Shown here: piece after piece, positions 1-64,000 of the stretch | Position numbering within the stretch: position 1 is the stretch's first letter | Layout: the number at the start of each line of letters is the position of its first letter | Assembly (NCBI RefSeq): GCF_000003815.2 | Contig: NC_049997.1 | Span: 7,536,707 to 7,600,706 of the forward strand | DNA from: Branchiostoma floridae | Lineage: Eukaryota; Chordata; Leptocardii; Amphioxiformes; Branchiostomatidae | Length of the DNA: 64,000 bases | Direction: 5' to 3' | The notes under the pieces: model-generated | What the model saw: the letters and a program-made list of their open reading frames with translations, nothing else | Told to the model about the DNA's origin: nothing | The model's database searches: none | Program-made: the position numbers and the translations under genes

Positions 1-1607
1 ACTAGTAGGTAGCACACTGTTTGGTTGTATTGTAATAAGCACAATGCCTTTAGGCAGACAGGGAAGGCATTCATATTGTCGCCAGTTATGGGCCATAATG
101 CATGTACCAGTTACATTAGGGAGCTTAAAGTCGATAAAGCCCTGCCACCACGTTATTGATTTCTTGATGATAACACATCTTGCTGTAAGCGGAAACAAAT
201 CGATGATGGGGAAACATCTGGTCCTGTCATGTCAGTGATGAAATCATTTTTCTAGTCTGTGTGCTGTGTTTGTTTCTGATCAAGAAGGTTTAATAATGAA
301 AAAGAAATCTTTATTGACACGACAAAAGTACAGCGACTTTCGTAAGGTCTACATGTATAACAACACTTACAGTACAACTAAACAGTCATATATTATATGG
401 ATATCTTTATTTGATACTGTAATTCACTTTATGTTCACGGTAGCAAAATTTCGCGGTGTGAGAAAAAATTAAGTGTTAACGGCACTCTATGTTCGCGGTG
501 GCGGCGGTTCACCAAAAGAAAGTCGGCCTGTTTCGGCCGTGATTTGATGACAGCGCACGGAACGCAACAGGGCCAATGACCCCTGATATGTCGCAATCAC
601 ATTTGCCGCATAGGCTGACGGGATACCCACGCCAAACACAAGCGACGCGGGCGCCATTTTGAAATATTTTCGGCGTGAAAGACGGCGCTAAGTTTTAAAC
701 TTTCAGCGTAATTTGTGGACACAAATTGTACACAAATTGTACACAAGGAGGTGAAGAGTTTATCTCTCCGATATTTACAGTAGTTCCAACTCAGAATTAT
801 GAAACGAACGTCTTTTTTTCGGCATGTAAGCGGAGTTTTGTTTGCCACGTTTCTAGTCGTAAAAATTTCCCCGCTATTATTGTTGTGAATCTTAGTTGCT
901 GTAATTCCATAGCCATTACTTGTATTTGTAAAGACCGGTACTACTCAGTTTTATTTTTTGTTCTGTTTTTAACTTGTAGAAATCTAGTTAAACTATGATA
1001 ATGTACTAAGTAGATTGTTATCGCAGCCATGTCACGGCGTGTACGTAAGTTTTGTTAGTAAACAAAGCCGATATGTTTCTTTTTCCTCCGGTCGCCGGTG
1101 GCACATTTCTATACAATAATGACTCCCTGTATCGTATATGTGTTGAATCAACTTTTATTTTTACAACATACTGGTATTTCAGTAAATTCGCTGGTTTATT
1201 TGTACTCATCACCTGAAATTCCGCGACTTTGTTGAAAATTCCTTTGTCTAACGCTTGGCTTGGGTACCGCCATTTTGTAACATTTTTTTTATGTATCGCT
1301 AGCTGTAGTTGTACAAATATACGAGTCATTTTTTGTACTAGTACTAGTACTTTCAGTGATGATCCTGTAGTAATTCCTTGCTTGAATAGCACTGTAGTAG
1401 TTTTTTAGTTTGTAAATGTACACATGCTGCCTGCTAGCGGCGATGTAAACAAAATAGCGGTTTATGTTATCGTAACGTAAACATGAACATAAGTAAAAGA
1501 AATGACACAATTTTGTGCTTGTAGAATAAATGTTTTATTTCTTGAGGAGAATTTGTGTTTGAGTTGTTATTGTGGCGATCGTTGCGTGTTGAAAGTGTGT
1601 TGTGTGA
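1..1607. other. Upstream region, no gene supported
   Basis: No open frame here looks like a real gene. From about 480 to 660 the sequence is locally richer in G, C and CpG than its surroundings (for example GTTCGCGGTGGCGGCGG), as could occur near a promoter, but I see no decisive core-promoter motif. The segment from 413 carries one arm of a possible inverted-repeat element. Confidence 0.5.
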
Positions 1608-1789
1608 ATGGATAAGACATTCGTAACGTACTAGTAAGTACTAGTTCTAAGTACTTGGATGGTAGCGGAGAAGGGGGAGGGGGGCGAAAGACGAATGATT
1701 TTTTAACGGCAATGATAACTTCGCGGCACAGACGTCACCGTGAAAACCGTGAACATAAAGTTACCGTTAATAAAACAGGAATTACAGTA
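413..1789. mobile_element. Possible inverted-repeat (TIR) element around the EPS8 5' region
   Basis: GATACTGTAATTC at about 415 reappears in reverse complement at about 1776-1788. Just inside each end is TTTATGTTCACGG followed by GCGGTG or CACGGTG-like sequence. The arms are short and imperfect, and no transposase frame is visible between them. It may be one old element or two independent insertions of a related family. Confidence 0.35.
1608..1633 (+). CDS. EPS8: Candidate first coding exon of the EPS8 gene
   Basis: An ATG opens eight codons (MDKTFVTY plus two bases) and runs into a consensus donor (TA followed by GTAAGT). Joined to the exon at 7204 it stays in frame and gives a Tyr-Gly-Tyr junction. 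The start-codon context is poor, and the segment lies inside a region bounded by inverted terminal sequences (see 413-1789). A good acceptor-like tract sits directly before the gap at 1823, so the true first coding exon could be hidden there instead. Phase compatibility is the only strong argument. Confidence 0.3.
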
Positions 1790-1822
1790 TCTGTTTGACC
1801 TCTGACATTCTACTTCTTGCAG

Positions 1823-1922
1823 NNNNNNNNNNNNNNNNNNNNNNNNNNNNNNNNNNNNNNNNNNNNNNNNNNNNNNNNNNNNNNNNNNNNNNNNNNNNNN
1901 NNNNNNNNNNNNNNNNNNNNNN
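1823..1922. other. Assembly gap (100 N)
   Basis: Exactly 100 N, the usual placeholder for a gap of unknown size. The sequence just before it, a pyrimidine-rich tract ending CTTCTTGCAG, is a good splice acceptor, so an exon may be missing here. Confidence 0.95.
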
Positions 1923-4589
1923 ACATGATTTTTGAGAGGTATTGTGGTATTTTTAAAACCCAATTTGGTTACTAGATTTAGAAAAAAATCTTTTCTTTTC
2001 CTTGTTAAAAAAACTTATCAAAGAAAATATGAAATTTTGTTCTTCCAAAGTTCCACTGCAATGAAATTCATTCTCCTTGACATTAAGGTTTTTATCTCAA
2101 TGTCATTCTGATGAAATAAAAGGATTTTTTTTTTCAATTTGTATTTCCATACGAAGCCCTTGTTGGTGTGCTTTTTTAATGGAATAGCCAAGTTGTTTTC
2201 CTCTGTTATTTTGCCTTCTTTTGAGTAAACTGGAATCTTTTCCGCAGATGAACTGTTTCAGTTTCCGCTGCTCCTGTTTCTGTTCCTCTCGCTCTCCTGG
2301 TCACCCCTCCTCCTCCGACAGACCCAGACGAAGGTAGACCCTGCCCGCGCACGACTCCGTGCATGAGCGCGTGAAAGTGGCATGCCCAAATACAGTCAGC
2401 AGGATGAGCTGTCTCACATGTCGCAAAAGGCCTGAGTCTCCAGAATTGCCTGAAATCATCAGGTAGAAATTAGAGGACCTGAGTTCAATGTCGTCAGAGT
2501 AACTCAGGCCAGAACAGTTCATTTTCTTGGTTCCTGGACACCTTTATGTAAAAATCGAGTAAAAAGACAGGTTAAAAACCAAGGCGGTTTCTTATTGAAA
2601 CAGAGGTCTGGAAGATACACTTGGATTTTTCTCCAAGCAGCTGTTGAAGTGTGGAAGACCATAACATTTCCTGACTGTACTTGCAATTAATTGTAGACTT
2701 TTCTGACAGTCTCTTACCACCTTGTCAGAAACGCCTATCAGAAAAAGTTATAATCTTCCACCTTACATCTGCTTAAAGATTTTTCCAGAAATTTCTCTCC
2801 TCTCTGTTTCTCCATGTTGGTCTTTCATCCAAAACTGAGAACCAAGAAATGGACTTGGTGAGGCCTTGCTGGGGAATGATTAACTTGCCTGTTCAGGGCT
2901 CAAAGTGCCAACCTACAATCTACATGTACAATTGGAGAAGCAAAATTAGAAAACTTTGTGGAAACTTTGTGAAATAGTTGTGGAAACATGTCAATTGTTT
3001 CCTTTACCAGTCAAAACTTACCATTTAGACAAATTTTCTAAGAAATGAAATTTCATCATCGATGGTGACTTTGATCGAGTGTCCCATCCACATGAAACTT
3101 CGAAAGTCAAAAATTTTGTTCAACCATTCTTCATAATTTTTTTAATAATCTTAAGCTGTCACAATTCTTAATTTGGAATATTGCAGGTGACATTTTGATG
3201 CCTTTTCCATTTGATTAATACCTGTCAGTCATCACGTCTGCGGGTTGTCAAAATGTGATTTCAAGGCCGTTACTAAAAGCATGTCTGCTTGCTTGTGGTC
3301 AGTGTGCTAACGTGACAGCAATGCATGTTGTGTCAGGTTGTAGTGTCGTCTGTGTGAATTAATTTTAGTTCAGGTAGTTTTTCTAGGATTTGTCACGTCA
3401 GTTTACCATGGTTGTGTTTTTGTCCGAAAGCAAGTCTTGTAGACTGCAAATAGTATACAAAGAGGCGTATGTAATGGCTCCAAGCAGATGTACAGTGTTT
3501 GAGATTCGCTTATTTTACAAAAGAAAAGAAATGAGATGATAAAAGTTTGACTCAGATAAAAAGCAAAAGCTGCACATCAACATGTGCATATGAATGAACC
3601 AGCAGTGGTATAACTTCAACCATCCTTGAGCATAACACGCATGTAGCATAATAAAGCCAGCAAAAAAGGTGCAGATAATAAACTTTTAAAATGATCTAGA
3701 AAAGCAAATGCTTGTAGAAGCCATACATTTTGATAGAATGTATGGGTAGAATACTAAAATTATACTAGAAATTAAAGTAAGCCAAGCTTATGTACAAATG
3801 TATCAACAAACTAGCACTAGTGCCAAACTGCAGCTATATATGTACAAGATCAGAAAGTATGACTAAGTCTTGCTCCGTTATCATCATCATCGTGACAAGC
3901 TACACATGTAGTTGCTGTGATCTTCTTGACTCTAATTCCGTAGGTTGTGATACAGCCAAGAACTGATCACGGCCATCACCATTTGTTGGTGTGGAATGAT
4001 GCTCTCTCCTGAAGCGTGAAATGGAAACATGTTCAGCCCATTTGTAGACAGCTTCCGTATTGATCCAAAGGGTGTCTGCACTCATTGCGTGTCTGAGTAA
4101 AGTGCCAAACCGCACGTAAAAATGATGCAAATGGTCTCAAACACACTAAATCAAGTACAGTGTGTAGTTTTAAATTCAGAAAAGTGTGAATATGTCAAAC
4201 TGTTATAGGTATAATTAAGGGCATTTATCAAAGATTTAAGCAGAAAAATCTTGATAAAAAGTAACCCAGTAGAATAATAACTTAAGGCTTTTCAATCTGT
4301 CATAGATTCATTTTGTAGTTCTACTAGGTATTCTGAACTAATTATTCCATTATCCATGTAAGACTAATACTAAAATCTATGTGTACATACAGCCCTGTCT
4401 GTGTGCTAATGTGTGTTTCTTGCTGTTAGTAAGCTAACCTCCTTTTTTAAATCCCTTCCTTTGCTGCTATTTCTTTCTGTGCTTTCATTTCCTTCCCAAA
4501 CATATGCGTGTTCTATCCTAACTTCCAACCTAATGTCTATATTAACATTGAACTCCGACTTTCTTGGCTTCTTTTCATATTTCCTGTCG

Positions 4590-4870
4590 CTTGCCCTGTT
4601 TCTCTCCCCCTTGCACCCCCCTTCTTTTGGCGCATACCCCCCCTTCTCCTTGTTACCCCTTGCCCTGTTTCTCTCCCTCTTGCACCCCCCTTCTTTTGGC
4701 ACATACCCCCCTTCTCCTTGTTATCCCTTGCCCTGTTTCTCTCCCTCTTGCACCCCCCTTCTTTTGGCACATACCCCCCTTCTCCTTGTTACCCCTTGCC
4801 CTGTTTCTCTCCCTCTTGCACCCCCCTTCTTTTGGCACATCCCCCCCTTCTCCATGTTACCCCTTGCTAC
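4590..4870. repeat. Tandem repeat, four copies of a 68-69 bp unit
   Basis: The pyrimidine-rich unit containing TGCACCCCCCTTCTTTTGGC starts at 4612, 4681, 4749 and 4817, so the spacings are 69, 68 and 68. The copies are nearly identical, which implies recent amplification. Open frames on both strands here are by-products of a repeat lacking stops. Confidence 0.9.
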
Positions 4871-6906
4871 CCCCTTGTCCTGTCTTACCCCCTGCAGCGT
4901 GTGGACCAGCCATTGACAATGCTCATACAGGCGTACATGTTGCGATATGTCAGACTCAAGGTGCGTTATAACATGATATACACTAATCACCACGTATGTC
5001 ATCACATTTGTTAAATGAACAAGCACCATTCACAAGATGAGTCACTTGATATTTTCTGCTTGCTCAGAAAATCCTACACCCCCTTTACAATTGAGGAAAA
5101 TCAGATGTACATGTAAAGTTCAGAAACATAATACACACACAGTATATCAAATCAATGTTTTGCCTCACATTTTAAAAAAGTTTGTGTCTTTATCAAGCAA
5201 AGTCTACCTATGGATTATAGTATCTTTGCTATATTACAGTATTTCTGACCCTATCTTCCTCCATGACCACAATGAAAAGTGGCCTGCAGGCTGACTTGAG
5301 TTTTGTATGAATTAACACTTTAGAAAAAGGCTCAAATTTACAAGCAAAAAGTCTTTAGGATAGCAGTCTGTAGGACGGCATGTTTAACATGTTGACATCC
5401 CTTTTTTCCACATCTCACCACTACCAGTAGATTAGCTTTTCAGTACATCAATAGTCTTAACTGAATCGATATATACTTGGTTTCTTACCACACCCCACAT
5501 AAAAGGTGTCTTTAAAAAGAGCCCAAAATGTCCGTCTGGCCATTTTCTAAAACGTGCTGTATCGAAAAAACGCGATGTATAAGCTGTCATCGAAGCAAGC
5601 CGTTTAAGAAATCCAACACGGCATGCAAGAAAGTCCCACAGAAAGTTCGAAGTATTGATTTGTGCTAATTACATTGGCCACCTGCTTAGACAGTGTGCCA
5701 AACTGGTAACTGCTGTATAGAGAAATACATTATAAAATTCAAACATCAGTGTTTCATGCATGTCAGTTTGCTGTACAAGACTGAAGGAACATGCACTCAC
5801 TCAGTCTAGCCAGCTGTTTTGTAACAGTTTGAAAGCCACTGCATAGGAGCCCTTTATTACAAAATAGCAGTTACTGTGGGATTAGGCCGAATATTGCCAT
5901 AAAATCTTTTAAAAAATCAGCATGTCATGAAAATGAGCTAAAACTTGCAATGCATGGATAGAAAGTACTGTCAAACAAAATATCTAAATTCTCCAGTGAT
6001 CATATCAATCTTGTGTAACATGAGTAACATGTGCAAGTTGTCAAGTGAAGTAAGTTATCTAAAATGACCTTCATGATCACGACACAATATGCACTTTATG
6101 ATTAATGTATATCTTGCGATTATCGTCTTACTTTCACTAGGTTACTTGTATTGTGATGTAAGACTTGGTATAACAATTCACAGCACCAGTGACTGCAGAT
6201 AACCTTATGCACTATGAAATATAGAGTATATTTTTGCTGAATTAAAACACAATTATTACTTAACTCAAGCATTGTCTGTCCAAGTCTACTAAACTTGTCA
6301 AGTAATTGTCGTGCACAATGTTTGGTAGGTTTCTTGCATGTGCAATGGCAGGGAGCCTGTTGTGCATGTTCTCTAATTGAGCATGAGTCCACCATGTTTG
6401 TTGGAATGACCTTCGTATTGTCCTTGGTCACCTTTCATAAGCTTCAGTGTCTGTAACAATAGAATTAGAATTCAGAGCTGATGTAATCTCTGATATAATA
6501 TTACTGTTTTTATAAGGTTTGATTTACCATGTAGCTCTAGTACTCACATGTACATTTCTGTAATAGATTTCAGTTAGTATAGTATTACATGCATACTTTG
6601 TGCATTCATGAAAATTTTAAGGTACTAAGAGTGTTTTGCAGAAGAATATCATACAAAATGAATGTTCAACCTTTCATTCTAACGTCAAGAGTACATTATG
6701 ACATTAATGATTAAAAAGTTATAGATAATAGAATCAAGTAGTGAACAGAATTAGCTTTCAACTTTCAGTTGACTCTTAGTCTTACTTATAACGTTACCTG
6801 AATGACATGCAATAATATCTAGAATTGCGTATCTGTTTTTGTCTTCAATAACAGAATCATGTTTAAACTGAAATTTGTCAAAGGTGTTTCAAAGAAAAGA
6901 TAACTG

Positions 6907-7133
6907 TAACGTTAGTTCACCTTTATCCAATGGGTAACCTATATACGTTATGTGAAAAAAAACAGAGCATTTAGGATATCAGTTCAACGGACGGCGGTTT
7001 CAAAGTGCAATACTTTGAAAATATTGCATTTTGAAACCACTACTATCAGTGGACTTGATATTACTAGTAGATATCCAGTTTTCAAATACAATGGATATAG
7101 GTCACTCCATGGATAAAGGTGAACTGACGTTAA
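6907..7133. mobile_element. MITE-like inverted repeat next to an EPS8 exon
   Basis: The left arm TAACGTTAGTTCACCTTTA and the right arm (reverse complement TTAACGTCAGTTCACCTTTA) frame a mostly palindromic 227-bp segment. No coding capacity. It ends only 70 bp before the exon at 7204. Confidence 0.65.
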
Positions 7134-7203
7134 ATATTGACCTTGATTTAAGGAATGTGAAGTCCATGTTAAGAGTCTGACAAATTCTCTCCCTTTACTA
7201 CAG

Positions 7204-7283
7204 TGGTTACGCTCCTTCCGGACAAAACGGCTACCAAAATGGCTTCAATGGGGCCAGCCGACCCAGTGCCAAGGAAATATATG
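7204..7283 (+). CDS. EPS8: EPS8 exon: N-terminal Gly/Asn/Tyr-rich segment
   Basis: Acceptor CTTTACTACAG, donor ATG/GTAAGT. It encodes [16 protein letters not shown] and then SAKEIY, matching the N terminus of EPS8 where SAKALYEQRK precedes the PTB domain. It enters with one base and leaves with one base of a split codon, so at least one upstream exon must carry the initiator Met. Confidence 0.88.
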
Positions 7284-10200
7284 GTAAGTACAGAAGTCAT
7301 AATATTAGAAACATTCATAGTTGGACTAATTGACTTAATCAAACAAAGAAAACTAATTTCTAAGGCATTGGTATTCCATGAGAAAACTAACCTTTTAGTT
7401 TTACAGATGTTCACATATTTTGGCTTGTAGATGAAGGCATGATATTCATTTAGACTTCAAGTATAATGATGTTAAGCAGAGAACCAACAATTTCAAAAGG
7501 ATCTGAAAAAGAATATGTTGGCCTATTCCATTAAACCAGAATATCATTTTAAAATTTTGTTTCCAATATAATTACAATTCAAAATCCTTCTGTGAAAAGG
7601 CCTGTATCTCAGTAACAAAGATAATTTTTTTATAAGAACGGATTGAGTTTTGAGATGACCCCCAGAGAGGTCCCTGATATGTAGGTGTTGACATTTAACA
7701 GTGTTTACTGGTCCATTTTTGTCCGAGCTGAACTTTAGGACTGCTCCCTTTATGTTTAAAGTCTATATTAAGGCACAAGCAAACTGGGTAGTAAGCACTG
7801 GAATTACTAGCCACAATATTACAATGCACGGTGAGCTACTGAATTTAGAACTGGAATTTGTTAGATACAGCTACAATTATTGGAAATGTTTATATGATCT
7901 TTATCACGTTTGTTTGTCATATGAGATATATCTAGATTAGATACAAATATTCCTTTGGGTATAAGCAAAACATATTCCATTTTGGAGTGAGTAATAACAA
8001 GCAATATAAAGGACATGTTGCTAATTTGTTATATTTGTACTGACAACATTTCACTTACAGAAATCCTATCAGTCATGGACCCTTGCTTCAAGGAACTTGC
8101 TTGCATGGAATGTTTTGTTATTGTGATGTTCCCCTGTGTTTGAAATGGCCAATGATTGTGTTATAGTACATTTAATATAACCCTGTAGCCTGTTCCCATG
8201 TCCAACCCTTCCCTAATTGTTGTGAACATTTCTCCATTTGTACGTACCCTGATTTCTGCAGACGAGGAAGGTATGTCTCCAGAACATGGTGGTGCTGCAC
8301 TCTGAAGACCTGCATGCAAACCTGCATGAACCTGTACCCTCTTTCTTTCCATGGGTCAATTTTTTGGCTGTCATTTTTTGCAGCATACGTTTGTCCTCAG
8401 CCTGGTCTCCTCTGTTGATGGTATCTTGTATGTTTGCTAGACTGTGTTGCTATTATTGCATTTTGTTTGTAATGCTAATTGAGGCATGAATTTCAGTTGT
8501 GCAAAGATTGTTTTTTGTGGATTTTTTTTGGACTTTGTCACCCAGAATTGCCTTTGATACAGCAATTATTGCAACAGCAGCTACTGCAAGGATTATTAAA
8601 TCAGCCTCTAAAAAAATGTTTAATAATAGAGAAGTTTATTTGCAAGTTCGTGCCCAGGGCTAATTGCAAGTACATGGTATAAACATAGTAGATATACAAG
8701 TGACAATGAACAGTTATGAACAATATTCTACTGTACTACTAGAGTTGGCTATTTCTAAACAGGTTGGGTTTGACTTCTTTTTTGGAAGCAGAGGGAGACG
8801 AATAATATGCATAATGCAGGGTTGCAGACCCTAAAGTTGTTTTTGATAAAGGCTGATATAACAATCCTTATATATATATATATATATACAGTCATAGTAC
8901 TCATACAGAATCTAAGTTTCAATTACACACATTTAAGATTTTAAGAAAACATACAGCACATCATGTTTTATTGTATCTGACTTTTTTCCACCAAGGCCTT
9001 GCATCCTGGATTTTACACGGTTCATTCACTGTAGCTTGATACCAATTTTTATTGCATCTATTGATATTCACTGCTCTACATTTGCCATTGGTGTTATTAC
9101 TACTCAAGTTAGCCTAGAGTAAAGCTTATGATATCTATATTTGTGGATATGTCGGGAGGGATCTGGAACGTTGGCTGCGGGACACCCGTGGTGCTTGCAG
9201 CCATAAACAGCTATATGGCCTAATGAGCCCTCGTTATATGCTAATGAGCCTTCCCGCAGTTGGAACGCATCTACACGCATGCGGAAGCTGTCGGGGACCC
9301 CTGCTAAGCTATTGGGGACCTCTGCTAAGCTATATCAGACGAATGCTCCGGACCTTTCGGGAGAAATTCTGCTGATATCTTTATGGCGATATTGCAGTTG
9401 CATCTAGATGCTGAAAAAAAGCTGTCGGTGAGAGGTTGTCGGCTCGCAGATATCGGGAAAAACTGTGTCTAGATCGTGCCTTAGCCTAGAGTAAAGCTTA
9501 TGATATCTATCTGTACAATTACAGAGCAGCGTAAGAAATATGCGCAAGCTCGCGATGTGGGGGAAGAAGCCAGGAGCTTTCCCGTGGAGGTAGGTGGATA
9601 CCCCATCGAGGTACGTGCCCACTTTCTCTTTTTCTTTTCTTACGTTACCTTAATTATCACATCTGTACATTCTTTGTTAATACCCCCGTCACATGTAGTG
9701 AAAATCGATCGGACGATGAGTCTGCGAGCTGTAAATTACGAGGATGCATGACCTTGATGCCAACGAAGAAATGGTAGAGTTCCCCCTTTCCCGTCAGGGT
9801 CATGCCTCGTAATTTAGAGCTCGCAGACTCGTCGTCCGATAGATTTTTGCCACATGTGACGGGGGTATAAAGAGATCAGATACGTTTTGTGTTATCTTTG
9901 TTGTGGTTTTGTCTTCCATTCTTACCATATTGTGTCACTGTTTCCCAGTCGTAGAATTTCATAGTTCAATTGTTTTGTGTTCCCCTGCATGTTTTTGTGA
10001 GTTTTGTTGTCAATAGTTTTGTGATCTTTTAAACCTTTGTTGCATGAAGTAACTCCTTAAATTTGTAAACTTTAAGGTTCTTCTGGAAAATTTCTTAATT
10101 TCATCCCCCTCAGTGTACCCTTTGTTTTGCTTTCTGTGTTTTGTTTCGTTCACAAATCCATGGGCACTTTTTGAACTAACGTACTAAACAAGACTAGACC

Positions 10201-10365
10201 TAGACATTATGATATATGTGCTGTGTCTTTGTTGCTTATTTGACTTTTGTCCATTGACACTTATAGTTAAGTTTAATGGACGTGTTTAGAGGAAATTAAA
10301 GATATCCTTGACTTGTCTAACTATATAAAATGTATTTGGCAGAAAATAGCTTACAAATTAGCAGA

Positions 10366-10399
<34 letters not shown>

Positions 10400-13300
10400 C
10401 TGAAGAATAATCTTATGATATAGAAGAATCAGCAGAAGAATATTATTATAGAAGAATAGTCATTATGTAGACCTTGAAAGTGTTTTTAAGTGTTTTTTTT
10501 TTAAATGTCAACTGGTGTGAAAGATAGACTTCTACCTTGTTAACTAGCTAAACTGTTATTTGTAGCAAACCCTCTTGTAATTAGCCAGCAAAAGGGTATA
10601 TCACCCCGAAAGGGGCAGTAGAACCCTGCCGTGTATAAGCATGTGCGAACATGTGTGTATGGCGGCTTTGAAAAGGTGTCCCTTGACACCTGTTACGCCA
10701 TACCCTCCATTGTCATCATATATGGAGAATCCTAATAAATAAATAAATTTCCTTGATTTTCAGCACCTGGCCACGTACGCCATGGACCCCAAGAACGCCA
10801 TGCTGACCATAGAGGATGGGGTGAGGAAGCTGAAGCTGATGGATGCGAAGGGGAAGATCTGGACTCAGGAGATGACCATGCAGGTGGACGAGAGGGCTGT
10901 CCTGCTCATCGACAACGAGACACACGAGGAGCTCGAGAACTTTCCTCTCAGCGGGTCAGTAGCCTGATTTAATCTCGCTTATAGCAGCCCACGCAACATC
11001 TGCTGGCCTCCGCGGGGAGGGGCCAGTTACTGCCCTGGACAGCAGAGTTTGTGTTACACAGACTAGCGGGTCAGGGTTTAGAGCCAGTCAAAATGTTAAA
11101 ATTCTGTACCTACATCCGCCTTCTTGCAGTTATTTTGATCGTTGGAATCTGCTCTTGGCTATTGCCAATCACTTGATGTACAGTCACTACTACACAGGGA
11201 CCTATTTCTTTCAAAAGACATGCTGTTAAGCCATGATTTCTTTCTTTAAATTTGGTCCACCATAAAAAGAGTAAAGGATCTACTGTAAATGCAGAAATGT
11301 TTGCCGTGTTTTTCTGTCTGCGTTTTTTTGTGGTGGCGGCAGCTGGCACTGGGATGATTTTTCCATTACAGTATGTGACTACTGTATGTGGCACTACCTG
11401 ACAAACTTAAAACCACTGCAAACACTCCATTTTCTCCCTTTGGTGAAATGGAATACCCCTGAACTTAAATGAATTTTACTGTAATCCTTGTACATGTAAG
11501 TTTCCTTTTAGTGCCATTTAACATAAAGTTTAGTACCATTCAACATATGATAAAGTTTTGAGATGTGATAATCTCATCTATTGTGATGCTTAACATGTTT
11601 ATCACAATTACTTGACGAGGAGTCAGACAAAGGATGTTTGTCAAATGAAAACGTTTTGTTTTGTCTGATGATTGACATTTGACCATGTTTTGCCCTGCCA
11701 GCATCACTATAAACAAGGCCGTGATGAACGAGGGGAACTATAACAGCATCCTGGTGCTGGCTGTGAAGGACCCCAACCAGAAGTTCCCAGACATGCACAT
11801 GTTTCAGGTACGTAGTGAAGTGTAGTGTTTGTGAATGATGTCTTAGATCAGGGTTCTAGCCAGCATCCGTCCTTCCGTTCTTTGATAGAATTTTGCATTC
11901 TGTACTCTGTGACGGGCAAAAATAGGCATGTAAAGATATCAGCTGAACCAAGCTGAGTCTACTAGCAAAATTTGCGCCTCAAAATAAAGGAAATAATGTT
12001 TCAGAGGGGTTAGGTTTCAAAATTCCCAGGAGAGCATGCCTCCAAACCCCCTTAGGATCATATTCCATGCAGGGAACGACCAAAAATTTCAGGCTGGCTA
12101 GAACACTGCCTTAGATGTTGCATAGTCAATAGCCTGTGTTACGCTACGGTAACATTTCCAAACCGGTTTAATGCAGTTACTCCTGTTTTTGCCAGTCTTC
12201 CTTAAGATAGGCAATTTAACAAGACAGGAAGTTTTTGGCATTGAGCCAATGCTGTATGTGTACCCAGGCTTCTGGTGTCTACTGAAGTATAAAGAAAGTT
12301 GTCAGCATGACTGAACTTCTTGTTCTTGTTTTAATTGTTGGTAACAGAGTTCTAGTCAGTGCCCGTCCATCCGTCCTTTGACGGAATTTTGCAGCTGGTG
12401 ACGGAAAAATTTTGCCCATTCTGTCCTCTGTGACGGACAATAATTGAAAGATATTAAGAATTATGTAAAGATTTTTAAAAAAATGAAATTTTGCAAAGAT
12501 CTCCAGAAATTCAGCATAGTTACCAATGAACCAAGCTGAGTTACTCTACAAGCAAAATTTGCCCCTCAAAATGCAAGAAATAGCAAGGGTCTAGATTCAA
12601 AATTTTCCCAGACCCAGAGGATCGTTGCACTGTCCGCACAGTATTTCATGTCTCTGGCACTCAATTAAAAATCCAGGGAACGGAAAAAATGTCAGGCTGG
12701 CTAGAACACTGGTTAGTAATATCTAATTTGTTCCTCAGACGGACCGAATACCTGCAGATGTAATATGTAAGGACATCAAGGCAGCAATAGACGACTTCAA
12801 AAGCGGCAGAAAGCGTTACCGACCTCCGTCCTCTCGCGAGGACTTCAATCCGCCGCCGAGTCGGAGCGATCCCAGGCAGGATTCGCCCAGCGCAGGAAGT
12901 AGTTCCCGTATCCCTCCGCCGCCAGTGGTACCCGCGCCACAGCCCCCGGCGGGGAACGTAAAAAGGCAGGCGGAGGCGTTTGAGTCGGCCGCCGCCCAAC
13001 AACAGAACGGGTACTCCTCCCCGCCAAAGAGCCCTCCCGCTCGGTCACCAAGGTACATTAGGTTGTTTATTTTTTTATCTTGCTTCGAAAATTTTTGAAA
13101 AAAGACAGAATACAGCAAAATATACCCAAAATGAAAGTTTGATATTTGTAAAGTTAAAGCCTATGGTGTCTGCTAAAGGTATATTTTACTTTTATTAATA
13201 GTGGCTCTCATTTAGGTAAAATCATGTGCCATCAGATGCAAGTAAGAAGAGGATGAATATTCTTCTGAATTACAAACTGCATATTATAACCATGAATAAT

Positions 13301-16300
13301 ATATAGGGCCTTAGTGTATGATATAAAAAGTTATTTGCAATTCACTCTTAAGTTTGAATTCATCAATTTGTATTCCAGCATTACAGAGGAAAACTTTATT
13401 GTGTCTAGGAGGCAATTGTAAGGATTGATTGTTAACACAATTTGTTGGGTGTAAGCAAAGGACAGCTGGAGTAAAAGGAGTAGATTAGTGAGATGTTATA
13501 GGCAGTTGAAGATTCAGACACTGCTGTGTGGTGGGGAATGAAGGAGTTAAGAGATAGAAGTTGAAAGGGGCATTTAAAGCAATGTCAATAAGCTGTTGAT
13601 CAGGCTGATAGATGTAGTACATATAGCTCAGTAGTTGCTTTACAGTAGAGAAGTTGCCAACAATGCACACAGGTGCAACTTACATGTAAGCCCACACCAA
13701 TTTATCACCCTGGATCCTGGACAATTTAAATTAATTTGTTTTAGAAAAAAGCATCACAAAAACAAAGGTCTGAGAGGAAAACTTGCATATGCTCTGTTCA
13801 CTCCCAGAAACACAGTGTCAAAGGTTCAGACTCAGACATATGTTTTTGTGTTGATCTTCCAGATTTTAGATCCAAGAAACAACAAATTAAATTGGTGTGG
13901 CCTAAACTGTGTGCTTCCATGCATGTGTGTTACATGTTTGCATGCGCAACTTTAACTTAAGTAATCTCCAGGCAATTTTACCAGTGGCATAAGATAGTAT
14001 CAAAGTTGGCTAATACCCCCCTCACAAGTAGCGAAAATCGTTTGGACACAGAGTCTGCAAGCTCTGAATTATGAGGAGGCATGGCCCTGATGCCGACAAA
14101 GAAATGGCAGAGTTCCCCCCTTCCTGTCAGGGTCATGCCTCTTCATAATTTAGAGCTCGCAGACTCGTCGTCCGATCGATTTTTGCTACATGTGAGGGGG
14201 GTATAAGGAGTACAGCTGGCCAAAGGGAGTCATCAGCCACTGGGTAGCCAAACACACTCCTAGGCAGCTTTTGATACTATCTTATCGTAGGATCTGCTTG
14301 GAGATTAAACCTTAAGGCTGACAAGCTTGTTTTACATTTTATTTCTTTGTGTTTGTGTTCCTATAATTTGATTTGTGTTTTTGCATGGACCCTTCCAGCC
14401 ACCGAACAAAGACTTACCCCAATGTAACCTTGAGTCCCAAGTAAGTCGTTGTGTCTTAAAAGCTGCCTGGCAACATCTTAAAGCTTTTGGATGAGCTGCT
14501 CTCAAATCTTTCTTGTCCACCATTTAAGGTTGAAGCTTTTGTGGAGAATAACTTTCGAATCAACGCACTGCACTGGGATGCAAATTTCAAAAGTGATTAA
14601 TTGAAAGAAGTACTGTATGGGATTGATCATGCACTGCTACCAACCATAGACTTTTTCATGGATCCCTTTGCTTGCTGGGAAAGAAGGTTCTTTAAATGTT
14701 GAATATCAACATTTTTTTGTACACATCCAAGTGTTTTAATCAAGCATCGTTTTGGTGACCGCCTGTCAAAAGTTACACATCATTCCCTATTTTTACCAGC
14801 ATGTAACGGGATCCTTGAAAAGGTTTATACTTTTGCCGTGGTGAAAATTAGCTAAGGACTGCCCCTGCACGTCTTCACATTGTTTGCAATTATCCAGCTG
14901 CTCTGTAGTTGGTAATGATTAACTAGAACTCTATATATAGAGTTGGTCATGTACTATAGTTGTTTTTTTTTGTGTGTGTCTTTTGCTCTTCCGAGTCAAA
15001 GTTTTATTGCACAATTTTACTATACATAGCATTTGGCTCAAATAAGAAAATTTAGATTTGTCCATTTACTTCTGGCCATGAGTTAAAAATGAGGTTTGTT
15101 AAAAGGAGGTTAAGAAACTTGGCAATCATTTTGCACTCTACAAATGTGTTACATTCTTCCTTTGTTTGAGCTATTGCTTAAGTAAGCAAAATCTTTGTCT
15201 TCAAGTGTTTGCAAAGTCTCGGTCATTGAAGGGGCAAGACACAATGTGCAAAGTCCCTGGGTACTGTGAGATATGTGAAACTTTCACAACTGTGTGTGAG
15301 CCGTGCCAAACAGAAACTGGCCATGTGAAATAGTCCATAAAGTACTACTAGCCTCGTGACATTCTGAAGGGCGGAGTAGAATTTTGCACCTCCCAAGTTT
15401 ACGGCATAACTCTAAGGTGGCTTCATTGTGTACATGGAGTTAGATCTTGCCTCTGCTTCTGTATTTGGTAATGGCCAAATGTTATTACGTCGTGAATTCA
15501 GGATGCCAATCGTTACAGCATGAGAAAAATACCAAGATTATTTTTACAATTGTAGACGACCATTTTTATCTCAGTATTTTCATGATTTTTGTTGTTACCT
15601 TTAAAAAGTAGATTTTCAATATTATTATTTTCAATACTACTATCACCTGAGTATCTGGGTAATAAATTTCACATTTCCTTTTACTTTTTATTTACTCATT
15701 ATAAAAAGTCAGTTTTCTTACTAGGATATATTGAGAACCTATATATATTTTTTTCCATGTCTTGATGATCTTCTTGACTCTTCCTCCAGACCCTTGATGA
15801 GGGAGGAAGAAGACTCGCCAGAGCTCCAGGCTCTTAAGACGGACCGAGATGTTCAGATCCTGAACCACATCTTTGACGACATCGAGAACTTTGTCTCGAG
15901 GCTCCAGAAGGCTGCGGATGCCTTTAACGAGCTGTCCAAGAGGAAGAAGAACAAGAAGAGCAAGAGGAAGCAGCAAGGTCTGGACTTATTCCTTTAAAAA
16001 GTTAATTATATCATTATTTTGCCGTAATTGTGTCAAGTTGATATCTACTGAGCTACTGTTACAGTAATACAGTAGGTTCATGTGCAAACATGTCTTGTCT
16101 AAGTGCCTAGGCTGGGCACTCAAATGCTGCTTCTGTCTGTTAGGACTTATTTCTTGAAGCGTATCGTAATTGTGTCTTAAATGTGTTGAGGTATTGTAGC
16201 AAAAGTATCAAAAGTATCTCTGCTCCACTGTAATGTTCCTCCATGTTGTATGGTCCTGATCGCCTTAGCTTCTGTTGCCTTTAAACTTAGTCCTGTGTCT

Positions 16301-19300
16301 TTTATGTCCTAGTCATTTACTATGTATTTGCCGGGTAGTTATTAGCTATATCTTGAAATATCAGGAATGTAAATGTAAATAACTTTATGTGTCAGCATCA
16401 GGGCTCTAGCCAGCGTCCGTTTTTCCGTCAATTGACGGAAATTCGCTGCGTCTGACGGAAAAATTTTAAAAGCAATCCGTCAACCTTGACGGACAAAAAT
16501 CCTTGGTGGAAGCTACAGGCGGGTTGGGGACGCCGTCCACGGCCATAAAAGCCACACACTGTTTGTTTTGCTATTGTTATGACTGTTGACAATGTGTGTC
16601 GGCACTCTTTCGCATACGATAATCTCATTAAAACCGTTTTTTCAAGGTCTCAATGGCAACATTAACTACTTTGTAGTGTCATGGGAAAATAAGTTTTCGC
16701 GGTTTTCATGACGACTGGAATTGGCTTACGGAAAAAAAATTTGAGCTGGCTAGAGCCCTGGTCAGCATCATTTTTCAGTTGTGCTTGAAAAAGTCTGACC
16801 ATCCACAGTGAGAAACTATGTTGGTATAGGGCAATACATAATTATAGGTGGTTGGTATAGGGCAGTACTTAATTAATCTTCTTACTATAAATGTACTTCC
16901 CTTTTAACATTGAATCCTTCAGCTTTCCTGAAAGGAAAAGTATATATAATATAATACCTTTTTAGGGCCCATTGTCCAAGGTATACTTCTGTACATTTAG
17001 CTCTATGCAGAGTGTTTTTAAGTCTTCTTCTTAGCCATTTCATGCGCTGACCATATTTGATATTTCAGGTGAGGGTCTGCTGACAGTGCGCGCCCGCCCG
17101 CCCCCAGAGACAGACTACATCGACTGTTTCCAGAAGTTCAAGTATGCCTTCAACCTCCTGGCCAAGCTCAGGCCCCACATCCACGACCCAAACGCCCCGG
17201 AACTGGTGCATTTCCTCTTCACTCCGCTGGAACTGGTCATCGAGAGTTGTCAGGTACTACTAGTTCTTCCAATGTTATTCTCCTTCTATATTCATCCTCC
17301 TACACAGAGATCTAGACATCCAACAGCGAAACGGCCTGTCTGGATGTACCCTGCTCTTTCAACCGTCACCCTTAGTTCCTGACCGCCCTGCTTATAAATA
17401 TGAATGAGCTTACCCTTCTATATGCAAGACCCCTTTTGAAAACTTAAAGGCCTATTCTCTGATTGGCTGACAGCTGATTGGGGGGGGGGGGCGTCCACAA
17501 GAACTAAGGATGACAGTTGAGAAAGCAGGGTACATCCAGACAGGCGGTTTCGCCGTTGGATGTCCCTGCGTAGGAGGATGTCTATATTTAGCCTTTAGCA
17601 AGCAGATGACTCCGTCTAGTACTACTAGATCTAAGTAGCAAGCAGATGTAACTGCTGATACATTTACCCTCTGAAGTTGCATGTTGTAGTGTTTTGTTTG
17701 TTTTTCCCTGTTTTTTTCTGCTACAAAAGCAACATTCCTTCCCTTGGTGCTGAAAGTTGTCAGCTGCTGAGTGGAGTGAAGTTACTGTATCATTTTTGTC
17801 TTATCAATGTTCCTGTAATTTTCAGTATACATGGTACAGCAGTTTCTGTAGAGCCTCAGTGATACTAATTTTGTCTGTAACTTGAAAGGTTGTGAAGTGA
17901 TATGGAGAATTAAGAGGGTGAAATTTCTGATTGCTTTGTTCCTTTATTGTTATTCTCCGACTATATATGGCCTGTAACAAGAAGGTCTAACTACTGATGC
18001 ACTTTTCCTCTGCATTTGCCTTTTATTTCTTGTGGCACAACAATAACATTCCTTTCCTTGGTGCTGAAATTACTATTGTGGCCTTCACTTTGAAGCTACT
18101 TCTTCCTTTTTTGGCGCATTTCTGCATTTTGCTGTGCATTTCTGCATTTTACTGTGCATTTCTGCTATTTTCTGTGCATTTCTACATTTTCCTGTGCATC
18201 TGTTTTTTTCTGTGCATTTCGTCCTTATGCTCTGCAGGATTGCTTTTCGCTTTGCATGTCTTCTATTTACTGTACATGCTTTTTGCTGACCATTTCTACT
18301 TTTTGCTCTGCATATTTGTTTTTTGCTGTACATTTCTGCTTTTTAATTTGCATATCTACTTGTTGTGCATTTCTGCTATCTTCTGTGCAGTCATTTATGC
18401 TCTTTGTTGTGTATTTGTTGGCTTTTGCTGCCATTTCTACTTTTTGCCACAATGGGATAAGTGCATTACCATCATATGAAACCAATTGCAACATCATGAA
18501 AGTGTACACAACAACTGTAAGATGTGCTTTGCGTCCTGTTTTAGGGAGTGGACCTTGCCAAGTCAGTGGTGTCGCCCCTCCTGTGTATTTCTACATTTTG
18601 GCAGAACTGGGAGAAACATTAGAATTAGTCTAATTTAAAACTACTTGCAATATCATGTAAATGTACACAACGACTGTAAGATGCGACCTTCAATTTACTT
18701 TAGGGAGTGGACCTTGCCAAGTCAGTGGTGTCGCCCCTCCTGACAGACCAGGCCATCGACCTGCTGAAGAACTGTGTGACCTCTAGGGAGGGCGACCTCT
18801 GGCTGTCCCTGGGGCCAGCATGGACTACCTCAAGGTCGGTTAGAATTTAACTCCTGCCAGGGTCGGACAAGTCCACTAGCTCTATTGTCCAGGGCAAGTG
18901 AAAGGGACGATCGGACAAGTGCATGTCCTTCCCTACTTACCCACTTGGGCAAGAAAGAATTTTCATGAGTGAGATTTTGATACTATTTTCTTTTCACAGT
19001 CATGGCATCGAGCATTGATCAACATAGAAAAATAGAGCCAATAAAAGAATTCCATTGCTGGAAGTGAAAATACATAAGCAAGTGAAAAGTTGGTTTGGGC
19101 AAGAAAATTTTTTATGTACTTGCCCGATAGGACAAGTGAATGTTAGAAAACTTGTCCAACCCTGCCTTCCACACCTGTCACTATGTAGGGCAGTGCCTTA
19201 TTCAATTTCTATAGCCCTTTGGCCATGCAGTTGTGCAAGCAAATATAAATAAGCACTGTAGCATTGGGCCAATCTACTGGTGTTACATAAAGGAAAAGCC

Positions 19301-22300
19301 ATATGGTGTTGTTTTATCTTGAAAGTTCACCTGTGTTGGCAGAATTCATGATAAAGATGGACCTTTTAAATTCTAACACGGTCAGAAGAATTTGAGTTAG
19401 ACCCAGTTTTTTACTGCACAATGTCAGTCAAGGAGTGGTGTTGTTAATTACAAAATGTTAAGAAAACTTGATGAAAGACAAGAGACTCTTTGAGGTGGAT
19501 TGTAAAATCAATCTAATCTAAAATTGAATGTTAAGTCAAGCGCAGTGTACCAAACAGCCTATTTTCCATTATCCGAATGAAAGCTCATCTGTGTTGCTAA
19601 ATTCCATATTGAAAAAGTTTAAACTTTGTTCCAACACAAAAAGGAACTCACCATAAATTTTCGGCCAAACACTCTGACCTTCTTCAGATGAATGACTCGC
19701 TGCACTAATCCGAAAGTCGTCGGATGACGTCAGGTAGCAGCGAATCATAAATGGTGGGACGGCGAAACCTGCCACCATCACGGTTCAACGAGGGTTGATG
19801 TGCCCTAATGAAAATAGCCTCCTTGAAGCCCCTCACGAACCAATCCTATTTTGTACCATATCCAGGGCTAACTGGTCCAAGGACCAGTACGTTCCGCCGT
19901 ACATCCCTCGTTTCCGTGACGGGTGGGAGCCGCCGCCCATCCCCGGGGAGAACAGCCCCATGCCGGTGAGCGACGATCTCCCCGCCGTGGTGGCGCACAA
20001 GGCTGCCGCTGTCGCCAGGGACGAGGAGATGAGGAAGTCAACAGCAAGAGAAGAGGTTTGTTTGTTTGTTTGTTTGTGGTATAAACGACGACCTCCCCGC
20101 CGTGGTGGCGCACAAGGCCGCAGCTGTCACCAGGGACGAGGAGATGAGGAAGTCAACAGCAAGAGAAGAGGTTTGTTTGTGGTATAAACGACGATCTCCC
20201 CGCCGTGGTGGCGCACAAGGCCGCCGCTGTCGCCAGGGACGAAGAGATGAGGAAGTCAACAGCAAGAGAAGAGGTTTGTTTGTTTGTTTGTTTGTTTATT
20301 TGTTTGTGGTATAAACGACGACCTCCCCGCCGTGGTGGCGCACAAGGCCGCAGCTGTCGCCAGGGACGAGGAGATGAGGAAGTCAACAGCAAGAGAAGAG
20401 GTTTGTTTGTTTGTTTGTGTGTTTGTTTGGCTGTGATATGAGTTATAAAGTAATGTTTGTTTGTTTTGTTTGTGGTGTGAAGTATAAAGCACAAAATAGT
20501 CAGTCCTGCCATGGGTGCAGATACCTAGCTAGCATTCAAGACAAAACAGCGTAGTGTTTGTTTGTTTGTTTGTTTATTGTATTAAGTACAAAGTACAAAA
20601 TTGTCAATTCTGCCATGGGTATAGATCAAGTACACAGTCAGGTACCAAAGGATCAATCTTGATTAGATTTACAAAAACAAAACTTCCACATAGGATCTGT
20701 TGCTAGTGGAGCATTCTATACATATTATGCAAGATAGCAAGAGAAGAGATTTGTTTGTTTGGCATGTTTGTTTGTTTTGTACAACCATACTGCCCAACTA
20801 GCCAAAGGTATCTGCAAAGTTTCAATCCTAATCAATTAAAATTGTTAACTTTTTTTGTGCTTTTCTTTCCAGGCTGAAGAGCGCGGCTCCAACTATAGGG
20901 ACCAGCCATCCAACAGGTTGGTTTATCTGTTTATCATTCAAGATTCATCATAGTACATCCAGAAGATATGAAGCCTTGAAACAGACAAGGGCGATAAGTG
21001 TAGCTACCATGAGTGTTGATGTCAAGCAGTGTGTATGAACTATCAACAGCTTATTAATAAGGAAACATACAGCAATGACTGGGAGGTTTGGAACGTTTAT
21101 TCTGTATTGATCCAGTATTGAAGTTACCAATCATGCATGACTGTGTCAATCCTCATAGTGTGTAGATCTCTCCTTTTAGTTAGTATCTTATGCACTAATG
21201 TCTGTCTGTAATGCCACCTGTACTGTTCTGATGTCCAGTTCTGTCTTTAAACATTTTGTCTCACATCTGACTTAACTGTAACAGCAAGATAACTTCTATA
21301 GTACCGGTACCTTAGGGTAGACCTTATAGCTTTTCGTATTTAGCAACTCACCATGTGTTGTGTCTCTTCGCCTCCTCTTTGTAGCGGATACAATAGTTTT
21401 ATGTCTGTTTCTTTTCCTTCCTCTAAACCCTAACCCGTAACCCCCTCTGACAGAAATTCCGACAAGCAGTCGGACAAACAATCAGATAAACAGTCTGATG
21501 ACAAACAGAATAGTAAAGAGGAGGAGAGGTGAGTTTGAATTCACAGGTTTAGTATCTGTGATTGGTTGGAACACTCTGGGATATGTTTTGCCTATGTTTT
21601 GGTTGTTACAGTGTTGTTGTTTTTTTTTAGTTCAATACAAAGTGTATGTCTTGTATACATCTTACATTTATCAATCATTACTGTACAGTTATGCCTTGAC
21701 TCGCTTGAGGTTTGCACTGCATGATCAATGCTATATAGAACACCATACATATGACTGTAACGTGCACTAAAAACTAGCATGTTTAAGGATATGTATGTCT
21801 TGTGTGTTACATGTATGTTGTGAGCTCTTAGCCTATTTAATTTTGAATGTGTTACACTTACAAATAGCTATCACTAAAAAGTAATCATTATCATGGTTCT
21901 GAATGGTTTGATACTAAATGACAACAGTGCGCATGCTGTGGTCACTTTCAAAACATTTTAAAAGCATTTAGAGGCACATATGACTGACAGGGTACAATTC
22001 AGGAAAGACAATCACTTATAAAAGACAATAGATGACCATTTCCAAAGTATTATAGTCCAGTTGCTTCGGTAACTATTATTTTGTGTACAAAGCTGTCTTT
22101 GTGAGAACTACATGATTGTACATATTCTCACTGGACTTGGTATACCCTTGCCTTCTTGAGAATTCTTTGAGATACCTGTGCAATGTACATGTAAATCTCT
22201 TCAAAGCCTTGCTTTGCCTTCTTTAGAACTCCAGAAAAACATTCTGATCACCATTCAGATCGGAATTCAGACCGATCAGAAAATAGGCGAAGGGAGAGGT

Positions 22301-25300
22301 AGGGCCTTACTTGGCTCATTGCACACCTCAGACTCGTTTCATTGACATCATTAACAACACACTTGCACGGTCATGGTTGTTCACATTGCATCAGAAGTAT
22401 TTTTATTTTCATTTTTTTTTAATATTTTACACAAACTTACCTTTGGTGTCAGTAAAGAATGAAAAAGAAGAAATTGAAAATCACCACCAAGTCTTTTTAC
22501 TCCTATTTTGTAACATACCAGGAATAGTTGAAAACAATCCATGACATCTACATGACCGATATTGCCAAGTCATTCCTTTCTGATTTCCTGCATGAATTTA
22601 ACTGTCTGGATATCTAAATTCAAGTGCAATGTATCTGATTCATCTTCCAGGATCAAAGAGCACACAATTATGGACAAAACAAAATATGACACTGCATGTC
22701 TACCGTGTAATTATCAATGGTCAACTCATTTTTGCACTGCTGACAACGTATGCATTGTATACTTATCATCTTGCAAGTTGAAATTAATTACTTTTTAAAA
22801 GATTTCAACTTGTAAAGTAGGAACATATGCTACTTGTAGATATTCATAGTATCAACATGTATTTCTTGCTCTGTTCTGTCCAATCACTTGTTCTGACTTG
22901 TCTCTCATCTTCTACTCTTGCCCTTCCCTTTGTGACCTTTGACCTCCAGGACTCCGGAGAGAGATGTAGACAGGAGATATAATGACAGATATGAGAGCAG
23001 GCAGCACGACAGGTGATCACCTCCTTTCTTCACTCTTTTCTTCCCTCACTCCAATTCCCAGTTGGAACTATACATGAAATTGAATCACTGCCTCTAGGCT
23101 AGTCTGTGTAAGAAACCTCATGCAACACATCTAAATATGTTATACTCTTACCTTAAAATCATACATTTATTGCAAATTTGACCCTTGAATCCCCTATGAT
23201 AATTCCAAGTACAGCACTTTAGTCCACAAAACACACAAAAATTAGAAGGCTTGCACTTCTAAACAATCACACCATCTTGCATTAAACTGTAAGCTTATAA
23301 AGATATATTCTTGTCTTCTTTCTGCAAATGACTTCTGTATGTTGCTCCTGTGTATACTACATGAACATGGCTTAGACTGTACAAATGACTTATGTCTAAC
23401 TCTGTGCAGATGCTCTGACTCTGACTCCTCTGCTTGATCTGTTCCTCTCTCTGCGCAGACATTCCGATAGGCACTATGACAGGTACATGTACGATTACAG
23501 ACACAGAGACAGGTGAGCTTGCACCTCACACCTGATATTACTGCTGCAATGTTATCTTTCTTACTGCCATTGTGTTTCTACCAGACACCATTTGGGACTG
23601 AAAATGTCTTGTAGAAACAAAATGATGAATAAGCTTAGGAAATACCCTTAACTGGGGATTGGATAGAAACTGTGAATTTGGAAAATCTGAACCAACTTAG
23701 ACTTTAAAACTTGCCTTTTGCATTATTGTGGATTGTACTTCAAAGTTTTACATATTGATGAGAGCATTTATTTTTGTTGGTTGCTGGGTAGCATATTTTA
23801 TCTGCTTTATACAATCCTCATAGCTGTTATTACCTTGAAGTTCATATATTAAGAAAACCATAGAAGAGATGTTTTACTTCAACTGAAATGAGCCTTTAAA
23901 ATTTTTGGATGACCATACAGTGCTGCTAGCATGTTCAGTCCCCAAAGTAGTTTGGCAGATACAAAGTCCTATTTAACTTGGGATAGTTATGATACACTTT
24001 TGATGTGACTAGTCTCCTACTAAAGTAGTTTTGATCACTTCCTGAAATTATACAGATGAGTCTTGAATTTGTTCCTGTCTCTTTGCTACTCTCTGTTATC
24101 TTCTTCCCAACTTTGCTAACTCTCCCTCGACAGAACACCTGAGAGGTACTTGTATCATCACCACAGGTATAACCATTTTTATGACAGGTGGGTTTGCTTT
24201 GCTTGGGTGAACCTGTCTCAAAAAACAAAGTCAATTTTCATAATGGTGAAGCACAATAATGGTTAGTGCTACACTACCATAACTACAGAGGCCAGAAATA
24301 CAATGTAGTTGGGAACAACACTCTAATACACATCATCTATGAAAATCTGACTTTGTATGCACCTTAACTTAGGTCTTAAAATTGCACATCTATATTGTAG
24401 ACAATACTAGAGTGTGAACTTTTAGATAAGTTAATCTTTAACTCTTCCAAATATATTTAAGTCATGCATGTACATGTAATCTGATATGAACACGAGCTTG
24501 TCCAATGTATGTGATTTCTCCCTCTCTTACATGTATTCCTGTGTCTTTGTACTGTAGAGTTTTCAAACCTGTGGATTTCACTTTCTTGAATGTAAAATTT
24601 CTGGTCTTTTACTAACTCTTGTTTCTGCTGTCTCTTTGCTGTGTTGTTGTAGACCCTATAGAAAGAACAGGTACTGTAGCTTCTACTCTGCTACACCTTT
24701 GTTTTCAAGCATGAAAATCACTGCAATGATTATACTGTATTCATAAATCTTTGCTATGCATGCTATTGGAATTTGGTATATATTCTATGGTGTAGTTTTT
24801 ACATGTACAGTATACTAGTTTCAAACCTAAAACTGACTGGCTAGAATAATTCCAGGCCTGCTCTCTGGTGATTGTCATTGGCAGAAAGTATATAGCTGCA
24901 CCAGGGTGATTATGTAATTGGTGGTGTCATGTGGTGCAAGACACTAACAAATGCAATCTTGACTGATCTGCATGCTTAGTTTGCTAATTTGCTAAGGAGC
25001 ACTGGTCACTTTCAGTTTGGAAAGAAACAAATCACGATAGTCTATCTGCAAGAATTTTTCCTAACTTGATAGATGATGACAGCAACAAATTGAATGAAAT
25101 CATGATATGACAGCCTGGTTTCCAGCCTTATTATAGCTCCCCAGTCTCTTCAGTCCTCTTCGCAAATATGGCGAGGACAGAAGAGTCTTGGAAGCTATAA
25201 TAAGGATGGATACAAGGCTAAAAGGAACTATCCTCCTTCAATCCTTAAATTCATATTGAAAGTGGCCAATGTTGCCTGCCCATATCTAAGTGAGAGATGT

Positions 25301-28300
25301 TGCCTACAAGTGTACCACCTCCTACCCCAACATCTCCATGTACTAAACCTCCCCTGCCATCAGATTCAGGCCACAGCGGGCGTATAGCGAGAGGCGAGTG
25401 TGGTCCGCGGAAACGTTGTCCCGCCCCGGCCGCCCCCAGCGAACCCCGTCCTCCCCAGTCCACCTGTTCGCCCCCCCAAGGCACGCCATGACATCCCAAC
25501 ATATAGCCCGGCTCCTCAGGGTTATCGCTGGCTTCCNNNNNNNNNNNNNNNNNNNNNNNNNNNNNNNNNNNNNNNNNNNNNNNNNNNNNNNNNNNNNNNN
25601 NNNNNNNNNNNNNNNNNNNNNNNNNNNNNNNNNNNNNNNNNNNNNNNNNNNNNNNNNNAGCATTATGAATCCTGTCTAAAGTATATAGTGATCACCTGTC
25701 TGCCAGATTTATTGGTTGCCTGAGTGGTCCTTGTGTAATCTCCAGGCAGATTTACCAGTGGCATAGTATGAGTATCAAAGCTGGCCAAAGGGAGTCATCA
25801 GCCATCGGGAGCCAAACTCACTCCTAGACTGGCTTTACTCCTCTGACAGCTTTTGATACTATCTTATGCTACCGTAAGATCAGTTTTGACTGAACTGCCT
25901 TTTTTTTTTGCTTTGGAAGCTACCCTGGTTGACACCGTTCCCCAACCCAAAGTTGACATAACTGCACACAGCCTTCCTTGACTCTGCACTTTCACCTACC
26001 TTTGTCATTCTCATCTTCTGCTTTGTCCCTGTCACGTCTTCATTACACTTACTGTTGCATAAGACTTGTAAGAATGTACACAAGTTACCAAGTGTTGTAC
26101 ACACGAGTGTTTGAGAAAGTCCAATTAAGGTTTTGATCCCTCATGAGTCACTCGCACACCCTTCCTACAATTTTATGCATTGTGAATGTGCAATGTTTTG
26201 AGTACCCAGATCTGCACAATGTGGACCACTTTGGGTGGAGTTTTTTTTTTTTTTTCCAGCAGTGTGCGTCACGTACATGTTGTATCTCACATCTTGATTA
26301 TGGTATACAATTTATGGTTGGATCAAAAGTATGTTTTATTTATCAACATTAGATACAGACTAATCATGGAGCCTTCAGTTCTAATTTGACAGACACTATA
26401 AATTATGTATAAATGTTGCAATTTCAGAAAGACCAACAAGTTCTGGTAGATCCTATTTTTCTGAATTATATACTTTCTTCTTAAGAAAGCATTGATAACT
26501 GAAAACTGTAAAGATATTGGTTTCTTTGTGTAACTTTTATGTATTTAGAGCTTCACTTTAGCTCATATCATATCATCCATTGTTTTGGGGGGTAAGCGCA
26601 GCAACTACATGTATAGTTTCTGGTTAAATGTTTTGTGAAAGTCACATGTTATCTAGACTTGTGTTTGTTGCAGGGACTACCCTGAAGTTAAGATACTATT
26701 AGAGACAATTTTTCTGAGTTGTGTACTTTCTTCTTAATGAAGCATGAGCCAAAAACCCAAAAGTTTTTAGAGCAAATTTCATGTATTTTCATCATTTTGT
26801 AGCTCCATCCGTAATTACCATCTTATACATTGTTGGGGGGATAAACACAGCAACTATCCATGTAGTTAACTGCTTAAATGTTCTGAAAAGTTAATGTGTC
26901 GGTTGCCTATGTTCACTGCAGGGGCTACCCTGATGATGTGAAGTTTAGGGTGCTGGTCAGACACGACTTTGTGGCGCGGAACGAGCGAGAGCTGACCGTG
27001 GTCGCCCAGGAGATACTGGACGTCCTGGACGACAGCCGTACATGGTGGAACGTCAGGAACATCTCCGGACAGGTGAGAAGTGGACAGAGGTCTCCTGTAT
27101 TGTTTTCTAAAGTGTTGCATTAACTGTAGGTTCTGTTTTGTACAATGTAGTGTAAAGCTACAATGAGTAATAGAGTAATATCTGTGGAATGGCGCACATT
27201 AAACATGTGTTAATGTTAATGCTGGCGTCTACGTATTGCAAGATAATTTAGAAATTTGTAACTTCTTCAAAAGATACCTTTAAGGTACTAGAAATGGTAA
27301 CATTCTCTTCTAAATCACACAGAGTTTACTTTGTGTGAATTAAAGAAGTTGAAGCAAATTTAAGGTTGTTTTAATTTGTACAATCATTTCTTTTTAATTT
27401 GAACAGTAACCATTTCCCCTTGTTCATGTCATAGAACAACATACCTTAAAATGAGACATCACACTATCATTTTATGATGGTGAACTAAATAAGTACTGGA
27501 TTGGCTGCAAAACCACATTTTTTCCAAGTTACTGTATCTCCTCCTGGACTATTACTTTGCATTCATGAAAATTGATGCTGAAGATTCCCTGGTTTCTCCC
27601 TGTGTAGTCTGGTTTTGTGCCATCTACCATCCTGGACACCCAGCTCCCCTCCCCAGCTCAGGAGCGCGCTCCCAACGGTTCCTCCAGGCACAGCATGCCT
27701 CCTGCAGAACCTGTGTACCACCACCACATACAGGTCAGTGTAGTATAGCATGGTATATAGTTATAGAGGCAGATATACAATGTGTCAAATTTCATTGTGT
27801 GGGTTGCTGGGTGATGCTTAAGCTGCTGTATATTCAATGTAATGTTTTCCAAATAAATGACTGTCAAAGAAGGGATTCCTAAAGATTAGTAAAAAGTAAT
27901 ATAGTTGTAAACCTCCTCCGCCCGTGTTTTGTTTTGGTTTGATGGTTGATATTGATGTAACTACGATAAAGGAGATATCAGTATTTCAATCATTATAATT
28001 GTGTATTGCGATAATCATAATGATTATCAGCGAAAGAGCGTAGACAATCTTGACAATAGAAAAAGCCAAATTGAGCATACAAATGTAGATACAGGTTAAC
28101 ATGATACATTTTGGAAATGTTGGTACATGTAGGAGGAATTGAGCTCCTGGTTAGTAGTAGATGTGTAGTAGTAGACATGAAAAACTTTCAGATAATGTTT
28201 ATAGTACCCAGTCACACTCAAATAGAAACTCCCATACAAAATAAATGAAGGTACATGTGCATCAATGTGCAATGCAGTCACACATGTCAGACACTATAAC

Positions 28301-31300
28301 GATCCCCTCTGTGGTGTGGTGTTAGCTGCATTACTTTTGGTGTTTTTGGTTGGGGTTTTGATGATTTGCACATTTGTGGGTTATTCTATTTCACTGATGG
28401 TTTTTATATGAACATATTAATGTGTGGTGAAATGCATGTTTGTGGTCAACAAGGTTTATTTGACTTTGTTGCTCATTTTCTTTAAGGTGTAAGGTTTAGT
28501 GGGGCACCAGTTCATGTGTCTCTTCATATCTCCTCTATGGACTAGAAATTGAAGCTTTTTTGTTCAAAGTTTGAGGAGGTATTTTTGAAAATAATGTTGA
28601 TTATTTTTTTGCATTGGCCTTCTTTCAAATTTTGACATTTTTACTTAATATCAATTCTGCAATTTTTTATTTTTTTTTGCTGTACAAGTAAATGGTATCT
28701 TTCAAAAATGCCACTTATCCCCAATACTGCTTTGGAAACCAAAGACTCCATTTTGAAAGTAAAACTGTCCAATTTACTGAATTTTCCAGTAAATCTTTTT
28801 TTAATCAACTTGCACCGTATGATGGACAGAATTTCAGCTTGAACAGTCCAAAGAGGAAGACACATAAACATAACTAAGGAAGCCCTAACCTCAACCTTAC
28901 ACAATGGCTTCATTACTTTCATTAATTGGTTTTTGTGTTTTTCCTTTTCTTTCCTGCACATTTCACACCTCTGACACCAGAAGAGGCCGTCCGAATCGGC
29001 TATCTATGCCTCACACATCCCCCCCTCGCAGGCCCCCCCTCCACCGGCCCCCGTACCCCCTCCACCCCCTCCCTCACAGCCCATGCCCCAGCCTTTCAGA
29101 AATTCCAAGAAAAAGGAGTCTCCTAGGGTGAGTATTGATAAGGTGATGGTTATCTAACCGTGCTTCTACACTTCCACAACAGACATGCTTTACTAGATTT
29201 ATGTCGATTATGTAGATCATGCTTTAGAAGAGCTAGTTCATGTAGCATAGGAGTTTGCTTGTGATATGCTTGTAGAGCATTCCAGTCAACCAATGAGTAG
29301 AAAACATTCTAAATTTGTAATAGTTTTTAAATGTATGTGACTCAATGACAGCTAGTGATGATTCATGTACTAAAGGGTAGTGAAATGTCTTCTATGAAAG
29401 ACGTACAGAAAAGGCTGAATTGTGATAATTCATTTTCGTTGCTGCCATCTTGATGGTAGACAGTATCTTCCCTGTGATTCTAATTGTTAACCTTACAGCT
29501 CACGTTCCCTTCCCCATGTGTGTTCCCACCCCAGAGCCCCCCTCCCGAGGAGAACCGGGCCCGGAAGCCGTCCCCCGAGGAGCGCCAGGCAGACGACCTT
29601 CAGGAGGAGCTGAAGACTCGCATGACGATGGGGAAACATCGCAAGTTTGCACCCAGGCCCAGGGGTGAGCATTACGTCATAGTACTCTTCATCATCTCAT
29701 TTATCCCTTAGTTTAGTATGTGGCTACAGTCTATGGCTGAGAAACATACAGTGGTGTTTGCTAGCCTGATTGAATCTCGTTTATAGCAGCCCGCCCAACA
29801 TTGGCCGGCCCCCTAGGGGCCAGTTACAGCCCTGAACAGCAGAGTTTGTGTTACACAGACTAGGTGTTTGCATGGTAGAAACAAAACAGAAGATATTTAT
29901 ATTATGTAATTGAACTGATTTTGATTTATGGCTTGAACAGATGAAAGTAGCTCATAACTTATGCAACTGTTTATTTTCTCTTTCAACAGCTCCCTCTATC
30001 AGCATTGACTATGACTCCACCCCAGAGGAAGTCACCAAGTGGCTCCACAGCAGGGGTTTCAGGTAATACAATGGCCAGAAAGTAATGTAGAACAATTGGT
30101 AATTGTTTTGACAGTATGATAGCCTTCCTGACTTCTTTATCAGCATTTGCTTCTTTAGATATTCTTTTGTTATCCAGTTTTGCTCCATGAACTTTATTTA
30201 GATGATTTATTTCTTAAGCTACTCAGTATGAATTGCTCAGCAGTTTGAGCATTACTAAAGCCGGACTCACACTGAAGGAAAACAGCTTGTTTGGGCACAC
30301 ATGCTCAAAAGGACATTGTTAGCCCATTGGTTGCACAGATGAAAATATTAGTACTTGTCAAAATGGGAAAAGTGGAATTGCAAACTGAAGTAGAGAACAG
30401 TTGAAAGGTTTAAACTTTGTCCCAACACAAAATAAGAAAAAAAACTCACCATAAATTTTCGGTGTATGGATTCTACCAACACAGATGAGCTTTCATTTGG
30501 ATATTTGAAGTGGAGAATGTTGCATTGTGTTTCCACAGTAAACTGACAGTGGAGAGCCTGGGTGTCCTGACGGGTGCGCAGCTCTTCACCCTGACGAAAG
30601 ACGAGCTGAAAACCGTTTTTGTACGAGAGGGCCAGAAAGTGTACAGCCAAATCACTGTCCAGAAGAGCCTACTGGACCAGCAGGGGGGCAACCAGAGTGA
30701 GCTACAGGTATCAGACTGGGATTTTGGACCATGACACCCCCGTAGAAGCAGTGGTAGATCCCTCCACTAGTGCTGTAACTGTATGGCTTAATCAATGAGA
30801 CTGCAAATTAAGTGAAATAATTTTCACCCCCCCCCCCTTTTCTTAATGGTACCTGCTGATCGAGATAATGCATAAAGTTGCTGAATCAGAATTGTAACTG
30901 CTTTATTGCTAATGGGTGAAGGATCGGCTGCAAATATATTGTAAAATGTAAAAGAGAAAAAAGATTTATCAGAAAGCATTCCTATAGATATACAGGCATA
31001 TCATGCTTTGTTTGAGGCAAATATTTTGAATTTTGATTCTGCTGTGGAAGCTTTGATCTAACAATGTAATCCTTGTGTGCTGCGTAATCTTGCAAGCCTC
31101 TAACATTTAATGATTTATATCTTGTCGTGTACACTTTTTGTTCTCCTTTTGGAATATTATGTTCAACTTGGTAAGTCAATGAATATTCCTGCATTATAAT
31201 CTGGTGTGTACTTCACTTATATAAGAATCAAGAACAGAAATTTACAAGCAAAAATTATATTATGATGATAGTATCCAGTGCTATGTTCGTTCTATATAAA

Positions 31301-34123
31301 GTATTTTGTAGTGTAAAGTTATTGATGACATTCCAAAATTTCTTGATTATTTGATGATATAGCATATGTTAGGTAATCTTGTATCTGGTGAATGTCTGTA
31401 GGTATACTGCTAAATATCTTTATTTTGGTGGGGCTTTATTTTAGCAAGTTTGGAATATACAGAAATTACAGAGCGTTGCAATTAACAGAACACATTATAA
31501 AGACCATCAAACAATTACCCGTTTGAATCGGCTTTGAAGAATCTTACAACGATCAGGAAAAAAATGCCAAATTTGATGAAAATAAACCCCATGCCAAATT
31601 AAAGAAGATCACAGTTATCTGTAGTTTGTAGTTGTAGATTAAGAATAGTAACCCAGTAGATGTAGGACACTTAAAGTCTAGAGAAGAAAAACAAAAAATG
31701 TGAAAGGTTCTTGCTTTCCTAATCGAGTGACCCCTTTGTAAGGTTGTGCAAATTTGGTCTCAAGCAAAATCTTATTATTTTCCAATTGCCAACTTAGTCT
31801 TTGTTCTATGCTGCATATGAAGTATGATTTCATCAAAACAATAGCTTTTAATACTGTAACAGGTTTTGCAAGAACCTTTGTTCAGATGAGTTAGTCAAGT
31901 TGATATTAATGATTGAAGCCTTTGTTAACCACCATTAACAGTCAGCTTTGACCAACAGCGACACTGAGACAAACTTCTGAGATGAAATAAACTCTATTTT
32001 CACAACTATTTGCTTCTGTTTTCATGATCTTACTTTGCCTTTCCTGTGTCCTTCTGTCTGATTTCAAAATTTTTTCTCCTGCTTTTTTGCACAATACCTC
32101 TCACCCTGCTGAGCAACAAGGTCTATATTTGACTACACCTCAATAGCAGGGAGATGGTTGTGTTATTGGTAATATTTTATTTTATTTTTTACCAATGGCA
32201 AGTTTACCCTAGTCTCCAAGCAGACCCTACGATGCCTTAGAAATAGTATCAAAGCTGGCAAAGGAGTAAAGCTGGCACCGGTGCCCGTTTGACTCCCTTG
32301 GCCGGCTATCTCCCTATGGCCAGCCATACTCCTTTGCCAGCTTTGATACTATCTCTCAGGCACCGTAGGGTCTGCTTGGAGACTAAGTTTACCTCCCCAA
32401 AAGAATGGTTTGTACATGCATAAACACTGTCAGTAAAAATGTTTTAACACAGGTACAGATACTGATCATTTGACACTAACTGCATGATCTTTCTGTTCTG
32501 TCTCTGTAGACTGCTTTGATTAAACATATAATATACACTTTAGAACTATAATTTAAGCATAAGTCTTGTATTTGTAAAAGTATATCTGGACTGTAAATTC
32601 TATGTTTTATTAAAGTGAACAAAGGACTTATTAACAATCTCGCATTAGCATCCAGCAGGTCACAAGTTTTATCTTAGGTCACAATTCAAGGGTTATTGCA
32701 AGTTGTTTTGGAAAGCTAGCTTCTCGATCAACTGTCTTAGTGCATTTCTTGCAAAGCATTCCATTGCACTTGTTCCAGTTCTCCATATAATATATTTCAT
32801 ATTTCATATAACCACCTGTTCACTCCATTCTGTTCTCTGTCAAGGCAAAAAGTTTATAACTAAACTCTTACAACATTCAACAATTCTCCACTTTCCATCT
32901 AACTTCTTGTTCCTGCAACATATTACATGTCCCTTGTCAATGGTGGTTAGCACTGGTTAACAACAAGTTAGCATTAACCTCATTAACCCACGAGGCCAAT
33001 GTGACATTTCAGGGTTTCCTGAAGCATCGGCGGGAGACGGTTGATATGTCCAGCGACCCCGCCTACCAACAGATGCTCGCTGACCCGCCTCCTGATTTTG
33101 AGCCCTCCCTCCCCACTAAGTCTTACAATTAATCTTCAAGCAGATTGTCAGCAAGGGCAGATGTACAGTTTTCTGGCAGCCCTTTTTTCCTGATGATAAT
33201 TTTTAATTCAACCCATGTAAACCTGAGACCTAAAAGAGGATGAATGTAGACTGAAGGTGGACTTACTTTGTCAGAGGGGGGTAACTCCAGGAGTATGTCC
33301 ACCCCATTTTGCCATGTTTGAGACCTGTTCCCTGAGTAAGTCCATTTTCAGACCATTGGACTTACATGTACTGTTGGTGAAAAGAGGACTATGGTCCATA
33401 GTAAATCGTTTGTAAGTCCAAGGTTTACAGCAACAGCTTGGAATCCAATTCCATTGTCAAAGAATGGTTTGAGCAGACAAAGCTGGAAAATGGTTTTCAA
33501 GCAGATTTTCAAAACACAATTTTACATTAAAATGCCGCAGTCTGAGACTTTTAACAGCATTCTGGCCCCAAATACATTGTACATCTGCCTTGAGATTAAC
33601 ATAGTATGAATGTCCACCCCTAAACAAGATAGCTTGCTAATCAGGTTGATAATATGAAAACTTAGATAACAAGGCTACTCAGTTGAAAAGGGCTGTTCGA
33701 AATGTTTTTGAATTGGAATTAAGGTTTACAAACAAAGTGCTTACTGCTATAAGGTAAATCTTCAGGAGTTAGATTTTCCTAACCAATGTACTAACCTACA
33801 TTAAAACCCTGTATAATCTCATGCCATCAACTAACCTTCCACTCACTGTTCAACTTACCGTTGTCTCCTTTACTAACTACTTATAACCTGTTTCTTTCAG
33901 CTAACTTTCCTTCGCTAGCAAAAGGCCCAGGTGCATGCTACGGCCAGGTAGCTATACAGTAGATACACCTTACTTCTATGTCACCCTGTCCATCTTCTTT
34001 CACCAGGAAATGTTAAAAAGGCGCAAGAATATTGCGGAAAGGGCTTCTGAGGACCAGCTATACGAGGACTACCGTCTCTCTAACCCACCGCCCGATTTCA
34101 GTCCCCACGCTCCGCCAAACTGA
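7204..34123 (+). CDS. EPS8: EPS8-family actin/signalling adaptor, multi-exon gene
   Basis: Adaptor known in animals to cap and bundle actin and to link receptor tyrosine kinases to Rac through ABI1/SOS1; acts in the cytoplasm and at actin-rich protrusions. Exons placed in one continuous phase: 7204-7283, 9525-9610, 10764-10954, 11702-11807, 12739-13052, 14399-14440, 15790-15977, 17069-17253, 18704-18834, 19866-20055, 20873-20916, 21454-21528, 22227-22298, 22950-23012, 23459-23512, 24134-24187, 24653-24670, 25370 into a gap, 26922-27072, 27608-27733, 28981-29127, 29535-29664, 29990-30062, 30539-30707, then 33013-33132 or 34007-34123. Family hallmarks seen: PTB segment with [13 protein letters not shown], the [15 protein letters not shown] block, [15 protein letters not shown], an SH3 domain and the KDELKTV...[10 protein letters not shown]-terminal block. 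The visible coding length (about 990 codons) exceeds vertebrate EPS8 mainly through a charged linker. The start codon is not certain. Confidence 0.93.
8262..8270 (+). CDS. EPS8: Candidate 9-nt microexon (Asp-Glu-Glu insert)
   Basis: ACGAGGAAG lies between a strong acceptor (CTGATTTCTGCAG) and a strong donor (AAG/GTATGT). Spliced between the exons at 7204 and 9525 it keeps frame and changes Tyr-Glu-Gln to Tyr-Asp-Glu-Glu-Glu-Gln. The TGC just before the acceptor AG is typical of neural microexons. Chance occurrence is possible for so short a segment. Confidence 0.4.
9525..9610 (+). CDS. EPS8: EPS8 exon: segment leading into the PTB domain
   Basis: Encodes [15 protein letters not shown] and onward to GYPIE. 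It joins in phase 0 to HLATYAMD of the next exon, as EPS8 has VEHLTTFVLD. A second possible donor, GAG/GTAGGT at 9590, would remove seven residues in frame (end 9589). Confidence 0.9.
9681..9867. mobile_element. MITE copy 1, PIF/Harbinger-like (TAA target duplication)
   Basis: Inverted ends TACCCCCGTCACATGT enclose an almost fully palindromic 187 bp, flanked on both sides by TAA. Three-base TWA duplications are typical of PIF/Harbinger. A related copy lies at 14014-14203. It starts 70 bp after an EPS8 exon. Confidence 0.8.
10764..13052 (+). CDS. EPS8: EPS8 exons encoding the PTB domain and its C-terminal flank
   Basis: Three exons (10764-10954, 11702-11807, 12739-13052). They encode the strand-rich PTB core ([46 protein letters not shown]), the [10 protein letters not shown] strand and the [17 protein letters not shown] helix. 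A Pro/Ser/Arg-rich linker with [12 protein letters not shown] follows in the third exon. Phases join cleanly (2 then 0). PTB domains of this family bind NPxY-type receptor and adaptor tails. Closely similar to human EPS8 through the core, so I am confident of the boundaries. Confidence 0.92.
10970..11066. repeat. Short interspersed repeat, copy 1 of 2
   Basis: About 97 bp beginning AGCCTGATTTAATCTCG and ending TTTGTGTTACACAGACTAG; a second copy is at 29764-29863. The family is unknown to me, with no clear terminal inverted repeats. Confidence 0.7.
11849..12108. mobile_element. hAT-like MITE, copy 1
   Basis: Begins CAGGGTTCTAGCCAGC and ends GGCTGGCTAGAACACTG, with near-identical 8-bp flanks (TCTTAGAT and CCTTAGAT). 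CAGGG ends and 8-bp duplications are hAT features. Internally it holds CCGTC/GACGG hairpin units. Confidence 0.75.
12345..12711. mobile_element. hAT-like MITE, copy 2
   Basis: Begins CAGAGTTCTAGTCAG and ends GCTGGCTAGAACACTG, with flanks GTTGGTAA and GTTAGTAA (7 of 8 match). It ends 27 bp before the EPS8 exon at 12739. Confidence 0.75.
13961..14308. mobile_element. MITE with a second MITE nested inside
   Basis: Outer arms TAATCTCCAGGCA and TGCTTGGAGATTA, with inner motif GATAGTATCAAAG on both sides, belong to the family seen whole at 32209-32385. A Harbinger-like MITE has inserted into its left half at 14014-14203. Confidence 0.7.
14014..14203. mobile_element. MITE copy 2, PIF/Harbinger-like (TAA target duplication)
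   Basis: Inverted TACCCCCCTCACA ends, 190 bp, flanked by TAA on both sides. It shares the central hairpin (GCATGRCCYTGATGCC with GTCAGGGTCATGCCTC) with the copy at 9681-9867. Confidence 0.8.
14399..14440 (+). CDS. EPS8: EPS8 exon of 42 nt, probable cassette exon
   Basis: Acceptor CCCTTCCAG, donor CCCAA/GTAAGT. It adds [15 protein letters not shown]-like residues between the PTB flank and [11 protein letters not shown]. Its length is a multiple of three and it is phase-symmetric, so inclusion or skipping both keep frame. I know of no matching segment in vertebrate EPS8. Confidence 0.65.
15790..18834 (+). CDS. EPS8: EPS8 exons encoding the helical central region
   Basis: Three exons (15790-15977, 17069-17253, 18704-18834). 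They encode [74 protein letters not shown] and [20 protein letters not shown], in the same order as in EPS8. The donor after 15977 (AAG/GTCTGG) is weak but forced by phase and similarity. This region lies between the PTB and SH3 domains and is highly conserved in the family. Confidence 0.9.
16399..16760. mobile_element. hAT-like MITE, copy 3, with perfect target duplication
   Basis: 362 bp beginning CAGGGCTCTAGCCAGC and ending GCTGGCTAGAGCCCTG, flanked on both sides by GTCAGCAT. The ends are perfect inverted repeats for 16 bases. This is the best-defined member of the family also found at 11849 and 12345. Confidence 0.88.
17287..17586. mobile_element. MITE-like inverted repeat, about 300 bp
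   Basis: The left arm contains CTGTCTGGATGTACCCTGCT and the right arm is its reverse complement in the same order. The arms extend close to 95 bp and are separated by a poly-G-containing spacer. It begins 33 bp after the EPS8 exon ending 17253. Confidence 0.75.
18115..18440. repeat. Degenerate tandem repeat, unit about 21 bp
   Basis: Repeats of GTGCATTTCTGCATTTT-like units with drift. The long open frames over this stretch in several registers are by-products of the repeat. Confidence 0.7.
18478..18586 (+). pseudogene. Partial duplicate of an EPS8 exon and its acceptor
   Basis: The tract leading into the exon at 18704 is repeated here, including TTTTAG followed by GGAGTGGACCTTGCC and on to GTCGCCCCTCCTG at 18585, after which similarity stops. 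It copies the acceptor and roughly the first 40 bases of the exon but no donor. It could act as a decoy acceptor. Confidence 0.75.
18858..19164. mobile_element. MITE-like element with CAGGGTYGGACAAGT ends
   Basis: The left end CAGGGTCGGACAAGT and the reverse complement of the right end (CAGGGTTGGACAAGT) frame 307 bp. The ends resemble hAT termini, but I could not find a clean 8-bp duplication. It starts 24 bp after an EPS8 exon. Confidence 0.6.
19866..20055 (+). CDS. EPS8: EPS8 exon: conserved WEPP block and acidic/basic tail
   Basis: Encodes [20 protein letters not shown] then EPPPIPGEN, matching EPS8 AEWPKEQFIPPYVPRFRNGW. An Ala-rich helix ([20 protein letters not shown]) follows. Donor GAG/GTTTGT is non-ideal but gives phase 0 into the next exon. 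The 3' half has been copied three more times just downstream (20056-20400). Confidence 0.9.
20056..20400 (+). repeat. Three tandem copies of the 3' half of an EPS8 exon with its donor
   Basis: Units end at 20170, 20273 and 20400 and are 115, 103 and 127 bp long. The lengths differ by multiples of four because the GTTT tract varies. Each repeats GACCTCCCCGCCGTGGTGGC through AACAGCAAGAGAAGAG and then GTTTGT, so each keeps the coding text and the 5' splice site. No good new acceptor precedes any copy. Confidence 0.92.
20401..20780. repeat. GTTT/GTTTG microsatellite tracts
   Basis: Several runs of (GTTT)n at about 20401-20430, 20456-20475, 20557-20580 and 20751-20780, related to the tract inside the neighbouring exon-derived units. 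Confidence 0.8.
20873..24670 (+). CDS. EPS8: EPS8 exons: array of seven tiny phase-symmetric exons (Arg/Asp/Ser/Tyr/His-rich)
   Basis: Exons at 20873-20916 (44 nt), 21454-21528 (75), 22227-22298 (72), 22950-23012 (63), 23459-23512 (54), 24134-24187 (54) and 24653-24670 (18). After the first, each begins with one base completing an Arg or Ser codon and ends in AG before GT, so all six are multiples of three in the same phase and could be skipped in any combination. They encode repeats such as [67 protein letters not shown] and [13 protein letters not shown]. The 23459 and 24134 exons hold in-phase internal donors after 23482 and 24166. The linker sits just before the SH3 domain; I know of no counterpart in vertebrate EPS8. 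Confidence 0.82.
25112..25219. mobile_element. Small hairpin MITE
   Basis: AGCCTGGTTTCCAGCCTTA and, in reverse complement, AGCCTTGTATCCATCCTTA begin the two arms; both continue TTATAGCT and an AGTCTTC-like motif. 108 bp in total, with a short loop. Confidence 0.7.
25370..25536 (+). CDS. EPS8: EPS8 exon, Arg/Pro-rich, cut off by an assembly gap
   Basis: Acceptor ATCAGATTCAG; the phase carried from the previous exon gives [20 protein letters not shown]. All three frames are open for long stretches. The +1 alternative reads more like a natural proline-rich linker ([20 protein letters not shown] then [14 protein letters not shown]). Either the acceptor differs from my choice or an assembly error shifts the frame. 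The exon end lies in the gap at 25537. Confidence 0.55.
25537..25658. other. Assembly gap (122 N)
   Basis: A run of N interrupting the EPS8 linker exon. The exon's 3' end and donor are missing. Confidence 0.97.
25736..25890. mobile_element. Degraded MITE of the GATAGTATCAAAG family
   Basis: TAATCTCCAGGCAGATTTACC, TATCAAAGCTGGCCAAAG, and TTTTGATACTATCTTATGC with an ACCGTAAGATC end match the element at 13961-14308. The right terminus is eroded. Confidence 0.6.
26440..26921. repeat. Intronic tandem duplication with a decayed copy of the SH3-exon start
   Basis: Two diverged units about 250 bp apart share TTTCTGARTTRTRTACTTTC and a GTTKKGGGGGGWWAARC-like motif. The first unit ends in TTGCAG/GGACTACCCTGA at about 26668-26684, like the real SH3-exon start CTGCAG/GGGCTACCCTGA at 26922. 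The copy soon loses similarity and has no donor. Confidence 0.6.
26922..27733 (+). CDS. EPS8: EPS8 exons encoding the SH3 domain
   Basis: Two exons (26922-27072, 27608-27733) with the splice inside the SH3 fold. The first gives [35 protein letters not shown] and ISGQ. The second gives [10 protein letters not shown], the closing strand, then YHHHIQ like EPS8 YTHTIQ. The RT-loop, the Trp pair and the final Pro of the SH3 surface are present. EPS8-type SH3 domains are known to prefer PxxDY ligands such as ABI1. Confidence 0.93.
28981..29127 (+). CDS. EPS8: EPS8 exon: poly-proline linker
   Basis: Encodes [20 protein letters not shown] then a second poly-Pro run and [11 protein letters not shown]. 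Phase 0 on both sides and 147 nt, so skipping would keep frame. Such stretches usually bind SH3, WW or profilin-type partners. Confidence 0.88.
29535..30707 (+). CDS. EPS8: EPS8 exons: C-terminal actin-binding / SAM-like effector region
   Basis: Three exons (29535-29664, 29990-30062, 30539-30707). They encode [19 protein letters not shown] (the amphipathic helix whose EPS8 counterpart takes part in actin capping), [40 protein letters not shown] and [12 protein letters not shown]. Order and sequence match the end of EPS8, where this region caps barbed ends and bundles filaments. It ends in phase 0 at SELQ, feeding either terminal exon. Confidence 0.93.
29764..29863. repeat. Short interspersed repeat, copy 2 of 2
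   Basis: Begins AGCCTGATTGAATCTCG and ends TTTGTGTTACACAGACTAG; the partner of 10970-11066. Confidence 0.7.
32209..32385. mobile_element. Complete MITE with 8-bp target duplication
   Basis: 177 bp. TAGTCTCCAAGCAGACCCTA is present at both ends in inverted form, followed by GATAGTATCAAAGCTGGC arms. Flanked by AGTTTACC on both sides. An 8-bp duplication fits hAT or P-type elements. Type member for the copies at 13961 and 25736. Confidence 0.88.
33013..33132 (+). CDS. EPS8: EPS8 alternative terminal exon 1
   Basis: Acceptor GACATTTCAG, phase 0. It encodes [15 protein letters not shown], then [16 protein letters not shown] and TAA. EPS8 ends after SELQ with a basic helix (EIMRRRQEKI), which LKHRRE resembles. 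The next candidate exon at 34007 has the same layout and a PPPDF motif, so the two appear to be duplicated alternative ends. I saw no AATAAA between this stop and 34007. Confidence 0.8.
   Translation, partial: GFLKHRRETVDMSSDPAYQQMLADPPPDFEPSLPTKSYN
34007..34123 (+). CDS. EPS8: EPS8 alternative terminal exon 2
   Basis: Acceptor CTTTCACCAG, phase 0. It encodes [20 protein letters not shown] then [15 protein letters not shown] and [11 protein letters not shown] is closer to the vertebrate EIMRRRQEK tail than the first terminal exon is. It is used only if the exon at 33013 is skipped, because that one carries a stop. An AATAAA follows at 34354. Confidence 0.82.
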   Translation, partial: EMLKRRKNIAERASEDQLYEDYRLSNPPPDFSPHAPPN

Positions 34124-34353
34124 GCACTCTGGGATAGCACTGTTGCATGATGGAAGGACACAGCTAACAAGTGCATGCTGGGAGCTCGGGTGTTTCGCCT
34201 TCTCTGCATGGGTGAAGGATTCTGGGAAGCGTAGCTTTGCATGATGGGTAGTGGGGCATGCTGGTAGTGCCTTCTGAAGCACATAGATCTCTCTATCCTC
34301 CTTCTTCCACTGGTGATTACTAAAGCTAATACTTCGCAATTGTACATAATCAC

Positions 34354-34359
34354 AATAAA
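34354..34359 (+). terminator. Poly(A) signal AATAAA of EPS8
   Basis: Canonical hexamer 231 bp after the second terminal stop. Further AATAAA at 35099 and 36977 could serve longer 3' UTRs. Confidence 0.6.
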
Positions 34360-37300
34360 AGGACTATATATGTATACATTCTGGTGTTATCAATTGCTGT
34401 AATCTGGGCCATTCTAACAAATTTGATGGTTCCAAATGACGTAAACACAACATTTATTGGGTTTGCTTCTCTGAGTTTTGATATTAGGCAAAAGACATTA
34501 CAGGAACTGTAATTGCTGTATATTATGATGTCACAAGACTATGCAAAGTATGGTAGATGACCAAAATCATGATTAAATGAACATCAAATTATCCTGAATG
34601 GCCCATGGAAGACCTTTTGTATTTTGGTCATGTTTTTTCTCCAGTTAGGACAAGGAGGAACATCAGGGAAAGACTAGTACATGAAGCCTGATGAAGAGAC
34701 TAGTGTCACAAAGCAATGGGATATTTTACTGGAATAAATCAGCAAATCATTTAGCAGGCAGGTTTACAGATGTACATGTAGCTACAGTAACTCTAGAATC
34801 TGAACATAATAAAATGTACATATTCATAACGCTGTCATATATCTTGAACTCTTTTGGAGCAGATGATAAAGTCAAATGCTGTCTTCTCATTGACGAAGAC
34901 TTCATTGTACGCTCTATCTATAACAGTGAAGGGTGATCCGATTTGTATATGTGGGTAGTTTTTGTCAGTTTTTACGGGATATATTTACATGGTAATTGAT
35001 CGAATGAAAGCTTTCTTTGACCAATCAAGAATGATGGCATATCAGTGACATTGTACTTACTATACTTCTCAACGCATATCTCCATAGATATGTGGTTCAA
35101 TAAACGGTTGTACTAACAATAGAGTGGATTTATTCAAGTGATTTATACAATGATTAATCAGAGTGAAACTGCTGCAAGACAACCAATGAAAAGGGTTCAC
35201 GCAGCAAAAAGTTATTAAGTAATTGTTCAAATTGTAACTTTGTTGTTTTTTAACTTTAAAAACTAGCCATAGAGCCCATGCATTGGTTGGAACATATTTC
35301 TCAAAAATGATTATTGCCATAATCCTGTAATAAATTGGATAATTGTCATGATTTTTCATAAAATGTGGTATCAATGTGTGTAAACCATCCTAGTCATCCC
35401 TGCAACCAAGTGCAAGCATCCGTTTGTTGTTGGCATGTACTTAAAAATATGGGGTAACCCGTTCATAAGAGGGAGGTACAGCATCCTTTTATGCTGTGTC
35501 TCAATGTCAAAGTGCTAGCATAAAAACAGGGATGGATTTGATTGTTTAAACTCATTGAAATGGATACAGAAAGATGTATAGGATTGGTATTACACAATTT
35601 GTTTCTTATTAATTTTTTTACAATTAATAATCATTGTCTCTTAAACTTACACAGTATGATATTGCAATTATGGTGATGGGTCGACAAGATTTATACTAAA
35701 AGCAAATCGTGCTATAAGAAAAATATATATGTATATTATATAGTTATTATATATTTCAATTATGATTGTACATAATGGTCGCATTATGTAACATGAATGT
35801 GATGCAAGCTTGGATCTATAAACACAGAATGACAGTTGCCTTTATCTTTACATGGGAAATGCAGCCGGGAAAGTTTGCCTTTCTGCCGTAAATTATCAAG
35901 ACAGAAACAGTAGCAACGTCAGGCGTTTGTCGAAAGTTTGCCGTTTTGGAGTGCTGTTTGGGTCGGTCTTCTTGCTAACATGTAGGATTTGGGAAATTTG
36001 AAGCATAAAGTACATGTACCTTTGTAGATGGCCAGTATAACTGTTAGAACCTCCAGTTTGTATCATTTGAAAAGAATCGAACTGAGAAAGAACCTATGTA
36101 CAGAAAGCACTTGTGAACTAAAGCACAATTGAGTACTTGAATACGGGATCGGTACGGATGTAGAAGGGTTGATGATGATCTGAATCAGATTATCAAATGT
36201 CTCGCAAGCTGTACAGTATTATCAATGACTGTAGACAAGACGATCATTGTACAAAAAAAGATGATCGAATTGATAGTGACGTCAGTGAAGTAGTAAATGA
36301 TAACCGCTTGCAACCTTCAAAATTTTCACCTTGCAGTCCGAAAACATGGTCATTTTCATTTCAAAGCTCCTTCAGTACAATGTAGTTGTTTTTTTTTCCC
36401 AAAGATTTTGTACGTTTCTGGCAAATATAGAAATTTACCATACAATGGATGAGAACGTTTTGGGAGATTTAAAAGGTCTGTTTCATGACTTGTTGATCAA
36501 CATTTTATTCAGATGTCAATGTCACAGAATTTTGTATCGAAGGACTACGAATAGTCCGTTTTGAATTATCACTCAAGATTGCTGCAGAATGGGCCATTTC
36601 AAGCCATGTCCATATGTATGTATCTTTCTTTACATATTGAGAACCCATCAAAGAGGGCTTGAAAACGTGACTTGAAGGTCAACATTGTCATTTGTATCAA
36701 CTACGTTCTCGTAAGCGATATAACTACTTATCTCTTGTTCAAAATACATTACAATATGGCATTCATATCAACATTTATGAAGTAATGGTACATGCTCTTG
36801 AATTTTCTCGTGTATGATCGTGTACCCTTCGTCCAACTATTGTTTCGAATCCAAGCTTTATTTGTTTAAACATCATATACGCTTATTGTGTTAAATTTTG
36901 CTTGATAACTGAATATTATGTAATCCTGTAGAAAAAATCATACTGTTGATATAGCCAGGTAGTTCTCAATACTTGAAATAAACTATTCTTCTGAACACAA
37001 GTGTTACTTTTTTAAGCTACCAGATACTGTAGAGTTTGGTCTTGATAGTATCAAAACTACATTTGTATTGATACAAATCTCTTTGCTAGTTTGTTAAAAA
37101 AAACATGATACAAGTAATGCCATGCCATACAATACAACCTTCTTATTCTACAGGCTAAAGTGTCCAAGAAAAAGCAGGAAAGTACAGACCGGTCTCGTTT
37201 GTCCCCATTCATATATGTATTTTGGAAGGTCGAAACTTCACTGTAACACCTCATGGAAGACACTTCGGTCTTCACTAAGTTTCAATAACACGTAATGTAG

Positions 37301-38271
37301 CTTATGGGAAACAAATTGCTGTCCAGACCATTTTCAATTCTTCTCCTTTTTAACACAAACATACTATATATTAACATTGCATTGCTGTCTTTACATCAAC
37401 TTTTCGATAGGCCTTACAAGATATTGGCCAACGGCACGTAGTTGATGGTTCATAAATACATAATAAAGTGATACTCCAACGGGACTGTACTGCATAGCTT
37501 AGTATTGTCATACATGATAATTGTAGATACAGTCTATCTTGAGTTCTGAAAATCAATTTGATCAAAACGTTGCCAGTTCTTTTTTTATATATAAAACAGA
37601 TCCCTTCGAGTATCGTTCACAGAGTAACCGTTAACATTATTTTGATATCGTAATAAAAGCGTCTTGTGCGCACACAAATACTCCAATTCAGAGACAGCAA
37701 GTAGCTTCTTCTTTTGACATCCTAGATTTTGGAAAAGCTTCAGGATGATACCGCTAGAAGTGCAATGCGGCTTCGCTACGGTTTGCTTTTTCAGCCAAGT
37801 TCCAACGGAACAATAACAATAACGGTTGTTATTATTCAAGTAGCTGCGTGCATATGTACATGTATACAATGAGAGCCGTAAAAAAACTTGCTCTCATCAT
37901 GGAGATAAAATACAGACAAAAATGCAAAACTTATTACGAAACGAATGTAAGACCTGTTTTTCCAAGAACAAATAGCCCTTGTTTTGAAAAAAAAAATGTA
38001 TAAGGGCATTCGTTGTACATGAAATGCTGAGGAACAAGCTTTAGGTAAGCAAACGTTTTCTACATATCACATACACATACATAATATATTTATAACACGT
38101 ATGACTTTCGCTCATAAGTAATAAAAGACTTCAAACATACTCAGCCCGATTTCTCTTGCAGTTTACATTGAGCATCTTCGTCTTCTGAAGTTTGTAATTT
38201 CTAAAGCAAGTGACATTATAACACTTCCACCCTGTGGCTTATTTCATAGAAAATACATTTGCCAATCTTGC

Positions 38272-38277
38272 TTTAAT
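38272..38277 (-). terminator. Candidate poly(A) signal ATTAAA for the TAZ-A gene
   Basis: TTTAAT on the + strand reads ATTAAA on the gene's strand, 125 bp beyond its stop codon. ATTAAA is the commonest variant hexamer. Confidence 0.4.
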
Positions 38278-38401
38278 TTGTGTAGTAGTGAACATTTGAT
38301 GTTAGGGCAGTCTTTGTCATATGAGAACACTTATAACAGTGATCAAATTACTTTCATTTACGATGTCTGATATTGAGTGTTCCCATCGAGATGCACTTGC
38401 C

Positions 38402-41400
38402 TCAATTTTCTACAGGTAGTCTGCTGTAATATTTCATTTTCTCCATAGTGATGCTGCACAGCCAACGTGAAGGCGTCCTTACATCTTCTGAACGGACCAG
38501 GAAGTTGATTTGTCCGCAGAATGGGATCCTGCAGGGCTTCGGGCTCCGTCCACACTGGGCATTTCTCACGTGCATTGCGAATGCTGTGTACAACATGAAA
38601 ATAGCTGACTGAGTGTATGATACTATCATTAGCTAGGTCTCATCTCAGAGGCCTTGATGTCTAGTAAACATCATACTTTGCATCAAAAAAAGACTTGGAA
38701 AGATCGCAAAAGGGAGAGGAAAGTACATGTAAATGTTAATTCACATGATTAACGTAATCCTCGCAGCTAGAGTTTGTGTCTTTAGATTAAGTTTTCGAAA
38801 TAAAACTACCCAAAAGTCTATCAAACGGATCATGAGTTTAGGTAAATGTAGATTTACCTCTGGTCAGGAATTGTTTCTGGGGACATGTGACGACGTTACA
38901 CGTGTCAAGCGCATGGGACATCAACGCGTCCATGGTGTCACAGGGAAGACATTCGACATCAACGCAGCCCCATCGCAGATGTCTGTAGTAGATGACGAAC
39001 ATCATCTCCAAGATGTAGGGGTAGGCGTTAGCTCTGAAAGGCTGGTTGCAATCCTGTATTGGAGTGTTATTATAAGTACAGTTAGATTTTCCAACCGACT
39101 AGTTTCTTTGTATGGTGTAACTAGATACTATACATACGAGCACAAAAGAACATACGGAAAATAAAGGCAAATAAACTAGGACAGTTTTAAGAAAGAATAT
39201 GTGTGATCTACAATGTATTCAACCCTGGGTATTCGGGCCTCATGTGGAATGATTATCATCTAAGTTACTGTTAGACTTCCAGTTGCTATCAAGGAGGCTA
39301 TACAACCTTGTTTCTACTCATAGCAAGCATTCTATTCTTTGCTGTGACTCGTGAAACAAAAATGTCTTCTGATTATTACTTCGCCTTGAAGGACAGATAT
39401 GTAGGATACTAATACAAGATAATGTTCGTCTCACCAGTCATAATCATGATATGAATTATTACGTGTACCTTTGAAGCAGGCCACAGGACCTGTAGTATCT
39501 GCTGTGCCCTTTCTGGTCGCACGGGAAGGGGCGTCAACTGGAGTCAAAGGCAACCAATAGTGATCACTACAAACAAAAATAAAAACTAGAAAGGTAAGCC
39601 ACCAAGCACGATCTAGCCTGACAAACTACTGCTCTGTTCATTCTTGCTCAGACATTCTGGATAATCACCAACACCTAACACCTCCCCTTTTTCCTAGCTG
39701 CCAGTTGCTTTATTATGTAATCAATACCACAGGGTGTCTGATACACCTCCAGTAACCATGGTGACAGCCGTCTGGATCAGGTCATTGACTTTGTTTGGAG
39801 AAGAATCAGCGAAACCAATATGTTTCCCTTCTGTGGGGGGAAACATTAATAAGCACAATTGCTTGTTTACGCATTTGACCAATACAATTACACAAACACC
39901 AAGACTTGCTTTGCCAGAGAATTTTGGTGTCAGTTCGCTGGGTATACCGTATCAGATATGAAAAATATTTTATTAAGTATAGGCTAGCAACCCGTCCCTG
40001 TGCAATAAATACATCCTGCTACAGAAACAGCAATGGAACTTGCTGCTACTTGTTTACATGCCACCAGGCACTGCAAGGTCAACAGCAACAACATCAGCTA
40101 TTAGCTGTAGTATCGATGATTAAAGTCTATATTTACCTCCCTGCCAGAAATCCCCTGTAGGATTCTCTCCAGCACGTCGGCCACCAGGAGTCTTTCTGGT
40201 CTTGTCAGCCGGTCCCCTCTGTGGCCATCTTCGGCGATCAGTTGGTTCTGTGGAAATATCTTAAAGTTATTACAAGCGAACATTTTTGCAACCACTGAAA
40301 CACATTTTAGCTTGATCTTTAATGACAACTATACTCACCGGCGTACCAGAATGTCTCAGTAACTTTACTGAAATGATATTTACCTACCTATCACACTGGT
40401 GCCGTCTATGTTGTTAATAGATGTGCACTTTGGGCATATAAACATGTGTATCACCATGAAAGACGATGGTGACGGGTAAAAAAAATTTTATACCTGTAAG
40501 GAAACTTTCAAAATCATTTCACTGAACTTTGCATTGAAGACGTCATTATTTTTAAACATAAATAATGACCGTAACAAATATAACAAAGATAATTGTTATT
40601 TGTCTGGACAGGAAATAAGTAACAACATGCTTTTGTGTAGAGTCGGCACGAATAATAGACCTTGTATGGCCTCCTTCTGCCAATATTGACCATGGTAAAA
40701 TCCTAATAGTAATAATAGACCACCCATTCACTTATGTAACAAGGCAAACTAACTACAGTCGTGCCTTATCGATCGGCCTGGGAACCATTGGGTCCTCCTC
40801 CATGATCAGGACGAGAGGCACGCCGATGTACCGGTTGACCTCCCGGCATGTCAGCACGATAGCAGTCTTCCCATCGACTGTGCGACTGGAGGTGACATTA
40901 GTTGAGATGATTAACCTCAATGACTACAAATGTATATACAAACCATGTGCCTAAAATCCTGTCTTTGTGTTGAAGAATTCGTATCTACAAATACATGTTT
41001 ACATGCACATGTAGTGTGAAATTAAAACCCGCTTCTGTGACTCAGAAAAACAGACCCCACCACCTTTACCTCCCGGAACCTTAATAACAATGGTGACTTA
41101 TTTGCCCTTGAAACAGGGTTGGACTTCATATTCTATAATTAGATAAGGAATTGTGCAAATACTGCACCTTTTAACATTTCAATATTTGCTACATATGAAA
41201 ACACTGCATTCCCCAACACAGGTAGGTCGTAAGTTCGGTTCCCAGTCAAGTCATACAAGCGACTTTAAAATGGTACACACTGCTTTCTCTACCTAGCACA
41301 CTACATTTGGGAAATAGTATGGTACTTGAACACACAGACCACTTTCAGTGCTAGCCCCGTTGCCTCAATCTTTCCCATTGTAACAGGCAATTGACATCCA

Positions 41401-42468
41401 TGAGACAGTCATGCGACCTTTAACTGAATTAACAATGCCAAAATGACACAGACATTTGAGCTATGCGAACATTGTGTCTGGGTTGGATGACTTTATGCAT
41501 AAACCCATGAAACAGCCATGATTTAAGACTAGTTGAAATCCAATCCCTCACTATGTCCCCTCATAAAAGCATGATATTTTCTTGTTGTAATAAAGCATGT
41601 TGCACACTTCTTAGTACTTACTATTTCTTCAAGTTCCTAATGTTTGTGCTGATATGTCCACGGCTATCCAAAACCAGTCGGAGCAAACTTCTGTCAACCG
41701 CCTTCCTGGTCTTGTGATCAAGACTGCCAATATGACAAAACCACAAAATTATTGTCCACCATAAGTTTATGTCTGTCCATTTCTGCTTGTATCTAGTGCC
41801 TAGCACAACAGTTACTGTAACATCAAATGGCACCAGTTGTGCAAACATAGCATCAATATCCTCAACAAATTCTCATGAAATAACATTTTTGTAATTTTGC
41901 TTTTATACTAACATTCCAATAAGGCAAGTTGGTCTTATAATTATATGGCCTATTTTACGAGGTAATCGCATGCTATCATAATGGATACAAGTAGGCCTTT
42001 ATCAAAGACTTGGCGTAAAACTCATGTCATTCGGTGTATTTTGATACTCGACACAATGACCAATAGAATATACCCCCAGAATGTAATCATTATAATAGTA
42101 TTGATCTTGCAGTGGTAAGGTACAAGTACCTGTGTTACGAACGTACAGTGGAATCAAAAGTAAATACATTTGTTTACGGCATATTTATACGACAACCATT
42201 ACGACAACAATCAAGTAAAATGTAAAATAATGTTATAGACTTACTCTTCTCGGGTCAGTAGTCTTTGTGGTGTCGACCTCAGGTCTTCTAAGCTGTACGG
42301 TCTTAGTTTGTACATGCATATCGTCTGCTGCCCGAAAGGGTGAGAAAATTTCCTCCTCCATTGGTCTTGGGGTGTCCGTGAAGAAACCGGCACACAAAGT
42401 GCCTTGTTGTCGTTGAGCATTGAAACTATCAATACCCTATCTCCCGTGGGACTTTCACTTGCATCCAT
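38402..42468 (-). CDS. TAZ-like zinc-finger protein, paralogue A (330 aa)
   Basis: Seven exons on the - strand: 42468-42245, 41723-41622, 40885-40765, 40247-40137, 39537-39469, 39041-38858 and 38583-38402, giving 993 nt including the stop. N-terminal 200 residues: DRVLIVSMLNDNKALCVPVS, DGKTAIVLTCREVN and RGDRLTRPERLLVADVLERI; I recognise no named domain there. C-terminal Cys/His region, residues 230-293: H230, C235, C240, C243, H252, C257, C262, H275, C281, C288, C293, ending CRIPFC. This spacing and the C-x4-C 'PFC' end resemble the TAZ finger of CBP/p300 (CPVPFC); that assignment is an inference. No signal peptide or membrane segment. The donor at 40765 is a non-canonical GC (AAG/GCACGA), supported by the paralogue's GT at the same place. 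Divergent from the receptor gene starting at 43961. Confidence 0.82.
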
Positions 42469-43960
42469 ATCTACAACAGAAGTGATTTTTTTAGATCAGT
42501 TGCCGAAGAGCAGACAAAATAGGTTCACCCGAAGAAAAGAAAATGGCGTCAATTTTTAGGATATCAATTTACATATATAAAGCAGCTTAGTACCCTGGGT
42601 TTAAAGTGTGAAGTATTCACCGTAATTAAGTTAAAACAGACCATTTCGAGGCAATGTGATTTAAATCGCTATCCATGAAAATCACACCAGAAAACCTGGC
42701 TCAATTTGAAGTAAACAACGCAACCGGCAACTCGCTGGCAAAACTTCTAAGCAACAGGTTTACGCAATACGTAACTGACCTGCATGTCAGTGGCGCCATG
42801 TTGCTTCTCTTACAAACTTAGATATTTTTACGTTAACATCAAGCTTTTGCCAAAACAGTCCGCAAAGCCGTAAATTAGATTTGCTATTTTTCATGTTAAC
42901 ATGCAGAAGGCAGCCTCTAGACCGTAAGAAGGTTCATTCTAAAAAAAAATAAAAACTCATTTGGGACAACCGATTTCTGTGAACTTCAAACCGACAAATG
43001 TGTCTTAGAGTGATTGTAAAGCTTAATAAACCACCGGTGCAGTTAGCTAAAATTTCATTTATCAACACTCTTGGTTTGGCGGTAAGCACTCTGTTCTGTC
43101 AGGCTACTCTGTCTTTCTTGAAATTTTATCTGGACTATTGTTTACCTTAGTTCCTTTAACTGGCGAACGGTTGCATCCATGGCCAATGTTGAAGAAACAT
43201 CTTCCGAAATCTTACAAAATGCAGCTAAAATACACAACTAGATATCTTCTATCTCTCGCAAGAATAGATGTGGGTGCGACGATGCCTAAAGTACGGTGCA
43301 ACTGCGCTGAAATGGCGCGAATTAAACCCCAGGTTCGTGAACAAAATAGTGCCACCCCACACAATGCACAGGAGTGAAAACAACTGCGTCACGTCAGAGT
43401 CATTGATTAGGTATCGATACTGATAGTTTGCAAAACAAATTCACAAAAGCCAAGATGAACGCAAGATACATCAATTTCCGCATTTATTGTATGTATTTTA
43501 CTTTTTATTAATTATGGAATTGTCATTAAAAAATGTAGTTTGACCTTTGACAGACATCCCGTGACTCGGGATAGTTGAACCTGTAATACGAGATTGTTTA
43601 CACCTGTCACCGACACTGTATAAACAAGACTGTAAATGCCTCAGGTGCTACGTCAACAGTGACCTATTCCAAACGTAAAGAACGTATTAAAATCTTTTAA
43701 ACTGTGCTTTAATTTCAATGTTCACATGAATTTTCCTTTACCCTTTAATTAATAACATTTGTTGTCTTTCTGACCGCAAAGATGTTCTGAAAAGGAATGA
43801 TAGATTTATTCCGTGATGACTAAGTACATAGAGTCGCCATCTTGAACAAACTAAGCACGTCTAAACAGGCTGTCAAGGTCGAAAGGTCCATTTTGTCCAG
43901 TGTTTTCCAAGCGCCATTAAACCTATCAGCAGGGACTGAAAAAAATAAGGCACTGTCAAC
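42469..43960. promoter_or_regulatory. Divergent promoter interval between TAZ-A and TNFR-1
   Basis: 1.49 kb separates the two outward-facing start codons. TAZ-A's ATG is directly preceded by an acceptor-like CTGTTGTAG, so its transcription start is probably farther in, after a 5' UTR intron. No coding sequence recognised, and no single core element is clear. Confidence 0.55.
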
Positions 43961-46900
43961 ATGAGAGGAATGAAAACAGCCCCTGTCTGGATGCAAATCT
44001 TATTTGTGAGTATGACAACATAATTTGTAGATAAAAAGATATTTCAAAGCCTTAAACGTGTTGCTTTGGCCATATTTCTTATTCCCTTATTGTGCTTTAG
44101 ATCTCCTTAAGTAAGGTGCGTTAATGACTTCAAATTCTGTGTGATGAATGTCAGACCCCCCAGAACGTACCTTGACCATGTAATTTTCCTTTATATTGTT
44201 CAGATAGAGTTGGAGATAAGGCGCTTTCCAAACAACATGTTTTATTTTTGTGTCTCATGTTGTAGATTGCATTCGTTGGCAGGGTCAGAACACGTGAAGA
44301 GCCTCCACTATGTCCAGCAGGTATACCGACTTAATGCTAACTATGTTACATCAGGTTTACCTGTTAGAAAAGATATTTTAGAATTGTAGTGTACCTTGGT
44401 TTGGGTGTGTCGCATACTATCGCAAGTAACCATCAGTTCTGCAAACCAGTTCCGTAAATGTAGCATTATCGTATATCAAACTCTCTTTCTGGACAGTGAT
44501 TCAACTGTTGAAATTAACATTGACTGACAAGAAAATTGTCCCCATAGAAATAGATAATGAACTACATTGTACTTATCATACCCCGCCCCTACCCCTACCC
44601 CACCCCCCTTAACCGATTAACCACCACTAGGTGTATTAGTACACAAGCTGGATGCCTATATAGCTGTGGAAAGGCTATAAAAGACAACTGTATTGTGTAT
44701 ACTGTCTGGATGTAAGTCAAAAGCACTAAGTACGCTTTATATGTGTATCTCGTCGTATTTCAGGCATGTACATGGACCAAAAAGAAGGTTGTGTATCATG
44801 CCCAGTGGGGACATATTCGCCTGTACCAAACACATTCACGAGGTGTTTACAACACACACAGTGTGATGTACAAAATATGATTTCATCACTTGGCACTGCT
44901 ACACATGACACCGTGTGTAGGTGTCTTCATGGGTACCATTGGGATGATGCAACAGAGACCTGTACCCGGAATCTGTACTGCCCCCCTGGGGAAGGAATCG
45001 TCGATGGTGGTAAGATAAGCATGTTTCTATCCATACATATACATAACAACGTAAAAACTTTTATTCTATTTTTAGAAATACTTCTAGCTATGACATTTCT
45101 AGCTGTTAAAAGTGTTTATCATGCCAGTCTGCTACTATACGTACTACTACGTATACTGTCAGCCAGTCTATTCAGTCAAATAGTATACTGCTGCTGTATA
45201 CAGCCACACAGTAATGCAGCACCGTGGTTTAGGCTGACATACAGTTATAGTATGCATTGTGTTTTCCTCCGTAGGTCAAGCGTGCACAGCATGCATCAAC
45301 GGCACATACAGCGACGAACTGTCAAATACTGAGCCATGTATCCCATGGACAGAGTAAGTAGGACAGATAAAGTCTATTATTCATTTTTTTCGTAGAACAC
45401 CGTAGCAGTTTATATGTTGTAGATATCTGGGGTCGCAAAAGAAATATTGGCACCCGCATGGATTAAATTATACTTTATCTATCACTACATAATTTGTAAA
45501 AGCTACTGTTGGTGGGTGCCAAAAGTAACATACAAGTAGTTCTCAGTTTGTTACTGACCTTACTTGATGTTGTTCTCAGCAGAACCATCTATGCTTCGGG
45601 GCTTCACCGCTTTGTCTATACATATGTCTTCAGTCATTATAGGAATCTCTGATCTACAAACTTTACGAAATGTATTGAGAAAATTTGTCTTGTGTTTTCA
45701 GCTGTAGTGACTTCGGATGGACAGTCATCTCAGAGGGTACATCAAAGAGTGATCGGGTGTGTTCCGGCCTAAATAGAACAGTTGAACCTACCACAACGAA
45801 CCCTGCCGTCGCTGGAAATCAACTAAGCTCTAAAGGTGATACTCTAGAATGCTCACAATATTTCGTGCGTTTATCCTTGACGACTGTTCAATAGCAAAGA
45901 AATCTTAGGCTAAGGAAAGAAAAAATAGCCAAACAAATGCCGTCAGCTTAATCGTAAGGTTATCATCAAATTATGGAATAGCTCAGAGAACCAAAAGAAG
46001 TTGTTTGTATTTCATTGTATGTCATTTACACTAATTTGATATTGACGTTCTTAAATACTACTTAGATAAAGAAGAGGCCATGGAGAGGCAGATGTCGACT
46101 CCCTCTACGCCGAGCACAATGGGAGTTAGCATTATCGTGTTGTCTTCTGTTTCCACTTTGGGCATCTGCATTCTCCTATCCTGGAAGGGATACAAGCATT
46201 GTGCACGGAAGAGACAAGTACCGGAAGTACTGTTAACCGATCATACAGCTGAAGAAGGTAAGAGCGACACTATTGTCTGCCTGTTGCTATACACAGCCTA
46301 GCCCTCAACGTCTTGTTAATAGTGATCTAAAGATCGTTAAAAGAACTGTACAAATTGTATGTTTGCTCGCAAGGACCTATATTATTACCAGGTGGACCAG
46401 TTATGATACGTTGCAAACATATTCAATACACTTTTGAATATTTTCTCTCATTATGCTATTGGATGCTTGGTGATGCTCTTACAAATACATTACAATGAAT
46501 ATCATATGTCTGAACCATTTTCATTAGCAATATTGGTGAACGAAGCTCCTGTTGACAAAATTGAGGAGTCTGTCGAATGTGAGGATGATAGTCTACACAC
46601 ACATCCAAAAGAAAAAGAGGTACGTCAAAAGATGTGATATCCTTGCATAGATACGACGAAAATAGTTTTGTGCCATACATTCTGAATGTAAGTTTGAGAC
46701 ATGAGGACTTTAGAATTTCCATAAAATGGAGGAGATATTTCATCATTTTGTCATGCGAAATATTTCTGTTATGACGGTTGACAGTTCGATATTTTTATGC
46801 TGAAATTGTAGAACGATTCGCCTATCATCGGGTACTATAATCTTGAACTATCTATTAATTGAGTAATATTCATTAATCGCTCCAGCATAAAATATGTTGA

Positions 46901-47949
46901 TGGTGTGTCTAAGCTAACGCCAATTTCTTCTTGCAGTGTTTTTCAGCTTGTGACGAACACTCAGATAGCCAAAGACTTCTAGATCCAACAAGTGATACAC
47001 GTCCCCAATGCCCAGACTCTGGCTATGAGGTGAGTATTGAACTTGTTGCTTACGTCAGTCTATGGTAGCTAAATGTCACTTGAGTAAACAACTGAAAATA
47101 TAAAGCGTTGAAATCGAAGTTAGTTTGATATTGTAAGTAATATGATATCGGATTTGGCATTATGATTGCGAGTTGTTATGTCATAGTTCGTTTCATGTAC
47201 ATTTTGTTTCAAATGTGCAGAATACGGGCTGTGAAGGTCTAGAAGACGAGGGACCAGCCACTGAAAGTGAAAACCACAGGGAGCGATCAACTGCCCAAGT
47301 GATCCCTCAGGTTTACACTGTGGACAGCACAGTTTCCCCTGTTGCTTCTACCGCGGCATCATCTGTGCAGACGTCTCCATCAAGCTTGGACTATCGAGAA
47401 GGGGCACAGAGGTTTGTCCTAGGAGTCTATTCTGATGGTAAGGATCACAAACACAAATTCACATGCAGATACATATCGTTGTGGCATAAGAAATTACAGC
47501 AAGGTACACTTTGGCACAGTTGTCCAATATTTTTTTGTCAATCGTATGTCCTAGTAAAATAGGGTTCTAAACTGGGGGCAAACAAATAAGATTCAGTAAA
47601 TCACAATAAGTGATGCATTCATATTGAGAATTGAGCTGGTCTAGATCTGATCTGTTTTGTTTTGTTTACAGCTCTGACGGTCGAAGTTGTGGAATATCTT
47701 GCGACAGAACTTGGAGAAGACTGGAAATATGTAGCCCCTAACTTAGGTCTAAAGCAGCACGAGATCGACCAAATTATCAATGAACATAGAGATGACATAA
47801 AACAGCAAATCTTTGCCATGCTTTGCAATTGGGAACAGGACAAAACAGGCGACGCTACAATTTCGGATATGAAGGAGACACTTTTGACGTGCAATAGACT
47901 TGAACTGTTAAGCCGCCTGCAGACCTTAAATGGCCATGCTGTGACATAG
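43961..47949 (+). CDS. TNF-receptor-superfamily member with death domain, TNFR-1 (476 aa)
   Basis: Ten exons: 43961-44005, 44266-44320, 44764-45009, 45275-45353, 45702-45835, 46066-46257, 46528-46619, 46937-47029, 47221-47437 and 47672-47949; 1431 nt, all phases consistent. Signal peptide MRGMKTAPVWMQILFIAFVG. Cysteine-rich repeats from about residue 28 to 163: GCVSCPVGTYSPVPNTFTRC, TVCRCLHGYHWDD, CTACINGTYSDE, PCIPWTDC and SEGTSKSDRVC, the classic TNFR pattern. Transmembrane helix about 205-226 (MGVSIIVLSSVSTLGICILL). Cytosolic tail with VQTSPSS at about 362, then a death domain about 388-470 (LGEDWKYVAPNLGL, EIDQIINEHRDD, MLCNWEQDKTGDATISD). Expected at the plasma membrane, signalling through death-domain adaptors. 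Orthology to a named vertebrate receptor cannot be assigned by eye. Confidence 0.9.
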
Positions 47950-49815
47950 AAAGGACTGGATCAGTAAAGTGTTTCGTTCATTATCACCAATGATACAAAT
48001 TCCGACTTTAAATACTGCTATTGATTCCTTGTAATTTTAACATAGTTTACAGTAATTCCTACAAATGAATGGACTATTATAGTGAAGTTAAAAATAGTCC
48101 CTTACATGTTTTATCAATCATTTAACTCATTTCCAAATACGAGAACAGATCACTCATACATGACTGTGCTGTTATCGATAATATTTTGTTGTTCTGTATG
48201 TAGCCTCGTACAGCCTATATAGCTAGTAATTGTTATTGGTTGCTATTCATTCATTTAACAAGGTAAAACAAAAGAATCATAAAAAACACATCTGTAATAT
48301 AGTTGTACAAAATGAGATCCATTTTGTGTGTATACTATTGTGGTGTCAACGTAGGTAGATGTGTTACAAGGTTACGTGCTATATTGCAAAATATGTACAA
48401 AATGTAATACGTTATGTATCTTGTGTATTTTAGTGTGATAGCTCTGTAGTTTCCTTGTCTGTCATGTGATAGTGTATGATGTACTTGTATATGTGTGCTT
48501 CATGTATAGGGTCACAGGGAGAAAAGCTTACAGAAATTTAAAGCTAATTTTGGATCCAAATAAGGTGAAAGATTACATGAATCTATGTGTGCTGACGCTA
48601 AGTGTATCTACATTTATTTGAATGTTATCTGCGTGCTTATTCGATATTCTACTTCTTTACCTTGGATTTCTACTCCAGAACATTGTCAATAAGTATCTCT
48701 TCTTTTGTGATTAGTATATTTCATTTCTGCAACCTTCACTTGGGCATGATGACATCAGTTGTAAAATGGATGGCGAGCAGAGCTCGAGCTCGATGTTAGA
48801 GCACTTCGAATTTAAAATGTTAAACGTTTCCTACTTTCTATTTTTCGGGGTCTATTTGGAATCTATTATATTTTATCTGAATAAAGGATGCATCAAAATG
48901 TATGATAGAATTTAGTCTTGTCCATTGTGTTGACTCTGTATCATAAAACGTCTTCAATTTGTGTGAGTTTGGAAGTATCAGTACTGTTTTCAGAATGCGA
49001 TCGTGATGTTTTGATTGTTTGCCAGTATCCTCAGTAACATCTGCTGATTACTATCGGCGCTCCTTACAATCTAGTGAAAGGAGCTCCGGTAGTAATAAGA
49101 TGGTACCCGGGCTAGTTTGTCAGTGTGAAACCTTTTGTCTCATCATTATTATCTTCATTACACAGAGAGTCAAATTAACTATTCATATATAAAACATGGG
49201 AAAGAATCGGCACATCATTAAGTATAAGAAACGGGATTGTAATGCATGATTACGAAATTATTACACTTTTAAATGTACAAAGAAATAGATCGCCACAACA
49301 TCGATCGTTGTACCTACATCTTTATGTATAAATATATCTTGTATATTGCTTTTAGTCTAATTTACATTTTTTTCTGTTTTGTCGTTTTACACTTCAACAG
49401 ACAGACAGACATAAGTTAATAAACATATTTACAGTATACAATGTATATCAGACCAATAGAAGAGCTACCAGTTGTCTAATCATCCTAGTGCCAAAATAGA
49501 GCTTTTGCGAAAGTAGAAGTCTCTGGGAGCTCTGACTTGCTAGTTGTTTCTTACTTCTTTTGCAAGATACAAAATGTTATATCTACATAATACAATCATG
49601 TTGTTTTTCCTTTTAGCCCCATAGATGTTAGTCTGCAGGATGCCTGTATTATTGCTTGTCTTCTTAATAGGTGCTATATATATATATGATGGACACCATT
49701 TCTAACGTTATGTACATGTGTGTTTGCTATATATGTCATATCAGGATGACCCAACAGGTAAGCATCCATTCTTATTCAGCAACACGCAACTCAGATTTGG
49801 TGTTAGCAAATTACA
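47950..49815. other. 3' UTR of TNFR-1 and convergent intergenic DNA
   Basis: AT-rich, no gene seen. AATAAA at 48880-48885 is the likely TNFR-1 poly(A) signal, giving a 3' UTR of about 0.95 kb. Around 49050-49115 is a GAGCTCCGGTAGTAATAAG block related to one at about 60155-60210 after TNFR-2. Confidence 0.6.
48880..48885 (+). terminator. Poly(A) signal AATAAA of TNFR-1
   Basis: Canonical hexamer in CTGAATAAAGG, 931 bp after the stop codon. Confidence 0.55.
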
Positions 49816-51504
49816 TTAGCTAACATTTTTGTCTGAATGCATGGCTAGAGGCTGACAAGGATAGATTATTGTGCGAATGATGTTTTCCACGACATCGTTG
49901 GTGATCCAAGGTCCAAGTTCTTCCCTTCTCTCCCATATCAGATGTCTGCTGTCGTCACAGAACGGAATGAAGCACGTTCCAGTTGTAGGGTGAGTACACG
50001 GGTGTTGAACATAATCTAAGGAAATTACGTGAGAGAGACACATAATTGTAGATTGCAACTTAATTAATACTCAAACAAATATTGAAGTACATAATCATCA
50101 AATGAGAACGCTTTCATGGACATGGGGACAGTAAATGATATCAACACTTTTGCTCAAAGAGCTCTATGATATGCTAGCTTTTGGAACTTTCTGGCACTTT
50201 TATAGAAATTGGCCACTTGCATGGGTCTTGGCTTAAGAAAAGAACAGATTTATCTGTAATTGTCCTCCTAGATCCTCTGAAAGCAACATTGGCAATCGAT
50301 TTGCTGGCACGCATTCATTACAAGGAAATCTATTTTCATTTACATGGTTATAAGAGATATTATATATGTACCTTTCACGAGAATTGCCCTATGTGTGCAG
50401 TTGATAGCACGGCACCCCACTGTCTTTGTTACAATGGCGATGAGGCGAGAGCAGCGATGACAGTCACCACAGCATCCCTGCTTTCTATGGCGTAGGAAAT
50501 CAACCAGGAGTCTTCCGACGCTCTCGCCTTCAGGTGCAGGCAATGGAGCACAGCGACACACTTGTGGAGGTAGAACCTGAGAAAACCGGAATGTTTGAAG
50601 CTCATTATTTTTCCTCGAAGGCGTACTTAACACAAAATGGGATGAAGACAGTTGTGTCATTTTGAAATAGAGCCTATTCTAAGAAATATTATCTTACCTC
50701 AGCGCCGTTGGATAGCCTTTTCCTCACTCTGCCTGTTTTTGCTCTAGTTGCAGATAGAGGGATGAGATTCAGCTGAAAAAGAGGGAAATGTAAAAATAAA
50801 TGTTTGTGAAATGCAATGATATACATGTACCCTTACCCACACTATCCAAAATTCTCACCTACCCCATGCCCTAATTGTAATTGATAATTCTTCAATTGAG
50901 GCACTACTTTACAAAATCAAAAACATGTGAAGGTCGACAACATAACTGGGAATTTGCTCACAGCTACAATCATAACTCAGATTTTCAATTGTGTTTTAAA
51001 ACAACAAGTAACCTACAAAATGCATAACTCACCTTGTAGTCAGGAAGACCTTCCACGAGACGTTCTACCATACTGACCGCCAGGTCTTCTTCATCTGCTG
51101 TCAGCCCGTCACCTCTGTTGTGTGTGTTTGTGACAAGGCTCGTCTGAAATTTCAAGGATGGGAGGAAAATGATTTGAGTACCTCTTAAGTGATGAAACGT
51201 TTTGATTTACCAATATTGTAATGAGCTAAATCTGTATTTTCTTAGTGGTATGACTTTCACACAATATAGGTGTAGTTCAACAAGCTATTTGCCACCAGAA
51301 AAGACCATAGCATATCCAGGTAAAAAGATACAAAATATATTTTTGCTGCAGTACCAGGGTCACATACTAGGTGTCCAAAATCGATCTTAACCTTTGTGTT
51401 CCCTACATCTGCCCACATAATAAATATAATGAAAATTAAGCAAGAGTTTGATGAGTAATGGTGACTACAAAAATCCAGAAACACACACACACACACACAC
51501 AGAT

Positions 51505-51555
<51 letters not shown>

Positions 51556-52844
51556 GGCAGACAGAAACACAGACATACACACAGACATACTCAAAACAAT
51601 ACCTTAATTTTTCATTAAGATAATAAGCTCTCTTTAAACACAAAGATACACAGAAAATAAGCATACACAATGGAACACACCTCATCGATTTGCCTTGGCA
51701 GCACCGGTGCCTCCCCTAGTTTCAATACGATGGGCCGGCCAGTCGTGCTGTTGAATTCTCGGCAGGACAGTGATATGGCTGTTTGTCCATCGTCTGTTGC
51801 ACTTTGGTGTAAATGCAATGGGATGTAATCAATCACATTGTCCTAATTATACACAAAATGATATCCGCAAAAATATTTTATCCAAACCACTGTCAAACCA
51901 AGTCATAGGCGAATACTTGCACAGACTATCTCTGATATGAAAATACCGATATTTCATCACATATTGCTGGACTTACTATTTTTTCATATGCCTGATCCTG
52001 GAATTGAAGTGTGAGTCGCTGTCAAGAAAGATGTACCAGAGCATCCCCTCAACTTCCTGGCGCTCTTTCTCACTGAGTCTTGAAACACAAATAAACAACC
52101 AATGAAATCAACACAAAAATAAATGAAATATAATAAAATTTCCACCAGCTTCGTTGTTTGAACAATGACAAAGTTTATCGCATATTTGTGCCTCATTGGA
52201 GCTAATTGCAGTATGTTAGATACACAAGGAATGACCGTACAGCTATCATATGCTTGACTGATATCTATAGTTATCATGACTATTCTCTCATGTAAATACT
52301 GACCCCATATGAATTCTCTTTGATTGTAATATGGTAAGGGTGATCTCTTTACACATCTTTAGCATGGCAATAATGTTGTTGTTGCCTCGTTTTCAATTCA
52401 AAATGGCGGCCCCTTTTCGCAAGTATTCAAAATACACAATAGAATGTCTGACTCCGCTATGTAATTTTATGTATTCAAAGTTATTTTACAGTGGTGGTGG
52501 CTATGGCAAGTATGATAAATCCAATCATTTGTTGAAATGATCTGACATGTATTAAAACTACGATGCCATTTAAGGTAATTGTACTTTTAACGTGGATAGC
52601 TATAATAATAATCTTTTGCACGTTCATACCTGTCGCCAGAGATAAAGTTGGCTTCTTGAGACTGAATATCTTGGACGGTGTAGCACCGCATGTTATACAT
52701 CTGGATGTAGCAGCTTTCCCATCCCTCTATGATGTTACAAGGAACGGTGAATTTGTTAAACTTGTCCTGGGGTTTTTCATTGGAGATTATGGCACCAAGG
52801 TGGTGTGTATCGTCCACCCTTGAAACCAAGGCGACGTTTGCCAT
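49816..52844 (-). CDS. TAZ-like zinc-finger protein, paralogue B (342 aa)
   Basis: Seven exons on the - strand: 52844-52630, 52078-51977, 51801-51681, 51143-51033, 50772-50698, 50576-50372 and 50015-49816; 1029 nt including the stop. Exons 2, 3 and 4 have exactly the lengths of those in paralogue A (102, 121, 111), with the same phases. Similar blocks: ALVSRVDDTHHLGAIIS, MKKYATDDGQTAISLSCREF and RGDGLTADEEDLAVSMVERL. Cys/His region, residues 238-295: HRKQGCCGDCHRCSRLIAIV, C263, C268, then H280, C282, C290, C295 with TCFIPFC; CHRCSRLIAI resembles CPICKQLIAL of CBP TAZ2. An AG acceptor (CCTTTGCAG) abuts the ATG, suggesting a 5' UTR intron. No signal peptide or membrane helix. Divergent from TNFR-2. 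Confidence 0.83.
51481..51553. repeat. (CA)n microsatellite
   Basis: ACACACAC runs with a few AGATAC and AAAC interruptions, inside an intron of paralogue B. Confidence 0.95.
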
Positions 52845-54499
52845 CTGCAAAGGTTTTTACGAGTGTTTACACGATATTAGGGAGACTAAAGAAACAAACA
52901 TTATTCCTAGACAATGACGATGAATGTAAAAAAGTTAATGAATTTGTTTTGCATCCACATATTCTTCTAATCTTACCATGTACACGCCATAGACATCTGG
53001 AACATATTTCGTTGAATACTTGAACGGATATAGATTCCAGAGAACTATCCTAAATCTAGAGATATGTTTTCAAATTTTCATGGCCTCCTTGATCACCCAT
53101 TGCACTGATACATTTCGTATTAACATGACGCAGCAATTTGAACGTAACGAGGAAACGATTTGTAAAATTAATAACTCGACAGAAAAATATAGACAGATGC
53201 TGTAAAAGTTGCCAAATGATGCCCAAATTTTCTTTTTTACATCACTAAGCCAATACATGGATAACTCCTTTGGCAGTTGATTTCATCGAGACAAGTTCAG
53301 ACTGACTACCAGTTGTAAACAAGACACAACAACTTGATTAGTTGAATTAAAAAAGGGTGAAACAATCTTCGAAATACGGAGGTAAATTAAAAGAAGACCA
53401 TAAAGAAAACTATGCGAAAATGTACCTTGTTTTCTTGTTGTACCCGGAGACCAATATGATTAATGTAACTTTAAGAAGTTTTCATGATAAACTCGATTGT
53501 TTTCCCAAGAGTCCATCAGCACTGATCATACTTGAGAAGGCCGTCGCCATGTTGGATTTGGTAGGGACCGACCATTACCTGTATCCAGGTTTGAAAAAAA
53601 TGATGCAATCGTATGTCTGCATTGTGCAAGAGCATTATGACCGCAAAACACAGACATTCATATTTCCCACTATGAAGGAAAAATTGCTAACTTCTTTCAA
53701 TTTTCAAACTTGTCCCTTTAATTCTTTTTGATAGAATTTGATCACAGGCAAACTCATTCCATACTCAGTTCTGATTTAAGGGTCTAACTAAATATACACA
53801 TTATCAGAGCATTTTGACAACCCGTTAACATCACAGCATAAGAATGCTTATGCACACAGCATTAAAAAACAATTTTTGCTGTTCATTTATGATCCATGCC
53901 TATTATACAGTGAATGACCCCACGTAGCATGAGTAATGACCCTCAAACACGTCCCACCTATTTCTTTTGTTTGCTAAACAAAGCCTGTTACGCAGGTGGA
54001 AAGTCCCCACCGATCGCAACGTAACGTTAGGTAACTCTCAGTACAGCTTTCCCTCTTATTACCTTTATTTCGTTCAAGATCACTGCTAAATTTGTACATT
54101 CAACTAAGTTTCCATTTCTATACCAAGTATAGTGACGTACAAGTTGAAAGCTACATATATTAAAAAAAGTTAAGAAAATAGTTTCCCGGGATCCTTTTGC
54201 CGACGTGCAGAATTACACCTCAGTTACTTCCGGTATTTCGCTTTTACCTTTAACAAGTCAGTTTCTGCCTTTGCTTTGTCATGTCTGTACAGAACATAAT
54301 TGAAGTAGTCAACTAATATCCATTGGAGTGAGACAAATCAAATCCTGGGGCGACTTGGGGTTTTCCTATACATTTCTGTACGTAGATGTACAATATTCAT
54401 TCGTGTAGCGTTTTAAGTCTTTGTCAGATTACTATTTGTGTACTTGGAATACATATATTTGGCAAAGTCATAGATTTTAATACGTTTTATTCTTCTCAG
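52845..54499. promoter_or_regulatory. Divergent promoter interval between TAZ-B and TNFR-2
   Basis: 1.65 kb between TAZ-B's ATG and the first TNFR-2 exon I can place. It must contain TNFR-2's signal-peptide exon, which I could not identify with confidence. It also contains the open frame at 53357-53731. Confidence 0.5.
53357..53731 (+). CDS. Unassigned open frame, 124 aa
   Basis: An uninterrupted 124-codon frame in AT-rich DNA with a plausible composition (for example SALIILEKAVAMLDLVGTDH and GLKKMMQSYVCIVQEHYD). No signal peptide, membrane segment or family I recognise, and no splice signals that would attach it to TNFR-2. It could be chance, a relic, or a small gene. Confidence 0.2.
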   Translation: MKQSSKYGGKLKEDHKENYAKMYLVFLLYPETNMINVTLRSFHDKLDCFPKSPSALIILEKAVAMLDLVGTDHYLYPGLKKMMQSYVCIVQEHYDRKTQTFIFPTMKEKLLTSFNFQTCPFNSF

Positions 54500-57400
54500 G
54501 CCGTCGTCTTATTTCAAGCAGCGGTAAATATGGAATGGGAGTGTGAGCTCTGTGACCCAGGTACGTACAAATGTTAAATGGACCTTGAAACATATGTAAC
54601 CTTTGTTATGAGATATTCATGAGATACGGAATAGAAACTTATCATCGTAGGCTGTGATGTAGGCACTTCGTTGAGGTCACGATGGAGTGCCGGTGCCTGC
54701 GATTTCACCTTAAGTCAAAACCTATAAATTATTTCTGAAACTATCACAAGTTTGTTATGGACCCGTGACACGTTTTACCCAGTGAACGTTACGTGAAGCT
54801 TTTGTTTTATTTCAGGGTACTTCATGGTCAGTCCATGTGCCGATGGATTGCGAAATTCTACATTATGTGAGATGTGTAAGGGTAGAACCTTCACACCAAC
54901 TCATAACAATGAGACATCTTGCGTCAGATGCCGTGAACCAAATCACGTCGTTTATTCTGAGGAAGACACACCTATCGCCTGTCGGTGTGCAAAGGGGTTC
55001 CACAAGAGACACAGCACTTGTGTACGGAACGCATTTTGTCGACCAGGAAAGGGGATACACAGAGGTGGGTGCCTGTCTAATGCCTAGGTTACACATAGCC
55101 GAATTTGGCTCCCGACACTCTCCCGACTATGGTTTAGGAGTGATTCGGGAGCTAGTCGGCTGTAGTCGGCTGGCGTTCGGCTGAGTCGGCTGGCGTTCGG
55201 CTGTTGTCCGGCTGAGTCGGCTGGTGTTCGGCTGCTCCATCCGAATGTTTTGAAATGTTCAAAACATTCGGCTCTGAACGGTAACTCTGGAATGGGTCGG
55301 TTGGTGATCGGCTGGTGTTCGGCGCGGTCGGCTAGTGTTCGGTTGGTGTTCGGAGTAAGTCAGCAGTCAAATTAAATCTTAACCATGGCATAAACATTGC
55401 TGATTTACTCCCAGCTTGTTTCCAACTTACCAATGATTCACCCCAAGACCGTAGACAAATCTCTGCTAACTCATTTCCAAGCAAAAAGACTATTGCCAGG
55501 ACGTAGACGAATCACCCCCGAACTTCCCACGACCGACATCCAGCCAAAAACAAAAAGAACCATAAATGCCGCACTGGAGCTATATGTGATCCAAATTTGA
55601 TCTCTTGGTGATGTTTACAAAATAGAAGAAAGGATAATCTTGATTAAAAACGAAAATGAGCACTCTTTTGAAAATCGATGATTATGTCTATTTCAAGTCG
55701 AGAGAGGGTCGGCAATCGGTTGGGGATCAGTCAGGAGTGATTCGGCAGTCTGCGGCTAGAGGTCGGGATGGTTGGTGATAGGTTAGTTTGCATTTGGGAC
55801 ACAGTCGGGAGTAAGTCATTTACTGGTCGGGAGATGTTCGGGACATGTTCGGCGCTAAAAAAATAGGCGTGGCCTAAACTGGTCAGACTACTCCCGAACT
55901 ACTGCCCACTTGGGTCGGCTAAGAGTCGGCTAGTGTTCGGGAGCCAAAGTCGGCTATGTGTAACCTAGGCATAACAGTACAGACGCTTCACTCTTTACAA
56001 GCAAACCCACCGTTATCGATTCGTGACAGGATGTTTATTTTGCCAGCACCACAGTCGCTGCTGTCGTTTCATTAGAAAGAGTTGCAATCATTTCCTTATG
56101 TTTCAACCCAACTATATGTATTAGTGTTTTCTTCATTTTCAAATTCACTCTTTTAACATACAAGGAAAATCAACCAAAGTCATATAAAGTAATAATGAGG
56201 CAATTTACGTGCTTAGTTTCTTAGATCTACAAAAGTATAGATACTTTGGACAAAACCTAGTACGTGGGGAAGAGGTCAATGTAAAAGGACAAATTTCCGA
56301 ATCTAGTTAGCATTCTCAGGTTTTGCTATTTCATAAATTACAATTGTCATTGTCATTGTTATCAATCTCCCTCAAATGTATCTTTTCTCAGGGGGCTGCC
56401 AACATTGCCCTGAAGGACAATTCAGTAACCAATATTCCAACACACAGCACTGTCGCCCTTGGACGAAGTAAGTAACAGGTCTAATTTGAAAACATCTAAA
56501 TCTGACTTTTCTGCCCTCCTGGCAGATTTTGGCAACCCATATTCAAACTTCTACAATTAAAGCTATATGAACACATTTTGTAACAATGATTAATCAACAG
56601 GACCGTGAAAACAGAATTTCAAGAAAGTAATATATGGAATGTAACCAAACTGTGTTGGCTATTTCTCAGTTGTACCGCAAAGGGAATGATCACGATGTCC
56701 GAGGGAACGTCAAGAAGGGACGTGATCTGCAGAGATACAAGTGCGATGAGAGGAAGACGTCGGCACTACAGGAAACAAACAATGGACGCCGAAAAGGAAA
56801 CGGTAATCTCTACAACACAGGCTCCAGCCAATACATCAGGTCAGCAGAAGTGTCATATTTGTTATTCTAACTACGAACTACTTGTTATTCTACGCTTTAG
56901 ACGACATTACCCTGACTACATTTGTAACAATTAGATGTGTTTACACTTAGGCCACGTTGATTTGATTATATGGATGACATCCGCGCTCGCACCAATTTTC
57001 GGCCATTTCCAAAAAAAAAAAAAGTTTTCGACCAAACAATAAATTGTGCAAAGCAGCTGTAAAATGAGCACAAATATTCCGTAGATTGAAAAAAAAGTAT
57101 CAGAAAACAGATAACTAATGCGCCAAAAGTAGTTACTCAAGCAACTGGATATGGTTTTGAAACGGTCAGACGTTTCGGATAGAATCCACTATCCTTCGTC
57201 AGTGACACTGAAGAGATCTGGAAGAAACAGGTCTTTTATACTCTAACTATGAATGAAGACAATTTCAAATGTCCAATAGGAAAGGTTGTAAGATAATTAA
57301 TGCCAGATAACTAATGCCATATGTAGAATGCCAAAATGAATCTAAAGTCAAAGAATAAGATGTGAAAGGACGGAAAGAAAAAAAAATCTATTGTTGGTTG

Positions 57401-59872
57401 TGGGAGGTACCAGTACAGAAAATTCAGGTCCAGAGGATCATGGTATACCATACTATGTGTGTTTAGTCCTATGCTCAACATTCCTGGCCACTTTAATTTC
57501 ATACTGAAGACAACTTTTTTTTGGGCCAAACTTTTTTTTTATTCGCTCGTTCGCATCAGTTTTGGAGTTCCCTGAGGATGTCATCCATATAATCAAATCA
57601 ACATGGCCTTACAGATCTACTCATGATGTAATGGCAATTTGACTGTCTTTATTGTACTTCTATGAAATGTATGGGTTAATTTGTGGTAACTTGAACATCA
57701 TTTTAGGAATTTGTCCTTATTTTCTGTAATGGATTCGATACCTTACGGAATAGTATGGGTACATCAGACTTCTGCGAAAAAGATGTCTGCGGAACCCTGA
57801 CCTGGGGGATAACATATGACCGCATTTTTCCACAGAGAGGAAAATTCTGAGACAAAAGGGGATAGCTGTAGCACCAACCTCGTCTTTGAAAGTGATCGCT
57901 ACAACAACAACTATGATAACACAATCAAAAACTAGTGATCCACGCAGCCAAATAGCCGAGATTTCACCTGCTGTGTCCAAGGATGATCCGACTCATTGGT
58001 TAATAATCATAACAATCGCTGTTATTATGCTGCTACTGCTTGTAATCGTCATGCAAATTACCATTTGCCAGAGGGGACTGAGAGAGAAAACTTCGAAAAG
58101 AAAAGGTAGGATATCTCTCTTAAAGATTAATGTATAAATTCTGTATCGGTCTGTTAAGTACTAAAGACATCATAAGATGTGATGACTGCAAAATGCCTCT
58201 AACCCTGATTAGATTATGTTAATAAATGGACATGAATACAGATGAATAAAAGCAATTCGGATGTAATTTGGCTCGAATCTGTACATTTTGTAACGTGTAG
58301 TATCTTTTGTTTTGTTTTGTGAGCAATGTTGATCGCTAACCAAGCTGCGTGTTGCCTATCAGTAACCTGCAGACCAAAACAGGAAAGTCGAGACGGAGAG
58401 AAATCTCCCGTGCACCATAGGGCTGTCTTGATGAGTGACGAACAGATTCAAGTTCAAGAAGAACCTTTCGAAGTTCCCACAAGTCCAACTGAGTTCGAGG
58501 TAAAGAAAGTAATTTTTCAAAGTATGTAAATGACATAATCTAATAACTTTGATAATTTTATTACTCGCTTTCTGACAAGTGTCCTTACACTTCCTGGATT
58601 ACAGATGAAATACATGCCATTTAGAATTCTAACAACAACAATTGAAATGATCAGCTGTGCAGCATTGATGTATTTGTCAATTTGTGGTTTGCACCGCCTA
58701 GCCGCTTAGTAACAATTGTGTTAACTATAAGCGTCTGATACTAGTATACTTATTGTACAAAGGGTCATCTTCATGTGAACGAACCACCACCGTATCACTC
58801 ACAAGATTTGCAAGTAATAAACAACTGCAACTGTAACTGCAACAGTCACGAGGTAAGAGCCGACTTTTTCATATTTCCAGGACAACTTCTTCAAGGGACC
58901 TACAAACAACTATGTGCCAATGCAACGTTTTTATTACCTTCATGTAAATGTGTTTATTGAAATTGTTACTACCCTTACCTCTTCATACGGCACACTCGGA
59001 TAAGTCAATCAACGACACATTCAAACTGCAAAAGTTTCTACTACAATTTTGGTTGGGTCATAAAACAATGATAAGGATGATGATGATCGGCAGAATCACG
59101 AACATAGGAAAGAAAATCTTATCTTTGTTATATGTTTTGGCAGAATTGGGATGATACACCCGAAAATCAAGACTACGAAGGAGAGGAAACCAGTCCCAAA
59201 ACCCACATACCCCTGGGGTTTTCTGTCTCCATGGAGTTTGCAAAAACCCCATTGGCGCACTCCAGCGAATCTCTATCCAGCACGCACGTTTCCTCTGCTT
59301 CGTGGCAGACGTCTCCTTCAAGCGTGGCATACAGGAAGAGGATCCAAGAACGTCTTGCGCAAGTTGTGACAAATGGTCGGTCCACGTTAGCTGTCTCAAG
59401 TATTATCATCATGCATCAACATAACGGTTGAAGCTAATCATGATATTCAGTGCTGGTTTGTGTTTTGAACATAACGTTGCTTCATTTTGTTGACTTGTAA
59501 AGTGGTAAAAAGTACAATGGAAATTGACAAGTCTTTGCATTATCTTACTTGATTTCATTCTTTCTTACAGTGCTGTCGAGAAGCGCGATGGAGCATCTTG
59601 TAGGAGGACTTGGGCGGGAGTGGCAAGCGCTGGCTCAATGTCTGGGGCTTACACCGGCCGAAATCGATCACATCTTAAATGAAAATAGAAGCGATTTGGA
59701 CAAACAAATCTATGAAATGATTAGGCGTTGGCAACAGGGTAGGACAGGAGAAGCGTCCATCTCTGAATTGTATGGAGCACTGCTGGAGTGTAACATGGAG
59801 GAATTACACAACAAGTTGGTTTCTTTGGAAGGTGCTGGTGCTGGCTGCAAAACTGAAACGATTATTCAATGA
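54500..59872 (+). CDS. TNF-receptor-superfamily member with death domain, TNFR-2 (541 aa visible, first exon missing)
   Basis: Nine exons: 54500-54560, 54816-55064, 56392-56467, 56670-56839, 57836-58105, 58324-58499, 58763-58852, 59144-59375 and 59571-59872. Each corresponds in phase to exons 2-10 of TNFR-1, so a signal-peptide exon ending in phase 0 should lie upstream. Cysteine-rich repeats: CELCDPGYFMVSPC, CRCAKGFHKRHSTC, CQHCPEGQFSNQYSNTQHC, PWTNC and SEGTSRRDVIC. Ser/Thr-rich stalk, then a transmembrane helix (HWLIIITIAVIMLLLLVIVM). Tail with EPPPYHSQ, a PPxY WW-binding motif absent from TNFR-1, a CNCNCN cluster and WQTSPSSVAYRKR, shared with TNFR-1. Death domain in the last exon (LGREWQALAQCLGLTPAEID, MIRRWQQGRTGEASIS). 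Likely a plasma-membrane receptor. Confidence 0.88.
55081..55971. mobile_element. Foldback element with GTTCGGCTG-type internal repeats, TAA target duplication
   Basis: 891 bp. TGCCTAGGTTACACATAGCC is present at both ends in inverted form, flanked by TAA on each side. The inner arms are tandem GGCTGRTGTTCGG / GAGTCGGCTGG units. No transposase. The 3-bp TWA duplication suggests PIF/Harbinger mobilisation. It inserted 16 bp after a TNFR-2 exon. Confidence 0.85.
56950..57608. mobile_element. PIF/Harbinger-like non-autonomous element
   Basis: 659 bp. Ends GGCCACGTTGATTTGATTAT and, inverted, GGCCATGTTGATTTGATTAT, continuing ATGGATGACATCC; flanked by TTA on both sides. The centre holds TTTCGGATAGAATCC then CTTCGTCAGTG but no open transposase. 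Located in the TNFR-2 intron before the transmembrane exon. Confidence 0.85.
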
Positions 59873-60526
59873 ATTAAGCTAAGACACACTTTTGTTGCAT
59901 ACTTTGCCAAAATGGGCTACCAAGTACAGGTCACAACAAAACATTGTTAACAGATACAATTAATTTTACAGGTAAAAAAAAAACTTACTATCATTAGATA
60001 AATTCAACTTCTCGCCTTTCAGCTATATAATAGTAGAGACAGAATAAGGTTTGTCTGGTTGCATTAGGAATTTGAATTTTACTAAAGATAGCTGGAGGGA
60101 CAACCGGTTTTCAAGTCGTCTCACTTTTCATCCAATGATTGTGAGTAAAAGTAGCCTTTTTACCATCCGATTTCTACCTTTAGAGCTCCGGTAGAAATAG
60201 GATGGTACCCAGGATAGAATAAAAGAACAATGAAAAAGAATACGGTCTTTCATCACAACAACAGCTTAGAGTTTAAGGTAATGCCATGTATATTGAAGTT
60301 TAATGATAAGGAAATATTGTTTTTATATCTATTTTCTGAACATGAAGAAGAATATGCCATTCTGCTTATAAGTACTATAAAGCAAACAATATTGTGCTGC
60401 TTAACTAAACTAAACTAAGCTAATATCGAACATATGGATACTGTTAGATTTCAAGTTCGTAGACTAGTTAGATGCTTCTATCTATTATTTAGACAGTAAG
60501 TGTTGTAAACCGTTTGAAACACATTC

Positions 60527-60530
<4 letters not shown>

Positions 60531-60590
<60 letters not shown>
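60531..60590. repeat. (TA)n microsatellite
   Basis: About 60 bp of pure alternating TA/AT. Open frames across it are artefacts. Confidence 0.97.
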
Positions 60591-60593
<3 letters not shown>

Positions 60594-62743
60594 TCGTAGG
60601 CTACTACATGAGAATATGTATGATATTGTTCAATATCAACAATAAACCAGATTTCTTGACGAGGTAACAATGTGTAGAATATATTTCATTGTTCATCAAC
60701 CCATTCAGAAATACCTTGAGTACTAGTGTGTCCCGTATTGTTTATATCTGTAACGTTAACCTGTTATTTGCTTGTGATGATATCTAGATTTGGACTTTTA
60801 TAGGATTTGAGAATTTACGAATCAATGTATGGACAGAAATAATTAATTCGCACCCATAGTGATACCAATTACTTAGGAAAGGCTAAGCGAGTGTTTATGA
60901 AACAGAACATCCAGGACTTCTGAGTAGTTTCAATTCAGTAGTTTCATGTCTATGACGTGCGCTTGTTTTGGCTCGGAAAATTTCGTTGTTATGGCGATGA
61001 AATACAATATCCAATGCCATATTGAAGGATGAACCAATATGATCTCCGGTGCGCTCCATGCGGCCTGGTTCGAATTACATTCTCGTCGTTGTTGTTGTTT
61101 TTCTCGGTCACTTCCTAACTATGATCATAACTTCAGGTGTGTCAAAGGGCATACGTGTGTATAGTTCACTTTAGTACAGGCGATTATTTTTTTCACTATG
61201 TAGGGAAAAGCAAGCCAAGCCGAGAGAGATATACTTTGACTACATCACAAAACTTTAGTACTGACTAGACAAAGTCATTAAATTACAGTTCTCTATTGTT
61301 CGAATTTCTTGCTGCGTAGTTGCAAAACCTCGCCACTTCTCGCGATATTTTGATAACACCCGGTACTAGTATCTCACAATGTAGTAAAAGTTGGACTGTT
61401 GGCGCGAACGCTGACATAGAACTAGCACAAAAGACGTCCAAATCACTTGTTGGAGCAACGAAAACGAGGTATGTGAACCCTTACTTCTCTGTAACACGTT
61501 TGTAGCCACATCATGGCTCAAACAAGAGGCACAATGCTTTTTTTAGTTGCAAAACGATAACGAATTGCATTGAGATTTTCGTTGAAAGAACTTACTATGT
61601 GTTAATGAAAAGGCAAAAAGGGACAGATTAAATAGGATACTTCCGTTGAAATGTTATCTTCTCGTATTCTGGACAAACTATTTGAGATATTCCACCAGTA
61701 AGTCAAATTTAAGTGATGAATTCTGTCCTCTGAGCGATTAAGACTAGTTACAAAATGGTATGAATCTGATCAGTTGATGCTCAGATCATCGACCAGCAGC
61801 ATTAGTACATTCTCTATGTTTTCCACCTAAGCTTGCGCTATATCTTTAATCTCAAATGATCTTCCCTGAACGGGCCATCACTGCAGTTTACGGTACACTA
61901 TGGCAGGGTATGTTCTTTGTAAAGGGCAATATAATAGACCGCCATGTTTAATTGTAGATCTTGTGTCAACAAAGAAAGTGAAACACCTTAAGTGTCGCTA
62001 CCAGCACCATTTTCTATGATCAATGTCCGTCTTCATTTCTTTCTACTGGCCACATCCATGTATTCGTGTTTTTGTAAAAGTACAAAATCGCACTTGTCAC
62101 TCCTCACGACCAGGTATTTAAACCTGTCTTCAATGAATGTCTATCTAGCAAATTCTGTCAAGATTGCCGAGGCATGACCGTGTATTTGAACCTTTATTTG
62201 TCTGGATGTGGATTTCCCTGGACCCTTGCAAACATATCAAATCCCGGCCAATAGAATGTCTTACGTAATAGAGAATACTATTTATTTAGCACGAAAATAA
62301 ACAAGTATAGGAAGTTACAATGTGCTTCTCTACTCTATTACAAAGTCAAAGGTTAACGTTCTCTGGTTACCCCTAACCTATTGATTATGAAATAACTCTT
62401 TGTTGTCATCTTTTGACCAAACCCCAATTCATCGCTAACCTTTCCACCATTTGTGTGGATACATGTACCGAATTGTAAGATTGACATTGTGATCAATCTA
62501 CGATGTCTTAAGTTAAGCATGAAATGTGGTCATAATTCAATGTAGACATTTTACCTAGGTAAATGGTACTATGTGTCAAGTACAACATATGTGGAACTTG
62601 TGCCCATACCATGATATATTCTACGTCGCTTGCTCTGAGGAGGACACTTTTCGCAATAATTGCGGATAAGTAATGCAGATGCTAAATGCTGCGAATGACG
62701 TTTCTATTTTGCTTCAAAAATGACGCCAACTTTTTAAAAAGAT

Positions 62744-62949
62744 TTTTATAAGATTTTGTGCTGATATGAGGTTGATATTATTGAAAGCCAACTATAGTAT
62801 GTAATTCTATACTTTAAGTAACAAGTATATATAGATATTTTTGAAATATATGCTTTATTTTCTAAAATTTGCGTATAGTATAGTATAGAACTTTATACTA
62901 GTTCTTTTTCAATAATATCAACCTCATATCGGCACAAAATCTTATAAAC
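62744..62949. mobile_element. MITE-like palindrome immediately upstream of TAZ-C
   Basis: Left arm TTTATAAGATTTTGTGCTGA and on to GAGGTTGATATTATTGAAA; the right arm is its inverted copy with one or two changes. 206 bp, AT-rich loop. It ends 18 bp before the TAZ-C ATG. Confidence 0.8.
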
Positions 62950-62967
62950 GTTCATCGTTAACGACAG

Positions 62968-63777
62968 ATGGAGCCGCCACACGTGGGTAGAAAGGTTGGG
63001 GAACTTGCGGTCGCTGTGTTGGAAGGTTCCCAGTCTCTTATCGCCCTGAAAGTTCCCATCTCCACAACAGCGCCCGCAACTCCCTGGGAGGAGTCCTTCT
63101 CATCGAAACTCAGACTAAAAGGCTGGTCAGAGGATGGCTACGTGCGTCTCTTCGACATACAGAACCACTGTTTGGGTAACCCGATGTCACAGGATGTTGA
63201 ATTGATAACTATAGACAGGTAAGAATGTGATGAAAGACGCTATCTATATATATATTCCGTGCGTAAGTACACAAAGGAGGTGATCATGATAACAAAGAAA
63301 ACAAATCAGCTAGTCGCTTTTCAATGCACCTTTATAGCAACACCAAGTGTCTTAATTGCTTCAGCTCTCTGTACAAACTTAAGTTCAGCATGAGTATGAT
63401 ATAAATGTATACGGTCACTTTCACTTTAACAAATCAGCCATTGACCTGTACTTTACGTAAGCCGGGGAACAATTACATAACATTTAACAATAACAATTAT
63501 AACAAAACATATCACAACTTTATAACAGCATCCAAACACATAAAACAATCACACAATAAATCATGTTTGCATATTTGTAATACTTATACAGTTTATCAAG
63601 ATGTTTTCTAATACTTTGCCTGTCTGAAGAACTAAATTTTGTTTACCTATACTTCAGTATCCCTGACGACATGAGGAAGGAGGCAATGCAGGCTGACATC
63701 GAGGACAAGATGAGGACTATGTTTCTTGAGGAAGAAGGAGTTCACACGAGATCCAAGATTCGCCAACTTCAAAAATA
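62968..63777 (+). CDS. TAZ-like protein family, paralogue C, 5' two coding exons (runs off window)
   Basis: Exon 1 at 62968-63218 (251 nt) and exon 2 at 63658-63777 (120 nt), with the same phases (2, 2) as paralogues A and B. Exon 1: GELAVAVLEGSQSLIALKVP and YVRLFDIQNHCLG align with the N-terminal blocks of A and B. Exon 2: DDMRKEAMQADIEDKMRTMF then SKIRQLQKY, against IRNLKKY in A and IRHMKKY in B; it is 18 nt longer. The final codon is split AAATA/GTAGGA as in the paralogues (AAATA/GTAAGT), so the in-frame TAG there is a splice junction, not a stop. An acceptor-like AACGACAG abuts the ATG. The remaining five exons would lie beyond 64000. Transcribed opposite to A and B. Confidence 0.75.
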
Positions 63778-64000
63778 GTAGGAATGATTTGTTTACATTG
63801 AATTTGATAGCTTTCATTATTAACACTTGAGACGGCAGCAGAGTGACTATCTAAATAGTATCTACAACATGTATAAAAAACAGTGCATTTGCTGTGTGAC
63901 TATCCGTGGATTCAATTGAATTTCACACACTACCCTGATCACCAACTTACTATCCTATAAAAACGTGTAAAAAACTGGAAACACGAAATTATCTGAAATG
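63778..64000. other. Intron of paralogue C to the window end
   Basis: No third exon (expected to encode a DGKTAI-like block) is seen before the end. Confidence 0.6.

Follow-up and report, generated by a model that had tools for sequence, protein, structure and literature searches.

Two divergent gene pairs lie in the window (the whole 64,000-nucleotide stretch of Branchiostoma floridae DNA that we analysed), each consisting of a minus-strand gene for a Cys/His protein and a plus-strand gene for a TNFR/death-domain receptor. The pairs are paralogous exon for exon, a third pair is found about 100 kb to the right of the second and outside the window, and the death-domain subfamily is concentrated in this one cluster. 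The products of the Cys/His genes (zinc-type genes below) remotely resemble the TAZ2 finger of CBP/p300 without belonging to that family.

We consider it probable that an old divergent pair, with a gene for a death-domain receptor of the TNFR superfamily facing a gene for an intracellular TAZ2-like protein, was duplicated as a unit. Two or more such events within ~150 kb of one chromosome would have given pairs A, B and C, and the other copies (zinc-type D, E and F; receptors D and E) would have lost their partner or never had one. On this explanation, the receptor may signal through its death domain to RIPK1/FADD-type adaptors, and the zinc-type protein may bind activation domains somewhat as TAZ2 of CBP does, without an acetyltransferase, and so serve as a competitor or an adaptor. 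Both genes may be transcribed from a bidirectional promoter region.

Gene pairs and further copies

The features in the window are as follows.

38402..42468, minus strand: TAZ2-like gene A, 334 aa in 7 exons, hand model with splice sites, frame re-checked
42245-42468, 41622-41723, 40765-40885, 40137-40247, minus strand: its exons 1-4
39469-39537, 38858-39053, 38402-38583, minus strand: its exons 5-7
42469..43960, no strand: pair A interval, 1492 bp
43961..47949, plus strand: TNFR/death-domain gene A, 476 aa in 10 exons, gene model and Pfam
43961-44005, 44266-44320, 44764-45009, 45275-45353, 45702-45835, plus strand: its exons 1-5
46066-46257, 46528-46619, 46937-47029, 47221-47437, 47672-47949, plus strand: its exons 6-10
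49816..52844, minus strand: TAZ2-like gene B, 342 aa in 7 exons, hand gene model
52630-52844, 51977-52078, 51681-51801, 51033-51143, minus strand: its exons 1-4
50698-50772, 50372-50576, 49816-50015, minus strand: its exons 5-7
52845..54499, no strand: pair B interval, at most 1655 bp (1541 bp with the ATG at 54386 as the start of TNFR B)
54500..59872, plus strand: TNFR/death-domain gene B, exons 2-10 with 534 aa read, gene model and Pfam
54500-54560, 54816-55064, 56392-56467, 56670-56839, 57836-58105, plus strand: its exons 2-6
58363-58499, 58745-58852, 59144-59375, 59571-59872, plus strand: its exons 7-10
62962..64000, plus strand: TAZ2-like gene E, start only, running past the window end
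near 63043-63216 and near 63674-63775, plus strand: exons 1 and 2 of gene E, profile matches

A preliminary description had proposed two paralogous pairs in this divergent arrangement, with gaps of about 1.5 kb and zinc-type starts 10.4 kb apart, and had read them as one block duplication. The gene models agree with the arrangement in both pairs. The gaps between start codons are short in all three pairs (1492 bp in A, at most 1655 bp in B and 1284 bp in C), and the starts of zinc-type A and B are 10,376 bp apart. The proposed exon-for-exon paralogy holds for the seven zinc-type exons and the nine shared receptor exons, with phases kept. Both pairs are real, but their number was too low, since there is a third pair and there are unpaired copies as well.

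The reading frame is open throughout in zinc-type A and B; gene A has a GC donor at exon 3, and its exon 5 is uncertain. With blastp, 95 of 309 positions are identical (31%, E 1e-42). Intron phases are equal at all six internal junctions (2,2,0,0,0,1) and the lengths of exons 2, 3 and 4 match (102, 121 and 111 nt), an agreement that is not wholly independent because the models were made by hand, each guiding the other, and exon 5 of A and the exon 3 acceptor of B are fitted choices. Zinc-type C was read after these models and has the same phases wherever its exons were identified. The start codons of A and B each stand immediately 3' of a possible splice acceptor (both short of the 90% quantile for AGs of that strand), so transcription of either gene may begin upstream.

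The two receptors align with blastp in two stretches, at 40% (E 1e-26) and 29% identity (E 3e-22). Once spliced, both have a Pfam Death domain above the cut-off (A 4e-13, B 5e-11) and both have cysteine-rich repeats, with TNFR_c6 above the cut-off in A (8e-10) and below it in B (3.4e-5). We saw hydrophobic stretches by eye, candidates for a signal peptide and for one membrane span. These receptors resemble TNFR1, Fas and p75NTR in having cysteine-rich repeats and a C-terminal death domain, and perhaps in the putative span; the death domain would be intracellular. They differ from TNFR1 and p75NTR in that the death domain, as compared for receptor A only, is closer among solved structures to RIPK1 (9e-10) and PIDD (2e-7) than to TNFR1 (0.017) or p75NTR (0.32).

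Pair C, whose interval is C19:7690255-7691538, was found with profiles made from the window's two copies only. Its receptor matches in the death domain (5e-32) and the cysteine-rich exon (8e-18), and the two best exons of its zinc-type gene match at 8e-6 and 8e-5. Phases are as in A and B for zinc-type exons 1-4 and 6-7 and for receptor exons 1-5, and the first exon of TNFR-C is hydrophobic and 13 codons long.

Zinc-type D and E and receptors D and E are unpaired, leaving three of the five genes of each kind in the cluster paired. The matches of gene E to the two-copy profile are weak but collinear (E 0.03 and 0.18); a smaller search gave 0.0005, 0.15, 0.003 and 0.09 for its exons 1-4. Exons 3, 4 and perhaps 6 are beyond the window end, and no receptor was found on the minus strand upstream of this gene. 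Around TAZ-F, the 30 kb of C19:9916001-9946000 have no clear receptor (best cysteine-rich match E 0.34).

Later profiles contained zinc-type C, D, E and F and receptor C, which makes the E-values for those genes circular; the independent values come from the A/B-only profile search and the smaller-stretch search, and no profile included TNFR-E. Our count of zinc-type genes is not exhaustive. When A and B served as queries, C and E went unseen and D came up at no better than 1.6, so any other copies that have diverged as far would also have escaped. For TAZ-D, the search for exons 6-7 covered only ORFs of at least 35 residues in which two cysteines lie close together. The counts leave out weak matches on C4 (0.018), C6 (0.29) and C2 (5.5).

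For the death domain, a genome-wide search (150 of 178 candidates scored) gave 26 matches at E<=0.001. Among the scored candidates, the best six (60-187 bits, query included) are all in C19:7.58-7.72 Mb and the seventh, at 33 bits, is outside the cluster. Even if the members of a pair do not act together, the cluster has five TNFR/death-domain relatives (A, B and C modelled, D and E from exon matches), against the 10 TNFRs in total, 4 of them with death domains, that are given in Table 1 of a B. floridae survey (PMC4979521).

Block duplication or separate spread

Exon structure, the third pair and the clustering of the death domains support duplication as a block, and so does the equal divergence of the two members: between A and B, 100 of 314 zinc-type positions (31.8%) and 143 of 454 receptor positions (31.5%) are identical. 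Identical fourfold sites number 15 of 41 in the zinc-type genes and 19 of 67 in the receptors, and synonymous sites look saturated. This is as expected of an old block duplication.

It is quite unlikely, in our judgement, that receptors and zinc-type genes spread separately and that the three pairs were each formed on their own by local duplication or rearrangement. Of the zinc-type sequences, A and F are most alike (48.6%, over exons 6-7 only), and of the receptors, C and E (47.6%); the order of identities is not the same in the two families: receptors B-C (43.5%) exceed A-B (37.9%), whereas zinc-type A-B (32.6%) exceeds A-C (29.1%) and B-C (25.2%). However, the three pairs are alike in orientation and spacing, and the C+E grouping in the receptor tree has a support of only 49. 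The unpaired zinc-type genes and receptors are also not each other's partners, which means that the trees are no test of the pairs, nor do they date the two sets of duplications relative to each other.

The zinc-type proteins and the TAZ2 finger

The label "TAZ-like" survives as a remote resemblance to TAZ2 from hhalign but not as family membership in Pfam, and is weaker than first claimed. The zinc-type proteins have the Cys/His order of TAZ2 in CBP/p300 and end in C-x-I-P-F/W-C, where the TAZ2 domains of this genome mostly have C-P-V-P-F-C. When zinc-type A, B, C and F were compared with the genome's own TAZ domains, hhalign gave a probability of 60%, and none of 100 shuffles was as high. 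With A and B only, the score against a TAZ2 reference sequence was reached by 1 of 100 shuffles. Against an HMM built from the TAZ domains of this genome, gene B did no better than a receptor control (0.85 vs 0.39).

The differences from CBP/p300 are scores below the Pfam cut-off, one missing ligand in the second cluster and the lack of other CBP domains, none of which matched in zinc-type A or B. Measured against three HCCC zinc clusters, a scheme that we assume here, and with the alignment judged by eye, the second cluster is one Cys short in each of A, B, C and F; that of B is also without its His. By visual inspection, A and B lack part of the zinc ligands and E has lost most of them.

That these are unrelated Cys/His proteins with no TAZ kinship is unlikely, though it deserves weight. 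The Pfam scan gave no zf-TAZ (PF02135) match for A, B or C, the only match of B being a chance-level one to another family (0.2), and the N-terminal ~190 residues have no significant Pfam match. The six zinc-type exons scanned singly against Pfam, and the NCBIfam scan, gave no matches. Solved structures searched with the zinc-type exon profile gave three chance-level matches, led by a KLLA0F12672p chain (0.13) and Rtr1 (0.25), with no TAZ chain among them. On the other side, zf-TAZ is the sole Pfam match of TAZ-F (E 0.01, 16.7 bits, below the cut-off of 25), and hhalign ranks TAZ2 above the TAZ1 and TRAF6 fingers.

A TRAF-type zinc finger was considered and rejected (0.2% in hhalign against a TRAF6 reference, with 66 of 100 shuffles as high). 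Viral and prokaryote contig collections gave 60 and 61 pattern stretches with none confirmed; being viral and bacterial/archaeal contigs, they are no evidence on absence in animals. Among the papers listed by literature searches on the TAZ part of the pair (8 of 1,212 in one broad search), none dealt with zf-TAZ.

The intervals and possible shared control

The preliminary description also had each pair keeping a shared promoter interval. The layout and the length of 1.3-1.7 kb were kept, but the DNA sequence was not, and we reject shared interval DNA: the observed alignment scores were reached by 36 of 100 shuffles for A-B, 39 of 100 for A-C and 79 of 100 for B-C, and by 79 of 200 for A-B in a separate run. 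CpG o/e is 0.90 in interval A and 0.82 in interval B, against 0.57 for the whole window, and 0.82 in interval C against 0.64 for its region. Raised CpG o/e also occurs elsewhere: the top 1500-bp windows are at 251 and 60251, outside the intervals. Interval B has a double peak of CpG o/e separated by a dip to 0.47, a profile closer to that of two promoters than of a single one.

It is plausible that the two genes of a pair are controlled together. This stays something we infer, since orientation is kept by default in block duplication, some copies have no partner and amphioxus has many divergent pairs. There is a considerable chance, somewhat short of even, that the layout is simply inherited, with unrelated neighbours co-duplicated by unequal crossing over and no selection for pairing or co-expression. 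This would fit the automatic preservation of orientation, the unconserved interval DNA, the persistence of TAZ-D, TAZ-E, TNFR-D and TNFR-E without partners, and the missing clear receptor near TAZ-F, the nearest relative of TAZ-A. According to PMC6292497, bidirectional promoter arrangements account for 25% of neighbouring genes in amphioxus and are enriched for housekeeping functions. Against inheritance alone speak the short gap in three of three pairs despite ~30% protein identity, the raised CpG, and the finding that, out of 21 AANATGGCG sites across 234 kb, 5 fall in the intervals (binomial 3e-5, for a motif picked after the fact). This motif, which we take to be YY1-like, has three sites in interval A (42540, 42794 and 43835) and one in interval B (53545).

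The genes here are head-to-head like those at amphioxus bidirectional promoters described in PMC6292497 and, for SYCP1/CHIC, in PMC5803294. They differ in that the pair is present threefold, with start codons 1.3-1.7 kb apart.

A stronger version, which we regard as improbable, would make each pair a two-gene death-signalling module, with a receptor and its own decoy or adaptor resembling CBP TAZ2 under one promoter, diversifying as whole cassettes with co-evolving partners. If the members do act together, lancelets would pass on a death receptor and its nuclear-type partner as one cassette, and it could be tested whether genomic pairing predicts pathway partners. We know of no other animal in which a death receptor and a nuclear-type partner gene are paired.

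In a scan of ten patterns, TATAAA occurred twice in interval A (1.6 expected) and not in interval B (1.8 expected). GAAANNGAAA is found 13 times in the window (4.6 expected), once in interval B, and is not informative. The kappaB consensus is absent from interval A and, among the pair intervals, occurs in B only, with two sites at 53998 and 54357.

Gene models and age of the pairs in the window

In assembly coordinates the window spans C19:7536707-7600706. We assembled four gene models from splice sites and reading frame, for the zinc-type genes TAZ-A and TAZ-B and the receptors TNFR-A and TNFR-B that face them. TAZ-A and TAZ-B each have seven coding exons and agree in phase; three of the exons are equal in length, and 95 of 309 residues are identical (E 1e-42). 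The receptors have nine exons in common, again with the same phases, and TNFR-A has an extra 5' exon (the TNFR-B model begins at exon 2). The preliminary description had called both members paralogous exon for exon, and these models agree. In Pfam, Death was over cut-off in both receptors, and TNFR_c6 was over cut-off in TNFR-A and under it in TNFR-B.

Overall A-B identity is 100/314 in the zinc-type proteins and 143/454 in the receptors. Where residues are shared, the fourfold sites are identical at 15/41 and 19/67 positions respectively, which is near saturation level. The similar divergence of both members would fit a single old duplication of the unit as a block, as had been proposed, but it does not prove one.

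Two MITE-like insertions lie in different introns of TNFR-B, and an EPS8-type gene lies to the left of the pairs:

55080-55972: 36-nt inverted repeats (97%), 821 nt between
56949-57609: 34-nt inverted repeats (97%), 593 nt between
Left of the pairs, plus strand: EPS8-type gene with spectrin-like, SH3 and SAM pieces

A third pair and other copies

We searched the flanks on both sides with profiles built from the window's two copies; for the last 10 kb of the flanks, the profiles also incorporated the zinc-type C-F and TNFR-C sequences. The left 40 kb gave nothing at E<=1 with the two-copy profiles. The following genes and stretches were found:

C19:7690254, minus strand: start codon of TAZ-C, facing TNFR-C
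C19:7691539, plus strand: start codon of TNFR-C, facing TAZ-C
62962-64000 of the window, plus strand: TAZ-E, a further TAZ2-like gene that starts near 63.0 kb and runs out of the window
Minus strand: TAZ-D, exons 1-4 matched
Minus strand: TNFR-D, from exon matches only
Minus strand: TNFR-E, from exon matches only
Near 7667.6 kb and 7680.8 kb: two more death-domain stretches
C19:9.93 Mb: TAZ-F, a partial copy (exons 6-7)

Pair C, to the right of the window, has the phases of A and B in zinc-type exons 1-4 and 6-7 and in receptor exons 1-5; exon 5 of TAZ-C was not found. TAZ-E matched the two-copy profiles weakly (0.03 and 0.18), and a second profile search gave four collinear exons at 0.0005, 0.15, 0.003 and 0.09. 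It was seen with the two-copy profiles only and was missed when we scanned the window with the four proteins of pairs A and B, which returned no additional copy. Upstream of TAZ-E a receptor is absent, exons 6-7 of TAZ-D were sought and not found, and the 30 kb read near TAZ-F held no clear receptor (best cysteine-rich match 0.34). Within C19:7496707-7730706, three of five zinc-type genes and three of five receptors are divergently paired. Head-to-tail repeated death-domain pieces at L019:6928-7291 (minus strand) are perhaps a broken or multi-domain gene.

Genome-wide searches covered the 513-Mb assembly (431 contigs). With 150 of 178 candidates scored, the death domain of TNFR-B had 26 matches at E<=0.001; the top six, query included, scored 60 to 187 bits and all lie in the cluster, which also has a partial match of 30 bits, and the seventh (33 bits) is on C12. 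TAZ-A gave 11 matches (seven own exons, one in B, two in F, one weak on C4), as did TAZ-B (seven own, one in A, one in D at 1.6, weak ones on C6 and C2). Both queries missed TAZ-C and TAZ-E, so further diverged zinc-type copies may exist elsewhere.

Trees were built from six zinc-type and five receptor sequences with 100 bootstraps. TAZ-A and TAZ-F stood apart from the others (100) and TAZ-B grouped with D and E (84), in an alignment where F contributes exons 6-7 only and D and E exons 1-4 only, with no columns in common. The receptor tree was weakly resolved (49 and 83). Because pairs A, B and C make a single unrooted triplet, the trees are uninformative on congruence between receptors and zinc-type genes.

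Affinity of the zinc-type family

Neither TAZ-A nor TAZ-B had a zf-TAZ match in Pfam, the N-terminal part of the zinc-type proteins had nothing significant there, and among the solved structures matched by the zinc-type profile there was no TAZ chain. For TAZ-F, zf-TAZ was the sole Pfam match (E 0.01, below cut-off). With hhalign, A and B reached a probability of 27% against the genome's own TAZ domains (score 25.6; best of 100 shuffles 20.3) and 22% against human TAZ2 (a score that 1 of 100 shuffles also attained). Taken jointly, A, B, C and F reached 60% against the genome's TAZ domains and 36% against its TAZ2-type domains alone, with 0 of 100 shuffles as high in each case. Scored with an HMM built from the TAZ domains of this genome, TAZ-A had 0.0037, among four sequences, and TAZ-B 0.85, which is not better than the control TNFR-A (0.39). 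TAZ1 and the TRAF6 fingers both scored at shuffle level.

Judged by these comparisons, the family appears TAZ2-like and we do not assign it to zf-TAZ. The earlier TAZ-like naming keeps the hhalign likeness above shuffles, but A and B lack the domain match. The zf-TAZ family search (L001-L008) had nine matches, with an apparent CBP on C7 and further TAZ domains on C215, C2, C16 and at C19:16.66 Mb.

Intervals between start codons and the meaning of the pairing

The DNA between the start codons of each divergent pair measures 1492 bp (interval A), <=1655 bp (B) and 1284 bp (C), in line with the spacing of about 1.5 kb reported for A and B. A shared promoter interval kept after duplication had also been claimed; the layout is kept, but the pairwise DNA likeness of the three intervals is not above shuffles. 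CpG o/e is 0.90 in A and 0.82 in B (window 0.57), and 0.82 in C (region 0.64). Values elsewhere in the window equal or exceed these, so the raised CpG is not proof of promoters.

The window has 9 copies of AANATGGCG, which we take to be a YY1-like motif, where 1.2 would be expected; 5 of 21 sites in 234 kb fall inside the three intervals (binomial 3e-5, with the motif chosen post hoc). The kappaB consensus occurs 3 times in the window against 2.9 expected. Two of these sites are in interval B (53998-54008 and 54357-54366), and intervals A and C have none. One of the two is a full GGGGACTTTCC, the window's sole match at <=1 mismatch, and one such match was also present in 38 of 100 shuffles. 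We treat both kinds of site as leads only.

In PMC6292497, a bidirectional-promoter arrangement is given for 25% of neighbouring amphioxus genes, most often ubiquitous ones, and PMC5803294 describes a case of amphioxus head-to-head genes with similar expression. On these accounts, a divergent pair is by itself ordinary. Co-regulation of the paired members, like their function, is something that we infer. The unusual feature is the presence of three copies of one pair of unlike genes in a cluster holding the six best death-domain matches among the 150 of 178 candidates scored.
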